Assembly: GCA_003576905.1 (NCBI GenBank)
Contig: QEVG01000011.1
Coordinates: forward strand, 1 to 64,000
Source: Planctomycetota bacterium
GTDB lineage: Bacteria; Planctomycetota; Phycisphaerae; UBA1845; UTPLA1
DNA length: 64,000 nt
Direction of reading: 5' to 3'
The first letter of the stretch is position 1; each line of letters opens with the position of its first letter. The position numbers and the translations under genes are program-made. Shown here one piece after another: positions 1-64,000 of this stretch. The notes below the pieces were generated by a model. The model saw only the letters and a program-made list of their open reading frames with translations. It was not told where the DNA came from and searched no databases.

Positions 1-679
1 TGCCGTTGGCCTGCATGTGCCGATACTGTACGCGCGGAAAGGTATGCGTATAGACCAGCTTCATCTCGGCCACCTCGGGCCAGGTCTCGCGGTACTTCTG
101 ATAGATATACCTCCGGACATGGCTCTCCTTGGCATCGCGCACGCCGGCGATCTTGTAACCCATGAGGGCCATCATCAGCCCGGCGACGTGGTGCGAGCCA
201 TAGTGACACAAGGCGACGTACAGCCCCTTGCCGCGCGCGAGGGCGTCGTCGGCGTAGTGCCGGTTCTTGATCTTGATCCGGTTGAGAAGCTTGCCGCGGG
301 GGATGCGGTCCATGATGGTGTAGAACATCTTGTCGCAGCGCACCCGCATGAAGTACCGCTGGACGTGGCGGCGGCGCAGCGCTTCGGGCATCTTGTCACC
401 GAAGAGGCTCTTGAGCTTGCGGTGGACGCGCCCGCGCCGGCGGTAATCCACAAGGTATTCGCAGAAGCCGAAGATCCGGCCAAGGCGGTACAGCCCGGAC
501 ATTCCCAGGCACCGGGCATAAAGCACGAGAAACCCGCGTACGAAGCCGATACGCAGACGCACCGACCACGGGATGGGGCGATCCGGCTGGGAGCCGGCGG
601 ACTGCGAAGCGTCCTCATGCCCCGCTTCCTCCCGGAGCGGGGACTCTTCCATCTCAACTGCGAAGTCCTGACTCGCCAT
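1..679 (-). CDS. Lipid A-type acyltransferase (LpxL/HtrB-like), partial
   Basis: The reading frame starts with ATG at 679 and stays open to the left edge, giving about 226 residues of an N-terminal part. After a variable acidic first 40 residues there is a hydrophobic stretch (IGFVRGFLVLYARCLGMSGLY) and then the arrangement of Kdo-lipid A late acyltransferases. The segment LCHYGSHHVAG sits where the family has its catalytic histidine motif (HxGxWE type), so the histidine is present but the acidic partner is not in the usual spot. Members transfer fatty acyl chains to lipid A precursors at the inner membrane. The C-terminal half lies outside the window. The call rests on pattern recognition and is moderately sure. 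Confidence 0.6.
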   Translation of the reverse strand, partial: MASQDFAVEMEESPLREEAGHEDASQSAGSQPDRPIPWSVRLRIGFVRGFLVLYARCLGMSGLYRLGRIFGFCEYLVDYRRRGRVHRKLKSLFGDKMPEALRRRHVQRYFMRVRCDKMFYTIMDRIPRGKLLNRIKIKNRHYADDALARGKGLYVALCHYGSHHVAGLMMALMGYKIAGVRDAKESHVRRYIYQKYRETWPEVAEMKLVYTHTFPRVQYRHMQANG

Positions 680-797
680 GCGAGGAGAGTATATCGGCGC
701 CCGCGACTTTCGCCCAAACCATCCGGGAGTCGCGTCGCCGAGGGGCGCGCGTTTCCCGCCTGAATGAACGTCCGGACTCGGCCCCGCGCGAGCAGGC

Positions 798-825
798 CCG
801 CCGCGCCGGCGATCCGGCGCGGCGG
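798..825. terminator. Perfect 12-bp GC hairpin downstream of the EF-G-like gene
   Basis: CCGCCGCGCCGG at 798-809 is followed by a four-base loop and its exact complement at 814-825. It lies just past the stop of the gene that ends at 835 on the minus strand. No U-run follows on that strand, so it may act as a mRNA 3' stabiliser or a non-canonical terminator. Confidence 0.4.
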
Positions 826-834
826 CGAAAAGTG

Positions 835-2865
835 CTATTCGTCCTCGTCCTTGTGGGGCTTGTACGCCGCGATGACCGCCTGGGCTTCGTTGGCCGGCAC
901 CGGCTCGTAGTGCGAAAACTCCATGCTGTAGCTGCCCTTGCCGCCGGAAATGGAGCTGAGCCGCGAGTGATAATCGGCGACCCTGGCGAGGGGCACTTGG
1001 GCTTTGATGACTGTCAGGTTGCCGGGCAGCATGTCCTGGCCGCTGGGGCGGCCGCGGCGCTGGGCGAGGTCCCCGGTGATGTCGCCGACATTGTCGGAGG
1101 GAACCGTCACTTCGATATCGACGATGGGTTCGAGCAGCACGGGCTTGGCCTTGAGCACAGCGTCCTTGAAGGCGTACTTCCCGGCGGTCTTGAATGCGAC
1201 TTCCTTGGAATCGACGGGGTGATGCTTGCCGTCGGTGATCATCACCTTGATGTCCTGAAGCGGGAATCCGGCGATCGCGCCCTGCTGCATGAGTTCCATG
1301 ACGCCTTTCTTGATGGCGGGCTCGAACTGACCGGGGATGGACCCGCCGAAGATGTCCCACGACCATTCGAGCGGCTGCTCGCTGCCGCGCGGCAGGGGTT
1401 CGACCTTCAGATAGACCTCGCCGAACTGACCCGCGCCGCCGGTCTGCTTCTTGTGGCGATGATGCCCCTCGGCCGGCGCGGTGATGGTTTCGCGGTAGGG
1501 GATCTTCGGCGGCTTGGTGTTCACGTCGAGCTTGTAGAGCTTGTGCATCTTCGAGAGGATCACACGGAGGTGCAGGTCGCCGACTCCGCTGATGACCAGT
1601 TCGTGGGTCTGGGCGTCGTGGGTCGCCTTGAAGCACGGATCGCAGTCGGTGAAGCGCCGCACGGCGTCGGAGATCTTTGACTCCTCGCCGCGGGCCTTGG
1701 GCTCCAAGGCAAGCGAATACATTGGATTCGGAAACTTCGGCGGAGCAATCCGCCCCTCGGTCGTATGATCGAAGACGGTGTCGCCGATGTGCAGATCGAG
1801 CTTGGCGACGGCGAAGATGTCGCCGCCGATGCCCTCGTCGATCTCCTTGTGATCGTGGCCCTGGAACTTGAGCAGGTGGCCCGGGCGGACGCCCTTCTTT
1901 TCGCCTGATGTCGTCAGGTTGGCATCGGGCTTGAGGCGGCCGGAGAAGCCGCGGATATAGGCGTACTTGATGTTGCTTTTCGGCTCGATGGAGACTTTGA
2001 AAACCTGGCCGCAGAAGCTGTTGCCCTGGGGAATGGGCTTCTCCTCGCCGCCGACGATCAGCATGCGCTGCTTGCCTCCCGCCGGGGACGGCGCGCAGCT
2101 CGCCACGAAGCTGAGGAGCTCTTTCACGCCCACGCCCGACCGGGCATTGGTGAACAGTACCGGGACGATCTTGCCTTCAGCGACGGCCTTGGGCAGATTG
2201 GCCCGCACTTCATCGACCGGAAGCGAGCCATCCTCGAAGTAGCGGTTCATCAGGGCGTCGTCGACTTCGGCAACACGTTCGACGATGTTCGTGTGGCATT
2301 CGGCCACATTGAGAATATCGGAGTCGCCGGTGTCATTCGCCAGGCAGTCGATCACCGACTTCTTGCCGCCGGCCGGAAGATTGAACGGCGTAAGCTGGCT
2401 GCCGAACGCGGCCTGAAGGTTGGCGACGAGATCAGCAAGGTCGGCGTTCTCCGAATCGATCCGGTTGATGACGATGATCCGGGCCAGGCCCAGGTTCTTG
2501 GCCTGGTCCCGCATGCGGCGGGTGTTGACCTGTATCCCCGCGGCGGCGTTCACGACCACCATCGCCGTCTCGACCGCGGCGAGCGAGGCGATGGCCGGGC
2601 CGATGAAGTCGGGCGAACCGGGCGTGTCGATGATGTTGAGCAGCTTTCCGTCGACCGAGAGGTTCATCACATGGGATTCGATCGAGCAACTGCGTTCCTT
2701 TTCCTCGTCGTCGGTGTCGAGATGGCTGGTCTTGTCCGCGACGCTGCCGAGCCGACTCGTCACGCCGGTCCCATGCAGGAACGCCTCGCAGAGACTTGTC
2801 TTGCCCGCGCCACTGTGGCCGACGAGGGCGACATTTCGAATGTCCTTCTCCGTGTAACTGGGCAT
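835..2865 (-). CDS. Elongation factor G-like translational GTPase (EF-G2-type paralog)
   Basis: A 676-residue protein with the full domain order of EF-G: G domain from the N-terminus, then domain II, and C-terminal domains III to V (QTGGAGQFGEVYLKVEPL is the typical domain IV entry). The P-loop is GHSGAGKTS, unlike the AHIDAGKTT of the main factor, and the G4 motif is NRID. The G3 motif reads DTPGSPDF, so the catalytic histidine of DTPGHVDF is a serine. This fits the secondary EF-G-like group seen in many bacteria rather than the housekeeping fusA, and no rpsL, rpsG or tuf neighbours are present. It likely acts on the ribosome, but its exact role is unknown. Start chosen at the ATG 2865 just before YTEKDIRNVALVGHSG. 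Confidence 0.85.
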   Translation of the reverse strand: MPSYTEKDIRNVALVGHSGAGKTSLCEAFLHGTGVTSRLGSVADKTSHLDTDDEEKERSCSIESHVMNLSVDGKLLNIIDTPGSPDFIGPAIASLAAVETAMVVVNAAAGIQVNTRRMRDQAKNLGLARIIVINRIDSENADLADLVANLQAAFGSQLTPFNLPAGGKKSVIDCLANDTGDSDILNVAECHTNIVERVAEVDDALMNRYFEDGSLPVDEVRANLPKAVAEGKIVPVLFTNARSGVGVKELLSFVASCAPSPAGGKQRMLIVGGEEKPIPQGNSFCGQVFKVSIEPKSNIKYAYIRGFSGRLKPDANLTTSGEKKGVRPGHLLKFQGHDHKEIDEGIGGDIFAVAKLDLHIGDTVFDHTTEGRIAPPKFPNPMYSLALEPKARGEESKISDAVRRFTDCDPCFKATHDAQTHELVISGVGDLHLRVILSKMHKLYKLDVNTKPPKIPYRETITAPAEGHHRHKKQTGGAGQFGEVYLKVEPLPRGSEQPLEWSWDIFGGSIPGQFEPAIKKGVMELMQQGAIAGFPLQDIKVMITDGKHHPVDSKEVAFKTAGKYAFKDAVLKAKPVLLEPIVDIEVTVPSDNVGDITGDLAQRRGRPSGQDMLPGNLTVIKAQVPLARVADYHSRLSSISGGKGSYSMEFSHYEPVPANEAQAVIAAYKPHKDEDE

Positions 2866-3054
2866 GGTGCCTCCGCCTCGTGATTCTGAGCGACAGATGC
2901 CTGCGACAACTGCTCATGGCGGCGCCGTGCGGCCGCTCCACGGACCGTGGCGCGCAGAACCCGAATGGTAGCCCAAGCCCCGAATCGCGACAAGACGGCG
3001 CCGCCCCGCAGCCCACGTATGAGCCGCGCCTTTTTCACTCGCGCCCGGTGGTAA

Positions 3055-3897
3055 TCAGCGTTCGGCCCACCCCACCTGCGCCATCGCCGGAATCCGCAAT
3101 ACGTCGCCCCTTCGGAAAGACTCCACCCCCGCCAGCACGTCGCGCCGCACGGCTTCGCGCTGGGAGTCGGTCAGCCCTTGCAGAACGGGGCGCAGGCTGC
3201 AACTCATCTCGCACATCATGCGCCAGTATTCCTCGCCGTCGCGGGCGAAGGTCGACAGCGGCACCGGCTCGACGCCGACGCGCCCGAATCCCGCCGCCTT
3301 CAGCGCCGCATCGAGCTGCCCAGGGGCCGAAAGCTGCGCCATGCCCGGCCTGGTCGGGTCCATCGGCGGAAGGTCCACCTGCCGGGTCAACGCCGTGTTG
3401 ATGATCTTGAAGCCCGGAGAGTTTTCCATCGGCGTCCACGTGCTCATCGCCAGGCGGCCGCCCGGCCTGAGAAAGCCGCGCATCCGCGCGAGTACGGCCG
3501 CCACGTCGGCGCAGAAGATGAAGGACCATCGGCCGCAGACCGCGTCGAGGGAGCCGGGCGGCACCTCGACCTCCTCGGCCGCGCAGACCTGGAAATCGAT
3601 GTTGGCAAGCCCGAAGCCTTCGGCCCGGGCGCGCGCCGTCTCGACCATCTCGGCGGCGGGATCGACGGCGAGGACGCGGCCGGCCGGTCCGACGCGATCG
3701 GCGACGGCGATGGCCGGGTCGCCGATGCCGCACCCGACGTCGAGGACGCGATGGCCGGGTGCCAGATTCATGGCATGAACGATGCGGTGCGTGACCGGCC
3801 ATGAGAAGGCGATGATGTGGGCCTCCCAGTGCCGCCAGCCGGGGGCGGCGCGGGACCACTCGTGGATAATACGCTGACGAGTGTTGTCGAGAGTCAT
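3055..3897 (-). CDS. Class I SAM-dependent methyltransferase
   Basis: A 280-residue protein starting at the ATG at 3897 (MTLDNTRQRI). Motif I of the Rossmann fold is VLDVGCGIGDPAIAVA at about residue 50, followed by the acidic motif II residue in LAVDPAAEMV. The middle has the Methyltransf_11 style (LDAVCGRWSFIFCAD, then FLRPGGRLAMSTW). It resembles ubiquinone/menaquinone and small-molecule methyltransferases, but nothing here fixes the substrate. It stands alone, with more than 150 bases to its minus-strand neighbours on both sides. A longer in-frame extension upstream to 3951 lacks family features and was not used. Confidence 0.85.
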   Translation of the reverse strand: MTLDNTRQRIIHEWSRAAPGWRHWEAHIIAFSWPVTHRIVHAMNLAPGHRVLDVGCGIGDPAIAVADRVGPAGRVLAVDPAAEMVETARARAEGFGLANIDFQVCAAEEVEVPPGSLDAVCGRWSFIFCADVAAVLARMRGFLRPGGRLAMSTWTPMENSPGFKIINTALTRQVDLPPMDPTRPGMAQLSAPGQLDAALKAAGFGRVGVEPVPLSTFARDGEEYWRMMCEMSCSLRPVLQGLTDSQREAVRRDVLAGVESFRRGDVLRIPAMAQVGWAER

Positions 3898-3992
3898 AGA
3901 GGCCTGCGAGTGCCGCTGATCAAATCGAAGTGCGGGGGCAAAGCACACCATTTATCGCTCTTCGCGATTTGCCATTCGTCCTTTTCAGCTTC

Positions 3993-6701
3993 CTATGCCG
4001 CTTCCTTGGACTTCTGCCCTTCGGCCTTGATCTTCAGGGCGACCTTTCGCCCGTCGCGGATGACGGTCACATCGATGACATCGCCCGGCTTGTATTTGCG
4101 GAGCGCGTCCATGTACGAGTAGACGTCGGTCACCTTGGTATCACCGATCTTGTAGATGCGGTCGTCGTCTTTCATTCCGGCGTTGGCCGCCGGGCCGTTT
4201 TCCACAACGCCGGTGATCTCGTAGCCTTCGCCCTCGGTCTCGCCGTAGGACGGCATGATGCCGAGCCGCACCGGCGGCATCGGCGTGCTCGTCACGTCGT
4301 CGGACATGTTCGCATGCGGATCTTCCTTCGGTTCGGCCTTAGGCCTCTTCGGCGCCGCCTGGTGGGATTCGCCATGGGAAGGCGTTGGGGGGTGCCTTGC
4401 CGTCGGCTTCCTTTCATCCGTATTCGATGGCCCGTGAGCGATCTTCATCTTTGCCTGCGGTGTCGACCGACCTGGTCCGAAACTCAGGGAGAACTCGGCG
4501 CTGTTTCCTTCGCTCTTTGAAAAAGTAATCGACGTGCGAAGCGTCCTTGCACCTTCCGTACTGAGTTCACCGACCATGGAACTCATGTCGTCGCACATCT
4601 TCAGATAGAGGGACCGCTCGATTCTACTGAACTTCAGGGTCAAGCCCTCCGGCACAATGCTCAGGCTGTACGACACGTCACGACCAGCCAATCTTTCACG
4701 GAGCACTGTCCAGTTTGCGTAGGCGTTCACCACTTCCATCAGGCTCGACGCGTCTGAAGACGCATGCGGTTCCCGTGGTTGGCCGAACTGAATGTTCCGA
4801 GCCAGGCGCTGACCATCTCGAATCACCACGGATTCCGCTCTATCACCCTGCTTCAGTTCGCCGAGCACCGCCATCAAGTCCTCAATGCCGCCGATGCTCC
4901 TGCCGCCGAGGCGCACGAGCTTGTCGCCCGCCTTTAGGCCCGCGCGTGCCGCTGGCATGTCATCCATGACCTCCGCGATCAGCACCCCGTCCGTCACGGA
5001 AAGGTCCGGCTGGATTCCCAGACGCACGCGGTCGCCGCCCGGCCCGCCATGAGCGGCCGCTCCGGCAGGGGTTTCCTCGCCCGGCGCCGCCGCGGCCATC
5101 CTGTCCTTTTTCTGTTCGTCGCCGTCCTCCGGGCGCCCGATGCGCGGGCTGCGGTTGTCCTTGACGAACTTCGGCGGCGCCTCGGCCGCGTCGAGGGCGT
5201 CGATGATGTCCGCGGCGAGCTTGGCGATCCGCATCGAGCCCTCGATGTTCAGCAGGGGCGTGTCGTCGTCGGGCTGGTGGTACTGCCGGTGGAGCCCCGT
5301 GAAGAAAAAGAGCACGGGGATGTTCTTCACGTAGAAACTGGTGTGGTCGCTCGGCCCGCGCCCGCCGCCCCCGTCCTTGACCTTCAGGCCGTGGCCGGCG
5401 GCAATCCGGCGGACCAGGTCCTCGAAGCCTCCGGTGCGCATGCCGCCGACCTCGAGCGTGTCCTTGCGCAGCCGCCCGACCATGTCAAAATTCAGCATGG
5501 CAACCATCTTTTTCACATTGATCGGGGCGTGCTCCACGAAGTGCTTCGAGCCGAGAAGTCCGCGCTCTTCGCCGGTAAAGAGAACCAGACAGAGCGACCG
5601 GTTCGGCGGCCGCCCCCGGGCGAAGGCATCGGCCAGGGTCATGACGAGTGCCGTTCCACTGGCATTGTCGTCAGCCCCGTTGCTGATGTCCTTTTCGGGG
5701 TCAAAGCCCTCTTCGCCCTTGCGCCGGATGCCGAGATGGTCGTAGTGTCCCCCGGCCACGATGTATTCATCGGCGTTCGGCCCAGTTCCCGGGATGATTC
5801 CCACGACATTTCGCACCGGGCTTTCGACCGACTCGATGTTCACCCGGCCGCGGACGCGAACGCCCTCCAGCGGCGCAGACATCGGCCGGCGCGTCTCGTC
5901 TATTTTCTTTTCGATCTCGGCCAGGCCGGGCAGTCCGCCCGCCTCGAGCATGCGATCCGCCATTTCACGGCGAATGTGCAGCATCGGAACGCCGTACGAA
6001 GGCGGCGTAAACCCGAAGGCCGCGCCGCTCGACTCGTCGAATGGATACAGCGTGTCGCCGTCTTCGTCGAACGTCGGATTCACGACGAGGATCGCCGCCG
6101 CGTCGCGGGCATTGGCCCGGCTCGACTTGGTGCGGAAGCTCATGTCGGTCTGCGTGAACTCCTCAAACCGCGGCGCGCGGCGGAGAACCAGCACGACCTT
6201 GTCGGCCACGTCGAGGTCCTTGTAGTCGTTGTAGTCGTGCTCCTCGCTGACGATTCCGTAGCCCGCGAACACGACTTCGCCTGAAAAGGAGCCGGTCCCC
6301 GAAAACGGAAACGGCCGATAGTCGACGTCGAGCCGCGCGACCGTCGTCGGCGCCCGGCCTTCGACACCGAGCTTGAGCCGCGTACCTGGCGCGATTCGCT
6401 TCCACAGCTTGAGCGTAAAGTTCTGGAAGTAGGTTCCGTCGTCGCCGCCGGGCTGTACGCCGGCCTTTTCAAACTCGGCGGCGATGAACTCCGCGGCCTT
6501 GTCGATGCCCGGCTGGCCGGTGCCCCGGCCCTCGAGTTCGTCGCTGGCCAGATGATCGACGCGCTGAAGGAAGACCGCCTCGGAGAAAAGACTTTCGTCA
6601 TCCGATCGCCGGTCGGCGGCAAGAGCCGATGCGGAGGCGGCCATTGCCAGAACACAGAACAGGGAACATTGCCGGAGGGCTCGGAACAAGGGAGAAGTCA
6701 T
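3993..6701 (-). CDS. Exported M28 zinc aminopeptidase with two PDZ domains
   Basis: A 902-residue protein with a signal peptide at the start (LFCVLAMAASASALAA). Zinc ligands of the M28 family are visible: GGHYDHLG, then DDNASG, then FTGEERGLLGSKHF, and a last histidine in RQYHQPDDD. A protease-associated insert precedes the catalytic core. A first PDZ domain follows (AARAGLKAGDKLVRLGG), and a second closes the C-terminus (AANAGMKDDDRIYKIGDTKV). The ATG at 6701 has GGAGTAATAAA directly upstream, which decides this start over a longer in-frame extension. It should hydrolyse peptides in the periplasm, with the PDZ domains binding partners or substrates. Lysine-rich end may be flexible. Confidence 0.88.
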   Translation of the reverse strand: MTSPLFRALRQCSLFCVLAMAASASALAADRRSDDESLFSEAVFLQRVDHLASDELEGRGTGQPGIDKAAEFIAAEFEKAGVQPGGDDGTYFQNFTLKLWKRIAPGTRLKLGVEGRAPTTVARLDVDYRPFPFSGTGSFSGEVVFAGYGIVSEEHDYNDYKDLDVADKVVLVLRRAPRFEEFTQTDMSFRTKSSRANARDAAAILVVNPTFDEDGDTLYPFDESSGAAFGFTPPSYGVPMLHIRREMADRMLEAGGLPGLAEIEKKIDETRRPMSAPLEGVRVRGRVNIESVESPVRNVVGIIPGTGPNADEYIVAGGHYDHLGIRRKGEEGFDPEKDISNGADDNASGTALVMTLADAFARGRPPNRSLCLVLFTGEERGLLGSKHFVEHAPINVKKMVAMLNFDMVGRLRKDTLEVGGMRTGGFEDLVRRIAAGHGLKVKDGGGGRGPSDHTSFYVKNIPVLFFFTGLHRQYHQPDDDTPLLNIEGSMRIAKLAADIIDALDAAEAPPKFVKDNRSPRIGRPEDGDEQKKDRMAAAAPGEETPAGAAAHGGPGGDRVRLGIQPDLSVTDGVLIAEVMDDMPAARAGLKAGDKLVRLGGRSIGGIEDLMAVLGELKQGDRAESVVIRDGQRLARNIQFGQPREPHASSDASSLMEVVNAYANWTVLRERLAGRDVSYSLSIVPEGLTLKFSRIERSLYLKMCDDMSSMVGELSTEGARTLRTSITFSKSEGNSAEFSLSFGPGRSTPQAKMKIAHGPSNTDERKPTARHPPTPSHGESHQAAPKRPKAEPKEDPHANMSDDVTSTPMPPVRLGIMPSYGETEGEGYEITGVVENGPAANAGMKDDDRIYKIGDTKVTDVYSYMDALRKYKPGDVIDVTVIRDGRKVALKIKAEGQKSKEAA

Positions 6702-6933
6702 TTTATTACTCCATGCGGCCGCCGTGCGCCCCCGGGGTGTGAACCGCCCGATTCGCGGATGCCGGCCGTCGCCGGAACAGGCTGCCGAAAACGTGACGGA
6801 CCGATTGTAGCTCCCCGCGGCGTCGACTCGCAAACAGGATCGGCGATCCGGCCGCACGGGCGGAGAAATGCCCCATCCGTTTTCCGGGTATATCGGAGCC
6901 GGCGCCGGAATGACGCGTCCTGAACGGCGCGGG

Positions 6934-7944
6934 CTATTCGTCGGTGCCCAGGATGCTCCCGAGCCCAATGCCGCCGAGCAGCGAGCCTTCATCCTTCCGG
7001 CGGCCGTAGGCCCCGACGATGCGTCCGGCCAGCCGCGAGAACGGCAGCGACTGAAGCCATACGTTTCCCGGACCGGTCAGGGTCGCGAGAAACAGCCCCT
7101 CTCCCCCGAACAGGCTCGTCTTGATGCCGCCGGCCAGCTGGATGTCGTAGTCCACCGACGGCTGAAAGGCGACGAGGCAACCGGTGTCGAGACGCAGTTG
7201 CTCACCGGAGCCCAGTTCGCGCCGGATGATTGTTCCCCCTGCGTGCACGAAGGCCAGGCCGTCGCCTCGCACGCGCTGGAGAATGAACCCCTCGCCGCCG
7301 AAGAGACCTGCGCCGAGGCGCTTCTGAAAGGCGATATCGATCTGAACGCCGCGCGCGGCGCACAGGAACGCTTCCTTCTGGCAGAGCACTTCGCCCCCGA
7401 GGTGGGATACGTCCATGGGTACGATCTTGCCGGGATAAGGCGATGCAAAGGCGACCTTCTCGCGCTGCGATCCGACCGCCCCGAACGTCGTGAGAAAAAG
7501 CGATTCGCCGGTGATCATGCGCTTGCCGGCTTCGAAGAGCTTTCCGAAGAGACCCTGATTCTTCGACGGGTCTCCGAAGACCGTCTGCATCTGGATCCCC
7601 CGGGTCATGTACATCATCGCGCCGGCTTCGGCCACGACGACTTCGCCGGGATCGAGCGTGATTTCCACGAACTGCATGTCGTCGCCGAAGATCTCGTAGT
7701 CGATCTCATCCGCCATGCGTCCGGCAGGGCGGCCGATCGGCGGCGGCTTCATGCCCGGCGCGCCGCCGAGATACTCCGCGACAACGGCGACGTGGCGAGC
7801 CTTAACCCAGTCGGATAAGCCCGGGCCATAGATGAGCGCCTCGGGGCCGCCGGCGGCGGGCAACTGGCGGATCAGATCATCCCGGCTCATCGGCCCGACC
7901 GATTTTCCGTCCTTTACGTAATACCAACCAGAATCAATGGACAT
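6934..7944 (-). CDS. AIM24 / TIGR00266 family protein with N-terminal GYF_2 domain
   Basis: A 336-residue protein. The first 55 residues match the bacterial GYF_2 type ([18 protein letters not shown] and a later [13 protein letters not shown]), a likely peptide-binding module. The rest is the AIM24-type double-stranded beta-helix core of the TIGR00266 family, with many glycine turns ([28 protein letters not shown]). Bacterial members are of unknown function; the mitochondrial relative supports inner membrane organisation. The gene lies alone on the minus strand. The start ATG at 7944 gives a complete GYF domain. Confidence 0.82.
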
Positions 7945-8109
7945 GCTTATGGCTCCTCCACCGTTTCAACGGGATCCTCGCGGGATCTTATCAGACGGCT
8001 GCGGGATTGCGCAAGAATAGCCTCACCGCCGCTACCGCAGGACCGATGGATATGACATCTTTCATGGGCGGGAAAGCCGCGCAGGAAGGACTCGAAGGGG
8101 AAAGAAGCT

Positions 8110-9057
8110 TTGCTACTTGTCAAATCAGCTCCCAAGGCTGCGCGCGCCTCCGGCGGACCCAGCTACCGAGTCCCCGCGCCAGGCGATGCACCCCGCCCCG
8201 CCGCACCGGCCGCAAGCGGTCAGGCTGCCGCCAGGCCGTCCTCGCCGATGCTCCTGATCGCGTTGGTATTGGGCCTCGGCGGGGGTTTATTCTACTACAG
8301 CAATCGCGCGGAGTACCTGCTGGGACAGATCGCCGCCGTGGCCATGACTCCGCTGGCGCTGCACGGCGTCTGGCGCGGGGGCTTCCGAAAAGCGGCGATG
8401 ATCCTCGTGCTGCTGGCGCTCGGGGCAGGTTTTGGATACCTGCGCGCAGGGGCCAATGCGCTCCTTGGACTCGCCGGACTTGGCGACGGCGGATTGACCA
8501 CTCCCGTCGCGGCTGTCTTTGCCCTGGGCATCTGGATCATCGCGTTCATGACGACCAAGTCGGTACGTGCGTCTTACATCGAGCGAACGAGGTTTCGCCG
8601 TGGCGCGGATCGGCTCGCGGGACTGATCGTCGGCATGACCGAGGGCGGGCTGATGGTGCTGACGCTCTGCTGGCTGGCGACCTCGCTCGAACCCTTTGGA
8701 CGGACGCTGATCGACAGCGGCGACACGGTGAAGGGCTCGCCGCGCCAGAAGGCGGGGCAGTCGATCGTGCGGCTTTCGCAGGAGGCGCGGATCGGCGTGC
8801 TGGGCGATCTGGTGCGAAAAACAAATCCCGTGGAGAAGATGCCGGCCCTTCGCGAGATGATCCGCGAGGCGAACCGGACGGGGGAGCTCAGGATGGACGA
8901 CCTCGACCCCGAGACCCTGCGGAAACTTCAGGACGTGCTCAAGAACGTCCCCGGCGCCGGGGGCGGAACTGACATCGGTACGGCACTTCAGGCCCGCAGG
9001 CCCGGAGGCGCCCCGCGCGGCCAGGCGGCGCGCGACAAGTCACGTCGCGGCAGATAA
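8110..9057 (+). CDS. CvpA-like multi-pass membrane protein
   Basis: A 315-residue protein read from a TTG at 8110 that follows a GGGGAAAG stretch. After a proline/alanine-rich cytoplasmic lead of about 45 residues there are four or so hydrophobic segments (LLIALVLGLGGGLFYY, AAMILVLLALGAGFGY, TPVAAVFALGIWIIAF, LIVGMTEGGLMVLTLCWLA). The spacing and the GMTEGG motif recall the CvpA family, members of which affect envelope and colicin V production. The C-terminal third is hydrophilic and ends in a basic tail. Family assignment is by pattern only. Confidence 0.6.
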   Translation: MLLVKSAPKAARASGGPSYRVPAPGDAPRPAAPAASGQAAARPSSPMLLIALVLGLGGGLFYYSNRAEYLLGQIAAVAMTPLALHGVWRGGFRKAAMILVLLALGAGFGYLRAGANALLGLAGLGDGGLTTPVAAVFALGIWIIAFMTTKSVRASYIERTRFRRGADRLAGLIVGMTEGGLMVLTLCWLATSLEPFGRTLIDSGDTVKGSPRQKAGQSIVRLSQEARIGVLGDLVRKTNPVEKMPALREMIREANRTGELRMDDLDPETLRKLQDVLKNVPGAGGGTDIGTALQARRPGGAPRGQAARDKSRRGR

Positions 9058-9166
9058 GACGATTCTCACTCAACGGGCAAGGGCGCTATTCCGCGGCGGG
9101 CGCAGCGGCGTCCGACTCCCCGCACCGCGGCCTCTGCCAATTCCGGATTGCCGGACGGATGGAGAA

Positions 9167-9616
9167 TCAACTCGCGGGCAGACGGTCCACCGCCGCCTTG
9201 AGGCCCGGCCAGTGGCGGTCGTAATGCTCGATGGCGGCCTCGTCGACCCATGTGCGCACCGGCGAGTCGATAAGCAGCTCGGCCGGCACGGCGCGGATCG
9301 CGGCGGCCAGTTTTTCTTCTGCGGCGCGGAGCTGCGGCACCAGCATGACGTAGGACATGCGCCGGTACTTGCGGAACACCTCGTCGTTGACCCGGTCGAA
9401 GTCGTAATCCGGGGGCTTCCGGCCCCCGGCAATTTCCGGCATGCGCTCGGCGGCCTCCGTGTCCCAGAAGACGAAGTGCCCGACAAGGTCGCGTACGTTC
9501 CACTTCGGCCCGACGCGCTCGCGCTCGGCGGCAGGGTCGTCAAAGCGATCGAGAGCGGCGCGCATGCGCATCACGCGTTCGTTGAATCTCTGGAGCAGGG
9601 CGTCGCGGACGTTCAT
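9167..9616 (-). CDS. DinB-like four-helix metal-binding protein
   Basis: A 149-residue helical protein. WNVRDLVGHFVFWDTE near residue 45 and EHYDRHWPGLK near the end supply the three histidines expected of the DinB/YfiT metal site. Such proteins often act as thiol-dependent transferases or hydrolases, but this member has no visible clue to its substrate. It ends 17 bases beyond the start of the stretch after the neighbouring exported protein gene, on the same strand, so the two may share a transcript. Confidence 0.65.
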   Translation of the reverse strand: MNVRDALLQRFNERVMRMRAALDRFDDPAAERERVGPKWNVRDLVGHFVFWDTEAAERMPEIAGGRKPPDYDFDRVNDEVFRKYRRMSYVMLVPQLRAAEEKLAAAIRAVPAELLIDSPVRTWVDEAAIEHYDRHWPGLKAAVDRLPAS

Positions 9617-9632
9617 GGTTCTCCCAAGGGCA

Positions 9633-10484
9633 TTACCTCTGGAGATTGAACATCACCTCGGTAAACGTCGCAACATCAAGGGCGTCGATCGTGCGATCGT
9701 CGTTCAAGTCCGCGTTGAGCGAGCCGCAGTCCGGGTGGGCGGTGTCGTGCCCGGCCGGGTCGAGGAGCGCGCCGACAAACGGCTCCACGTCGAGCGTGTT
9801 GGTTGCCCCGTCGCAATTGACGTCGCCGGGTTGAATCGCCGCCTCGATGTGAACCGGCGCGGCCGCAGGATTGCCGTCGATGTAAAAATACACGTCGCCG
9901 GTCGTTAGGGTCCAGACATCGGGACCGGGGTTGTCGGGCAGGCCAAGCTCGTCAAGAACGGCGGCCTCCGTCGGCGGGTCGGTCGGGAAGCGCTCGGCCA
10001 TGAAATAGAGCCCGGCGGGCTGCGGGGGATCGGGAATGATCACCGAGCCCGGCGGAAAAACCTGTACGGAATCGTCGCAATGTCCGCCGGCCACGGAGCG
10101 CCGGCGAAAAACCTTCAGCGCTCCCCCGGCCGCGGGCTCATGCTGCCAGGACTCATGCACGCCGTCGTCATCCGTGTCCGGAGGAAAGGGAAAGTACATC
10201 ATGACACGGCCGCCGCCGAGGGGCAGCCACATGCCGACGACGAACTTGGGCTTCAGCGGCATCGTACCGACCCGAATGATCGTGATGCGCTCGCCATTGA
10301 CGACGACGGTCTTTGCGGCCTTCACCTCTTCGTTAGGACCAAGGGGCTGCGGGCCCTGATTCGGCCCCACGACCACGACACGACCCCCGTCGGCTTGGGC
10401 CGAGACGAGGGGCAGCGCGATCATGCCGAGCGCGAGAAATGCAAACGCCATGTTACGGATTGGCTGGCATCGAAAAGATGACAT
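9633..10484 (-). CDS. Exported protein with dockerin-like calcium repeats
   Basis: A 283-residue protein. The start at 10484 gives a signal peptide (MAFAFLALGMIALPLVSAQA). The body has no recognised enzyme motif. The C-terminus carries two dockerin-like loops: GDVNCDGATNTLDVEPFV and NADLNDDRTIDALDVATF, each with the D-x-N/D-x-D spacing of a calcium loop. This tail is frequent on secreted planctomycete proteins, without cellulosomes. Function unknown. It likely goes to the periplasm or cell surface. Confidence 0.78.
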   Translation of the reverse strand: MSSFRCQPIRNMAFAFLALGMIALPLVSAQADGGRVVVVGPNQGPQPLGPNEEVKAAKTVVVNGERITIIRVGTMPLKPKFVVGMWLPLGGGRVMMYFPFPPDTDDDGVHESWQHEPAAGGALKVFRRRSVAGGHCDDSVQVFPPGSVIIPDPPQPAGLYFMAERFPTDPPTEAAVLDELGLPDNPGPDVWTLTTGDVYFYIDGNPAAAPVHIEAAIQPGDVNCDGATNTLDVEPFVGALLDPAGHDTAHPDCGSLNADLNDDRTIDALDVATFTEVMFNLQR

Positions 10485-10898
10485 GGATCGGCTCCGTTTC
10501 TGAATCGGGTAAGGAGGTTGCAAGCGCACCATCTGGACAAGCGGCAATTGGAACAGCGATGGGCGCGAAATCCTCGTTGATTCGAGGCGGCGGCTTTCCG
10601 ACCGGAAGGCGACAATGCGGGAGGTGTCCGCGCAGGGTGCTGGTAGCGGGAAAAGGCACGCGCCCCGGCAATTCGTACCCTTTCTTCGCGCCTCCGTGAC
10701 CTGGCCCATCGCTCCCGGTAACGCCCGGCCTGCTTTCGACGATTCGTCCTTTCGTCGATTTCGTTCGCCTTCCGGGCAATACACCGGGCGGCGCCGATCC
10801 GATACCATGGACTGTTTTGCAACACGACCGGGACCGGCCGCCCAGCGCTGGGTTTGGCCGGGCCGCCGGACAGCGAACCGAGGGGTTTCCGCCCAGCC

Positions 10899-12845
10899 AT
10901 GGCCGCCGTCACGATTCAGGACGTTTACAAGTCCTACGCCGGGCACGAAGTGCTCTCCGGCGTCACGCTCGACCTTCACAAAGGCGAGAAGGTTGGGCTG
11001 ATCGGGGCAAATGGCAGCGGCAAGACCACGCTCTTCAAGCTCATTGTCGGCATCGAGAGTCCGGACAAGGGGACGGTGACGATCAGCGGCAGCGCGACAG
11101 TGGGTTACCTGCCGCAGGAGCCGGACCTTCCGGAAGGGGCGCGGCTGATCGACGCGGTGGAAGGCGTGTTCGATGGCCATCGGGCTCTCGAAGCGCAGCT
11201 CGCCGAGCTATCGCACCAGATAGCCGAGACCCATGGCACGCCGCAGGAGGCCGCGCTGCTGGAACGGTACGACCGGCTCCGGGCGCGTTTCGAATCGGCC
11301 GGCGGCTATGACTACGAGATTCGCCTACGCGAAGTGCTCGGGGGGTTGGGCTTTTCGCCGGACGAATACGCCCAGCCGGTAGCGCAGCTTTCGGGCGGGC
11401 AGAAATGCCGCGCGGCGCTCGCGCGGATGCTGCTTTCGAACGCGGACTTCCTGTTGCTCGACGAGCCGACGAATCACCTGGACATCGACGCAACGCGCTG
11501 GCTGGAGAAGTACCTTGCGAATTACGACGGCGGGGCGGTCATCATTTCGCACGACCGCTACCTGCTCGATCGCGTCGTGACCAAGATCGTCGAAGTCGAA
11601 GACCATCGCACGACGGTCTACCCCACCAACTACACGAATTACGCGCAGGCAAAGCGCATCCGCCGGCTTCAGGCCGAGCGCGACTACCAGAAGCAGAGCG
11701 AGTGGCTGGCCCACCAGCGCGACTACATCAACAAGACACGCTACGCGAAGGACTCGGCCAAGCAGGCGCGGGGGCGGCAGAAATACCTCGACCGCATGGA
11801 GGCGGACGGAAAGATCCTTGACAAGCCGAAGGGCGACGCGGCCCGACTGAAGCTGAACTTCGGCCGCGAGGTGCGCGGGGGCGAAATGATCGTCCGCTGC
11901 GAGAAGGCGGCCAAGGCGTTCGGCGAGACGGTGCTGATCCGCGAGCTGGATTTCGAGATGACGCGCGGGGAGAAGGTCGGCATCATCGGGCCGAATGGTG
12001 TCGGAAAGACGACACTCCTGCGGATGCTTCTGGGCCAGACGCCGCCAACCGCGGGAACCGTCCGCCTGTTTGAGAACCTGACCGTCGGATATTACGACCA
12101 GGAGCACCGCGACCTTGACGATTCGCTGACCGTGATCGAGGCCGTGCGGCGCGTACGCCCCGAGGTCAGCGAGGCAGAGGCCCGGTCGTTCCTGGCGCTC
12201 TTTCTCTTTCGCGGTGACGCGGTGTTCAAGCGCGTGGGCAGCCTGTCGGGCGGCGAACAGTCGCGCGTGCTCCTGGCGCGGGTGGTCTGGCAGAGCCCCC
12301 AGGTGCTGATCCTCGACGAGCCGACCAACCACCTCGACATCCCCGCGCGCGAGGCGCTGGAGGAGGCGCTGTCGCTTTTTCCCGGCAGCATCCTGATGGT
12401 GAGCCACGACCGGTACTTTCTCGATCGGATCGTCGATCGACTGCTGGTGCTTGCGGAGCGCGGGCGGCACGAACTGGTGCCGGGCAACTGGTCGAAGTAC
12501 GCCGAACTGCTCACGCAGCGCGAGGAGGCGGCACGAGCGGCGAAGGAGCGGGATCGCTCCGTCGCGCGCGAGGCCGCCGAGCGGAAAGCGGCGCAATCCG
12601 GCTCGCCGGGCGGAGGGAAGCAGAAATCGCGCTCGAAGTATGCCCTGAAGCGCGTCGAGGAGCTGGAGGCGAGGATCATCTCGCACGAATCGCGCATGAA
12701 AGAGCTTGAGGCATCATTCGCGGACGCCGCGCTGATGAAAGACGCGGCGAAGTCGAAGCAGCTGCACGATGAATATCACGCACTGCGCGAGTCGCTGGAG
12801 GAACTCAACCGCGAATGGGAAGAAGCAGTGGAATCGCAGGCGTGA
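10899..12845 (+). CDS. ABC-F family ATPase (Uup/EttA-like)
   Basis: A 648-residue soluble protein with two ABC domains. The first has Walker A GANGSGKTT, signature LSGGQ and Walker B LLLDEPTNHLDID. The second has GPNGVGKTT, LSGGEQ and LILDEPTNHLDIP. The linker is long and basic and includes the arginine-rich P-site interaction region of ABC-F proteins. A coiled-coil tail rich in glutamate, lysine and arginine follows, as in Uup. No membrane segments occur, so it is a ribosome-associated factor rather than a transporter. The ATG at 10899 (MAAVTIQDVYKSY) places the first ABC domain at the N-terminus. Confidence 0.9.
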   Translation: MAAVTIQDVYKSYAGHEVLSGVTLDLHKGEKVGLIGANGSGKTTLFKLIVGIESPDKGTVTISGSATVGYLPQEPDLPEGARLIDAVEGVFDGHRALEAQLAELSHQIAETHGTPQEAALLERYDRLRARFESAGGYDYEIRLREVLGGLGFSPDEYAQPVAQLSGGQKCRAALARMLLSNADFLLLDEPTNHLDIDATRWLEKYLANYDGGAVIISHDRYLLDRVVTKIVEVEDHRTTVYPTNYTNYAQAKRIRRLQAERDYQKQSEWLAHQRDYINKTRYAKDSAKQARGRQKYLDRMEADGKILDKPKGDAARLKLNFGREVRGGEMIVRCEKAAKAFGETVLIRELDFEMTRGEKVGIIGPNGVGKTTLLRMLLGQTPPTAGTVRLFENLTVGYYDQEHRDLDDSLTVIEAVRRVRPEVSEAEARSFLALFLFRGDAVFKRVGSLSGGEQSRVLLARVVWQSPQVLILDEPTNHLDIPAREALEEALSLFPGSILMVSHDRYFLDRIVDRLLVLAERGRHELVPGNWSKYAELLTQREEAARAAKERDRSVAREAAERKAAQSGSPGGGKQKSRSKYALKRVEELEARIISHESRMKELEASFADAALMKDAAKSKQLHDEYHALRESLEELNREWEEAVESQA

Positions 12846-12851
12846 GTAGAC

Positions 12852-13280
12852 TCAGCCGACCACCAAGAGCCCCAGGCCGGCCAGCAGCCAGAGGACACCG
12901 ACGACAACACAGGGGCGGACCATGTCTTCTTCGCAGTAGTAATAGTAAGCCAGGGCGGCGAGCGAGAGGAGAGTCGACCCTGCAACACTGCGGAATCTGA
13001 GATATGCCGAGATGCCGGGCAATGCCTTCATTCCCTTTGTTGTGAGCCAGGCACCGACGACAAAGCAAGCAAGCCCACAGACAATGAGAAAGCGGTCCAG
13101 CAGGATGCGCCGGCGATCCGGCGCATTGGCCGGCGCGAGCCACTCGGCATATTCACGTTCAGCAGCTGATTGAATCTTGTGCCCGCACTCCGGACAGTGC
13201 AGCGACGGCAGGCCGTGGAGGTTATAGCCGCAGATAGGGCAGTGCGGGGATGCATCCGGATTGCCGCGTGGTCTCGTCAT
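12852..13280 (-). CDS. Small zinc-ribbon membrane protein
   Basis: A 142-residue protein. CPICGYNLHGLPSLHCPECGH near residue 14 is a four-cysteine zinc ribbon of the type common in planctomycete membrane proteins. Three hydrophobic segments follow (FLIVCGLACFVVGAWL, VAGSTLLSLAALAYYYY, PCVVVGVLWLLAGLGLLVVG). Its ATG overlaps the TGA of the preceding BtpA-like gene in an ATGA, so the two are translationally coupled. Role unknown. Confidence 0.72.
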   Translation of the reverse strand: MTRPRGNPDASPHCPICGYNLHGLPSLHCPECGHKIQSAAEREYAEWLAPANAPDRRRILLDRFLIVCGLACFVVGAWLTTKGMKALPGISAYLRFRSVAGSTLLSLAALAYYYYCEEDMVRPCVVVGVLWLLAGLGLLVVG

Positions 13281-14104
13281 CGTGCTTGCATGGCAACCGC
13301 CATCAGAGCTGAAACGCGCCTGGCATCCAATTCCGCCGTCGTCTTTCCGCCCTTCTTGAGGCAGGTGCCGACGATCACCCCGTCGGCGGCTTTGAGGCAA
13401 TCGCTCACGGACTCAGCCGTGACGCCTGAGCCGATCCAGACCGGGACGCCGGGCACGGCCCCCTTCACGCGGCGGACGGCGGCGAGGTCGGTAGCCTTGC
13501 CGGTGCCTGCGCCGCTGACGATAAGGACGTCCGCGCCGGCGCGGTGGGCCGTTTCCTCGGCGGCGAGGGCGATATCGGGCTGGCTGATCGGGACGGCGTG
13601 CTTCACGTGGACATCGGCGGCGATCTTCACATGCGGCGCAAGCGCCGCGCGGCGGCGCAGGAGCTCGCTCGCCCGCCCTGTGATCAGGCCCTGGTCGGTC
13701 GCATACGTGCCCGACAGAACATTCACGCGAATGAACGCCGCACCGGCCGCGGCGGCGACAGCCAGTGCCGCCAGCGCGTCATTGCGCAGGACATTCACGC
13801 CCACCGGCACGTCGCAGGACCGCACCACATGGTTCACCACGATCCCCATCGCGGCAATGGTCTCTTCCGGAACGCGGTCCGGCGCGAACGGTGCGTCGCC
13901 GAAGTTCTCGACGATGACCGCGTCAAAGCCCGCCTTCGCGAGCTGTCGCGCCTCGGACACGGCGCGATCGATAATGGAATCCATCGGCAGCTTCGCCCGC
14001 GCCGAGCCCGGCAGGCCGGGCAAATGCACCATGCCGACGAGTCGGATGCCCTCGATGCCGGCCGCCGCCGGTTTCTTCCGCGTTCGCGATGTGACCTTGG
14101 CCAT
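13277..14104 (-). CDS. BtpA/SgcQ family TIM-barrel protein
   Basis: A 275-residue protein starting at ATG 14104. The opening LVGMVHLPGLPGS, the central DAVIVENFGDAPF and GVNVLRNDALAAL, and the closing ADGVIVGTCLKKGG are typical of BtpA, a TIM-barrel protein needed for photosystem I in cyanobacteria. In non-photosynthetic bacteria members are of unknown function and are related to sugar or nucleotide enzymes. The last codon overlaps the start of the zinc-ribbon gene as ATGA. Confidence 0.85.
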   Translation of the reverse strand: MAKVTSRTRKKPAAAGIEGIRLVGMVHLPGLPGSARAKLPMDSIIDRAVSEARQLAKAGFDAVIVENFGDAPFAPDRVPEETIAAMGIVVNHVVRSCDVPVGVNVLRNDALAALAVAAAAGAAFIRVNVLSGTYATDQGLITGRASELLRRRAALAPHVKIAADVHVKHAVPISQPDIALAAEETAHRAGADVLIVSGAGTGKATDLAAVRRVKGAVPGVPVWIGSGVTAESVSDCLKAADGVIVGTCLKKGGKTTAELDARRVSALMAVAMQAR

Positions 14105-14275
14105 GTATCGGATCCCTGCGTCGATTGGGGGCGGTCGCGCCGTCCACATTCGCGGGGCGGTCCTGCCGACCGAACAGGGTTATCGCGAATGATGCGCGGG
14201 GAATCAAGCCGCCATCGCCCGGCCGCAGGAATAGGGGGGAACTCGGAAACGGCCGCGGCGGCGCGCCCGGCAAGG

Positions 14276-15298
14276 TCACTTTGCGTCGCGCCAGAACTCG
14301 CAGGGTGACAGACGCCGCCCGCGCGCTTCGTTGAGGGTGATGGTGGCCGGCTCGATCAGGTGCGCGACATGTGGACAGTCCGGCGCGTGATACTGATGGG
14401 TGTGCTTACCGACGACGGCTTCGCGCCGACCGGCCGCGCCGGAAAGCCGCTTCCAGACGCCGCGCTGGCTCCAGGCGGCGTCGTCTTCCCTGTTCAGGTA
14501 CTCGGCCCGCCGCGGGCACGGCTGCCCACGATCCACCCAGGCCAGGCCCTCGAGAAGCAGGGCAGAGGCGAGATCCGACTTGTCGGAACCATACGACACG
14601 GAGGCAACGAGCCGTCCAAGCGCGTCGCGCGGCGAGGTTCCATCCTCCCCGCGATGCCATGATAATTGCACTTTGCGGCCCTTGACGCGTTTGGCCAGAA
14701 AGGAAGCGGCCGCTTCGCCGTCCATCTGACCCGATCGCGGACATCCGACGCCCCAGAGGCGGACGTGCTCTCCGCTTTCCAGCACAATTGTGCCGCCGGC
14801 CACAACCTCCTTGACGCGGGCGCTGAGCGTTTCGATTTCCGGTTCGTCGGCTTGACTCCTGTCCGGTTGCGACGGCTTGATGGCATCTCCGGCGGAGGGT
14901 ACCGGCGCGCCGGGCGACTCGGGCGCGCCTTCGTCCTTTTCCGCGCGCCCGTCCTTTGTTGTCCGTCGCCTTGCTTCGGCGTCGTCCGCGGGAGTATTCG
15001 CCCCATCGGACTTCGCTTTTTCCGCCGCTTCGGCCTCGCGCTCGACCAATCGCGCACAGGACTTGCAGAGGCGCCGCCCCTCGGACACGGCTTCCTTCTC
15101 GCTTTTGAACCGGACGCGGTTCTCCGCACTGATATTCTTCGCCGCGGAGCAGAGTCGGATGTGATAGACCTTGCTGCGCCGGGCGGCGAAGATCTCCTCC
15201 TGCGCGGCGGCAACACTCGGGCCGACGAGCGGCGAAACGAGAAGCACGATCAGACCCCGAACCGCCGCCCGAACACGCATGTGCCCGTTAGTAAGCAT
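14276..15298 (-). CDS. Exported SNase-like nuclease flanked by two Ada-type metal motifs
   Basis: A 340-residue protein with signal peptide (GLIVLLVSPLVGPSVAAAQ). A first cysteine motif appears near residue 40 to 75 (YHIRLCSAAKNI, then LCKSC). A charged linker follows, then a staphylococcal nuclease-like domain (EHVRLWGVGCPRSG, GEAAASFLAKRV, DALGRLVASV, LLLEGLAWVD). A second motif of the same type ends the protein (QYHAPDCPHVAHL, then LSPCEFW). Both motifs resemble the YHxxxC metal-binding module. GGGAG before the ATG at 15298 supports the start. The arginine of the catalytic DALGR segment is present; whether the enzyme is active is not clear. Confidence 0.7.
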   Translation of the reverse strand: MLTNGHMRVRAAVRGLIVLLVSPLVGPSVAAAQEEIFAARRSKVYHIRLCSAAKNISAENRVRFKSEKEAVSEGRRLCKSCARLVEREAEAAEKAKSDGANTPADDAEARRRTTKDGRAEKDEGAPESPGAPVPSAGDAIKPSQPDRSQADEPEIETLSARVKEVVAGGTIVLESGEHVRLWGVGCPRSGQMDGEAAASFLAKRVKGRKVQLSWHRGEDGTSPRDALGRLVASVSYGSDKSDLASALLLEGLAWVDRGQPCPRRAEYLNREDDAAWSQRGVWKRLSGAAGRREAVVGKHTHQYHAPDCPHVAHLIEPATITLNEARGRRLSPCEFWRDAK

Positions 15299-15554
15299 GC
15301 ACGGAACTCCCGGAGGCTTCATCCCGCCGCGCGATTCTACTACAGACCGGGGATCGATTTGAACAGTTGGCGGCCCGAAAAATACCCGGCGTCCGGCCCC
15401 CCCGCCGTCTTCGGCCGCGCCGGTACGCGATTTGCGCCCGGGCGAAAGAATGCGCAGAAACGCTTCGCCGCGCGGCCCTGTGTCCACGGGGCGATGCCGG
15501 CAATGTCTTCGTGCCGGAATCACGACACTAGGCGGCGATGGGCGAGCCGAACTT

Positions 15555-15938
15555 TCATTCCCACGACGAACCGCCGCGCCGGGGACCGGACAGCTTCTGG
15601 GAACGGTAGCAGTCTCGACAATAGACCGGCCGGCCCTCGGCCGGCTTGAACGGAACCTGCGTCGGCTGGCCGCAGGCGCTGCACACCGCGTCAAACAGCT
15701 CCGCCGGCGGACGGCGCGAACCGCCCGGGCCACCGTCACCGCCGCCCTGTCGCGGCCCGCCGCGGCGCGCCCCGCCTCCCCCTGAGGGCATTGTCTTCTT
15801 GCGCTTCTCGCGGCAGGGCCGACACCGCTTGGGATCGTGCTCGAGCCCGCGCTGCGCATAGCGCTCCTGGTCTTCCGCGGAGTGGATGAACTCCGCGCCG
15901 CAATCGGCGCAGATCAAGGTCTTGTCAGTGTAGTCCAT
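15555..15938 (-). CDS. Zinc-ribbon protein with two CxxC clusters
   Basis: A 127-residue protein. The N-terminal part (MDYTDKTLICADCGAEFIHSAEDQ, with HDPKRCRPCRE) matches the short bacterial zinc-ribbon family often annotated as a probable zinc-binding domain. A glycine/arginine-rich linker then leads to a second cluster (FDAVCSACGQPTQVPFKP and PVYCRDC). The composition suggests nucleic-acid or protein binding. It has no partner nearby that explains it. Confidence 0.75.
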   Translation of the reverse strand: MDYTDKTLICADCGAEFIHSAEDQERYAQRGLEHDPKRCRPCREKRKKTMPSGGGGARRGGPRQGGGDGGPGGSRRPPAELFDAVCSACGQPTQVPFKPAEGRPVYCRDCYRSQKLSGPRRGGSSWE

Positions 15939-16194
15939 GGGAAGGCCTCATGACGGGACGCGGCGGCCGAGCACTCCTGAGTACCCGTCGACCCGATGGC
16001 CGGAAGGGATTGTTTAAGGATGCTCTCGAAGGGCAAGGTCGGCCCTGCCCGTCAACTTGAACGAACATCGCACCCAAACGGACGCGGTTTGTCAAGCATT
16101 CCGGACCCCTCGGCCCGGGTCGCCCGCCCGACGCGGCGGAACATGGTTTTGCCCGCGGCCTTGCGAATCCGGCCTCCGCCCGCCAGGGATCGCG

Positions 16195-19100
16195 TCATCC
16201 GCGCGGAGCGATTCGCTGTGCCGCCGGGCCGCGCAATTCCGCCGGCGCGGGCGTGAGAGCGGGTTCCGGCCGCGACCGCCACTTCACATCGTCGCGCGTG
16301 TGCTTGCTGGTCAGTTCAATGGGCCGACCGGCGATGAACGCGGCCACCACGCAGTTGCCGGCCTGAAGCGGCGTGTCCGTGCAGACGATGACATCGGCGG
16401 ACTTCCCAACCTCGAGGCTGCCGAGGCGGTCGTCGACGCCGATGATCCGGGCGGCGTCGAGCGTAATGGAGCGGAGCGCGTGCTCCGGATCGAGGCCGTA
16501 CGCCGACGCATAGCCCGCCTCAACGCCGAGCAGCTTGGTGAGCGAGGCATCGGGCACGGTAATCGCGAATCGTACGCCCGCGCGGGCGAGCGTCTCGGGG
16601 TTTCGATAGACGCTGTCCCACGGTTCGAACTTGTCGCCGGGCAGATCGGTGGTTCGACCGAGGATGACATCGACGCGCTCATCGGCAAGGCGCGAAGCGA
16701 GCTTCCAGGCGTGGCGGCCACCGAGTATCACGGGGCGGAGCTTGTACCGGTCGGCGAACCTCAGGGCCTCGACGATCTGCTTGTAGCTGTCGGCCCGGAA
16801 GAGGACCGGCCGCCTGCCCATCACGTACGCCGACATGGCTTCCAACCGTGCGTCGTAGTCCTCATCGCCGCGCCGGGGAGCGTTGTTCGACTCGATCCTC
16901 CGAGCATATTGTTGCGCCGATCGCAGGAACTCCTCGAGGCGAGCGAGGCGCGTGCGGTGCGCGTCCAACTGTTCCTGCTTCTGTTCCTCTTCGAGATCTT
17001 CCGGAAACTCGACCGGGAGCGACGGCAGATTGACGACGAGTCCGAGCGACGTGGCGACCAGCGCCTCCGGCATGGACCAGCCGTCCAGATGCACGAGGCC
17101 GGTCTGCCCGGCGATCATGCCGCCGCCGGGCACCAGCATGGCCGAGGTGACGCCTTCGCAGCGAGCAACCTCGACGGCGGAGGCAAAGGGATTGAATGCG
17201 CACTGGGCCAGCAGGTCGGCCTGGAAGTCCCCGATATCCGCCGTATCCACGCTGCCGGCGACGCTTCCGATCTCGGTCAGCCCCAGCGTGGCATGGGCGT
17301 TGATCAGCCCGGGAAACACATGCAGCCCGGTCGCGTCGATCCGCGCCGCGCCGTCGGGAATGGCGACGTTTTCGGTCGGGCCGACCCGCGCGATTTTTCC
17401 ATCGGCGATGACCACGAGTCCTTTTTCAATCACGGGGCCGCTCACAGGATGAACCGCGGCGCCGATGATCCAGTATTCGCCGCGCGCCGACGGAAGGACG
17501 GCCAGCGGATCGCGTGCCCCGGGAAACGTCTTCGCGGCCCTGACGGGGATCGGCCGGGCGACGTCGAGCTCGGGATGCTTGAAGTACACTTCGCCGTCGA
17601 GCACGGTGAGCACGCAGCGCGAGAAGGTGTCGAGGGGGTGGCCGTCGAAGACGGCGATGTCGGCGCGCTTTCCGGGCTCGATGGAGCCGACGTACTTATC
17701 GACGCCGAGCTGAATCGCGCCGTTGATCGTGATCAGGCGCAGGCAGTCGTCGGGCGAAAGGCCGCCGAACCGCAGGCTCTTGGCGGCTTCCAGATTCAGG
17801 TGGCGCATCAGTTCCGGCGAATCGGAGTTGACCGTGGCGACCACGCCGCCCTGTGTCATACGCGCGGCATTGTGCGGAATGGCGTCGTAGGCTTCGAGCT
17901 TGTACGCCCACCAGTCGGAAAAGGTCGAAGCCGTGACGCCGTGCCGGCGCATCTCGGGGATGATCCGATAGCCCTCGAGGATGTGCTGGAGAACGGCCAC
18001 GCGGAATCCGTATTCTTCGGCAACGGCCAGGAGCCGGAGAATCTCGTCGGCGCGATAGCAGTGCGAATGCACCCAGATTCCGCCGTCGAGAACGGCGGCG
18101 AGGGCCTCGAGGCGCAGATCGCGGCGCGGGGGCCTGGGGTCCTTGCCCTCGGCCTTATCGCGCTCGAAGGCCTCCCATTCGCGCTTGTAGCGCAGCGCCG
18201 CGTCGAAGCTTCGGCGGATCGTGGCCTCGACGCCCATGCGGCTGTTCGGGAATCGCGTGCCACGGCGGCCGAAATTCGACTGCTTGACGTTCTCGCCCAG
18301 GGCGAACTTCACGCTCCGCGGCGCTTCCGTGAAGCGCCATTCGGCGGCGGGCTTGCCGTACTTGAGCCGCAGGACGACGTTCTGCCCACCGATCGTGTTG
18401 GCCGAACCGTGCATGGTGTGGATGCAGGTCACGCCGCCCGCCAGGGCGCGGTAGGCCGCGACGCTTTCGTGATCGACGGCATCTCCAATGCGCACCTCCG
18501 GCGTCACCGAAAGCGAGAATTCGTTCAGCCCGCCGTCGATGCAGATATGCGAATGGCAGTCGATGATGCCGGGCATGACGAAGTATCCGCGGAGGTCGAT
18601 TGCGGTCATGCCGGGAGGGGCGGTCAGGCCGCGGCCGACGGCAGAGATGCGGCCGTCCTGGATCATCACGTCGGTCTCCTCCAGCACGCCTTTCGTGACG
18701 GTCAGCACCGTGGCGTTTCGCAGGAGCAGATCGCCGCCGGTGTCAATGAACGGCTTGCGGTCGGACTCCAGTTCCACTTCGTAGTCAGGACGCGGCGGCG
18801 CGGCGGCCGTCGTGGGCTGGGAGTCGGTCGTCGGCTGCGACGCGGCCGTGGCTCCGCCGCGGTCCAACATCTCCTCGTCCTCCGGCTTCCTGCCGCCACG
18901 ACTCCGCCCAGGGTCACGGCGGTCGGGCCGCTTCGACTCCACGGCGGGATCAAAGCGCTTTCCCTGAACGAAGGCCCACTTGACCTTCGCCTTCTCGTCG
19001 GCGAAAGGCTTGTCGAAGATCGTCAGGTTGGCGAGTTTCGTGGGGGCCACGCCGCCCAGCCGGTCGGCGACGCCGAGAATCTCCGCCGCGTTCTCAGTAA

Positions 19101-20373
19101 GTGCCGACAAGGCGACATCTTCCGGCAGACCCCGCGCGATCGCCTTGCGCAGGTTCTTGAGAAAATCGTCCGGCGACTTCATTTCGAACGTGCCGATGGC
19201 GATCGTGACGCCCGCCTCGTGCAGCATTCGCGCGTTGTCGACCTCCTCCTCCCACAAGCGCACCCGCTCGTCAAAGAGCCGCTGCGGCTCGAAGGGGCCT
19301 TTCTCCCATTTCGCGTCGAAAACGGGATCGAGCGCATGCGGCGCGGGTGCGTCGCCCTCCGGCTTGTCCGGTTTCGGGGCCTCCGGCTCCTTCGACCACT
19401 TCAGGCTGACGATGACCGGCACGCCCGATTCCTTCAGACGCTTCGCGGCCTTCCATGCCGCGCGGCCGCCCAGGATGACGGGACGCAGTTTGAACTGCTC
19501 GGCGGCATCGAGGGCCCGGTGAATTTCATTCTCCGTGTTGGCGATGAAGGCGATCCGGCCGCGCTCTTTCTGGAGACGGGCCAGCACGTCCAGATCGCGA
19601 TCGACCGGCGGCGGAACCTCGGTGCGGTGCCGGGCATGCCAGTCAAGGAGGTCGGCGTGATGCACGGCGTCCAGCATGATCTGGCGGAACGCCGCGATCG
19701 ACCCGATCATCGTGGACGGATACTGCGGACGATCGAACGCGCCGGGCGTGATCCGCGGCCCGCGCGGACGGCGCGGCTGGTCGCTCGTCACGAACGCGGC
19801 GTGCTGGGCGACGTCGGTCGCCAGGATCGAGCGGCGCGGGGGCTCGTCGCCCAAGAGAACAACCGCGCTGGAGCCCGAGAAGATGGCCGGCTTGGGCGCG
19901 ATGAGCGCGGCGGTAAAGCCGTTCCTGCGGAAATCGCCACCGCTGGCGGTCCTCGGGTCGTACATCTCCTCCGCGCGCCAGTGCGGATGCATCAGCCGCC
20001 GGTAGGCTTTGACCGTGGCCGACTGCGGCCCCTCGACGACGTCGGGGTTCTCATCTTCGCGGAGTGCCCGCTCCTCGTCACTCGGCTCGGCACGGCTGAT
20101 GCCGGCGTGAGTGGCGGCGTCGATGAACCCTGGATAAACGATGAGCCCGGTGGCGTCGACTATCTCGGAGTCGACCGGGATCGCGATATTCTGTCCGACC
20201 GCGACGATGCGGCCCTTGTCTATGACGATTGTTCCGTTGTCGATGACATTGCCGACGACCGCGATGATCTTCGCGTTGGTGACGGCAATCGGCGACTCGT
20301 ATTCAGCGCGGATCGGCGCCGGACACGTGAGGAGACAGAAACACAAGGCGACCAGGGCTACTCGCGACATCAT
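16195..20373 (-). CDS. Three-module amidohydrolase with one intact catalytic centre
   Basis: A 1392-residue exported protein (signal [19 protein letters not shown]). It has three imidazolonepropionase/metal-dependent hydrolase modules in a row. The central one has a canonical HxH ([16 protein letters not shown], near residue 604). In the first, the same place reads [12 protein letters not shown] (near 85), and in the third [12 protein letters not shown] (near 1024), so each has lost a metal-binding histidine. Modules one and three also share a similar segment ([18 protein letters not shown]), so they look like copies of one another. The middle module probably does the chemistry; the outer ones may be structural. 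Substrate not deducible. Confidence 0.78.
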
Positions 20374-20558
20374 CCGTTCGCTCCGATGAAAAACCGGCGG
20401 GGATTGCCCCAGCCCATGGAAATACGGGCCCCATCAAACCACGCTGCCCGCGTTGTGCCCGCTGAACAGGATCATTTGAACGGGTGCCGCCGCGTGACGC
20501 AACGCCGGCGCGCCCGGCGGCCGGTCGCGATGCGCCGCCCCCTTCTCGATGCGTGCGG

Positions 20559-22208
20559 TTATGAACGCCGATGGCGCCGCGCCGATCGTCGACGCGAAAT
20601 GGCGGGGCGGGACCTTCGCACCAGGCCCGCGATGAGGCACATGCAGACCGGCGACAGCAGGCCGGGGGCGCAGCCCTGCGGCGGAGGCTCCGGGAGCATG
20701 ACCGTGCTCAGCGTCTCGAGCGGGGCATCGGTGATGGCGGGATCAGCCGGAATGCCGCGGTGAGTCAGGGTGAGGGATTCTTCGGTAACCTCGACGACGA
20801 GGTAGGCAAACCGGTTTGACTCAATGAACGAAATCTGGTTTGCGGCGACAATCTTGTCCCGGAGAAAGTCGAAACCCAACTGAAAGAGCGCCGATTGCTG
20901 AAACTCCGCCGGGGACTGTTCGAGCACGCGCGCGCCCAGAATGCCGATCTCCTGTTCGATGGTGTCCGTGGCGATCGGCCCGGCGATGAACTCGGAAATG
21001 CGAAAGCACGGCGAGAAATGCTCCCAGTTTGTATCGCGCAGGAAGCGCGTCACGTCCGGGTTGTAAACGTTGCCGTGAATATCCGCCGACAGGAGAACGC
21101 AGCCGGTTATGCCCTCAACGTCAATGTAGCGCAGGAGGTCATACTTCTCCGCCGCGTAACCGTCCCAGCGGTCGTAGGGAAGAAAGAGCAGCGAGGTAAA
21201 CGGCAATGAACTCAGGATGAACTTCCACCGGGCGTTGGAGTTCCTGAGACCGGCCTTGAGCCATGCCACCTGTTCGGCGCCGAGCATGGTGCGGCCGGGA
21301 TCAGAGAGCCGGGAGAGCGTGTCGAACTCCAGCGTCGGGAAAAGGAACGCCCGCGGGTCCGGTCCGCCGCCGTCGCGGCCGGCGTCGCGCGACCGATACT
21401 GCCGGCAGTCGAGAATGAAGAACTCCGCCAGGGCTCCGTACCGGATGGATCGATAGGTGCGGTACGCGTCGCCCGCGACATTCTGCGGGCGGATCGGCTG
21501 ATACTCGAAAAACGCCTGGTAGCCGGCAAGCTGCTGCCCGCGCGTGATGTTCGGCTCGAGGTCGCCTCCGTCGTAGTCGTTGGAGACTTCGTGATCGTCC
21601 CACTGCACCCAGACCGGGCTGCCGGCGAGCAGCTCGCGCAGCGGGGCGTCTTCGCGATTCTGCCGATGCTTGCCGCGATAGCCCGGCAGATCGACCGCCG
21701 GCGGAAGGCCCTGAAGGATGGCATCTGCATACGCCGTATCGCCCGCCCAGAACCAGAGATCGGGAGTCTCCGCGGCCGCGTGGCGAAGAATGGTGAACGG
21801 CTGAAACTCGGCGTTGGAGTCGCCAGTGTAGACAAATCGAAACGGGGCGCGGTCGGCGGCGGCCGGCGCGGTTCGGAAACGCCCGACCGGACTCGTTTCA
21901 TTCGTATCGAGCCGCACGAACCGATACTGGTACACCGTGGACGGCGTGAGCCCGGTGATGTCAAATTTCAGCGTGCCATCGCTGTCGTCACCGGCCGACA
22001 TGTCCAACTGGGCCACAATATCGGCGAAGGCGGCGTCGCGGGCCACCTCGACGCGCACCGGGCCGGCCGCCGTCCGCGTCCAGAGAATGACGGCGTCGGC
22101 GGTCACATCGCCGGAAGCGACGCCCTGCGGAAAGGCATCCTGCGCGCGGGCGGGATTCGCCATCGCAACGACCACCGGCAGCAGCAGAACGAGAGCAAAT
22201 CGCCCCAT
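20559..22208 (-). CDS. PhoD-like alkaline phosphatase
   Basis: A 549-residue exported protein (FALVLLLPVVVAMANPARA signal). It opens with an N-terminal Ig-like domain (FPQGVASGDVTADAVILWTR) that is typical for PhoD. The metallophosphatase core follows: FVYTGDSN, FWAGDTAYAD, WDDHEVSNDYDGGD and later LLSADIHGNV. Members hydrolyse phosphate esters in the periplasm using iron and calcium. The tail reads GCAPGLLSPVCMCLIAGLV, then a run of arginines, resembling a C-terminal sorting or anchoring signal (see findings). Confidence 0.88.
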   Translation of the reverse strand: MGRFALVLLLPVVVAMANPARAQDAFPQGVASGDVTADAVILWTRTAAGPVRVEVARDAAFADIVAQLDMSAGDDSDGTLKFDITGLTPSTVYQYRFVRLDTNETSPVGRFRTAPAAADRAPFRFVYTGDSNAEFQPFTILRHAAAETPDLWFWAGDTAYADAILQGLPPAVDLPGYRGKHRQNREDAPLRELLAGSPVWVQWDDHEVSNDYDGGDLEPNITRGQQLAGYQAFFEYQPIRPQNVAGDAYRTYRSIRYGALAEFFILDCRQYRSRDAGRDGGGPDPRAFLFPTLEFDTLSRLSDPGRTMLGAEQVAWLKAGLRNSNARWKFILSSLPFTSLLFLPYDRWDGYAAEKYDLLRYIDVEGITGCVLLSADIHGNVYNPDVTRFLRDTNWEHFSPCFRISEFIAGPIATDTIEQEIGILGARVLEQSPAEFQQSALFQLGFDFLRDKIVAANQISFIESNRFAYLVVEVTEESLTLTHRGIPADPAITDAPLETLSTVMLPEPPPQGCAPGLLSPVCMCLIAGLVRRSRPAISRRRSARRHRRS

Positions 22209-22373
22209 GTGGACTCTTCCCCGAGTATGGAGGAACTGAGTTTAGGCGTGAGACCCGCTCTCGGCAATTGTGCGGCCCGTTGGATTGCGTCCAGCCCACG
22301 CGACGGGCTAGAATTGGATGAGCCCTTCAAGGCGACTGTGCGCGGACTGCTGGCGCGAATGGATCAATCAGCC

Positions 22374-22703
22374 ATGAACAAGGAACATTCCAAAATCCGA
22401 CCCCCGAAGCTGGAGACCGTAGAGCCCGTCGGCAAGCGCGTTCTGATTCGCAAGGATGCCGACAAAAAGCAGACGCGCGGGGGCATTCAACTGCCCGACA
22501 ACATCGAGATTCCGACGATCACCGGGCGCATCGTCGCCGTGTCGCGCCAGGTGGAAAACGACGACGATTTCCCGATGCGGCAATACGATAAGGTGCTCTT
22601 CAACCCGAAGCACGCCATCCCCGTGGACTTCGAGGGGGACAACCAGCTCTTCGTCGTCCCCGTCGAGGACGTGGTGGCCGTCTTTCGCAAGGCCGACGCG
22701 TAA
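22374..22703 (+). CDS. groES: Co-chaperonin GroES (Cpn10)
   Basis: A 109-residue protein of the 10-kDa chaperonin family. The core VGKRVLIRKDADKKQTRGGI and LPDNIEIPTITGRIVAV gives the mobile-loop strands, and it ends with YDKVLF and the later DNQLFVVPVEDVVAVF. The N-terminus is about ten residues longer than usual. A second in-frame ATG at 22359 is possible. No groEL is within the window, so it is an orphan copy; planctomycetes often carry several groES genes. It would cap a GroEL ring in the cytoplasm. Confidence 0.85.
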   Translation: MNKEHSKIRPPKLETVEPVGKRVLIRKDADKKQTRGGIQLPDNIEIPTITGRIVAVSRQVENDDDFPMRQYDKVLFNPKHAIPVDFEGDNQLFVVPVEDVVAVFRKADA

Positions 22704-22739
22704 CCGGCGGATTCGCCGCGGTCGCGCTTCCAGCAATTC

Positions 22740-24305
22740 TCAGTTCAAGGCAGCGACCGACTCGCGCGGCCGCAGGTCGTAGCAGGCCATCCAGCGATCA
22801 TTTCGAGCCAGCAGCCTTCCGCCAATCAGCACGAAGTTATTCCACGTCCGCTCCTTGAAGACCGGCATGCGACCGATCTCCTTCCAGGCCTCGGGGCTCG
22901 CCGCGACGAGCACAAGATCCGCCGGCTCCTCCGTCAAAACGAGGAGATGATCGCCCACGAGCAGAAGCGAGCCGTAGTTGTAGCGGCCGCCTTTCCACCT
23001 TCGCTCCCCGGTTTCGAGATCGACGCAGCAGAGGATCGCCTCGTCAAGGCCGTAGGCGTGGCCGTTGTAAATGACGCAGGTGCTGAACTTGTTCTTCATC
23101 CGGTTGTTGAACCACAGTTCCTTGACGGTCCAGTTGTCCGCGGGGCGGGCGAGTTGAATCACGCTGCATCCGTGGTCGTACGCCGCGGAGAGAAAAAGCC
23201 GATCGCCGCCGATCGGCAGCGGCTGCGAACTGTTGATCCACATGTACGTCTTCCAGGGGTGGCGCCAGAGGATCCTTCCGGTCGCAATGTCCACGCCGCG
23301 AAGTTCGGTGCCTCCGAGGTTGAGAAACTGCCGCACGCCGCAGAGTGTTGCGGGCATCGGCGACGTGTAGCCCTGCGGTCCGGCGTTGCACGTCCATGCG
23401 GGCTTTCCATCCGCCGCGTGAAACGCGAACAACGACGGGTCTTCCTTGCCGCTCGCGGTGACAATCACTTTGTCATCGACGACAAGGGGCGAGCCGGACA
23501 GGCCCCATTCAAGATTGGCGACCACTCCGCCGCGAAGAACGTTCACGTTCCAGACGGGCCGGCCCGAAAGGGCGTCGACGCAATAGAGATCGCCCTGAGC
23601 GCCGAGCGAATATAGCCGGTCGCCGCGCAGCGTCGGCGTGGCGCGCGGCCCGTTGCCGCCGAGGGTCTCTTCAAAGGAAGCGTCGTACGCAGTGGCCCAG
23701 AGCTCGCGGCCGGTGGCGAGGTCGTAGCTGGTGATGACCTCCTGCTTGCGCCGCTGCTCAATGGTGTACGCGCGGCCATGGCCGACGACGAACGAAGCAT
23801 GACCGCCGCCGATCGGCTGTCGCCACAGCTCGCGCGGGGGATCTTTCTGCCAGTCGAGGCTGATGGTTTCTCCGGCGCAGACGCCGTCGCGGGCCGGCCC
23901 GCGGAAGTCGGTCCACGACAGCTTGGTGAGTTCCATCGCAGCGGCGGAAGAACCCGCCGTGCCGCCCTCCTGCTTCGCGCGGTGGGCCTCCAGCCGGGCA
24001 TCGGGATCATTCAGCAGCCGATCGAGGTCGAGCGAAAAGTCGACCGGGCCCTTCATGCGCCCGGCGAACTTCCAGTACGGTTTGAGCGGAAGAAGGGCGA
24101 CGACGCAGAAGATCGGCAGGAAGAATACTGCCGCGAAGACCTTGCCGACACGCCGCGGCCTCGGGGCCTTGATCAGAAAATACAGTCCCAGCGGATAAAG
24201 AACGGCGAGCAGGGGAAACACGATCCGCCGGCGAAGGTGCCAGGGCGGAGGCAACCCGGGAGATGCCGCGGCGGCCGCTTCAAGGGGAGAGGCTTGGTCT
24301 GTCAT
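22740..24305 (-). CDS. Membrane protein with PQQ-type beta-propeller
   Basis: A 521-residue protein starting at ATG 24305. Two hydrophobic segments near residues 30 to 75 (VFPLLAVLYPLGLYFLI and VFAAVFFLPIFCVVALLPL) anchor it. The rest is a run of tryptophan-rich strands with PQQ-like blade motifs (SYDLATGRELWATAYD, CVDALSGRPVWNVNV, GVDIATGRILWRHPW). No cofactor-specific residues can be confirmed. In planctomycetes such proteins usually have structural or dehydrogenase-like roles that are not defined. Confidence 0.8.
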   Translation of the reverse strand: MTDQASPLEAAAAASPGLPPPWHLRRRIVFPLLAVLYPLGLYFLIKAPRPRRVGKVFAAVFFLPIFCVVALLPLKPYWKFAGRMKGPVDFSLDLDRLLNDPDARLEAHRAKQEGGTAGSSAAAMELTKLSWTDFRGPARDGVCAGETISLDWQKDPPRELWRQPIGGGHASFVVGHGRAYTIEQRRKQEVITSYDLATGRELWATAYDASFEETLGGNGPRATPTLRGDRLYSLGAQGDLYCVDALSGRPVWNVNVLRGGVVANLEWGLSGSPLVVDDKVIVTASGKEDPSLFAFHAADGKPAWTCNAGPQGYTSPMPATLCGVRQFLNLGGTELRGVDIATGRILWRHPWKTYMWINSSQPLPIGGDRLFLSAAYDHGCSVIQLARPADNWTVKELWFNNRMKNKFSTCVIYNGHAYGLDEAILCCVDLETGERRWKGGRYNYGSLLLVGDHLLVLTEEPADLVLVAASPEAWKEIGRMPVFKERTWNNFVLIGGRLLARNDRWMACYDLRPRESVAALN

Positions 24306-24567
24306 GGCGGAGGCTTCCGTACGGACCCGACGCGTCCGGGCGGATTGTAGCCGCGCGCACCGAAGTGTGGACCGGTGCGGAACGGCCTTCCCCAGCGCCT
24401 GATCGCCTGAACAGAGCAACGCGGGAAACTCTGGCGTAGTGCCTCGGTAATGATACCTTTTCTACCCTGCGGAGCGCGGGCGTTCCGCCCGCCGTCCTTT
24501 CCCGAGTGCGGGCCGGAGACCCACACTCCCCCAGGACCGAAAACCTCAACCTGTGCGATGGAACATG

Positions 24568-25755
24568 CTAGCCGAAGCGCCCGCGCTCCTTCGGCGCGCC
24601 GACGCGCAGCAGGTTGAGCTGGTAATCGCCGATGTAGCCCTTCGCCTGGAAGTGCTTGAACAGCTCATCCACCGAGGGGAAGACCTTCGTCGCCGTCTCG
24701 GTGATGAAGGGCGACGGCTCTTTCTTCGGCCGCCAGATGATGTAGACTTCCTTCGTCCCCTCGAAGGCGTGCTGAAGCTCGCGCTCGACGCCGCTGGAGA
24801 GGCCCGGGATGCCGCCCGGCAGCTCGGGGACGTAGCTGACGATCATGTCCGACTGGTCGATGAGCTTGAAGTCGCGGGCATAGATCTGGCTGTCGATGTC
24901 GGGAGCCACGTTGATGACATCGGGCACGCTGAAGTCCACCATGCGGCCGTTGACTTCGAGCGAGATCTTGCCTTCGCCGCGCTTGGTCGCCTCGGCGGCC
25001 TCGAAGAGCATGCGCTTCTCGTCCAGGTCGCCGGGATCGAAACAGATGAAATGCTCGGCCAGGGCGTCGCGAAAACCGTCAATTTCCGCCAGCACGTCGG
25101 GCATGTCCATGACGTGCGACATGGGAAAGCTCGGGTATATCCGCTTGCGGTCGCGATCGAACATCAACCGGACCAGCGACTCGGCGGTCGAGGCCTGGTG
25201 CCCGCGGGCCAGGACGTAGTACCGCCCGTGGCCCCCGATGGCATGCGAGAGGATCTCCGTCGCGAGAATCTCCTCCTCGCGCCAGACCATGATGTCCTTG
25301 AGGGTATGGGCGATGTCGTGTTCGCGGGCGAGCCGCTCGTGCACGGCGTCGACATTGTCCACGAGGGTGACGTAGAGGTCGGCGTTGAGGGCCGTCATGT
25401 GATCGAAGTCGAACGCCTCGAACAGGCCGTGCTTCCAGCGAAACGTGGCGTGCGTGTTGACGATCAGGTTCTCGGTGCGCTCGGCGATGTTCAGAATGTC
25501 CTTGAAGACCGCCCGGCGGAGGGTGTTCAGCCGGGTGCGCGGCAGGTCGAGGATGCGGCCCTTCACGACATCGGGGGCTTCCCTGTACATCATGTCGCCG
25601 ACGTTGCAGAGGGTCACATGCTTGCCGCGGGCCTCGGCAATGCGGACGACTTCCTCGAGGAAGTCCTTCTTTTCCACGCCGACCTGCCCGGTCACGACGA
25701 CGCGGACGCCGGCGTGTCGGGGCTTTCCGAAAAGGGTGTTGCCGCTGGTGTTCAT
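24568..25755 (-). CDS. P-loop-like ATPase joined to a deoxyribosyltransferase-like C-terminus
   Basis: A 395-residue protein. The ATG at 25755 is preceded by GGAGAATTGGCG, which decides the start. The first segment, VRVVVTGQVGVEKKDFLEEVV, sits where a P-loop would be, but the G-x4-G-K-S/T pattern is not kept. A set of helices and strands follows (RILDLPRTRLNTLRRAVFKDIL, LIVNTHATFRWKHGLFEAFDF). The C-terminal part (SDMIVSYVPELPGGIPGLSSGVERELQHA) recalls the nucleoside 2-deoxyribosyltransferase-like fold. The activity is unknown. The family assignment is tentative. Confidence 0.6.
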   Translation of the reverse strand: MNTSGNTLFGKPRHAGVRVVVTGQVGVEKKDFLEEVVRIAEARGKHVTLCNVGDMMYREAPDVVKGRILDLPRTRLNTLRRAVFKDILNIAERTENLIVNTHATFRWKHGLFEAFDFDHMTALNADLYVTLVDNVDAVHERLAREHDIAHTLKDIMVWREEEILATEILSHAIGGHGRYYVLARGHQASTAESLVRLMFDRDRKRIYPSFPMSHVMDMPDVLAEIDGFRDALAEHFICFDPGDLDEKRMLFEAAEATKRGEGKISLEVNGRMVDFSVPDVINVAPDIDSQIYARDFKLIDQSDMIVSYVPELPGGIPGLSSGVERELQHAFEGTKEVYIIWRPKKEPSPFITETATKVFPSVDELFKHFQAKGYIGDYQLNLLRVGAPKERGRFG

Positions 25756-25950
25756 CGCCAATTCTCCGTGCCTCATCAGTTTAACCGATTTATCGAGGGT
25801 TCACCACGTAGTTTCGAACAAAGGCTGGCTCCGATATCGGTCCTCATCGACTCGACGTGCTCGGATCCCTGACTATCATCATTTTTAGTGGCCGGCCTTC
25901 TGGACCCGGCATAGCGACGATCCCTGATCGCCCTGTTTCGAGGCAGAAAC

Positions 25951-26949
25951 ATGACTCACCGGAGGATTTCGAGAATCACGTGCGCAGCAGCCTTGGTCAT
26001 CTGCACTTCCCTGCCGGTTCGCGCGGAATACATGTTTTGGACCGAGATGTTTGAGAATGCCATTCGACGAGCCCCGCTTGACGGCTCTCAGATCGAAACG
26101 ATTTACTGGCAACCGTCGTTCATACCTTACGGAATTGCCGTCGATACACGAAGCGACTCACTCTATTGGTCCGGGGACTACTCCATATTTCGCGCGACCC
26201 TGGACGGAAGCGCGATAGAGACACTCATCAATCCGGGAAATGTGCGGGAGCTTGAACTCAACACACTCACTGACAGGATGTACTGGGCAAACCCCGGGTT
26301 TACCTCGATTCAAAGGTCAGACCTGGACGGCGGAAACATCGAAACGCTGACTCATGACACAAATTTCCCCACGGGACTTGCGCTCGATTTCTCGAGCGAG
26401 CAAATGTACTGGATCAACGAAGGCGGCCCCAACACCATCAGCAAGGCTAACTTCGACGGATCAGATGTTCAGTGCCTTATCGGCGCGCACCTCGCATGCG
26501 TTGTACAGGCGACATTGGCGGGTCCCAAATCTCTGGAAATCGACGTTCCGGGGGCCAGGCTTTACTGGACCGATTCCGTGGATGGCTCGATCTTCTCGGC
26601 TAATTTGAATGGCACCGACATACAATCGTTCAAGACCGGCCTGACGTTTCCCTGGGCTCTTGATTACGAACCCCAAAGCGGGATGTTGTACTGGTCTGAC
26701 GCGCTTGGCGGCGGCACATGGGGACTGTACCGAGCCAACCTCGATGGCACGGATACGGAGTTGATCCTGCGCACGGACGGCTTTGTCTCTTCCTTGAGCG
26801 TCATGCCGGAACCCGGCGTCGTCGCTCTTATCTTGCCGGTAATCCTTTGGGGCGGCTTCCGTCCTGGGCGACGCGTCCGTCGAGTCGGGCTCTGGGAGGT
26901 TCAACGCACTGGGTTTCTTTTCAGAAGTCACGCCCCGACGCGGTCGTGA
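25951..26949 (+). CDS. Exported YWTD-like beta-propeller with PEP-CTERM tail
   Basis: A 332-residue protein. The signal peptide is CAAALVICTSLPVRA. Tandem blades repeat LYWSGDYSIFRATLDGS, MYWANPGFTSIQRSDLDGG and LYWTDSVDGSIFSANLNGT, the pattern of low-density-lipoprotein receptor class B repeats. Near the end MPEPGVVALILPVILWGGF followed by basic residues is a PEP-CTERM sorting signal, so the protein should be processed and exported by an exosortase system. Its last 22 bases overlap the convergent gene 26928-27833. Confidence 0.75.
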   Translation: MTHRRISRITCAAALVICTSLPVRAEYMFWTEMFENAIRRAPLDGSQIETIYWQPSFIPYGIAVDTRSDSLYWSGDYSIFRATLDGSAIETLINPGNVRELELNTLTDRMYWANPGFTSIQRSDLDGGNIETLTHDTNFPTGLALDFSSEQMYWINEGGPNTISKANFDGSDVQCLIGAHLACVVQATLAGPKSLEIDVPGARLYWTDSVDGSIFSANLNGTDIQSFKTGLTFPWALDYEPQSGMLYWSDALGGGTWGLYRANLDGTDTELILRTDGFVSSLSVMPEPGVVALILPVILWGGFRPGRRVRRVGLWEVQRTGFLFRSHAPTRS

Positions 26950-27833
26950 TACCGGATCAAGCGCGACAGCCGGTCCGACCAGCGCGGGCTGTGCTGATGA
27001 AGCAGGGTGAGTGTCTGCCGCAAGGGGTCCGGGCTCTTGTAGCTCGGCACATGGAAGAGATAGGTCGGCATGCCGCAGAGGGCCTGCTTCTTGATGCTCA
27101 CCGGTCCGCGCGGGATAAATTGCCAGCAGGCGTCGGGGTCCTCGAACGCGTCTTCGTAGAGCTTCCTCGCCGCGGGCCTCACGAGGAGCAGCTTGTTGAA
27201 GCCCATCGCCAATGGGACGAACTGCCCGGCATGGGTGTTCATGAATGAGAAGAACCCTTCGGCGACGCCGGGCCACGCGAAGTTGTAGATGTCGTCGACG
27301 GCGATGACGCCCGCCTCGCCGATCGCCCCGGCGGCGACGGCGAGATCGCGTGTCACCTGTGCGGCATCGTGATCGCCATCGACATGGAAGAAGCGGCAGT
27401 TTGTTGTCGTCTCCTCGGGGGTCAGGTCGGAGGAGGACTTGATGAACACCCGGAGGAAGTCTCGCCGCGGAAAGGCGGCCTCGATGTGCGCAGCGAATTC
27501 GCGGTAGAAGCCTCGCCCCGCCAGGGCCGAGGCGGCATCCGGGGCGTCGAAGGCGTCGCAGACGCCGAGCTGTTCGCCGCATTCCGGCCGGGTCATGCGA
27601 CCCAGGAGCAGGGTGCTCTTGCCGTGAAAGGCGCCGATCTCGAAGAGGTTTCCGGTTATGCCGAGGGACTTCTGAAGCTCGTCGATCATGCCGAACAGAT
27701 AAGCCGCCGCCGGCCAGAACCAGCCGCGCACGGGGCGAACTTCCTTGAGATATTCACGGACTTCCCGGGGCTGCATGCGTCCGGCTCCCGCGCCGAGGCG
27801 ATGCAGGAGATATCGGCACAATTCGGTCTCCAT
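26928..27833 (-). CDS. Class I SAM-dependent methyltransferase (Methyltransf_24-like)
   Basis: A 301-residue protein. Motif I is LFEIGAFHGKSTLLLGRM near residue 64, and a later FFHVDGDHDAAQVTRDLAVA followed by GEAGVIAVDDIYNF is typical of the Methyltransf_24 group. These enzymes methylate sugars or small molecules in the cytoplasm. It starts at 27833 and ends inside the converging propeller gene. Upstream PurL is on the same strand 67 bases away, but there is no evident functional link. Confidence 0.75.
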   Translation of the reverse strand: METELCRYLLHRLGAGAGRMQPREVREYLKEVRPVRGWFWPAAAYLFGMIDELQKSLGITGNLFEIGAFHGKSTLLLGRMTRPECGEQLGVCDAFDAPDAASALAGRGFYREFAAHIEAAFPRRDFLRVFIKSSSDLTPEETTTNCRFFHVDGDHDAAQVTRDLAVAAGAIGEAGVIAVDDIYNFAWPGVAEGFFSFMNTHAGQFVPLAMGFNKLLLVRPAARKLYEDAFEDPDACWQFIPRGPVSIKKQALCGMPTYLFHVPSYKSPDPLRQTLTLLHQHSPRWSDRLSRLIRYHDRVGA

Positions 27834-27900
27834 GAAAGCCGCGGGCTATCGGCGTCGCGCCATGAGTGCGTCGGTCCCGAAATTTGGGAAACCGGCGGCG

Positions 27901-30900
27901 CTACCAGTCCAGCGGCGTCTTCCAGGCGTGTTCGAGCTCTTTGAGCCGGATCGCGGCGATGGCCGGCTCGCCCCACGTTTCAAATTCCAGCATCGGCTCG
28001 CCGCCCGGCGACGTGAGGTCCGTCGTCGCCAGCAGGAGCGACGGCGTCTGCCGGGCAAGCTTCACGAATTCGTCGTGTCGCTCGTTGACCGCCTCCACGA
28101 CATAGGCGGCCGGAAACGGATCGAAATAAAACGCGGCCGGCGAGTCGTCCCATCCGCCGACAAGCAGCGGCGACCGGCTGACATCATTGCCTTCCTCGAG
28201 CCAGTCGCCCAGGCCGTGCACCCGGCAGGATCGCCCCGAAGCGATGCACATCTCGGCGACCGCCACCAGCAACCCGCCATCGCTGACATCGTGCACGGCG
28301 CAGACCAGTCCTTCGTGGATCATCCGGGCCACCGCCTCGTGCGTCCCGAGGGCCGTGTCGAGATCAAACGGCGGGCGCAGCTCCGACCCGCGGTCCGCCC
28401 AGCGCGTCGGCTGTCCCACGAGATAAAGCTGTCCCGCGGGCTGTTTCAAATCCGCCGTGACGCAGCGGCGCACATCGTCGATCAGAGAGAGCGCCGATAC
28501 GAGCAGCGTGAAAGGAATGGCGATCCGACCGTCGGAGACCGCCCCGGCGCCTCCCTCCGCCGCGCCGACGCGCCGGGCGGCGGCGCGGACGACTTCCACG
28601 TCGGCCGGGTCAAGTGCGAACTCGTTGTTGAGCGAGTCCTTGCCGCTGATGAACGGAAGTCCATAGGCCTTCGCCGTGTCGTAGCAGGCCTGGCAGGCGC
28701 GAACGAGCGCCCCGAGGTTGCGGGGGTTGTCCACGCGCGGCCAGCAGAAGTTGTCCAGGATCGCCGTCCGCGCCGGGTCGCCGCCAACCGCCACGACGTT
28801 GCGAAGTGCCTCATCAATGGCACAAACCGCCATCCAGTAGGGGTCGATGTCGCCCCGCTCGGGACACAGGCCGCAGCCGATCGCGACGGCGCGATCCGAC
28901 GTCAGCCGGGGGCGGACCACGGCGGCGTCCGACGGACCGTCGCGCCGCCCCACCAGCGGCTTCACCACGCTGCCGGACTGCACCTCATGGTCGTACTGCC
29001 GGACGATCCAGTGCTTCGAGGCGTTCGACGGGTGGGCGAGGCGGTCCTTGAGCATCTGAACTAGATCCAGCACCGGCCGGCAAACCGCGCCGAGCGCGAA
29101 GCAACCCGTCAGGGCGTCCGTATCGCCGTTGCCGCCGCTCAGCCCCCCGGTCCGGTGGCCCCACGTGGCCAGCCGCTCGGTCCGGGGCACGCCCTCGTGA
29201 AGAAACCGAACGTCGAGATCGCCGACGATGTGACTCTGGTAGCGGACGATCAGCCGGCCGGTGTCGGTAAACCGCCCGATCGCCGTCGCCTCCACGCTTT
29301 CCGATGCGGCGAGGGCAAGCAGCGCGGACAGATTCTCCGGGGGGACGGCGAGCACCATCCGCTCCTGCGATTCGCTGATCCAGATCTCGTCGTAACGGAG
29401 CCCGGCGTACTTCAGGGGCACTTTTTCGAGGTCCACTTCGCCGCCCGTGTCGGCCGCCATCTCCCCCACCGCCGACGACAGGCCGCCCGCGCCGCAGTCC
29501 GTGATCGCCGAGAAAAGGCAGGTCCGCCCGCCGCGGCCGTCCGCATAGTCGCGCGCCGCAAGAACGGCATCGAGCACCTTCTTCTCTTCGATCGGGCAGC
29601 CGATCTGGACGGCATGCGCGAACTCGTCCTCGTGCGTATCGGTCAACTCCACGCTGCTGAAGGTCGCGCCGTGGATGCCGTCGCGCCCCGTGCGGCCGCC
29701 CATGACGACGATCACGTCGCCGGGACGGACCTTCTTCTCGATCCGGTCGCGCGGGATAAGCCCCACGCATCCGCAGAACACCAGCGGATTGCCCAGGTAC
29801 CGCGCGTCGAAATGAACCGCCCCGTTGACGGTCGGGATGCCCATGCAGTTTCCGTAATCGCGCACGCCCGACACCACGCCCCTCAGCACCGTCTTCGGGT
29901 GAATCACGCCGCGCGGCACGGCGTCGACCGGCCATTCCGGTGGGGCCATGCAGAAGACATCTGTGCTCGCGACGGGCTTGGCCCCGAGGCCGCAGCCGAG
30001 GACGTCGCGGATGACGCCGCCGACGCCAGTGGCCGCGCCGCCGTACGGCTCGATGGCCGAGGGATGATTGTGGGTCTCAACCTTGAACGCCACCGCGCAC
30101 GTATCGTCAAACGCAATGATTCCGGCGTTGTCCTTGAAAACTGAAAGGCACTCCGGTCCGCGGCCCGCGGCGATAAGCTCATCCGTAGCCCTGGCAATCG
30201 TGTCGCGCAGCAGGTTGGAGTATCTTGCCTCCGTGGAATTGTGTCGGCTGGCAACCCGCTTTCCGGACCGCCCCGCGCCGCCGCTTATGAGCGGCATGGC
30301 CGCGCCGCGGTAAATAATCGGGCTCTTGAGCGTCTTGTGGACACAGTGCTCCGACCACGTCTGGGCGAACGTCTCCAGCTCGAGATCGGTCGGCTCGCGC
30401 CCCAGCACGCGGAAATGGCCCTGAATCGCCTCCATCTCCTCCACCGACAGAAACAGGTGCCCGTCGCGGCTGAGCCGCGCAAGGGCCTCGCGGTCCAGCC
30501 CGGCCAGTGGCACCCGTCTGAGGGCGAATTCATACATCGGAGGCGCCGGCGGCGGCTCGATCGGCCGCGTGCCGACAAACACATCCTCGATGCAGTCGTT
30601 TCCGAGCAGCCTGGGAACTCGCTGAAGCTCCCTGTCCGTGGGGATGGGGTAAAGCTCGTACCGCCGCGCCGTTCGGACACTGATCGCTTCAATCCCCATG
30701 TCGTGAAGGGCCAGCCCTGTTGTCTGGGCCACGTTGTCCATCACCCCGGGCTTGAAGAAAACCTCCACGGCAAGCCCTTCCTCAGGCTCCCGCAGGACCT
30801 CACCGCGCCGCGCGATCGCACAGGTCTCGGCGACCGGGTCGGTCAGGAGTTCGACAGCAATGCGCCGCGCGGTTTGGACCTCCTCGGAAGCGGACTGATC

Positions 30901-31044
30901 GGGCAACTCAATAAGAAACAGGCGGGCTGTCCGAACGGTTTTTACGGAAGAAATGCCGAAGTCGCCGAGGGTCTGCAATACCTGCCGACCGGAGGAATCC
31001 GGCAGCCCAATTTTTGGGCTGACTAGGATTCGCCAGAGTCCCAT
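27901..31044 (-). CDS. purL: Phosphoribosylformylglycinamidine synthase with fused PurS-like region
   Basis: A protein of about 1047 residues, longer than the usual PurL of about 740. The extra N-terminus (about 200 residues: [18 protein letters not shown], a second half with [14 protein letters not shown]) resembles duplicated PurS-type domains. The rest is PurL: [50 protein letters not shown], the ATP and FGAR sites, and a late [13 protein letters not shown]-like segment ([13 protein letters not shown]). No glutamine amidotransferase domain is attached, so a separate PurQ is expected. It forms FGAM in purine synthesis. Start at ATG 31044, with GGAAGGG upstream. Confidence 0.9.
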   Translation of the reverse strand: [1047 protein letters not shown]

Positions 31045-31457
31045 AATGCACACCCTTCCGGGAATGCCCGGATAATACTAGCTCTAATATCCTGTCTTAT
31101 ATTGACTTAGGCGACTCAAGAACCTAGCCTCTATTGTCCGAAGCTTAAGGGCTGACCCAGCCATCGTCAATTACCACTTGTCGAGGGACAGGTCAGTGGC
31201 TAGGCTCTTAGCCTCCAGGGATGTGAGGGCCGACACGCGGTTCGGCAAGAACCGACCGCCTGACACTTCGGCCGGTGTTTTTGAAATGGACGGGCTCGAT
31301 CGGCTCCTGCGCGGGGAGCCGTCGTAAGGGCACATTGGAGAATGGCCCCATGGCTCGTCGACGGACGACTGGCTGCCGGCATATTGAATCCGTGAATGCG
31401 GACCAGGACGGTGCGATTTCCCTGTCGCGCCAGCAGCCGGACATTCTGAGGAAATTC
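31045..31457. promoter_or_regulatory. Divergent intergenic region between purL and accA
   Basis: About 410 bases between two divergent genes. The part near 31060-31140 is clearly AT-rich compared with its surroundings and holds minus-strand TATTAT followed by CCGGG upstream of purL. A GGAAGGG lies just before the purL start and GAGG before the accA start. No riboswitch or well-matched -35 element was recognised. I see no gene here. Confidence 0.45.
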
Positions 31458-32567
31458 ATGAGCACTACAAGCGGTTCGACCGGCCTGAACGGCGGCGGAT
31501 ACCTCGAATTCGAACGCCCCCTGGCCAAGATCGAAAGGCAGATTGAAGAGCTGGAAGGCACTCAGGCGGCAACCGGCCGAGACATGTCGGACATGATCCG
31601 AACCGTCCGGGCCGAACTTCTGACCGCCAAGCGAAAGCTCTACGCGGAACTCTCCGCGTGGGAGACGGTCCAGGTCGCCCGGCATCCCAAACGGCCGCTG
31701 ACGCCCGACTACCTCAATATGATGGTTCGGGACTTCTGCGAGCTTCACGGCGACAAAAACTTCCGCGATGACCGAGCAATCATCACCGGATTCGGCCGGA
31801 TCGGGCCGCACAAGTGCATGTTCGTCGGCCACAACAAGGGCAAGGACACCAAGGAGCGGCTGGAGAACTGTTTCGGCATGGCCCATCCCGAGGGGTATCG
31901 CAAGGCCCTGGCCAAAATGAAGCTGGCCGAGAAGTTCAATGTGCCGGTGGTGTGCCTGATCGACACGGCCGGCGCCTATCCGGGGATCGGCGCGGAAGAG
32001 CGGGGCATCGCCCATGCCATCGCCGTAAACCTGATGGAAATGGCACGACTGAAGGTGCCGGTCGTCTGCGTCGTGATCGGCGAGGGCGGATCGGGCGGCG
32101 CGCTGGGCATCGGCGTGGGCGACCGCGTGGCGATGTTCGAGCACGCGTACTACTCAGTCATCTCCCCGGAAGGCTGCGCGGCAATCCTCTGGAAATCCGC
32201 CGAACATGCGCAGACGGCCGCCAAGGCGCTGAAGTTCACCTCCAAAGAGCTGAAAAAGCTCAATCTCATCGACGACGTCATCAAGGAGCCGCTCGGCGGC
32301 GCGCACCGCGATCCGGCTACGGCCGCCGCGGCGCTCGAAAAATACGTCGTGGACACCCTGCGCGACCTCAAGCGCGTCAAGGTCGACACTCTGCTAAAGC
32401 GGCGCTACAAGCGACTCCGCGAGCTGGGCTCGTTTTTCACGGTGGAAGGCGCCCAGGCATCGCGCGCCGCGCTGAACAAGCCGCGTGCCAAGTCCCCGGC
32501 GAAGCGCGCCGCCCGAGTCGTCCCGGCGCCCGCCGCGCAAGGCGTCGCCGCGGTCGTCCACGCGTAA
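31458..32567 (+). CDS. accA: Acetyl-CoA carboxylase carboxyltransferase subunit alpha
   Basis: A 369-residue protein beginning at the ATG 31458, which follows GAGGAAATTC. FERPLAKIERQIEELE at the start and ELHGDKNFRDDRAIITGFGRI, TAGAYPGIGAEERG and GEGGSGGALGIGVGDRV are the conserved AccA signatures. It transfers carboxyl from carboxybiotin to acetyl-CoA with AccD in fatty acid synthesis. The C-terminus is about 50 residues longer than usual and is basic and alanine-rich. A longer in-frame extension exists upstream but lacks family character. A terminator follows at 32595. Confidence 0.93.
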   Translation: MSTTSGSTGLNGGGYLEFERPLAKIERQIEELEGTQAATGRDMSDMIRTVRAELLTAKRKLYAELSAWETVQVARHPKRPLTPDYLNMMVRDFCELHGDKNFRDDRAIITGFGRIGPHKCMFVGHNKGKDTKERLENCFGMAHPEGYRKALAKMKLAEKFNVPVVCLIDTAGAYPGIGAEERGIAHAIAVNLMEMARLKVPVVCVVIGEGGSGGALGIGVGDRVAMFEHAYYSVISPEGCAAILWKSAEHAQTAAKALKFTSKELKKLNLIDDVIKEPLGGAHRDPATAAAALEKYVVDTLRDLKRVKVDTLLKRRYKRLRELGSFFTVEGAQASRAALNKPRAKSPAKRAARVVPAPAAQGVAAVVHA

Positions 32568-32594
32568 CTTCGTCATCCAGTTAACGTACAACCG

Positions 32595-32631
32595 AAAGCC
32601 CGACGCGCGCAGACGCGAATCGGGCTTTTTT
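32595..32631 (+). terminator. Rho-independent terminator after accA
   Basis: AAAGCCCGA at 32595-32603 pairs perfectly with TCGGGCTTT at 32620-32628, and six T follow through 32631. It lies 28 bases after the accA stop. Confidence 0.9.
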
Positions 32632-32646
32632 CATCGCCGCGCCGAC

Positions 32647-33147
32647 TTATCCGCCTAGGGGGATGGTGCTGTCCGAAAGCTCGCCGGGCCCGGACGATGA
32701 GGAAAGCGACTGCGGCGAAAGCGGGGGCGGACCGGCCGGCGCCAGATCAACGCCGGTACGGCGAACGGACGCGAGTTCTTGTGCCCCATAGGTGACGCTT
32801 CCGCGACCGCGCCCGGGGGAAAGGAATTGAAACCGCCCGCGCACCGGCGATTCGCCCCACATGTCGAAAACGATCCAGAGCCGGCTCCGATTGTCGACGC
32901 GCCGGCCCGCGGCGATTTCGGTTGACGCCGACCCTGCGGCACTCGCGCCGGATGCGGATCCGAGAGCCGCCCACAATCCCATCGCGGTGCGGTTCGGGGC
33001 GCGGACTGTTGTTTCCCGCGCAACAGCGCTGACATCCGCCGGGCCTGCGCCCGGCATCTCGGAGACGTTGACAAGACTGCCCCACGCGGCCGCCTGAAGA
33101 CACACGGCGCACGCGAAAGAGGCGAGATTGTTTCGGAGCTTTTTCAC
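32647..33147 (-). CDS. Small exported protein of unknown function
   Basis: A 166-residue protein with a signal peptide (LASFACAVCLQAAAWGS). The rest is rich in alanine, serine, arginine and glycine, with two hydrophobic strands (LWIVFDMWGESPVRGRFQFL). No domain was recognised. It stops near the accA terminator and is read towards it. I give a hypothetical call. Confidence 0.5.
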   Translation of the reverse strand: MKKLRNNLASFACAVCLQAAAWGSLVNVSEMPGAGPADVSAVARETTVRAPNRTAMGLWAALGSASGASAAGSASTEIAAGRRVDNRSRLWIVFDMWGESPVRGRFQFLSPGRGRGSVTYGAQELASVRRTGVDLAPAGPPPLSPQSLSSSSGPGELSDSTIPLGG

Positions 33148-33380
33148 GGGCCACGCATCTTACCAGAAAAACACGCTCATGCCGACTCAACACATCGATT
33201 TTCTTGTTGAATCTGCCTTCTCGAAACGGAGCACAGCAAGACCGTTTGCGTCATGTTCGGCGGCGCGTGGTTGAGCGCGCCGGCGGTTCCGGTAAGCTTC
33301 AGTACGCGATGCCGCGATTACGGAGTGCGGCAATTCCGATCGCCGCCGAATGAGAAGACATCTACGCGAAAAGGTCTCGG

Positions 33381-34490
33381 GTGAATCCTCGATCCGGCAA
33401 ATCCGCAAAGGTGCTCGTCGGCTTTTCGGTCGTCGCTCTTGCCGCGGTCGCGGCCGCGCTTTCACTGCGAAGCGGCAGAACTATACCCACACCGGAGCGC
33501 ATCCCGCGGATCTGGGCCTCAACCGGGGCGGCCATCGCCGAGACCGATTCGCTCGCGGTTTGCGGCATGCCGGACGGCTCGGTCCGGCTCTTCGCCACAT
33601 GCAAAAAGGGGCATCGCATCGACGTATTTGACGCCGCGACGGGAAAGTTCCTCAAGTCCTTCGGGACGCCCGGCAGCGGGCCGGGCCGGCTCAACCGCCC
33701 CAACGGCATCGTCGCCGTCCGATTTCCGCCCGCGCCGAATGCGCAGGCCGCCCGGCATGCGGTGATGGTCATCGAGCGCGACGGCGCGCGGGTACAGGCC
33801 TTCTGGGCCGACACGTTCGCGCCCGCCGGTTCCTTTGGTTCCGATCTGCTCGTGCGGCCTTATGGCGGCGCGGTGCATTACGGGCCGGAGGGCATCACCC
33901 TGTACGTCACCGACGCGAAGGCGCCGAACGACGAGTGCGTGCTGGAGTACCGGATCGATCGGAACGGCGAGCAGGTTACCGCGCGCTTCGTCCGGCGGAT
34001 CGGCGACTCCGGCGGGGACGGCGTCGTGGAACTGCCCGAGTCCATCGCGGTGGACGCGAAGCTCGACCGACTGCTGATCTGCGACGAGGAGAACAACGAC
34101 GTCAAGGTCTATACGCGCGCCGGTCAGTTCAACGGAACCGTCTTCGCGGTGGGGTTGATAGACGGCGACCCGGAGGGCATCGAGATCGTAGAGGGGCTGG
34201 GACGCGAAGGCGTGGTGATTCTGACCGGGCAGGAAGACGAAATCACCAACTGGTTCGTATTTGACCGGCGCGACTATGCACTGCTCGGAGCCTTTACAGG
34301 GCGCGACAAGATCGCGAACACCGACGGAATCTGCGTGCATCCCGCGCCGTTCGGTCCGTTCACGGGCGGGGCGCTCTTCGCCGTCAACGACGACGCGGAC
34401 ATCCACGCCTTCGATCTCGCCGACATCCAAAGGCTGCTCACCCGATGGAAGGGCGCCGCGGGAGCGGGCACGACTCAGCGCGCTGATTGA
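33381..34490 (+). CDS. Membrane-anchored phytase-like beta-propeller
   Basis: A 369-residue protein read from the GTG at 33381, which follows AAGGTCTCGG. One hydrophobic segment near residue 12 to 30 (VLVGFSVVALAAVAAALSL) anchors or exports it. The repeated propeller strands (LAVCGMPDGSVRLFATCKKG, GVVELPESIAVDAKLDRLLICDEE, GDPEGIEIVEG) resemble the bacterial 3-phytase and related NHL-type beta-propeller folds. Phytase substrate residues were not confirmed, so the phosphate-release role is inferred from fold only. Confidence 0.6.
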   Translation: MNPRSGKSAKVLVGFSVVALAAVAAALSLRSGRTIPTPERIPRIWASTGAAIAETDSLAVCGMPDGSVRLFATCKKGHRIDVFDAATGKFLKSFGTPGSGPGRLNRPNGIVAVRFPPAPNAQAARHAVMVIERDGARVQAFWADTFAPAGSFGSDLLVRPYGGAVHYGPEGITLYVTDAKAPNDECVLEYRIDRNGEQVTARFVRRIGDSGGDGVVELPESIAVDAKLDRLLICDEENNDVKVYTRAGQFNGTVFAVGLIDGDPEGIEIVEGLGREGVVILTGQEDEITNWFVFDRRDYALLGAFTGRDKIANTDGICVHPAPFGPFTGGALFAVNDDADIHAFDLADIQRLLTRWKGAAGAGTTQRAD

Positions 34491-34544
34491 CCTCGCAGGA
34501 TCATGAGGGGGAAGCCGCCGTTCACGCTCATTAACATCAATGGA

Positions 34545-35873
34545 TTACGACGGAAGCGCGAGCATTCGATTCCACAGCGATTGTGCCGTCCGGGCGGCCT
34601 GTCGGCGCACGCCGGCCTCGTTTGGCAGAATGGCCACACGCCCGCGCATCGCCCATACGCCGGCAATCAAGACGTCTCGTACGTGCCGCGAACCCATCGC
34701 AAAGATCAGGTGAGCGGGAATCGTATCCGCGGCGACGGGCGTGGCCGGAACATAGTCGGTGATTAGAACGTCGGCTGCCGCACCGGCATTCAGTACCCCC
34801 AGGGTGCGGCCGAGCAGCCGCCCGGCCGTGCGCGCCGCCTGCCCGAGCATGTCCACGATCTGGCGCGGCGAAAGGCCCGCCCGCGCGTCGCGCGATTTGT
34901 ACCAGGCCGCGTGCGATTCGGAGAACATGTCGCCGCCGATGCCGTCGGTGCCGAGTTGAACGCCGCAGAGGCTTCCGACCGGCGCATACCCGACCTGGTT
35001 GTTCATGTTGGATCGCGGATTATGCGCCACCGCCCCGACAATCGACGACAGCTTCTGCGCGTCCGCGCCGGACAGGTGCGTGCAGTGCGCGAGGATCGAT
35101 TCGCGGGCCACCGGTCCGCCCGCGTCCGTGATGCCGCTTCGCGCCAGTCGATCAACAAGGGCCGCGCCGTACCGGCCGCGGCATATCTGATCGTCGCAGG
35201 GATCCTCGGCGACGTGAATGTGCACGCCGGAGCGGTATTCGTCCGCCAGCTTCGCGCAGGCTGAAAGCGTTGCGTCGGACATCGTAAAGGCCGCGTGCGC
35301 CCCGACGAGGGCCGCGTGCGCTCCGTCGCGCGCCAGCGCGCATTTCTCAAGGTATCGCCGGTTCTCTTCCAGTCCCTCGAACGCGCCGCCCGCTCCGTTG
35401 CGATCCGTCGTTTCATAGCAAAGCACACTGCGAAGACCCACCGAGTCTATCCCGCGCGCCAGATCATCGAGACTTCCCGATATGTGGGACGGCGATGCGT
35501 GATGATCGATCAGGGTCGTCGTGCCGGCGTGGAGGGCGTCGAGCGCCCCGATCCGCCCTGACACTTCGATTGACTCCGCGTCGTGCGCGCGATCCAGCCG
35601 CCACCAGACTAGTTCCAGAATCTCACGAAAACTGGCAGGAACCCTTGGCGGCGGCGGCATCCCCGCGGCCAGCGCGCTGTACAGGTGTGTGTGCCCGTTC
35701 ACCATGCCGGGCAGCACGACCGCCCCGTGGCAGTCGAGGACCTCGTCGCCCGGGCATTGCCGGACCGATGGCCCGACTTCGGCAATGAACTCACTCTCGA
35801 TGCGGATTCCTCCGGTCTCGACGCGTTCCGCGGCGGGATCCACAAGCGTGGCGTTCGTCAGTGTGATGGCCAT
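34545..35873 (-). CDS. ssnA: SsnA-like aminohydrolase
   Basis: A 442-residue protein of the amidohydrolase superfamily. LPGMVNGHTHLYSALAAGMP has the HxH motif. Further metal and substrate residues appear as AAFTMSDATL, VHIHVAEDPCDDQ, HCTHLSGAD and GTDGIGGDMF. HNPRSNMNNQVGYAP is the marker seen in SsnA, a putative selenium-metabolism or nucleobase-like deaminase. The true substrate is unknown. The neighbour on the same strand is an acyltransferase-like gene 27 bases upstream, with no clear link. Confidence 0.78.
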   Translation of the reverse strand: MAITLTNATLVDPAAERVETGGIRIESEFIAEVGPSVRQCPGDEVLDCHGAVVLPGMVNGHTHLYSALAAGMPPPPRVPASFREILELVWWRLDRAHDAESIEVSGRIGALDALHAGTTTLIDHHASPSHISGSLDDLARGIDSVGLRSVLCYETTDRNGAGGAFEGLEENRRYLEKCALARDGAHAALVGAHAAFTMSDATLSACAKLADEYRSGVHIHVAEDPCDDQICRGRYGAALVDRLARSGITDAGGPVARESILAHCTHLSGADAQKLSSIVGAVAHNPRSNMNNQVGYAPVGSLCGVQLGTDGIGGDMFSESHAAWYKSRDARAGLSPRQIVDMLGQAARTAGRLLGRTLGVLNAGAAADVLITDYVPATPVAADTIPAHLIFAMGSRHVRDVLIAGVWAMRGRVAILPNEAGVRRQAARTAQSLWNRMLALPS

Positions 35874-35900
35874 GGCACTGCCTTCGATTCAGGGGTCCGA

Positions 35901-37280
35901 TCAGCTCGGATCGAGCAGTTCTTCCTCGATCAAATGCACGTACCTTTCCGCCAGGGCGTCGCTTACCGCCGGACGGCTGTACGAGAGTGTCATTGAAAGC
36001 GAGTTATCGATGCGCGAAAAGACCGGGTTCCAGGCGGGGGGCGTCGTGATCGGTCCGCCGAACCATGCCCGCGCGACGTCCAAACCCGCCATGCGCCGGG
36101 GAAACTGAGCGTGCGTCGCGAAATACGAAAACCCCGATGAATAGCGATTGTTCACGATTCCCCACCTGAAGATGTAGTCATAGGTCATGTGATGCAGGAG
36201 CGCGAGCTTCTCCAGGAGCGCCCACTGCGCGAGGTCTCCCTTTTCGGCGACAAAGCCGTCCAACTGCCGCGCGATGGACTCCGCGGCGGCGGCGCGATGG
36301 GAGGCTTCGCGTCGGGACACGCATAGCACCGCCGCGGCGAGGAAGTTCCCGGCGAACGGCCGCGCGGGGACGTGTCCGGCCGATACCGGTTCCGCGCCGA
36401 CGCGCACCGGAAAGGTGATCCGAAACTCCCGCGCCGCCACGCCGCGTTCCTCGAAGAGCCGGTACAGCGCTCGAATAACCGATGCCGCGGCATGCCGCGC
36501 GTGCAGCGCCGAACCCATGGGGGCATGCGCTCTTGCCTGCGCTCTTATTCGATCAAACGCCTGGGCTTTCCAGAGCCGCCGGCGCACGCCGAAACCCTCG
36601 AACGCGCGATCATTGGCCAGGAGGACTGAGCCGAGCGCGGACTTCCCTGCCTGACCCTGGCCCGTCGCCGCGCGCCGTGCCAGGCGCATCCGATCAACGA
36701 ACGAAGCGCCGGCAAGCAGGTCGGGCGGCCGCGCCTCAACCGGCGATCGCACCGCCGCCGCGCCGGCCGCGCTTGACTCTTCCATCGCACGCGCCAGTTC
36801 CGCCAGCAACAGCTGCGATCCCTCCGCATCGGTGAAATAGTGCGGCCAGCGGAGAACCAGGCGGCTGCGCTTTTCGGGAAGGGCATACAACTCAAACCGC
36901 GCCTGCGGCCCCGTCGCCAGGTTCCATGCCTTCGTGTAGCGCGCCGCAAAAAGTTCGTCGAACTTTGCCTGGGCGTCCGGCGCTTCGGAGAGATCGTCGC
37001 ACACCACGGCCTCCCGCGCCGCGCGTGCCGCGGCGCCGGGAACATCCGCCGGAAGTTCCCAGCAGGGGCGAAGGCGCGTAAGCGGCGTGGCGATCCGCGC
37101 GAGCGTGACAGGATGCCGCGAGAATAGATGCTCCGCGGCGTCGCGCAACCGTTGCGGCGAAAGCGCCCCCTCCACTTCGAGAATGGCAAATGGGAGATTT
37201 GCCGCGCCAAATGCCGCGTAGCCCGCTCGATGCTGAGCGTAGATGCAGTAGTCCCCCGCGCCCAGGGCGATGCGTGTCAT
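35901..37280 (-). CDS. Condensation/acyltransferase-like protein
   Basis: A 459-residue protein. ALSPQRLRDAAEHLFSRHPVTLARIATPL and the later LPFAILEVEG resemble the CoA-dependent acyltransferase and condensation-domain fold. The usual HHxxxDG site is probably the degenerate WPHYFTDAEGSQLLL, which keeps a histidine and the acidic residue but not the first histidine. Its ATG overlaps the TGA of the membrane glycosyltransferase gene as ATGA, so the two are coupled. Substrate unknown; an envelope glycolipid or secondary-metabolite step is possible. Confidence 0.55.
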   Translation of the reverse strand: MTRIALGAGDYCIYAQHRAGYAAFGAANLPFAILEVEGALSPQRLRDAAEHLFSRHPVTLARIATPLTRLRPCWELPADVPGAAARAAREAVVCDDLSEAPDAQAKFDELFAARYTKAWNLATGPQARFELYALPEKRSRLVLRWPHYFTDAEGSQLLLAELARAMEESSAAGAAAVRSPVEARPPDLLAGASFVDRMRLARRAATGQGQAGKSALGSVLLANDRAFEGFGVRRRLWKAQAFDRIRAQARAHAPMGSALHARHAAASVIRALYRLFEERGVAAREFRITFPVRVGAEPVSAGHVPARPFAGNFLAAAVLCVSRREASHRAAAAESIARQLDGFVAEKGDLAQWALLEKLALLHHMTYDYIFRWGIVNNRYSSGFSYFATHAQFPRRMAGLDVARAWFGGPITTPPAWNPVFSRIDNSLSMTLSYSRPAVSDALAERYVHLIEEELLDPS

Positions 37281-39019
37281 CGCGGGGCTCCCGCCGACGC
37301 GGACCGCAGGGTCCGCGAGTCGGGCGACAAGGCGAGCGGGTGAAAGTGGACCGCACGTCCGGCCGGCGGCGCGTGGAGGATACGCAACTCAGCGACGCGA
37401 CCGCCGGCATCGAGGCGGGTCACGCGCGCCGCCATGTGCCGCAACGCGAAAGTGTCACCAATTTGTCCCACCCAATCCGAACCGAGCGTCAGCTGGTGCA
37501 GCGGCGCGGCGAGCAGCGCCTGATCGCGCGAACGCATGACCAGCGTTTCCGGATCGAGCCGCGCGACCTCCGCGTCGTCTCCCGGCACTTTCAGAAACTG
37601 GACGCACACGTCGCGGCGACCCGTGAGAAACTCCAGACGGTCGCCGGCGCACATGACCTCGAAGACGGACCGGGCCTCATCCACGATCAAGGCGTCCCCG
37701 TCGGCCAGGGGCCCTGGAAGTTCCGCGACGATCTCCTTCAGCCGCCGGCACGCGGAAGCTTCGGTGTGGTTCATCACCCACACCGTCCCGGCAACGCAGA
37801 CAACGCTGACGACGCCGTTCGCGGCGCAGAGCCAATGGCGAAGCGGCCCCGGCGCTGGCCGCTCCCCGCCGCGCCGCGACGGCACGACGATGCACGAAAG
37901 AATGTAGGCCCAGCCCACGGTGGACGTACAGAGTGTGCGCGTGCTGGGCGTCAGCGAACGAAGGCCGGGCACAATGAAAAGAGCCGCCCAGAGCGAGAAG
38001 AACAGAATGGCGGGCTCCGCACGAAGCGACCGTCGCGCCAGCACGAACGCGAGTCCGAGGATCGTCGTTCCCGCCGCCGCCACGGCCCAGACCTGCCCGC
38101 GTGAGGCGTTAAGCAGGATGTCGATGGGAAACCCGACCGTCCAGACCGCGGAGTAGATCATGAGCGCGAGCGGAAACTGCGAACTCAGCTGCGACTGACT
38201 GCCGTCGGCCCCTGAGAGTTCAAACGCCCACGGCCGCGACCACAAGTAGTAGCCGAGATACGCCGCGGTCATCAGCGTGATTGAAAGCGCTATGAGCCCG
38301 GCCGCCCGCCGCTCGCGCCGCCGCGCCGCCGGTCGACGCAGAATCAGCTCATTCAGCAACAGAACGCCGGCCAGAGCCACCGCCACTTCCTTGGCCAGCA
38401 GCGCAAATGCGCACGCGAATACGGCAAGGATCGGATAGCGCCGGAGGGGCCTGCGCCGCGCCGCCCAGTACGCGCCGGCGGCGATGCTCACCCCGATGAC
38501 CACGAGCAAATCCTGGCGGTTGCACATCCAGGTCACCGGCGGCGCGATCGTCTGCGAAATCCCGAAGAAAAGGGTCGCCGCGCCGGCGCGCATACCGTCC
38601 CCCCCGGTCGCCTGAATGAAAAGCCAGTGAACGCCGCACAGCGCAGCGGCCAGAACCAGCAGGCTCATGAGCCGGTAGCCGAACGGGTTTCGTCCGAAGA
38701 GCAGCACATCGAGAAAAAAAAGGCCCTCCGAGACGGGCCGGAAAAAGTCCAGCCGCCCGCTGGGCGGCAGCCACCACGGGATTGTGCCACGGTCGCGAAG
38801 GGAGTTCCATTCTTCGTCGGAAGTGGCGAAGCGATAAAGCCCGAGCGCGTCGGACTCGCCGTGCAGGTACTTTTCCGCCTTGAGAATCAGCACCAGGTCG
38901 TCGCTTATAAAGGGACCGCCCAGCGTCCCGACATACAGGAGCAACGGCGCGCCGAGCCAGAACACCTTCCGCGGCGCGGCGACACGTATCCAGTCGAAGA
39001 GAAACTCAAAAGAAAACAC
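37277..39019 (-). CDS. GT-C-like multi-pass membrane glycosyltransferase
   Basis: A 580-residue protein with about ten hydrophobic segments (VFWLGAPLLLYVG at the start, AAALCGVHWLFIQ, VLVVIGVSIAAGAYW-like and more). GGPFISDDLVLILKAEKYL in the first loop carries the acidic pair of GT-C enzymes, and FFRPVSEGLFFLDVLLFGRNPFGYR is a common companion motif. It probably moves a sugar from a polyprenyl phosphate on the outer face of the inner membrane. The last 300 residues form a soluble tail. Its end overlaps the acyltransferase-like gene. Confidence 0.72.
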   Translation of the reverse strand: MFSFEFLFDWIRVAAPRKVFWLGAPLLLYVGTLGGPFISDDLVLILKAEKYLHGESDALGLYRFATSDEEWNSLRDRGTIPWWLPPSGRLDFFRPVSEGLFFLDVLLFGRNPFGYRLMSLLVLAAALCGVHWLFIQATGGDGMRAGAATLFFGISQTIAPPVTWMCNRQDLLVVIGVSIAAGAYWAARRRPLRRYPILAVFACAFALLAKEVAVALAGVLLLNELILRRPAARRRERRAAGLIALSITLMTAAYLGYYLWSRPWAFELSGADGSQSQLSSQFPLALMIYSAVWTVGFPIDILLNASRGQVWAVAAAGTTILGLAFVLARRSLRAEPAILFFSLWAALFIVPGLRSLTPSTRTLCTSTVGWAYILSCIVVPSRRGGERPAPGPLRHWLCAANGVVSVVCVAGTVWVMNHTEASACRRLKEIVAELPGPLADGDALIVDEARSVFEVMCAGDRLEFLTGRRDVCVQFLKVPGDDAEVARLDPETLVMRSRDQALLAAPLHQLTLGSDWVGQIGDTFALRHMAARVTRLDAGGRVAELRILHAPPAGRAVHFHPLALSPDSRTLRSASAGAPR

Positions 39020-39221
39020 CGGCCGGAATTATCACCCAACGAGGAGTTGTTTCAACAAGTACGTGCCCCTCGCCCGCCGCGTGAAACGTCGCCCGCGACG
39101 ACGCGCGAGAGGTGCCAGGCCCGTTACATGACGGCCGCGATCGCCCCGGCGAATCGAGTCTCCCTTGCCCGCGCGGCCACCGGGCGGCGAAAGCGTTCAA
39201 AACCTCTCGCCGAAGAAGGCG

Positions 39222-40388
39222 TCAGTAAGAAGTTCCCCTCCACGTGATCGGGTCCTTTCGGTGCAGCCGAATCGCCGCGCGGATGCACACCCAGATGAGC
39301 ATGGCGCTTCCCAGCGGATGGAGCAGCGCGTACTTCCCGTGCGTATCCGCTGTGCGATAAATGACCAGCGCCAGGGCCGTCGAAACGAAAAGATGAAACG
39401 CCGCCGCGCCCATCCAGTATTCCCGCAGCGGCACGTCAATGCCCGCCTGGCCCAGCGCCGGAAACAGCACGAGCACGCCCAGGGGCAGCAGCGACACGAA
39501 CTGAAGCGCGTTGATCGTCACGAGCAGCCGCGGGATCGTCTTGATCCCCCCGATGAACGTCCGTGTGATGCCCCGGATCGTCGCCGTGAGCGTCCCGTAG
39601 TGCCGCTGGGTAAAAAGGTCGGGCGTCATGAGGAACGAGACTTTCTGCCCGGCGCGCTTGGCGATGCGCACAAGCTCGCTGTCCTCGTCGTAGGTCCGGA
39701 TGACGCAGCCGTGCCCGCCGATCGCCTCGTAGGAAGATCGCCGCGCCACCATCAGCGCGCTGCCCACCGCGTCGGGCCATTTTGGATCGCTCACCTTGCG
39801 CGGGTCGTACCAGGCAAAGGTCACCGCCCCGAGGAGCGGAACAAGCAGCCGCTCCCAGAACTTGAAGATCTGCGGCTTGCCCATGACCGCGACCCAGTCG
39901 GCCGCGTTCGACGAAAGGTGATGCACCAGGGATTTCATGCAGGCCGGCGCGAGGTGAAGATCGCTGTCGACGAACGCCACGTATTCGCTCGTTAGCAGCC
40001 CGCGCACCTCGTGAACCGCGTGCGGCTTGCCGTACAGCCCGTCGGGAAGCGCGGAGATGTTCACGAGCTGGATTTCGGGATGCCCGGCCCGCATCACCTC
40101 GACCTGCGCCGCCGTGCCGTCGGTCGATCGGTCATTGACGACGATGATCCGCTTGTGCGGATAATCCTGCGCGAGGATCGACTCGAGACATTTCCGGATG
40201 TGACCCTCTTCATCCTTCACCGGCACGACGATATCGAGCGTTGGCCAGCTTGCCATCTGCACCCGCTCAAGCCTCGGGCTGCCCTGCACCCGGAGCATGC
40301 GAAGTGTCTGCACGAGGGCGACGCACAGCGAGAGAATCCCCCCCGCATAGGCCACAAGTAGAACGATATTCAAGATCGCGAAGTCCAT
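39222..40388 (-). CDS. Membrane-bound family 2 glycosyltransferase
   Basis: A 388-residue protein. Hydrophobic segment at the N-terminus (IVLLVAYAGGILSLCVAL), then a GT2 domain: LDIVVPVKDEEGHIRKCLESIL, IIVVNDRSTDGT, EYVAFVDSDLHL and GHGCVIRTYDEDSELVRIA. It ends with several hydrophobic segments (INALQFVSLLPLGVLVLF, FHLFVSTALALVIY, LIWVCIRAAIRL). It is of the polysaccharide or hopanoid-associated glycosyltransferase type. It probably works with the GT-C gene downstream, from which it is separated by about 200 bases. Confidence 0.8.
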   Translation of the reverse strand: MDFAILNIVLLVAYAGGILSLCVALVQTLRMLRVQGSPRLERVQMASWPTLDIVVPVKDEEGHIRKCLESILAQDYPHKRIIVVNDRSTDGTAAQVEVMRAGHPEIQLVNISALPDGLYGKPHAVHEVRGLLTSEYVAFVDSDLHLAPACMKSLVHHLSSNAADWVAVMGKPQIFKFWERLLVPLLGAVTFAWYDPRKVSDPKWPDAVGSALMVARRSSYEAIGGHGCVIRTYDEDSELVRIAKRAGQKVSFLMTPDLFTQRHYGTLTATIRGITRTFIGGIKTIPRLLVTINALQFVSLLPLGVLVLFPALGQAGIDVPLREYWMGAAAFHLFVSTALALVIYRTADTHGKYALLHPLGSAMLIWVCIRAAIRLHRKDPITWRGTSY

Positions 40389-40883
40389 GCGTTTGAACAG
40401 ATCACCCGCGGCCGCGCCGGATGGCTCGCCGCCTTATCCCTGCCTGATGCGCCTGCTCGGATGGCAGGCGCCGCTTGTACGCGCGCGGCCGAGCCGCCGC
40501 TGCGCCAGTGTGCATCTCCAATTGGCTGACACGCACCGCTGAACTCCCGCAGCCTGGCCGCCATTCCGGCTGCAAGCAACATCCACCCGGCGGGCACACG
40601 TCCCGCACTTCCCGGCCAGGCCGCCGGTGGCCATTGACCCAGACCTGCGCGACCAAAACAGCACGGCCGCATCGCCTGCGCGACATTCCAGCGACCGGGG
40701 GCATGACCGATCGATCCCCGTCTGCCGGGCATGCATATTCCGCGGCGTTGCCGCCTGATGAGACGCGATATTCAGGCTAGTCCGTCCGCAAAAAGGTGTC
40801 AAACCAGCGGACCGACGGGCAAAGTCGGGCTGCGCAAGTGCATGCCGCCGCGAAGGCTGAGCGAATCCGTCGCGGCCGCAGGT
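40389..40883. other. Intergenic stretch before tRNA-Pro without a supported gene
   Basis: Nearly 500 bases without a convincing gene. An imperfect stem is formed by GTCCGTCCGC at 40780-40789 and GCGGACCGAC at 40807-40816 (nine of ten pairs). I found no tmRNA, RNase P or SRP signatures. Confidence 0.4.
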
Positions 40884-40912
40884 TTGACAGCCCGGGGGCA
40901 AAGGGATGTAAT
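40884..40912 (+). promoter_or_regulatory. Sigma-70-type promoter of tRNA-Pro
   Basis: TTGACA at 40884-40889 is a perfect -35 box, followed by 17 bases and TGTAAT at 40907-40912 as -10. The tRNA starts 27 bases later, which fits a short leader. Confidence 0.7.
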
Positions 40913-40938
40913 AGCCCGACTGCGGCAAGACCGCCGCC

Positions 40939-41014
40939 CGGGGCGTAGCTCAGCCTGGTCTAGAGCGTCTGCATGGGGTGCAGAAGGTCGCTAGTTCGAA
41001 TCTAGTCGCCCCGA
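40939..41014 (+). tRNA. tRNA-Pro (anticodon GGG)
   Basis: All four stems can be drawn. Acceptor CGGGGCG pairs with CGCCCCG, with A as the discriminator base. The anticodon stem TCTGC/GCAGA holds the loop ATGGGGT, so the anticodon is GGG. The T arm is GCTAG-TTCGAAT-CTAGT with a G-U end pair. No CCA is encoded. Its 3' end is the likely attachment site of the element to the right, and the serine recombinase gene overlaps its last bases. Confidence 0.92.
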
Positions 41015-42480
41015 GTTTGACTCGAAATCAACCCTTCGATGAGCACGTCGAAGGGCTTATTCACTTCATAGCAGAGAGTTGCGCCGTCGAGCGTGAAGTT
41101 CGAAAACACGATTTCGAGCAGTTGACGTTTTGCGGCGTAATCGGCCGAAAGCCATTTCTCGACAAGGGCTTGCGAAAGTTCGAAAACCCTGATCGCCAAT
41201 TCAGCCTGTTCGCCGCGGTCTCGGTTCGCAGCTTCGACGCGGAGTGATGCGGCCGCGATCTTGTCGCGGAGTTCCGTGGACTTGCGGGCGAAGGTGTCGG
41301 CGTCGACTTCGTCGAGCAGGCGGAGGTTGAGCAACCGGTCCTGTTGCTGTTGAAGCAGCGTTATCTCGCGCTGCGACACGTCGGATTGCGTGGATGCCTC
41401 GGCTCGTTCTCGCTTCGACCATTCGCGCAGGGCGTTCGAGAACCAGTCGCGGACGGTGTCGGGCTGCTTGATCGAGCGGAAGACGGCGAGGACCTGCTCG
41501 TCCAGCTTCGCCTCGTTGAGGCGAATCTGCGGATGCCCGGGCGCGAGCTTGTACATCGTGCAGCGGTAATAGACGTATTGCTTGCCGGTCGAGGGCTTGA
41601 CCACTTGCTCGCCCGTGATGAGGTTGCCGCAGTGGCCGCAGCGGATGAGGCCGCCGGCGTAGGTCAGCTCGTGCGAGCGGTAGGTCTTGCCGCCGAGCAG
41701 GACCTGCACGCGGTCCCAGGTCGCCCGATCGACGAGCGGCTTGTGCTTGCCGGGATACCACTGCCCGCCGTATTCGACTTCGCCCAGGTAGCACCGGTCA
41801 CGGAGGATCGCGTACACCGAGCTTCGCGGGAAGCGGGGAGAAGAGGGGCGGTATGTCAGCACTTCATCAGCAAGCCGGGCGATGAGCTGATCGATGGTCA
41901 GCGGCTCGTAGGCGTAGAGGTGAAAGATTCGCCGAACGGTTTCGGCGCGTGACGGATCGACTTCGATGACGCCGCGGCCGTCCTTGCGGACGTTCCTGTA
42001 GCCGTAGGGGGCGGCGCCGACGAACCAGCCTTCCTGGACGCGACGTTGATGCCCCTCGCGGACATCGACCGATTGCTGCTCCGTGTAAAACGAAGCCATG
42101 TTCGCCAACGTGCGCCGCATCATGCGGCCGGCGGGATTGTTGTCGGTCGGCTGCGAGACGGAGACGAAGGCAAGGCCGTGCTCGCTTTCCAGCCGTTCCA
42201 GTTCGACGTAATCGAACAGATTGCGGACGGCGCGATCGACCTTGTAGAACAGCAGCGCGTCGAGCTGCTCGGCGTTTTTCTTGGCGAAGGCGATCAGTTC
42301 CTTGAACGTCTTGCGTTCATCCCGCTTGCTCGCGGTCTCGGCGATGCGGAACAGGCGGACGATTTCGCCGTCGGTCGAAGCGGCATAGCGTTTAAGCGCG
42401 TCCTCCTGCACCGCCAGCGAGAAGCCCTCGCGTTCCTGCTCCCGGCTTGATACCCGCGCCAACGCAACGTACCGCTTCAT
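41002..42480 (-). CDS. Large serine recombinase (integrase)
   Basis: A 492-residue protein. The N-terminal catalytic domain starts YVALARVSSREQEREGFSL with the nucleophilic serine near residue 11, then DALLFYKVDRAVRNLFD and RRTLANMASFYTEQQS with the catalytic arginines. A recombinase domain follows (AAPYGYRNVRKDGRGVIEVDP) and a zinc-ribbon (LIRCGHCGNLITGE, with a later YYRCTMYKLAPGH) and coiled coil. Unusually, its last codons (QTRGD then TAG) are antisense to the 3' end of tRNA-Pro. It most likely drives integration and excision of the element at that site. Confidence 0.9.
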   Translation of the reverse strand: MKRYVALARVSSREQEREGFSLAVQEDALKRYAASTDGEIVRLFRIAETASKRDERKTFKELIAFAKKNAEQLDALLFYKVDRAVRNLFDYVELERLESEHGLAFVSVSQPTDNNPAGRMMRRTLANMASFYTEQQSVDVREGHQRRVQEGWFVGAAPYGYRNVRKDGRGVIEVDPSRAETVRRIFHLYAYEPLTIDQLIARLADEVLTYRPSSPRFPRSSVYAILRDRCYLGEVEYGGQWYPGKHKPLVDRATWDRVQVLLGGKTYRSHELTYAGGLIRCGHCGNLITGEQVVKPSTGKQYVYYRCTMYKLAPGHPQIRLNEAKLDEQVLAVFRSIKQPDTVRDWFSNALREWSKRERAEASTQSDVSQREITLLQQQQDRLLNLRLLDEVDADTFARKSTELRDKIAAASLRVEAANRDRGEQAELAIRVFELSQALVEKWLSADYAAKRQLLEIVFSNFTLDGATLCYEVNKPFDVLIEGLISSQTRGD

Positions 42481-42483
42481 GAC

Positions 42484-42699
42484 TCATCCCCGCGACAAGA
42501 CCTCGAACAAACGACCGACGTTGGTGAGGATTCTAACGGCGTCGTCTACGGTCATCGAGTCGCGGTAGAAGGGCTGCCACGTCGCCAGCGTCTCGCGGAT
42601 CAACGCCGGAGTGATCCAGGCCGGCGCGCTCTCCGGCACCGTGATGCCATCATGCAACGGCCTGCGGCGGGATCGGGTTTCGGGGTTGGCGGGACGCAT
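42484..42699 (-). CDS. Short conserved protein of the recombinase operon
   Basis: A 71-residue protein read from ATG 42699 (MRPANPETRSRRRPLHDGI). Its core ESAPAWITPALIRETLATWQPFYRDSMTVDDAVRILTNVGRLFEVL is a small helical module that looks like those found beside planctomycete recombinases. It stops three bases before the recombinase start and is likely coupled. A start at 42717 is also possible. Function unknown. Confidence 0.65.
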   Translation of the reverse strand: MRPANPETRSRRRPLHDGITVPESAPAWITPALIRETLATWQPFYRDSMTVDDAVRILTNVGRLFEVLSRG

Positions 42700-42790
42700 G
42701 GCGACAAATCCGAGCATGAACAGGGGAGGGCAGGCGAGGCGAGGGCAGGGACCGAACGCATGTCGGCGACCGGCACATCGCGGTCGTTCG

Positions 42791-43603
42791 TCAGTTCGAG
42801 GAACCTCCGTTTGGTGGTACGGCCGTCCATGGCGAGCCGCAGCCATTCGATGGCACCATCCGATCCTTGAGCCGCCGGTACGCCGCGTTGACCTCCTTGA
42901 AGCGAGTGACGGCGAGATCGACCAGGTGCGGGGGGACGTGCTGGCCGCCGAAACGATCCGGATGGTATTTCATGCAGCAATCGCGGTAGGCGGCCTTGAC
43001 CGATTCCCATGAAGCGTCCCGGCCCAATGCCAGCGTGGCGAGATCTGCGTCGCAAGCGGCTGCTTCGGTCTCGCTTCTTGCGCGCTCTGCCTCGCGCTCC
43101 GCCACTTTCTCAGCAGCCGACATCAGAGAGGCGACGGTCCTATCGCACTCGTCCTTGAGGTGTCCGAGGCAAAACTCCCGCAGTCGTGGCGACACTCGCA
43201 CGAAGGACGCCACGTCAAACTTCAGGCATACGACGGTCTCGTCTTCGGTATCCCCGACATAACAACATGCCGAGGCGAAAACGGGCACTTCGGACCAGCC
43301 GACCTTGCGCGCCGCGGGCAGCCGCGTGATGTTCCAGTCCCCGCGCCAGTAAATGGCGCCGTACTCCTCGTTCTGATCCTTGAGGACATCGTAACCCCCG
43401 TGATAGAGGATTCTCCCGATGCCGGCCAGCGCGACCGGGAGCGACACCGGCACCAAAGTCGCCGCCTTCCATTCCAAGGCGTCGCGTTTGGCGCAAAGCC
43501 GTTGGTACCATTTGCGAACTGCGCGGCAGCCCCATATTGCCGTGAACAATGGTACGACGGCAAACGTCAACAGCACCAAGAACATCGCCAGAAGATCAGC
43601 CAT
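42791..43603 (-). CDS. Membrane-anchored DnaJ-domain protein
   Basis: A 270-residue protein. ATG at 43603 gives an N-terminal membrane segment (LLAMFLVLLTFAVVPLFTAIWG). A central region follows that has no recognised domain. The J domain is at the C-terminus: LALGRDASWESVKAAYRDCCMKYHPDRFGG, with the HPD motif, then FKEVNAAYRRLKDR. The order (membrane anchor first, J domain last) is the reverse of a classical DnaJ. It lies in the transfer operon. It may recruit DnaK to the conjugation machinery, which is inference. Confidence 0.7.
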   Translation of the reverse strand: MADLLAMFLVLLTFAVVPLFTAIWGCRAVRKWYQRLCAKRDALEWKAATLVPVSLPVALAGIGRILYHGGYDVLKDQNEEYGAIYWRGDWNITRLPAARKVGWSEVPVFASACCYVGDTEDETVVCLKFDVASFVRVSPRLREFCLGHLKDECDRTVASLMSAAEKVAEREAERARSETEAAACDADLATLALGRDASWESVKAAYRDCCMKYHPDRFGGQHVPPHLVDLAVTRFKEVNAAYRRLKDRMVPSNGCGSPWTAVPPNGGSSN

Positions 43604-43638
43604 GCGACACACACACACTGTTCAGCAATTGGCTGACA

Positions 43639-43797
43639 TCACTTGCCGAATACCCGCCGGATGAGATCGAGCGCCGTCTTCTGAGCATCGGGGTTGTTAA
43701 CGAAGAATCGCCCGACCGGGATGATGACGTACTTGAACAGCAGATAGTAGAAACCCACCACCATCACGAAATAAACGAATCCCAGTATCTGTTCCAT
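43639..43797 (-). CDS. Single-pass membrane peptide, 52 residues
   Basis: Reads MEQILGFVYFVMVVGFYYLLF, then KYVIIPVGRFFVNNPDAQKT, and ends LIRRVFGK. One membrane helix with a basic C-terminus. It lies three bases from the start-side neighbour and is co-directional. No family was recognised. The clean frame and operon position support it. Confidence 0.6.
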   Translation of the reverse strand: MEQILGFVYFVMVVGFYYLLFKYVIIPVGRFFVNNPDAQKTALDLIRRVFGK

Positions 43798-43800
43798 GTT

Positions 43801-44094
43801 TCACTCCTTGTCCATTTGCGGCGGCTCGGGCTCGCGCCCGCCGCCCTGCGCCACCAATTCCAACCGCTCCTGGAGAATCGACTTGGGCTCCTCGTCGTGG
43901 TCGCGGTCGGCCGCGCGCCGGGCCTCCGCCACCTCTCCGGGCGTCCGCGTGCCGTAGAGGCCGTATTGTGCCGGTTGCGCCACGTTGCTCTCGTTGAAAA
44001 ACGCCCCGCGCAGCTCGGCGAGGCCCTGCCGCCACATGGCTTCCGCGTGGCCGGCGCCGATCTTGGGTTTTACGTCGTCCTGGTTTCGTCTCAT
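43801..44094 (-). CDS. Charged 97-residue protein of the transfer operon
   Basis: A hydrophilic protein (GAGHAEAMWRQGLAELRGAFFNE at the start, a charged tail EPPQMDKE). It has no membrane segment and no recognised domain. It is 24 bases downstream of the membrane protein gene and three bases upstream of the 52-residue membrane peptide. It may be a small accessory or coupling factor, without direct evidence. Confidence 0.6.
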   Translation of the reverse strand: MRRNQDDVKPKIGAGHAEAMWRQGLAELRGAFFNESNVAQPAQYGLYGTRTPGEVAEARRAADRDHDEEPKSILQERLELVAQGGGREPEPPQMDKE

Positions 44095-44118
44095 GAATGA
44101 CTCCTCGCGTTGAATGGA

Positions 44119-44709
44119 TTACTCGCCGCGCAGGTCGCGGAACTGATCGACGATGTCCTTCTGGTCGATCGCCGCGTCGTGCATGTCGAGCACGCGGCGA
44201 TGTTCGTAGCCGACGCTGAGATTGACGGTGAGGGAGTGGGCCAGTCCGGCGACCAGCAAGAACGCGCCGAGTGGTTCACTCACCGAAAGCGTGAGCGCGC
44301 CGATAACCAGCACGATCAATGGTTCGATCGCCAGCTTGACCGTCCGCTCGCCCATCCGGCCGAAGAGCCGCATGGCTCGCGGATACCCGGAGTAGTAGGT
44401 ATGGACGCGCGGCCCGCCGCGCCGGCGTGCCAGCAGCCCCCGGATACGTATGAATAGGCACATGCCGAGATACGCGACTAGGAACAGGTACAGCGGCGTT
44501 ACGTCGTGTTCCGGCCAGAACAGCGTGCAGAACGGGACGATCAGCAGCACTGCGGCGGCTTGGATGCCCAGGTAGCGCTCGCCGATCGTGGCCGGTTTGT
44601 GGAGGAAGACCTCGACCGACGCCGACATGGCGCTGGCGATGAACACGATCCAGCCGAGGAACGCCCGGGACTGTGACAGACCGCCCTGTTGCTGCTGATC
44701 CTGAAACAT
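44119..44709 (-). CDS. Multi-pass membrane protein beside the coupling protein
   Basis: A 196-residue protein with about four hydrophobic segments (FLGWIVFIASAMSASVEVFL, LGIQAAAVLLIVPFCTLFW, LYLFLVAYLGMCLFI, EPLIVLVIGALTLSV, plus PLGAFLLVAGLAHSLTV). It is not a recognised family. It lies directly downstream of the coupling protein gene, which lacks its own membrane anchor, so it could supply the anchor. That is inference. Confidence 0.6.
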   Translation of the reverse strand: MFQDQQQQGGLSQSRAFLGWIVFIASAMSASVEVFLHKPATIGERYLGIQAAAVLLIVPFCTLFWPEHDVTPLYLFLVAYLGMCLFIRIRGLLARRRGGPRVHTYYSGYPRAMRLFGRMGERTVKLAIEPLIVLVIGALTLSVSEPLGAFLLVAGLAHSLTVNLSVGYEHRRVLDMHDAAIDQKDIVDQFRDLRGE

Positions 44710-44804
44710 CGCTTTGCTTCCTTGTCGTCTTCTTGCTCGCTGCGCGCACCGCCCCCGCGGACGGTCGCTGCCGTCTTCCTTCGATTCCTGGAATCAATGC
44801 ACCA

Positions 44805-46313
44805 TCAATGTCGCTGCCGGAATGTCACGGGCAGCCAGGTGCGGCCTGAGCCGCGGAATACTCTCCCATTCTGAAACACGATGCCGTCCACTTCCCAGCC
44901 GTGCGCCGGCCCCCCGGTGCGGAGCCGCGTGAACGCCGCCGGCTGGACTTCGTATTCGTAGCTCTCGGAGAACCCCGCGCTCGTGTGTCCGACCGGACCG
45001 AATACCGGCAGGCCGAGCATGGCGTTCATGTTGTCTTCCGGCGAGTAGGTGTTGTTGCCGTTGGCGAACAGTTGCTTCGAGCGGCCGATCAGGCTGGCTG
45101 ACCACTCCGGCGTCTTGTCCGTACAAGCGTGAAAGACCTTTGTGTTCAGGCATTGAAACAACGAGTGCGCCTCGTTCTGACCCTTGTCGCCGCCGCCCAG
45201 CGCAGCGTAGAAGTTTGTGGTGCTCTGTGACAGGTACACGGTCGCACACCGTGCCGAGCGACACGTGCTTTGAAACTGAAAGTCATACGAGGTCGTGAAC
45301 AGTTGCGCCTCGTCAGCCCAGAGAAACACGGGCCGCGGATTGGCCGCCGCGTCACGGCGCTCGATGCTGCGCATGAACGAATATTTCCACAGCACCTGGG
45401 CGAACTGCCCGACTTCCGCGTACTCTTTCACCGGCAGGTCGATAAGGATGATCTTTCCCTCTTCAACGGCCTTGGGCGTCACATTGGTGTCTTTGCAGAA
45501 CAACTCGCGCAGTACGCCGCGATTCAAAACGTCGGCCATCGACGTAAAGGTCGCCATGACGACGCTGCGCGTCTTGTCGCTCAGGTTCGGCCACTCCAGC
45601 AGGAAGAAGTCGGCGACGATGCCGAAGTCATGCTTCTGCCGCTCGGACTTTTCGCGCCGGTCCGCTTCCTTGAGGCAGTGGAAGCAGAATGACCGCTCCT
45701 GCCATCCTTTATCGTTGATCTGCGCCGACGAGGTCGGCGCCGAAAGACACAGCCGCACTAGGTCCGGCACCGACACGCGGCCTGTGGCCAAGGCCAACAG
45801 ATCGACCAGGTTGCGCATCAGTTGTCGATTGGTTCGACGCCAGAAGCTTTCGTCGCCGCGTCCGCCTTCCGTGCCCGAGTTGCGTTCCACGACTTCGAGC
45901 ACGTTAGCAAACAGGTTGACGATGCTCTCGGTATGACCGGCGCCGTCACCGGTGCGATTGAGTTCGAAGTCGAGAAAATTGAAGCGCAGGTCGGCCCGTT
46001 CACTTGGCGCAAAGACCAGAAGATCATCAAGACGGCCGGCTTCCTGGCAATACCGCTCCCATAGCGCCCGCTCGTCGGCCTTGGCCGTCAACACCAGCCC
46101 GCCGAATCCGGCGGCAAGATACGAACGTGCGATCGCCGCACCGGAGCCGCTGGTCTTGCCCGATCCCGTCGCGCCGAGGATCAGCGTCCCTTCAACCGCG
46201 TCGCGGAGCATCCACGCGTCGTCGCGCGTCCAGCGCAGGAGCGGCGTGGACAGTTCCCACTTTGCGATTGGCGCTCGGCGCTTGCTCATTCTTCGCCAGA
46301 GTGACGTGAGCAT
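44805..46313 (-). CDS. Type IV coupling protein (VirD4/TraD-like)
   Basis: A 502-residue ATPase starting at ATG 46313, after GGACGAATC. Walker A is LILGATGSGKTS near residue 47. Walker B is PVFLWADEAQLFTTSYDFQF. Further family features are RNLVDLLALATG, IILIDLPVKEYAEVGQFAQVLWK and the sensor region TVYLSQSTTNFYAALGGGDKG. No membrane segment is seen at the N-terminus, unlike VirD4 and TrwB. It brings the relaxase-DNA complex to the secretion channel. A membrane-protein gene lies just downstream. Confidence 0.82.
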   Translation of the reverse strand: MLTSLWRRMSKRRAPIAKWELSTPLLRWTRDDAWMLRDAVEGTLILGATGSGKTSGSGAAIARSYLAAGFGGLVLTAKADERALWERYCQEAGRLDDLLVFAPSERADLRFNFLDFELNRTGDGAGHTESIVNLFANVLEVVERNSGTEGGRGDESFWRRTNRQLMRNLVDLLALATGRVSVPDLVRLCLSAPTSSAQINDKGWQERSFCFHCLKEADRREKSERQKHDFGIVADFFLLEWPNLSDKTRSVVMATFTSMADVLNRGVLRELFCKDTNVTPKAVEEGKIILIDLPVKEYAEVGQFAQVLWKYSFMRSIERRDAAANPRPVFLWADEAQLFTTSYDFQFQSTCRSARCATVYLSQSTTNFYAALGGGDKGQNEAHSLFQCLNTKVFHACTDKTPEWSASLIGRSKQLFANGNNTYSPEDNMNAMLGLPVFGPVGHTSAGFSESYEYEVQPAAFTRLRTGGPAHGWEVDGIVFQNGRVFRGSGRTWLPVTFRQRH

Positions 46314-46468
46314 GATTCGTCCTTTCGTTCCTGCATGATCTCGCCGTCGTGCGACTCGGAATTGCACAGGATGCGCTCCGCCGCGTCGCGTATAACGCTT
46401 CCGACGGCTCGGCAAGTCAGGCCGAGCAGGAGGTAGGTGCATGTCATTCCGTAAGGCAGTTCATTCAC
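46286..46468 (-). CDS. Small hydrophobic protein, 60 residues
   Basis: GTG at 46468 is preceded by GGGAGAAACGCC. The protein is VNELPYGMTCTYLLLGLTC with a short hydrophobic stretch, then a hydrophilic charged tail ending ERKDESCSRHSGEE. The stop falls 28 bases into the coupling protein gene. The ribosome site and operon position support it. Role unknown. Confidence 0.5.
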   Translation of the reverse strand: MNELPYGMTCTYLLLGLTCRAVGSVIRDAAERILCNSESHDGEIMQERKDESCSRHSGEE

Positions 46469-46512
46469 GGCGTTTCTCCCGGTTCCGTCGGCGCAGCGCC
46501 TCCGCCAACCGG

Positions 46513-46620
46513 CTACCTCTTTGCTCGCCCGCCGAGCACTACTGACAACACGCCGACGACCATGTGCAGCATGGCCATCAGCACGACGCCGACAATTCTC
46601 AAGGCAATTGCCATGTTCAT
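46513..46620 (-). CDS. Membrane micropeptide, 35 residues
   Basis: MNMAIALRIVGVVLMAMLHMV, then VGVLSVVLGGRAKR. One membrane helix with a basic end. GGAG lies just upstream; an inner ATG six bases later has the better spacing. Co-directional with its operon. Confidence 0.45.
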   Translation of the reverse strand: MNMAIALRIVGVVLMAMLHMVVGVLSVVLGGRAKR

Positions 46621-46734
46621 CTCCAACATCCTTGCGTATCACTCGGTCAACCCGCGCGAGGCGCGTTGAGATCATCGTGATCGTCCGGTCGTCGGATTCC
46701 CGAATGCGCTTCGCTGCATTCCGGCCGAAAGAAT

Positions 46735-46768
46735 CGTCGCGGCGCCCCGGCAGAAGAGCGCCGCGACG
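46735..46768 (-). terminator. Perfect 11-bp hairpin inside the transfer operon
   Basis: CGTCGCGGCGC at 46735-46745 pairs exactly with GCGCCGCGACG at 46758-46768. Read on the minus strand it is followed by ATTCTTT. It lies between the ParB-like gene and the small membrane genes, so it may be an attenuator. Confidence 0.55.
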
Positions 46769-46777
46769 CGCCACCCA

Positions 46778-46849
46778 TCAGCAGTCGGCGGAACCGCCGC
46801 CGGACAGGATGGCAAGCAGAACGGTCAATGCGACTCTCAGCGCTTTCAT
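46778..46849 (-). CDS. 23-residue peptide coupled to the ParB-like gene
   Basis: MKALRVALTVLLAILSGGGSADC, preceded by AGGAGTCGTTCCC. The start overlaps the stop of the ParB-like gene as ATGA. The sequence looks like a short signal or lipoprotein-type peptide. Very short, so moderate to low confidence. Confidence 0.35.
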   Translation of the reverse strand: MKALRVALTVLLAILSGGGSADC

Positions 46850-47670
46850 GGGAACGACTCCTTTCTGGCGAGCGCCTGCGCGGCCTCCGCCAGTTGCATG
46901 TCCTGCGCGAGCCCGCAGATACGCTTCAGCAGGTCTTGCAGGATTTCACTCAGGGTTTGCAGTGTGACGGTTGGTGTGCCGATCACGATTGAGCAGCCAT
47001 CGCAAAGAGGAATCACGCAACGGTCGCCCTGGGCGAGGGAACGCCCGCGGGATGCCCTGCGCCCTTTTGACTTGCGGCTTCTGTTTCGCTCGGAAACACT
47101 CGATCGCGTCAGGTGACCGTTTGTCGCTTCGCTTATGAGGGCGGCTCTGATTTCCGCGTCCCCAGTGCGGGCAATGGCGTAGGCCGTGCTCATGCCCAGT
47201 GTGCCGGCGGCGATCTGTTCCTGGGCCTCGTCAGGCAATTCCAGCACGGCCAACAGCTTCGTCACGGTTGCCGGCGATATTCCGATTCGCTGCGCGACCT
47301 GCGAAGCCGTCCAGCCCGACTCCTGCATCAGCGCCTGGATCGCCTTGGCCCGCTCAACAGCCGTCAAATGCTCTTTCTGGCAATCGAGCACGAGTTGGTA
47401 GTGCAGTACCTCGGCGTCGCTGAGTTCGCGATCGTCAATAATGGCCGCTACTGTCTGCTCGCCTCGACGGATCAGGGCGTCGATTCGCCTTGCTCCGTCC
47501 AGAAGCCGCAACGTGTTACCGCGCCGGTAAAGATGGACGGGCGCCAACTGGCCGACTTCCGACGTGCTCCGCGCGAGCCCGACTTGACTTTCTTCGTTAA
47601 ACGTCGTTCGCGGCTGTGGCGGGCGTTCAATCGACGCGATGAGCACATGCTGAATGGCCTTGTCTTCCAT
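46846..47670 (-). CDS. ParB/RepB-like nuclease or partition protein
   Basis: A 274-residue protein starting at ATG 47670 after AAGGAGCATTCTC. ParB-like N-terminal domain: QLAPVHLYRRGNTLRLLDGARRIDALIRRG. The central part TAVERAKAIQALMQESGWTASQVAQRIGISPATVTKLLAVLELPDEAQ is a helix-turn-helix of the KorB/ParB type. The C-terminus has no recognised domain. It may regulate the transfer operon or help maintain the element; no partner ParA is seen. Confidence 0.78.
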   Translation of the reverse strand: MEDKAIQHVLIASIERPPQPRTTFNEESQVGLARSTSEVGQLAPVHLYRRGNTLRLLDGARRIDALIRRGEQTVAAIIDDRELSDAEVLHYQLVLDCQKEHLTAVERAKAIQALMQESGWTASQVAQRIGISPATVTKLLAVLELPDEAQEQIAAGTLGMSTAYAIARTGDAEIRAALISEATNGHLTRSSVSERNRSRKSKGRRASRGRSLAQGDRCVIPLCDGCSIVIGTPTVTLQTLSEILQDLLKRICGLAQDMQLAEAAQALARKESFP

Positions 47671-47716
47671 GAGAATGCTCCTTGATCCGGGATTCGGCTT
47701 ACCGTCGGAATCGTGC

Positions 47717-48331
47717 TCACAAGCACAACTCCATGCGCTTGCCGCAGGTCTCACATCGCAGATTCACGGTGGCGACGCCGAAACGGCCGACGGTGCAACC
47801 GCAGGACCACTTCTTTTGTTTGGAATGCCCGCGCGGCCGGCGTTCGGGAATCGGCGACTCCGTCGCCGGGGCCTCGACCCCGAATTGCCCGAGCAGCGCC
47901 TTGAAGGGTCCGCCCGCGGCATAGCCGGTGAGACCGGTCGGCCCGATCAACAACCCGAGTTGCGCCGCTTTCTCGCGGAGTTCCCTGTTGTGGTGATTTT
48001 TCTTGCTCGGACTGCCGTGCGCCTGCTGCCAGCCGTGCAACAGTTCATGGAGCAGGGTGCCGAGGATTTCCCACAAGGGGCGCTTCCCGTCCAGGTATCG
48101 GGCGTTCAGAGTGATTTCGCCGCGAAGGCCCAGACCGTTATGCCCCATGCGGAACTGGCCGTACCGCGTGCAGGGAAGTGGGTCGATGCCGATAACGACT
48201 TCGGGAATGTCGAGATTAAACTCCGCGACAAACCGATCCGCCCACGTCTGAAGCAGTTCGATCATCGACTGGCCGTGCCAGGGCTCGGCACGTTGATGTT
48301 CTGCGAGATTATCGTAGATTCGCTGACTCAA
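47717..48331 (-). CDS. SprT-like zinc metalloprotease
   Basis: A 204-residue protein read from the TTG at 48331, which has GGAG eight bases upstream. A longer ATG start at 48367 is possible, but no spaced ribosome site precedes it. The catalytic motif is ILGTLLHELLHGWQQAHG, with further histidines in KKNHHNRELREK. The C-terminus has a zinc-ribbon (WSCGCTVGRF, then LRCETCGKRMEL). The SprT/Spartan family cleaves proteins crosslinked to DNA. Here it may serve relaxase or DNA-bound protein turnover. That role is inference. Confidence 0.75.
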   Translation of the reverse strand: MSQRIYDNLAEHQRAEPWHGQSMIELLQTWADRFVAEFNLDIPEVVIGIDPLPCTRYGQFRMGHNGLGLRGEITLNARYLDGKRPLWEILGTLLHELLHGWQQAHGSPSKKNHHNRELREKAAQLGLLIGPTGLTGYAAGGPFKALLGQFGVEAPATESPIPERRPRGHSKQKKWSCGCTVGRFGVATVNLRCETCGKRMELCL

Positions 48332-48496
48332 CTTGGTGTCTCCTAGCGGGTCGTTTTCGGGGCACATCCTTCTCAGATGCGCTTACTTGACCGCCTCCGC
48401 CGGACACCTTAAGTATTGTCAGCGATTGACCTTAATGATGGTCTGAAGTGTGGTAATGTTTGTCGCGAAGTGTGGCTTTGTCCCCCAGGCCGTGTT

Positions 48497-51010
48497 CTAA
48501 ACCCTTCCCTTAATATACTCTTGACCAGCCATAGTCGCTCTGTACTGCCGCCACTTACCCGCCTTGCCGCGTGTTCGCACTTCGATTAACCCGCGCCTCA
48601 AGAGCTCTTGAATCTTCTCCTGGGCATCTTCTCGGCGACGATCGTAGTCTGCGTGTCCAAACCAATCGAACTTTGACCGCCATGCATGTTCCGGACTTCG
48701 CCGTTCACTCTCTCGAATACGCACCAGTGCCTCAAGAAGACACTCTGCGTCGACCGAGATTTCTTCGCCTAATCCCGTCTCAAGTCCTATTCCCGAGCCT
48801 GATCCCACGCGAACCCACTCATCCGCACCAATCAGTGGCTCTCCAATGATGCTCCGCAATTCGCCGTCAATGAGCGCACGAATTCGCCTAGCCTCCTGCT
48901 CGGGACATCCTGATATCGCAACGAACACTTCCGTACCATCGGGAGTGTTCCTGGCTGTATCATTGCGTCCGATCACCATTCGCACGGTGGCTTCCATATT
49001 TGGAGCAATCGCCACCGTGATCTCGTCGCGCCAAATGGCTGCTTGGTCACGTGACGCCTGCCGGTGCAAGCGTCCCACCAATCGGCAGAATGCACTCTCA
49101 GAAAGCCAACGGAATCTTCGTCGCCACACGTAGTCACCGCGAGGAGCGTCACGAGCCGCTCGAGCGTCCAGGTGATCCGGAACCAGGTATTCGACCCTGC
49201 CGCTCTGGTGCCTCGCCTCAAACATGAGCTCACACGCCAGCATCACTCTAATGATCCGCTGCCGATCCACCCTAGTGAATTCGCATCGCTCCCACAATGT
49301 GTGCCCAGTGGCATTCGTCGAGTGCTCCGGCAGGACCGTCTCAATCTGCTTTGGGCTAAGCAGACCACGCACACTTAGGTCTCGCCCTTTAGTCATAACG
49401 CGATACAACGGTACTCGTAGCCACTCGGGATTAAACAGGAGGCCCTTCAACTCATCAGTTTCGCTCACATCGGTCCGTAGCCCGGCGTAATAGACTATCC
49501 CGAGGCTGTGCGCAATTCTTAAGGCGGCCAGGATGTGGCCATCATCTAATCCGCCATCCCGACAACGCTCCTGAAACGTGCTAAGTTCGAGGTATGGCAT
49601 TTCGGAACTCTGATTGCGTCGCAGCCCCTCGCGTTCAAGCCACCCAATGGCACTAGAAAACAACGGGGAGTACCTGTTCAGAACTCCGGGTATATACCCC
49701 ATTGACTCGATGAGGCGTCGCTCAAGCGTCTCAATCGCCGTCCAATGTCGAGTGCGAATAGCCTCATCTACACCTGCGTGAACGGCATCTGACCATCCGA
49801 TGCCGTCATGCACTTCTAACAGGGTATCCGTAGGCAGCCCAACTGAGGCGCGAAGTTCGTCAGCAGAAAGTGCTTCAAGTTGACGAGGAATGGTCTCGTC
49901 TCGGCGCGCATCGTACAAGTCACACTTACACACGACGACAAATATTGGACACTGCGGCGAGGCTTCGTTCTTGATCAGGTGGAGCCAGTAATCCAAGCGG
50001 TTCTCGTCGCGAGTGCGTGTGGCATCGCATACAATCACAAAAACGCATCGGCGATCGGAAAGAAAGAGCCGGTGTGTGCTATGCATTTCTCGTTGGCCCG
50101 CAAAATCCAAGACGCGAGCGATGAGCGCCTCCTCCTCGAACAACAGCGGCATGCGCACTGTCCATGTGTAAGAATCAAAGCCGATCGTGCGTGGTGGGTT
50201 CGGTACGAAGTAATCGGTGTGCTTGTCAAAAAGCCGACGGCGAAGATGACTCTTCCCTACACCCCCCTGGCCGACGATAAGCACGCTGGCGAAGTTCAAG
50301 ATTCTGCGTGAGTCCAAGAGAGTCGCTGCATACATTATCCAATGCTCTTTGTCGTGGTATTCCGATATCAGCTCCGGAACTTCACGCAGTGGATTGTGCC
50401 GAATGTAGATTGTCTTTAATGACTCTCGCCAAGGGGGTCCGAGTACTGCCGGCAGGAGATGGGCGAAGCCCAAATCGGTTATTCCGCAGCGAGCGAGTTC
50501 GAGGTGCTGTAGCTGCGCGAGACGCGGCGCGTAGTACGCAAGAACCGACGCGCCGTCATCACCTAACGGATTACGGTTGAGCGAAAGTGCAATTAGTTGC
50601 TCAAGAAGCGAGGCACGTTGAAGCCAGTTGGATAACGAGTCAGCAGTAATGGCGTTATCGTCCAGGTCGATCGCCGTGAGTGCAGTTAGTGTATCGTGGA
50701 GGTGAATCAATGCTTTCAGGCCATCGTCACCAAGTTCGCAGTCGGCAAGCGACAGCCGCTGGATTGGTCCAATGTGCGCGAAGAGTGTTCGAAGGTGATT
50801 CACTTCAAGATGACCAAGACTGTGCCCGTTGAGCAATAGGTGTGTGACCGCCTGAAAGCTGCCCGGCTTACAGGTGCGGATCAACCATCGAATGTCCGGC
50901 GCACGGAGCCGGAAGCCCAGCGCATCGTGAGACAAGTCGAGAATTGGGCTCGCACGATCCTGTGCTTCGCTAAGCGCCAAGCTCAACATCTTTCTCTGAG
51001 AAGTATTCAT
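48497..51010 (-). CDS. Roco protein: LRR, Roc GTPase and COR domains
   Basis: A protein of about 837 residues from the ATG at 51010 (MNTSQRKMLSLALSEAQ); an in-frame extension to 51166 is less likely. Positions below count from 51166. Ribonuclease-inhibitor-like LRRs lie at about 110 to 245 (LSLNRNPLGDDGASVLA). The Roc domain has the P-loop VGQGGVGKS at 298-306, DFAGQ at 354-358 and CKCD at 413-416 in place of NKxD. A COR domain follows (GLLFNPEWLRVPLYRV near 575). The tail near 850 looks like a winged helix (IQELLRRGLIEVR). Codon use looks less GC-rich than around it, suggesting recent transfer. Confidence 0.85.
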   Translation of the reverse strand: MNTSQRKMLSLALSEAQDRASPILDLSHDALGFRLRAPDIRWLIRTCKPGSFQAVTHLLLNGHSLGHLEVNHLRTLFAHIGPIQRLSLADCELGDDGLKALIHLHDTLTALTAIDLDDNAITADSLSNWLQRASLLEQLIALSLNRNPLGDDGASVLAYYAPRLAQLQHLELARCGITDLGFAHLLPAVLGPPWRESLKTIYIRHNPLREVPELISEYHDKEHWIMYAATLLDSRRILNFASVLIVGQGGVGKSHLRRRLFDKHTDYFVPNPPRTIGFDSYTWTVRMPLLFEEEALIARVLDFAGQREMHSTHRLFLSDRRCVFVIVCDATRTRDENRLDYWLHLIKNEASPQCPIFVVVCKCDLYDARRDETIPRQLEALSADELRASVGLPTDTLLEVHDGIGWSDAVHAGVDEAIRTRHWTAIETLERRLIESMGYIPGVLNRYSPLFSSAIGWLEREGLRRNQSSEMPYLELSTFQERCRDGGLDDGHILAALRIAHSLGIVYYAGLRTDVSETDELKGLLFNPEWLRVPLYRVMTKGRDLSVRGLLSPKQIETVLPEHSTNATGHTLWERCEFTRVDRQRIIRVMLACELMFEARHQSGRVEYLVPDHLDARAARDAPRGDYVWRRRFRWLSESAFCRLVGRLHRQASRDQAAIWRDEITVAIAPNMEATVRMVIGRNDTARNTPDGTEVFVAISGCPEQEARRIRALIDGELRSIIGEPLIGADEWVRVGSGSGIGLETGLGEEISVDAECLLEALVRIRESERRSPEHAWRSKFDWFGHADYDRRREDAQEKIQELLRRGLIEVRTRGKAGKWRQYRATMAGQEYIKGRV

Positions 51011-51129
51011 GCGGCTGCCACTGGCGCTCAGCGCGAGTAGATGCGTAGGGCACGCAATTCGGCTTGCTCCAATCGACAAAGCGTGATACGTCGTAAACAT
51101 AGAATCGAACGACTCGAATGTAGGTACCC

Positions 51130-51429
51130 GTGCTTCCGGACAATGCCAGTATCGCAATTCTGACAAAGCTCAATGAACTTGCCGAGAGACATGGTCTCCA
51201 CCCTTGTGAATTCGTCGCATCGTTGGAGACGACGCGAGCAGGCGTATCTGTACTCTGCTTTGACTCGCCTCCCGAGAATGAACAGGCGGCGGAGCGATTC
51301 GCTCGCATGTTGGAGCATTTGGGCGTGGAGGAGGACAGTCTTCAATGTAATGGCACGGACGCTCAAATCTACGACCGTATCATTGCCGCCCTAAAGCGCG
51401 CCCCAGCGATGCGACCTCATCGATCATAG
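51130..51429 (+). CDS. 99-residue unknown protein divergent to the Roco gene
   Basis: Read from GTG 51130. The sequence has two helical stretches (LTKLNELAERHGLHPCEFVA and ENEQAAERFARMLEHLGV) and no membrane segment or recognised domain. The start lies about 120 bases from the likely Roco start and is divergent, so shared control is possible. It has no clear ribosome site; its frame and length favour a real gene. Confidence 0.5.
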   Translation: MLPDNASIAILTKLNELAERHGLHPCEFVASLETTRAGVSVLCFDSPPENEQAAERFARMLEHLGVEEDSLQCNGTDAQIYDRIIAALKRAPAMRPHRS

Positions 51430-51685
51430 TCGAAGCCAGCCATAACTCACATCCGCACGTGCGAGCCGCGATGTGAAGTGGTCACGGCCACAAGCCTTGC
51501 AATGCATGTTGCTACGATACAACGCATTGGTCGATGCCGATGATCCACAACGACGGCGCCATTAATCCTTCTTTAACTCATCCATGGTATACTCGATTGT
51601 GGTAGACAAAAGGTGTTATACACCCCGAGTTAACGGGCAGGGGGCGCGTTAACGGTTCGGCAACCCTTCACGGCACGGAGGTCGC
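51430..51685. promoter_or_regulatory. Repeat-bearing control region upstream of the tyrosine recombinase
   Basis: GGTGTTATACACC at 51612-51624 is a perfect palindrome (GGTGT, three bases, ACACC). GTTAACGG occurs at 51629-51636 and again at 51648-51655, a 19-base period. TATACT near 51593 could be a -10 box. These fit operator or recombinase-binding sites. Not proven. Confidence 0.5.
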
Positions 51686-52717
51686 TTGAGTGACCACGAC
51701 ATCATTCCACATCCCGACCGGGCGCTTTCGGCGTCGCTCGAATCGACCGAGCCGCCGGCGATCGTCGCCCAGGCCAGCGTCAACGCCCGGTTCGCTTACG
51801 CCGAATTCTTCGGCGACTCGCTGAACAACGATTATACCCGCAAGGCGTACCGGTTCGCGGTGCATCGGTTCCTGCTGTGGTGCGAGGACCAGGGCTTCGA
51901 GCTGGCCCGCATTCCGCCGGGCAGCGTCGGCCACTACATCCGCACGCTGACGACGACTGAGGGCAAGCCGGCCTCGAAGCCGACCTGCAAGCTGCACCTG
52001 GCCGCGATCCGCAAGTTCTTCGACGTGATGGTCCAGCGGCACGCCATCGTGCTCAACCCGGCGGCGGCGGTGCGCGGACCGAAGGTGAGCAACGTCACCG
52101 GCAAGACGCCGGCGACCGATCCCGCTAGCGCCGGTTCGCTGTTGAGGTCGATCGACGTGAGCAACGTCGTCGGATTACGCGACCGGGCGATTCTCGCCAT
52201 CATGATGTACACCGCCGCCCGCGTCGGCGCGGTCGCCAAGCTGCGCCGCCGCGACTTCTACACCGACGGCCGCCAGTGGTACCTGCGCTTCGATGAGAAA
52301 GGCGGCCGCCAGCGCGACATTCCTTGCCGGCACGACTTGCAGGGCTACATCCACGAATACATCGACGCCGTCGGCGACTCGCTCGATGCCGACGAGCCCC
52401 TGTTCCGCTCGGCCCGCGGTCGCACGGGACAACTCGCCACCTGGGCGTGCCAGTCCAAGGACATTCACCGCATGGTCAAGCGGCGGTTGGCAGCTGCGGG
52501 CCTTCCGACGATCCTCACCTGCCATTCCTTCCGCGCCACCACGGCCACCGACCTCCTCGACCAGGGCGTCCCCTTGGAGGATGTACAGGAGCTGCTCGGC
52601 CACGCCGATCCGCGCACGACCCGGCTCTACGACCGCCGCGACCGCAAGGTGACGCGGAATATCGTTGAGAGGATTTCGATCAAGGTGGAAGGCAGTTCCA
52701 ATCCGACACAGTCGTAA
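51686..52717 (+). CDS. Tyrosine recombinase (XerC/D-like)
   Basis: A 343-residue protein from TTG 51686, preceded by GGAGGTCGC. The N-terminal core-binding domain includes YAEFFGDSLNNDYTRKAYRFAVHRFLLW. The catalytic domain shows YTAARVGAVAKLRRRDF, CHSFRATTATDLLDQGVPLEDVQELLGHAD and RLYDRRDRK, giving arginine, HxxR, histidine and the nucleophilic tyrosine. It could resolve dimers or integrate another element. It is a second recombinase class beside the serine one. Confidence 0.9.
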   Translation: MSDHDIIPHPDRALSASLESTEPPAIVAQASVNARFAYAEFFGDSLNNDYTRKAYRFAVHRFLLWCEDQGFELARIPPGSVGHYIRTLTTTEGKPASKPTCKLHLAAIRKFFDVMVQRHAIVLNPAAAVRGPKVSNVTGKTPATDPASAGSLLRSIDVSNVVGLRDRAILAIMMYTAARVGAVAKLRRRDFYTDGRQWYLRFDEKGGRQRDIPCRHDLQGYIHEYIDAVGDSLDADEPLFRSARGRTGQLATWACQSKDIHRMVKRRLAAAGLPTILTCHSFRATTATDLLDQGVPLEDVQELLGHADPRTTRLYDRRDRKVTRNIVERISIKVEGSSNPTQS

Positions 52718-52800
52718 TGGGGCTTGTCATCGTCGCCCGGCGGCGCTATCAATGCGTGCCTCATCTCTCATCTACTACTACAACTTCAAGAGGACGCCAC

Positions 52801-53007
52801 ATGACCCAGCCCAGCCCGCTACACGTCGCCAACACCGCCCAGCAGATGGCCCGCATGGCTCCGAAGAACGACGCCGTCGTATTCAACCGTGTGGCGATGA
52901 TATGCATGGGGGTGATGGCCGCGGCAGCGGTCGTGCAGATGCTTCAGCCGTTGTTGCGGGAGATCAATCGCAAGCGCGAAAAAGAGCATAACGGCCGAGG
53001 TCGATGA
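52801..53007 (+). CDS. Small membrane protein, 68 residues
   Basis: The ATG at 52801 follows GAGGACGCCAC. NRVAMICMGVMAAAAVVQMLQ is one membrane helix, and the C-terminus is basic (INRKREKEHNGRGR). No family recognised. It ends close to the convergent pilin gene. Confidence 0.6.
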   Translation: MTQPSPLHVANTAQQMARMAPKNDAVVFNRVAMICMGVMAAAAVVQMLQPLLREINRKREKEHNGRGR

Positions 53008-53011
53008 TGGC

Positions 53012-53401
53012 CTATAGGCACCTGAAACCTGTTATTGCCCAGGTCAGGTCGTTGGCGCCGAATAGCACGCCGATTCCGACACAGACCATGATTGCCATTC
53101 CCCACGATACCTTGCCAAGCGTCGCTCCGACCCCCAACGCAACGATTGCAAGGGTCGCCAACCCGCGGCCTATGTCGTCGTGAATGAGCCACCAGACACT
53201 GCACAGTATGTCGCCAATCGACTGCGCATTCGCTGGTTCGCCGAACAACACGCACGTGACCAGCACCGTGACGATCAAGCATGGTCCCTCATGCCGCACC
53301 CCAGCCTGGTCCTTGAACTGCCTAAGCCATCGGTGATGCACCCGAATCCGCGATAAATCCCCACTCTTTCGGCCGATGCGGCATCGTATTGTCAACGTCA
53401 T
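53012..53401 (-). CDS. VirB2/TrbC-like conjugative pilin
   Basis: A 129-residue protein read from ATG 53401, with GGGAGA just before. After a basic lead comes a signal-like segment (CLIVTVLVTCVLFGEPANAQS). The mature part IGDILCSVWWLIHDDIGRGLATLAIVALGVGATLGKVSWGMAIMVCVGIGVLFGANDL has the two membrane helices and GKVSWGMA pattern of TrbC/VirB2 pilins. It would form the conjugation pilus. A later GTG at 53299 is another possible start. It stands apart from other T4SS genes. Confidence 0.72.
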   Translation of the reverse strand: MTLTIRCRIGRKSGDLSRIRVHHRWLRQFKDQAGVRHEGPCLIVTVLVTCVLFGEPANAQSIGDILCSVWWLIHDDIGRGLATLAIVALGVGATLGKVSWGMAIMVCVGIGVLFGANDLTWAITGFRCL

Positions 53402-53406
53402 TCTCC

Positions 53407-53508
53407 CTACGCGATCCAGACGAACAGAATCGCGGCCCCGCACACTAACCACATGATTGCGAGAATCCGCCGACTCGGCGCTTGTTGTTGATGCGTGCCC
53501 TGACTCAT
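53407..53508 (-). CDS. 33-residue membrane micropeptide before the pilin
   Basis: Starts MSQGTHQQQAPSRR, followed by one membrane helix (ILAIMWLVCGAAILFVWIA). GGAGCCTTCC precedes its ATG. It stops five bases before the pilin start, same strand. Confidence 0.5.
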   Translation of the reverse strand: MSQGTHQQQAPSRRILAIMWLVCGAAILFVWIA

Positions 53509-53720
53509 GGAAGGCTCCTCTCAAGTATCCTGACATACTGTGCTTAAGAAATAGTTAACGCCGCCCGACGCGATTGAGCCCGCAAGCAGATGAGAACGAT
53601 GGCCGACAAGAACCACGGTCGAGGCACTGTTCAGGATGGCGAAGGCCGCCAGCTGTCCCCTGATTCCGCTCCAGATGGCCGATCGCTCGACGCCATGTGG
53701 CGGGTACAATGTTCCCTGCC

Positions 53721-54299
53721 ATGGATAGCAGCGACGCCCAGGCCGAGCGGTTGATCTTTGATGAGTCCCTTCCCGCCGAGGAACGGGCAAGGCTGCTTCT
53801 GCCCCTCGTCTATCAACAGCTTCGGGCCTGCGCCCAGGAGCAGCTTCGGGCCGAGCGTCCGGGTCACACGCTCAGCGCAACGGCACTCGTCCACGAGGCG
53901 TGGCTCAAACTGGCCGGCCCACGCGAGGTGCCGTGGCAAAGCTGCGCGCATTTCCTCGATGCCGCCGTCAAAGCCATGAAGCAGATTCTGCAGGACTATG
54001 GCAAGGCTCGTAGGCGCGTGAAGCGCGGAGGCGGCCGCGCCCGCTTGGACCTCGATGCGGCAGTGACGATTTCAGCCTGCGACGACGAGAATCCCTGGGA
54101 TTCTGATGCCCTGGACCAGGCGATTCGTCGCTTAGGGGAAAAGGACCCGCGTGCTGCAAGAATCGTCGAGTGGCGATTCTATACCGGGTTGACCAACGCC
54201 CAGGCCGCCCAGGCACTCGGGGTTTCTGAGGGAACCGTTAAGAATGACTGGAAGCACGCCCGAGCATGGCTTGCAGATCAACTCAATGGCCGGTTGTGA
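53721..54299 (+). CDS. ECF sigma factor of the planctomycete kinase-linked type
   Basis: A 192-residue protein from ATG 53721. The sigma2 region (RARLLLPLVYQQLRACAQEQLRAER, ATALVHEAWLKLAGP, ILQDYGKARRRVKRGGG) and sigma4 helix-turn-helix (WRFYTGLTNAQAAQALGVSEGTVKNDWKHARAWLADQL) match the ECF group that is common next to Ser/Thr kinases in planctomycetes. The kinase begins 18 bases later and probably controls its activity. Confidence 0.85.
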   Translation: MDSSDAQAERLIFDESLPAEERARLLLPLVYQQLRACAQEQLRAERPGHTLSATALVHEAWLKLAGPREVPWQSCAHFLDAAVKAMKQILQDYGKARRRVKRGGGRARLDLDAAVTISACDDENPWDSDALDQAIRRLGEKDPRAARIVEWRFYTGLTNAQAAQALGVSEGTVKNDWKHARAWLADQLNGRL

Positions 54300-54317
54300 A
54301 GCCTTCGGAAGACGAGG

Positions 54318-57041
54318 ATGACCGACACGCGCTACGAACGAAGGAAGGCCCTGTTCCTGGCCGTCAGCGAACTCAACGACTCCGAGCGGCAAGCGTTTCT
54401 TGATCGCGAGTGCGCCGGCGATGACGACCTTCGGCGCGAAGTTGAAGCGCTCCTGAAGGCTCCGGCCCCGGACCGACTCAAACCGGGTGGAGCTTTGGAA
54501 ATCGTCGGAGTTTCATCCGACGATTCCATCGTGAGCCATTCCCCCGGAGCGAACATTGGCAATTATCGGCTGCTCGAACGAATCGGCGATGGTGCGTTCG
54601 GTGAGGTGTGGGTGGCCGAGCAGGAGAATCCGATCCGGCCTCGGGTCGCCCTCAAGATTCTCAAAGCCGGGATGGATACGCGCGAGGTGCTGGCGCGATT
54701 CGAGGCCGAACGCCGCGCCTTGGCAAAAATGAACCATCCAAACGTGGCCAAGGTACTAGACGCCGGAGCCACGCCCCAGGGACGTCCCTACTTCGTGATG
54801 GAATACGTGCCGGGCGTACCGATCACCGAGTATTGCGACACGTCGCGCTTGAGCATCCGGCAGCGGCTTGAACTGTTCGTCGAGGTCTGTCGAGGAGTGC
54901 AGCATGCGCACCAGCGCGGGATCATTCACCGCGACCTGAAACCGCATAACATCCTTGTGACGATCCACGGCGGCCGGGCCGAACCGAAGGTCATCGACTT
55001 TGGAGTCGCGAAGGCCGCGCTGGGCGATGAGGACGAGGAAACGTTCAAGACCGAAGCAGGCCGTGGCATCGGCACCCCGGAATACATGTCGCCCGAGCAG
55101 ACCGGAAAGGTCGAGTCGGATACCGATGTACGAACGGACGTATATTCGCTCGGCGTGGTGCTCTACGAACTCCTGACGGGTACCTTGCCGTTGGACTTTC
55201 GCTCCATGCGCCGGGCGAGGTTCGACAAGATCGCCGAGATGATTTGCGAGTCCGATCCTCCCACGCCCAGCACGCGGCTCTCGACCCTTGCGAGCGCCTC
55301 CGTCACTCGTACGAACGGGGCCGAACCGGAGACGCTATCCGCCTCGCGCGGTTGCACGCTTCATGCGTTGGTTCGCAGTCTTAAGGGTGATCTCGACTGG
55401 ATCGTCGCCAGGACGCTCGAAAAGGACCGCAGACGCCGTTACGAATCCGTAGCAGCACTGGCCGAGGACATTCGTCGGCACTTAGATCACCAACCTGTGA
55501 TCGCCGCGCCTCCCAGCACGGCATATCGATTCCATAAGCTTGTGCGCAGGCACCGGAACGCAGTGGCCGCCGGCGGCTTTGCAATCGTCGTGTTGCTCCT
55601 GGCGACTGTGATCTCGATCTACTTCGCGTACCGCGAGCGACTGCAATCGCAGTTGGCCCATGAAGCACGGGTCCAAGAATCAGCCCATCGACGGGAGGCA
55701 GAAGCGGCGCGCGACCGCGCCCTTGCGATCAAGCGATTCTTGATCGAGGCACTGCAATCTCACGATCCGCACGCGCCGGGCGGGCGCACGGACATGCTTG
55801 TCAGCGAAGCAATGCATCGTGCCATCGACCTGCTTGACGAAGGGCATCTGAAGGAGCAGCCCCGGGTTGTCACCGAACTGTTGAACTCGATTTCGACTAT
55901 TCTCTTGAATTTGGGCAAGCCAAGCGAGGCAGAGCAAGTTGCGCGACAAGCCCTTCAGTGGTACGAAACGAATCATCATGATGACGAATCAGACAAAGCC
56001 GAGTGCCAAGGAAACTTGGGATTCTGCCTTATAAGCCTCGGGCGACCTGATGACGCCTTGGAGCAGTTTGAAGCAGCACTGAAAATCAAGCGCCGAGCGC
56101 ATTCCCAGCACGACCTTGTTACCGTGAAACTGCTGAACGGAATCGGCTTCGCGTTCGAAGACTTAGGGCGACCTGCCGAGGCGTTGCCTTATCATGAGGC
56201 TGCTTTGGAGTCGTGCTCAACTCTGACCATCGGCGACCATAATGAACTTGCGGCTTGCATTGGTAATCTCGCCTCCTGTCTCAGTTCGCTCGGACGCCCG
56301 GAGGACGCGCTTCCGAGGTACCAGGAAGCACTGGACATGTGCCGCCGGATCTTCGACGGCGATCATCCCGACGTGGCGACGGGACTGAACAACGTGGCCC
56401 ATTGCCTGAAGGCCATGGGACGAAACCCCGAGGCAGAAATGCGATATCGCGAGTCCCTCGCCATGCGCGAGCGACTTTGGCCGAAGGACCATCCCGACGT
56501 TGCGGAGTCCCTCGGAAATCTTGCCGACTGTCTCTTCAATCAAGGGCAGCTTCACGAAGCGCTGCCCTTGTACGAGCGTTGCGTATCCATGCTTGAGAAC
56601 ATCTATGGCCCCGACCATCCTCGTGCTGCGACAGCCAGGTTCGGCATGTCAGCGTGTCTTGCGGCGTTGGGCCGCAAGCCAGAGGCTGCTGAGCAACTTC
56701 GTACGGTCATTCGAATCCGCCGCCAGATTCTGCCGCTCGTGCATCCCGATACGGCAGTAGCGGAAATGAGCCTCGGCGGCCTGTTGATTCAGATTGGCGA
56801 ATTTGAGCAAGCCGAAGCCCTCTTGCTCGACGTGGAGAACCGACTGCGCGACCGTGATGATGTTCCACGCTTTACGCGAAGGTGCAGTCTCACCGTGCTC
56901 ATCAAACTCTACGATACTCTCGACCGCGCAGCCCCGAACAGCGGGCACGACGCGAAAGCGGCTGTGTGGAAGGGAAGGTTGGCCGAATTCGACGCCGACA
57001 CGACCGCTCCCTCAAACAGCCCGACTTCAGACAAGCCATAG
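54318..57041 (+). CDS. Membrane Ser/Thr protein kinase with TPR sensor region
   Basis: A 907-residue protein. Kinase domain from about 84 to 370 with GDGAFGEVWVA, lysine 113 (ALKILK), HRDLKPHN at 204-211, DFG at 227-229 and the activation-loop GTPEYMSPEQ. One membrane segment at about 415 to 437 (NAVAAGGFAIVVLLLATVI). The outer part is a long run of TPR repeats (LGRPEDALPRYQEALDMCRR and similar). It probably senses a partner with its TPR domain and phosphorylates the adjacent ECF sigma factor or its regulator. Confidence 0.9.
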   Translation: MTDTRYERRKALFLAVSELNDSERQAFLDRECAGDDDLRREVEALLKAPAPDRLKPGGALEIVGVSSDDSIVSHSPGANIGNYRLLERIGDGAFGEVWVAEQENPIRPRVALKILKAGMDTREVLARFEAERRALAKMNHPNVAKVLDAGATPQGRPYFVMEYVPGVPITEYCDTSRLSIRQRLELFVEVCRGVQHAHQRGIIHRDLKPHNILVTIHGGRAEPKVIDFGVAKAALGDEDEETFKTEAGRGIGTPEYMSPEQTGKVESDTDVRTDVYSLGVVLYELLTGTLPLDFRSMRRARFDKIAEMICESDPPTPSTRLSTLASASVTRTNGAEPETLSASRGCTLHALVRSLKGDLDWIVARTLEKDRRRRYESVAALAEDIRRHLDHQPVIAAPPSTAYRFHKLVRRHRNAVAAGGFAIVVLLLATVISIYFAYRERLQSQLAHEARVQESAHRREAEAARDRALAIKRFLIEALQSHDPHAPGGRTDMLVSEAMHRAIDLLDEGHLKEQPRVVTELLNSISTILLNLGKPSEAEQVARQALQWYETNHHDDESDKAECQGNLGFCLISLGRPDDALEQFEAALKIKRRAHSQHDLVTVKLLNGIGFAFEDLGRPAEALPYHEAALESCSTLTIGDHNELAACIGNLASCLSSLGRPEDALPRYQEALDMCRRIFDGDHPDVATGLNNVAHCLKAMGRNPEAEMRYRESLAMRERLWPKDHPDVAESLGNLADCLFNQGQLHEALPLYERCVSMLENIYGPDHPRAATARFGMSACLAALGRKPEAAEQLRTVIRIRRQILPLVHPDTAVAEMSLGGLLIQIGEFEQAEALLLDVENRLRDRDDVPRFTRRCSLTVLIKLYDTLDRAAPNSGHDAKAAVWKGRLAEFDADTTAPSNSPTSDKP

Positions 57042-57277
57042 GCCGGCGTCGGACCGCTTCTACACGTCAACGGCGGAGCTTGGCATCGCTGCGCCGGCAT
57101 CCACTCCCCCCCATCAGGGTTTTGCAGAATTCGTTGTCTTGTTCCCGCTTAAACGTCGCTTAGGGAGGCGGGCCCGGGTTTCGACCCGTTCTCGCAGGGC
57201 CGGTGCCGTGCGAGCCCCCCCGACAAAGTGCCCCCGCATAGAACGCGTCGGGCAGACAGTTACGCGAGGAGATTGCC

Positions 57278-59647
57278 ATGCCTAATCGGCCGCAGAAACA
57301 CTATCGCGCGATCGTCGCGCCGTTCGCGATGCTGTGCGCTTTCGCAACCACTGCACCTGCCTTCGCCCAATGCGAGGCTGCGTGGCAGCGCGGCTTTTCG
57401 CTGCCCGGTGTTAGTGCCGGCGCCAGCGGAATTCCCAATGTTTATGCCATGACGCATTGGGATCCTGATGGAGCCGGACCGCAAGCTCCCGTTGTCGTCG
57501 TCGCCGGCGACTTCAACATCGCTGAGACGCCGGGTGCCATTAACATCGCCATGTGGGATGGAATCGCATGGAGCCCTCTCGGCGACGGCCTGGGAGGATC
57601 CTTCAGCAAGGTGCTCGCCGTAGCGGTTTTGCCGGACAACACTCTAGTTGCTGGAGGCACCTTTACAACATCGGGAGCAACGCCTCTTGTCAACATCGCG
57701 CAATGGAACGGAAGCGGATGGATGGCAATGGGCACAGGAATCACCGGCGGGTTTACACCGGCAGTGAACGCATTCGCAGTCCTTTCCAACGGGGACCTCA
57801 TCGTCGGCGGCTCTTTCACGACCGCGGGCGGCATGGCATCCAACAACCTCGCCCGATGGAGCGCCGGAACTTGGAGCTCCTTTGCCGGCGGCACGAACGG
57901 GCCGGTTAGCGTACTGAGGGTCTTGTCAGGCGGGAATGTCGTTGCAGGCGGCAACTTCACAATGGCCGGCGCGACGGCAGCCACGCGAATCGCCGCTTGG
58001 AACGGCTCGTCCTGGCAGACATTTGGTAGCGGAATGACCGGCACGAACTTTCCATCCGTGAATTCACTCCTCGAACTACCTAACGGCCACCTTGTTGCAG
58101 GGGGACAATTCACGACGGCTGGCGGAAACAGCGCTCGAAGTATCGCAAGGTGGACTGGCACTTCCTGGCAAGCTTACGGAACTGGCTTGAGCTTCGGGGC
58201 TGGCGGCGCCGTTTACGCGCTCGCGCTGATGCCTGGCGGCAATCTCCTGGCAGGCGGGGTTTTCGTGGAGGGCGGCGGATATCTCTCATACTGGAACGGG
58301 TTTGATTGGCAGGAAACTGGATTTCAGGGTACCGGTCCCGGAGGTCTGGCAACTGTCTATTCGCTGCTGGCGATGCCCGACAATCGGTTCATCGTGGGCG
58401 GCAGATTCACGACGGCCGGCGGGCTTGGCGTCAATGCAATAGCCGGCTGGGATCAGACTGAGTGGTCGCCACTCGGTCTCGGCGCTGATGGCCAAGTCCT
58501 GGCAATGACGCGGACGGACTCGGGCGAAGTCATCGCGGCAGGAACGATGCTTCGTGCAGGAGGCGTTCTGGCGAACAAAATCGCCAGATGGGACGGCACA
58601 CGGTGGCACAGTCTTGGCAGCGGACTGGGAATCACGTCCTCACCCGGCGCTTATGCGGTCGCGGTACTCCCAAATGGTTCGATCGTCGCGGGCGGCGATT
58701 TCACGATCATCGGGTCTGGGGCTCCTGGAGAGCGAATAGCGCTTTGGAACGGAAGTGCATGGCAGCAGCTTGGCAGCGGCATGAACGACGCCGTGCGAGC
58801 CCTCACGATTGACACCGGCGGCAACATTGTCGCGGGCGGAAGCTTTACGACAGCTGGCGGAAGCGCAGCCAGTCGCATCGCGCGATGGGCAGGAGGAAGT
58901 TGGATGCCTCTCGGAGTTGGTCTCGGCAACACCGCATTCGCCTTGGTAACGCTTCCTAACGGCGACATCGTCGCGGGTGGGGGCTTTTCGACGGCGGGAG
59001 GAATGCCTGCGACCGGCATCGCGAGATGGACCAATTCTTCATGGCAGCCGATTGGAACTGGAATGAACGGAGCGGTGTACGCGCTCGCGGTGATGCCGAA
59101 CGGCGATATTGTCGCAGGCGGCGCATTTTCAATCGCCGGGGGCGTCTCGGCGAACAACGTTGCGCGATGGAACGGAACCTCTTGGAGCGCACTGGGCGGA
59201 GGCCTTGATAATACCGTTACCGCAATCGCAGCATGCACCAACGGCGACATTCTCGTGGGAGGAGACTTTTCCTTTGCCGGCGTTACACCCGCCAACCGGG
59301 TAGCTCGCTGGAATGGAAGTTCTTGGGTGCCCTTGGACCTCGGCGTGAACAACCGTGTGAACGCAATCGTCGCACTCTCCAACTCAGATGCGTTTGTCGC
59401 GGGCTCGTTTACGAGCGTTTCCGATTTCGCGTCGTCCTATGTCGCCTACTGGGCCGCCCCCGCGGACTCCGGCAGCGGCGACGGCAACGGCGATGGATTC
59501 TTCGACGGTGCCGATATTCAGGGCTTGGTCGGAACCTTGATCGGCAGCAACCCTCCGACAATCAATGAGTGCGCCTACGACATGAACGGTGACGGGACCA
59601 TAGACGAGTCGGATGTAACTACATTCACGGCTATGCTACTACAATAG
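57278..59647 (+). CDS. Exported repeat protein with dockerin-like tail
   Basis: A 789-residue protein with signal peptide (APFAMLCAFATTAPAFA). About a dozen units of 45 to 50 residues follow the pattern PNGDIVAGGSFTTAGG then IARWNGTSWxxLGxGM. They form a likely beta-propeller or beta-solenoid. Two dockerin-type loops close it (GDGNGDGFFDGADIQGLV, DMNGDGTIDESDVTTF). GAGGAGATTGCC precedes the ATG. It may be the export cargo of the ECF/kinase set. Confidence 0.82.
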   Translation: MPNRPQKHYRAIVAPFAMLCAFATTAPAFAQCEAAWQRGFSLPGVSAGASGIPNVYAMTHWDPDGAGPQAPVVVVAGDFNIAETPGAINIAMWDGIAWSPLGDGLGGSFSKVLAVAVLPDNTLVAGGTFTTSGATPLVNIAQWNGSGWMAMGTGITGGFTPAVNAFAVLSNGDLIVGGSFTTAGGMASNNLARWSAGTWSSFAGGTNGPVSVLRVLSGGNVVAGGNFTMAGATAATRIAAWNGSSWQTFGSGMTGTNFPSVNSLLELPNGHLVAGGQFTTAGGNSARSIARWTGTSWQAYGTGLSFGAGGAVYALALMPGGNLLAGGVFVEGGGYLSYWNGFDWQETGFQGTGPGGLATVYSLLAMPDNRFIVGGRFTTAGGLGVNAIAGWDQTEWSPLGLGADGQVLAMTRTDSGEVIAAGTMLRAGGVLANKIARWDGTRWHSLGSGLGITSSPGAYAVAVLPNGSIVAGGDFTIIGSGAPGERIALWNGSAWQQLGSGMNDAVRALTIDTGGNIVAGGSFTTAGGSAASRIARWAGGSWMPLGVGLGNTAFALVTLPNGDIVAGGGFSTAGGMPATGIARWTNSSWQPIGTGMNGAVYALAVMPNGDIVAGGAFSIAGGVSANNVARWNGTSWSALGGGLDNTVTAIAACTNGDILVGGDFSFAGVTPANRVARWNGSSWVPLDLGVNNRVNAIVALSNSDAFVAGSFTSVSDFASSYVAYWAAPADSGSGDGNGDGFFDGADIQGLVGTLIGSNPPTINECAYDMNGDGTIDESDVTTFTAMLLQ

Positions 59648-59656
59648 ACGCTCCAA

Positions 59657-60085
59657 TCAGTCAATCGCGTCGATGACTGTGTCGCCGTCGGCGGCGGTCA
59701 TGCTCTCGTGGGGATCGGCCTCGCGCACCCAGGCGACCTTGTGCCGAGTGATTCCCTCGAAGAGGCGGACGGCGGGGCGGACTTCGGCGTTGAGGTTGCG
59801 GCCCTTCAAGCGGATCTTCTGGCCGAGGACGTGCAGGGTGATGCCATCCGACGGGTCGTATTCGGCACGCTCCAGGTAGCAATAGCCGATGGCGGTGATG
59901 CTGCCGTCTTTCTTACGCAATTCCAGCATGATTGCGCGATCCCGAAGGCCGCGCAGGTGCGCGAACGCGCCGAGGTCGTCGGCGTTTTCGTTATCGATCA
60001 TGGGAGCGCTTTCGGACGCGGCGCGTGCCTCCGCTAGGCTCTCAACCGTGCGGCCGGTGTAACGCTTCAAGATGCTCTCGGACAT
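59657..60085 (-). CDS. Conserved protein downstream of the relaxase
   Basis: A 142-residue protein. MSESILKRYTGRTVESLAE at the start and LRGLRDRAIMLELRKKDGSITAIGYCYLERAEYDP with later FEGITRHKVAWVREADP. No domain was recognised. It lies three bases past the relaxase stop and should be coupled with it. Found next to mobilization genes, it may aid DNA processing. Function unknown. Confidence 0.6.
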   Translation of the reverse strand: MSESILKRYTGRTVESLAEARAASESAPMIDNENADDLGAFAHLRGLRDRAIMLELRKKDGSITAIGYCYLERAEYDPSDGITLHVLGQKIRLKGRNLNAEVRPAVRLFEGITRHKVAWVREADPHESMTAADGDTVIDAID

Positions 60086-60088
60086 GAC

Positions 60089-62755
60089 TTACACCCGCTC
60101 CCGTTCCGCCTCGGCAACGCGCGCTGTCTCCGGCTCACGCGGGCGCAGGCTTTCCAGTCGATGCAGCGTCGCCGCGCGCCGGCGGAGATTCCTCAAGAGA
60201 ATTTGCCGTTCAGGCAACCCACCGCCGGCAACGAACTCGGTCGCCGACAGGCGCTCGTCGGAACGGTTGACCGCATCGAGCAGCGCGTCCTTGTCGTCCG
60301 TATAGACGGTGACGCCTTCCCTGCCCCGGCTGGCCGAGACGTAGAACTGTTCGCGCGAACTTGCGGGGAATGACTGCGACGACTGCCCGATGAGCACGCG
60401 ATCGACTGTCTTCCCCTGGCTGGCATGACTGGTGACAACATACCCATGCGATAGGTGCCCGTAATCGCGGGCGATTTTCCAGTTGTTGGTGAGCACGATG
60501 TTGCCTTCGCCGTCGAACTTTTTCACCGTGAAAATCGCCCCGTTATTCAAGCGATGCCGGCCATCGAGCGTCTTGCCGTTACGGGTGATTCGCACCGCAT
60601 CGCCCGGCGCCAGCGGCAGGATGCTCGGTCGGTACACCTGGTACTTGGCCGCTTCGCCCGTGGGCGCCGGTCCGTCGCCCAGCACGACGCGCTCGCCTTT
60701 CCTGATGCCCTTGGCGTTCTGGTGGAACACCAGCACGTCGCCGGCGTTGAGATTGACCGCGTCGGCCCGCTCGGCTTCGGTGAGGTTGGCGGCTTCGAGC
60801 GCAATGAAGCGGCGCTCGCCGTCGCCGAGCCTGCCCAGTTGCTTGAGCCGCCCACGAATCTCATCGGTGCACCATTCCCCTTCGAGATGGGTTGGACTTA
60901 CCACCAGCGCCGTCTTGCCCTGTTCGACCGTCGCGACGTAATCCTCCGCCAGCGCCCTGTAGCGTTCGGTCTCCCCGACTTCCCTGATCCAGCCCAGCTT
61001 GTCCAGTTGCGCGAAGCCCTCGTCGATGCGGCCTTCGCTGAGCGCCTTCACTGCTTCCTTGTACGCGCCCTTCTGCCGTTTGATGTCGCGGATTTCGGCG
61101 GGAACGAGGCTGGCCTCGTCCTCGAGCAGCCGTAGCGCCGCACCGCGCTCGACGCTTCCATGCTGTCGCGCATCTCCTGACAGGATCACGCGGGCGTCGA
61201 GTTGCTTCGCCAGGTCGAACACTTGCGCCATTTGCCGCGTGCCCAGCAGTCCAGCCTCGTCAATCCAGATGACGTTGCTGGCGACCGCGCGTTGTAGGTC
61301 GGTATCGACCAGCAGCCGCGCCACGGTGTCGGCATCCTGAAAGCCCTCGCTTCGCAGCACGCCGCGGCTGGCATCCGCCGACGGGGCGAAGGTGAACACG
61401 CGCCGGCCCGCCGCTTCGATCGCTTCGACCGCCTCCTGCATCATCGTCGTCTTGCCGGTGCCGGCCGCGCCGCGCACGATAATGACCCGGTCCGGCGAGT
61501 CGACGACATGCAGCACGGCCCGTCGCTGCTCGTCGCTGAGCTTCTCGCGCTTGAACGTATGTTCGCCGGCGACGAGCCGCCGGCAGCTTCCCCTGCCCTC
61601 GCGCGCGAAGCAGATCATGCCGCGCTCTTCGTCGAGCACCGCTTTCGTCGTCGCCAGATTCCGTCCGTCGCGCCGGGCGATGACCAGCCCCTGCCCCTTG
61701 AGCTTGTTCTCGACGGTCGAAAGCGTGGCCGCGCCGACGGAACGCTTCAGCGCTTCCGTGACCAGCTTGCGTTCGGCAACCACCGAACTTCGCTCGAAGC
61801 AGTGCTCGACCGCCCGGTGTGCCGCCTCCGTGGCGATCCGGTCGTCTTCGGCAATGGCGTCGCCGCCGATGCTTTCGCGGACGTTCCGCAGTGCGTCCCA
61901 CTCGTCCTGGTCGAGCCGCGACTTCCAGTTGTCCTGCAACTGGGCGAGCGTCATGTCCTTCTGCTTTTTCTCGCGTGTCTTCGCGCCAAGGTCGCCCTTG
62001 GCCTCCGCATCGGTGATGCCGCGCTCTCTCGCTTCCCTCTCAATCAGCGCCGTCCGCCGCGAGAACTTGTCGAGCGCCGACGGGGGCAGCCCGGAGAGCT
62101 CCCAGCCCTTCCTCGTTCGTTCGACATTGAGGCCCAGTTCCTCCAGCCGCCTGGCCAGCCGGGAATGGAACACCGCCTCGAAGAACGGCGCGTCGCGCTT
62201 GAGGTCGGCGAATTGCCCCGCTTTCCAGCGCTGCTCCGCATCGTCCCACGTGGCGTTGAACACGAAGCAGTGCGCGTGCAGATGCGGGTCCGGCACGCCC
62301 TCGACGGGCCGCGCCGTCGTGTGCACGAATTCGCCCCACACCATGTTGCCGGTCGTGCGGTCCTCGTTGCGACCTCCGCTGCGGACGCGCGTCTTCATCT
62401 CCGTTTCGATGTCCTGCATCGTCGCATCGACCGACTCGCGGAAGGCGTCGAGGATTCGCTCGTCCTGCGTCAGGCCGTAAAGCAGCGACACGCTCTTGGG
62501 CACGTGGAAGTTGAAGTCGTACCCGACGCGGCGCTCGCTTCGCCTTCGCGCTGTCAGCACGTCGCCGGTTGTGGGGTCGCGGTTGTCGCAGAGGGCATCC
62601 CAGTCTTCCCTGCGGACTTCGCCTTCGAGGCCGAGGCGCTTCGCGCCCTCGCCTTTCCACACGCCGGCCAGTTCCTGGCCTTCGGTGTAGTAGTCGGCCG
62701 TCGAGTAGTAGCTCTTCGCGCCGGCGGCGTTGCTGTTCAGTATGATGCGGAGCAT
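60089..62755 (-). CDS. MobF-type relaxase-helicase (TrwC/TraI-like)
   Basis: An 888-residue protein from the ATG at 62755 (MLRIILNSNAAGAKSYYSTADYYTEGQELAGVW). The relaxase part has the paired tyrosines, RRVGYDFNFHVPKSVSLLY and the metal motif DPHLHAHCFVFN. A RecD-like helicase follows with P-loop VRGAAGTGKTTMMQEA, IWIDEAGLLGTRQMA, SGDARQHGSVERG and the closing HGYVVTSHASQGKTVDRVLI. It would nick oriT and unwind the transferred strand. A GTG start at 62767 is an alternative. It is shorter than F TraI. Confidence 0.9.
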   Translation of the reverse strand: MLRIILNSNAAGAKSYYSTADYYTEGQELAGVWKGEGAKRLGLEGEVRREDWDALCDNRDPTTGDVLTARRRSERRVGYDFNFHVPKSVSLLYGLTQDERILDAFRESVDATMQDIETEMKTRVRSGGRNEDRTTGNMVWGEFVHTTARPVEGVPDPHLHAHCFVFNATWDDAEQRWKAGQFADLKRDAPFFEAVFHSRLARRLEELGLNVERTRKGWELSGLPPSALDKFSRRTALIEREARERGITDAEAKGDLGAKTREKKQKDMTLAQLQDNWKSRLDQDEWDALRNVRESIGGDAIAEDDRIATEAAHRAVEHCFERSSVVAERKLVTEALKRSVGAATLSTVENKLKGQGLVIARRDGRNLATTKAVLDEERGMICFAREGRGSCRRLVAGEHTFKREKLSDEQRRAVLHVVDSPDRVIIVRGAAGTGKTTMMQEAVEAIEAAGRRVFTFAPSADASRGVLRSEGFQDADTVARLLVDTDLQRAVASNVIWIDEAGLLGTRQMAQVFDLAKQLDARVILSGDARQHGSVERGAALRLLEDEASLVPAEIRDIKRQKGAYKEAVKALSEGRIDEGFAQLDKLGWIREVGETERYRALAEDYVATVEQGKTALVVSPTHLEGEWCTDEIRGRLKQLGRLGDGERRFIALEAANLTEAERADAVNLNAGDVLVFHQNAKGIRKGERVVLGDGPAPTGEAAKYQVYRPSILPLAPGDAVRITRNGKTLDGRHRLNNGAIFTVKKFDGEGNIVLTNNWKIARDYGHLSHGYVVTSHASQGKTVDRVLIGQSSQSFPASSREQFYVSASRGREGVTVYTDDKDALLDAVNRSDERLSATEFVAGGGLPERQILLRNLRRRAATLHRLESLRPREPETARVAEAERERV

Positions 62756-63257
62756 GGGGTTATTCACCGGTGAGGATCATTGAGGACAAACGTACATACA
62801 CAATTGTCCTCACGGTCTGCAAGTACCCCGATGGAACTTTGTGCAACTTGTTTCACGGTGGCACGAAGAAGACACGATCCGTCTCGCACCGCAACTGGCG
62901 ATTGCGTTGTCGCCGTGCCCGCGCGGCGATGCGGTCAACTCACACTTCCAGCATCCAAGTCGCATAGCACCTTGGCGCCGGTGCAGCCGGCCCGCCGTGG
63001 ACGGATTGCTTCGGCGTCTTACGGTCCCCTCTTCGCATCTTCGTGCCGTCCCGCCACACGCGGCCTTATCTGTGGCACTTACAGCCGCCGCCGGGCCGGT
63101 CAAGCAGAAAATCGTTTCCCCTTTCAGGGACCCACCATTTTCCGCTGTGACCGGTGCGCTGGCGCTTGGCTTCGCCCCCGGACTGTCGCGGCTTGTTTTG
63201 CAGTGCCATCAGGCCGCGATGGTCGCGGCCGGACACTTTCACAAGAGGAGACCAACA
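62756..63257. other. Control region upstream of the relaxase, no supported gene
   Basis: About 500 bases. It contains the 62781 inverted repeat. Otherwise several short frames appear but none has convincing protein features. The likely oriT and a promoter for the relaxase and the 63258 gene should lie here. Confidence 0.45.
62781..62812. repeat. Perfect inverted repeat before the relaxase, candidate oriT
   Basis: TGAGGACAA at 62781-62789 and its exact complement TTGTCCTCA at 62804-62812, with a 14-base loop rich in A and T. A third TGAGGA occurs at 62771. It lies 14 to 45 bases upstream of the relaxase start, a usual place for MobF oriT or a regulatory operator. Confidence 0.55.
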
Positions 63258-63470
63258 ATGTCAGACGCCAAGAACAATCCGAAGACCACGTCGAAATCGC
63301 CGACGCACGTCGCCTACCAGGTGCGCGACCGCGAAGGCGGCAAGGCCGTGTGGACCCGCATCGGGGCCGCATGGGCGCACGCCGACGGCAACGGCTTCAA
63401 CCTCCAGATCGAGGCCGTGCCGCTCGACGGACGCATCACCCTTCGCGTCATCACCGACAACAAGGAGTAA
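63258..63470 (+). CDS. 70-residue conserved protein of the element
   Basis: ATG 63258 after AAGAGGAG. The sequence MSDAKNNPKTTSKSPTHVAY, then QVRDREGGKAVWTRIGAAWAHADGNGFNLQ, forms a small beta-rich domain seen next to such elements. A terminator follows directly. Function unknown. Confidence 0.7.
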   Translation: MSDAKNNPKTTSKSPTHVAYQVRDREGGKAVWTRIGAAWAHADGNGFNLQIEAVPLDGRITLRVITDNKE

Positions 63471-63480
63471 TTGTTCCACC

Positions 63481-63512
63481 GGGGCGGGTTCTTGCAGCCC
63501 GCCCCCTTTTTT
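63481..63512 (+). terminator. Rho-independent terminator
   Basis: GGGGCGGG at 63481-63488 pairs with CCCGCCCC at 63498-63505, followed by C and six T (63507-63512). It ends the small gene transcript 10 bases past its stop. Confidence 0.92.
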
Positions 63513-63527
63513 GAATGGAGTTTTCCC

Positions 63528-64000
63528 ATGACACATTTCACCGTCGCCATCATCATCCCCGCCTGCGTCAACAACATCGCCGCCTACATCGGCCAGCAGA
63601 TGGAGCCTTACGACGAGAACCGCCAGGTCGCGCCGTACGTCTGCTACACCCTGGAAAAGGCCGCCGAGGAGATCAAGGCCACTGCTCACCGGCTTCAACT
63701 CATCATCGAACGACGTGAAGCAGGCTACGACATCGACAAGTGCCGGCAGAATCTCGACGAACTCCGGCGCACGACGCCAGAGCAGCGATACCAGGAACGG
63801 CTACGCCAGTGCGAGACGTTCAATGACCGCGGCGAACCGGTCTCGACGTACAACCCGGACAGCAAATGGGACTGGTATGTCGTCGGCGGCCGCTGGGACG
63901 GCTGGATCAACGACCTTGAGTCAGGCGGTGAGCGCATCGACGACAACATCGCCACGACGCACGATGTGATCGCCCGCAACAAGATTCCCCATGCCATCAT
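63528..64000 (+). CDS. Partial conserved element/phage-type protein
   Basis: ATG at 63528 after GGAGTTTTCCC. The frame is open to the window edge (at least 157 residues). MTHFTVAIIIPACVNNIAAY and EPYDENRQVAPYV at the start and STYNPDSKWDWYVVGGRWDGWI in the middle are the signature of a family seen in phages and mobile elements, of unknown function. C-terminus not seen. Confidence 0.72.
   Translation, partial: MTHFTVAIIIPACVNNIAAYIGQQMEPYDENRQVAPYVCYTLEKAAEEIKATAHRLQLIIERREAGYDIDKCRQNLDELRRTTPEQRYQERLRQCETFNDRGEPVSTYNPDSKWDWYVVGGRWDGWINDLESGGERIDDNIATTHDVIARNKIPHAI

Follow-up and report, generated by a model that had tools for sequence, protein, structure and literature searches.

The roles of bacterial Roco proteins are almost entirely obscure according to a review (PMC6337361), and in two further papers (PMC5714945, PMC11052575) GTP turnover in these proteins is tied to a monomer-dimer transition. 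Kaur et al. 2021 (PMC8195603) predict that LRR-AP-GTPase-COR proteins with variable C-terminal domains form counter-invader systems. The Roco gene of the window (the whole stretch of 64,000 nucleotides analysed here) encodes a protein that shares leucine-rich repeats (LRR), the G1 and G3 motifs of the Roc GTPase domain and a COR-A domain with the group 1 Roco of Chlorobium tepidum (CtRoco; 3dpu, 6hlu, 8r4b; E 1e-10 to 1e-11 for the Roc part), and its N-terminal and central architecture, together with a variable C-terminal domain, with the systems of PMC8195603. It differs from CtRoco in its predicted C-terminal winged helix, in a G4 motif reading CKCD (TKCD in the related Roco of genome G596) instead of NKxD, and in its location within an exchangeable mobile-element cassette; it differs from the systems in the text of PMC8195603 in that its tail is related to stand-alone proteins of the same slot rather than being an effector described there, and in that neither an EAD nor another partner gene was recognised beside it. 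The tail is predicted to share its fold with MarR/ArsR-type regulators and the plasmid partition protein TubR (Z 9.5-11.0), whereas it matched no Pfam family by sequence and is fused to a GTPase. The surrounding element, in turn, resembles the MobF (TrwC/TraI) elements and plasmids of Planctomycetota such as pK2D_1 (CP036351), with which it has ParA/ParB genes and a 45% identical relaxase in common; unlike these plasmids, it appears integrated, with a large serine recombinase and a regulatory slot, and its small gene was not found on plasmids.

The Roco gene (48497..51010, minus strand; 837 aa) was delineated from Pfam matches, relatives with solved structures (4wnr, 3dpu) and the homologue in G596. 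The N-terminal leucine-rich repeats, a feature of group 1 Rocos, span about residues 20-215 (50366..50953, minus; LRR_6, LRR_4 and LRR_1, with LRR_6 at 4.9e-9 in Pfam; ribonuclease-inhibitor type matches among solved structures). A Roc domain (residues 241-372; 49895..50290, minus; PF08477, 1.5e-17) and then a COR-A domain (residues 461-613; 49172..49630, minus; PF16095, 9.7e-11) follow, both over the Pfam cut-off, placing the protein among the Rocos; its relatives in the PDB are bacterial Roco proteins and LRRK2, the Parkinson's-linked GTPase. Within Roc lie the G1 P-loop GQGGVGKS (50249..50272, minus), the G3 motif DFAGQ (50093..50107, minus) and the G4 variant CKCD (49919..49930, minus), all as the original prediction had described them. 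In CKCD and the TKCD aligned with it, K and D are kept and N is replaced; NKxD is the usual G4 form in G proteins, and since variants occur it is not strictly defining. The protein is predicted to bind GTP. The longest reading frame opens with TTG at 51166, but we prefer ATG 51010: the homologue in G596 begins with an equivalent MN, and the TTG frame would overlap the small divergent gene. The ATG start leaves a 120-bp gap between the two genes.

Few genomes of this phylum have a Roco gene (a search of 392 found COR-A in 12), and the Roc domain of this protein was the single match in the whole genome. We found no close relative among 85,000 genomes or in the viral contigs searched, and the Rocos recovered from plasmids were distant (at most 27% identical).

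We then compared the C-terminal tail (residues 750-833; 48512..48763, minus) with other proteins of the slot. Approximately these 85 residues showed a 46% match to a 187-aa stand-alone slot protein of G421, and a profile of three members, run against 114 genomes of the order, matched only the window, G421, G487 and G436, in every case within the slot; a fifth member, from G645, came from fetched loci. Thus all detected relatives of the Roco tail are four stand-alone proteins occupying the same slot, and the domain is absent from 15 further Roco-like loci of the phylum. An AlphaFold2 model based on four aligned sequences had winged-helix topology (pLDDT 86), with MarR regulators as the top Foldseek matches (prob 1.00, E 1.6e-3) and VIA scores of Z 11.0 against TubR (rmsd 2.2 over 85 residues) and of 9.5-10.9 against MarR-type chains. 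The tail is therefore predicted to be a MarR/TubR-like winged helix, which may bind DNA; winged helices serve also as protein-protein modules. The G596 Roco, in the same slot, ends in a different C-terminus without this domain, so the tail is not obligatory in slot Rocos.

The slot was defined by DNA alignment with an element of the same genus (G492, contig C22), which is 97.25% identical over 51558-59019 and 93% identical over 47801-48304. Between these break points the window carries 3253 bp (48305..51557) with the Roco and the small gene, whereas G492 carries about 2.5 kb encoding a LuxR/GerE-HTH protein (GerE, 3.4e-15) and two other proteins. The Roco and the small gene were replaced together as a block, and hence form one exchangeable unit, in agreement with the original view of the Roco as element cargo. 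Its reading of a less GC-rich locus was also upheld: GC is 0.55 across 48305-51557 against 0.62-0.64 on both sides, and GC3 (0.58) is below that of the neighbours. No repeat bounding both cassette ends was found. The slot is bordered on the left by a SprT-like protein gene (47717..48367, minus; a weak match below the Pfam cut-off, kept in several sister elements) and on the right by a Xer-like tyrosine recombinase gene (51686..52717, plus). G448, judged from the sequences, holds in this slot a cassette with proteins like those of G492, including the LuxR/GerE relative. G746 holds one with an XRE protein (HTH_3, 8e-8). Elsewhere the slot contains HEAT-repeat proteins, a recurrent domain of ~150 aa, XRE proteins, kinase/ECF pairs, transposases and, in two sister elements, VapBC-like pairs read by eye; its cargo is accordingly not all regulatory, given the VapBC-like pairs, HEAT proteins and kinases. 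Genes of sister elements were called with a simple composition-based script, which may miss small ones.

The small gene (51130..51429, plus; 99 aa) lies in the opposite direction about 120 bases from the Roco gene, where it had been predicted. A search of about 900 genomes returned homologues in seven others (32-46% identity, 13 invariant columns), and this conservation identifies the frame as a genuine gene; weak matches inside long frames in G273 and G152 were left out. Modelled on the eight sequences, the protein would adopt an alpha-beta-beta-alpha-beta-alpha fold (pLDDT 87) of no known family, with no Foldseek match at E <= 0.001 and nothing above Z 4.4 by VIA. Its neighbours vary. It is divergent to a Roco gene in two of the eight loci, the window and G596; the latter genome belongs to a different family of the order, and the two Rocos are 38-40% identical (E around 1e-143). 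The divergent position is taken by the gene for a stand-alone winged-helix protein in G421 and G645 and by that for a HEAT protein in G368. The XRE protein gene of G746 lies upstream in the same direction, and in G559 the contig ends and cuts off the neighbour. In G087 (L008:9614-9904) the homologue is distant and lies in a different, plasmid-like element, where the gene immediately divergent to it encodes a MobF relaxase. A winged-helix gene is thus divergent to the small gene in three loci (window, G645, G421).

Given the rarity of Roco genes in the phylum, the two shared placements are not a matter of chance. The recurrence anticipated by the original prediction is therefore present through G596, although six of the eight loci have another or a cut-off neighbour; the pairing is real but facultative, and we assign the small gene to the element rather than to the Roco. 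A dedicated Roco/small-gene system is ruled out by the same count. Our guess is that the small protein is a target or partner of whichever regulator occupies the slot. In an operator search between the two genes the best inverted repeat was within the range of shuffles, and no promoter-like site was found there.

The element around the cassette begins at its left end with a large serine recombinase (41002..42480, minus), homology in sister elements reaching to about 40.93 kb, followed by a TraD/VirD4-like coupling-protein-like ATPase (44805..46442, minus; weak TrwB/TraG-D matches below cut-off) and a ParB-like gene (46846..47754, minus). A MobF/TrwC relaxase-helicase gene lies to the right of the slot (60089..62767, minus; PF08751, 6.9e-71), and its closest plasmid relatives include three relaxases from Planctomycetota, which points to a probable host in that phylum. 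Further genes encode a DnaJ-domain protein, a TrbC/VirB2-like pilin and an ECF sigma/kinase pair, with ParA and RepA later on the contig. Sister elements are colinear with this one. A search of 114 genomes of the order with the coupling-like ATPase found 34 copies spread over 20 genomes, and the present genome has two of them. The original prediction placed the Roco in a conjugative element flanked by recombinases. The serine and Xer-like recombinases and the relaxase agree with this, and the pair expected of a self-conjugative element is present, with a strong relaxase match and a coupling-like ATPase match that is weak and below cut-off; however, both VirB4-type families tried (PF19044 and PF03135) are absent from the genome, which is 97% complete, and the pilin gene is all that was recognised of a transfer channel. 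We therefore claim no self-transfer: the element looks integrated and mobilizable rather than self-conjugative, as judged from its gene content.

For the locus as a whole, we put at about an even chance the reading that the exchangeable cassette serves to regulate the integrated MobF-type element around it, with the Roco as a regulator that binds DNA of this element under the control of GTP. We favour this reading because of the LRR-Roc-COR anatomy, the slot-specific tail and its winged-helix model, the three loci in which a winged-helix gene is divergent to the small gene, and the recognised HTH proteins (LuxR/GerE, XRE) in other slot cassettes. Against it count the use of winged helices as protein-protein modules, the different C-terminus of the G596 Roco, the slot cargo that is not regulatory and the lack of a significant operator-like inverted repeat between the two genes. 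The leucine-rich repeats would bind a ligand or signal, the Roc-COR part would switch between GDP- and GTP-bound states, probably dimeric and monomeric, and the winged helix would bind element DNA and act on its promoters, among them perhaps the one for the divergent small gene; the outcome may be control of maintenance, excision or transfer of the element. Binding to DNA as a dimer is common among winged-helix regulators, and the monomer-dimer transition of Roco proteins would then offer a simple link from switch to DNA. Somewhat less probable, and put forward tentatively, is the fuller proposal that this LRRK2-like Roco is an LRR-sensed, GTP-switched winged-helix factor for excision, copy number or transfer, in which a sensor became fused to the stand-alone regulator of the element. 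A Roco with a slot-specific tail of DNA-binding type would give a bacterial Roco a directly testable role, and the sister elements, with the tail alone or the cassette swapped, offer a small natural genetic system in which to read out the LRR-Roc-COR switch.

The main rival, which we regard as unlikely yet deserving of weight, casts the Roco as a sensor in intracellular defence: it would be a conflict protein of the STAND/NLR-like "AP-GTPase" kind whose LRRs sense a phage or competing element and whose variable C-terminus triggers cell killing or arrest with help from the small gene. The counter-invader prediction for LRR-AP-GTPase-COR proteins in the text of PMC8195603, the differing C-termini of the two element Rocos (window and G596), the low-GC exchangeable cargo typical of defence genes and a PD-T7-1-like gene elsewhere in the element are consistent with such a role. 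It is weakened by the tail, which is not among the effectors in that text (TIR, caspase, trypsin, DRHyd, FGS, GT4, EADs) and whose family was found only in the slot of these elements among the 114 genomes searched, and by PADLOC-DB 2.0, whose models matched neither the Roco nor the small protein nor the G596 Roco. The original suggestion of a defence or signalling module thus divides: signalling fits best, because the winged-helix tail is slot-specific, whereas defence lacks direct support at this locus, the clear defence gene lying elsewhere in the element.

That gene, the PD-T7-1-like anti-phage gene (PADLOC, 5.3e-189; L133:932-2386, contig C5 64932-66386), is inserted just right of the window; the sister elements L108 and L061 show no more than a short gap at this point, which marks it as a second cargo site. 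Farther along (L133:9655-18433, C5 73655-82433), a 961-aa PHP/SMC-type ATPase and a 1878-aa helicase-like protein stand in a row beside a DUF2130 gene; without a full match to any, the row resembles parts of several defence systems.

Improbable in our estimation is passenger cargo, in which a host-type Roco newly acquired beside an old element gene has no role for the element. The low GC and GC3 and the want of a close relative in 85,000 genomes would fit; against it, the same combination, with a Roco 38-40% identical, recurs at this slot in a genome from a different family of the order, the C-terminal domain is slot-specific, and the frame and its G1 and G3 motifs are intact. We regard as slightly less probable still a stability (addiction) or entry-exclusion cassette, in which the Roco and the small protein would be a killer/inhibitor pair keeping the element in the cell: the two genes are swapped together and VapBC-like toxin-antitoxin pairs, read by eye, occupy the slot in two sister elements, but the genes are divergent rather than in an operon, the small gene is mostly found without a Roco, and no toxin fold was recognised in either protein.

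Returning to the slot, we noted several recurrent features beside the regulatory cassette. HEAT-repeat proteins at this position (L007:10115-12010, L107, L121) have C-termini that may be of HTH type, judging by eye, and would then parallel the fusion in the Roco. As candidates for Roco-like HTH fusions they were left out of the evidence: the likeness to a LysR HTH was by eye only, the Pfam family HTH_1 matched the short relative at E 0.074, and comparing profiles gave no link to the Roco tail. The ~150-aa domain (motif YDEKK..A..VN.ELRR.GLAIRCP.TG.P), to which no family was assigned, occurs between ParB and the recombinase, alone or C-terminal in longer proteins (L101, L102, L105, L108, L109, L115, L116). 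Upstream of the Xer-like recombinase gene, the stretch 51597..51690, with GTTAACG-N12-GTTAACG at 51629-51654, is shared by sister elements that differ in all the sequence beyond it, and could be a recombinase operator or a recombination site. Many sister elements have, at this border of the slot, no Xer-like recombinase but in its place a pair consisting of a WGR-like protein of ~109 aa and a small serine resolvase (L007:9306-9635 for the former; relatives in L060, L061, L062, L107, L120 and L121).
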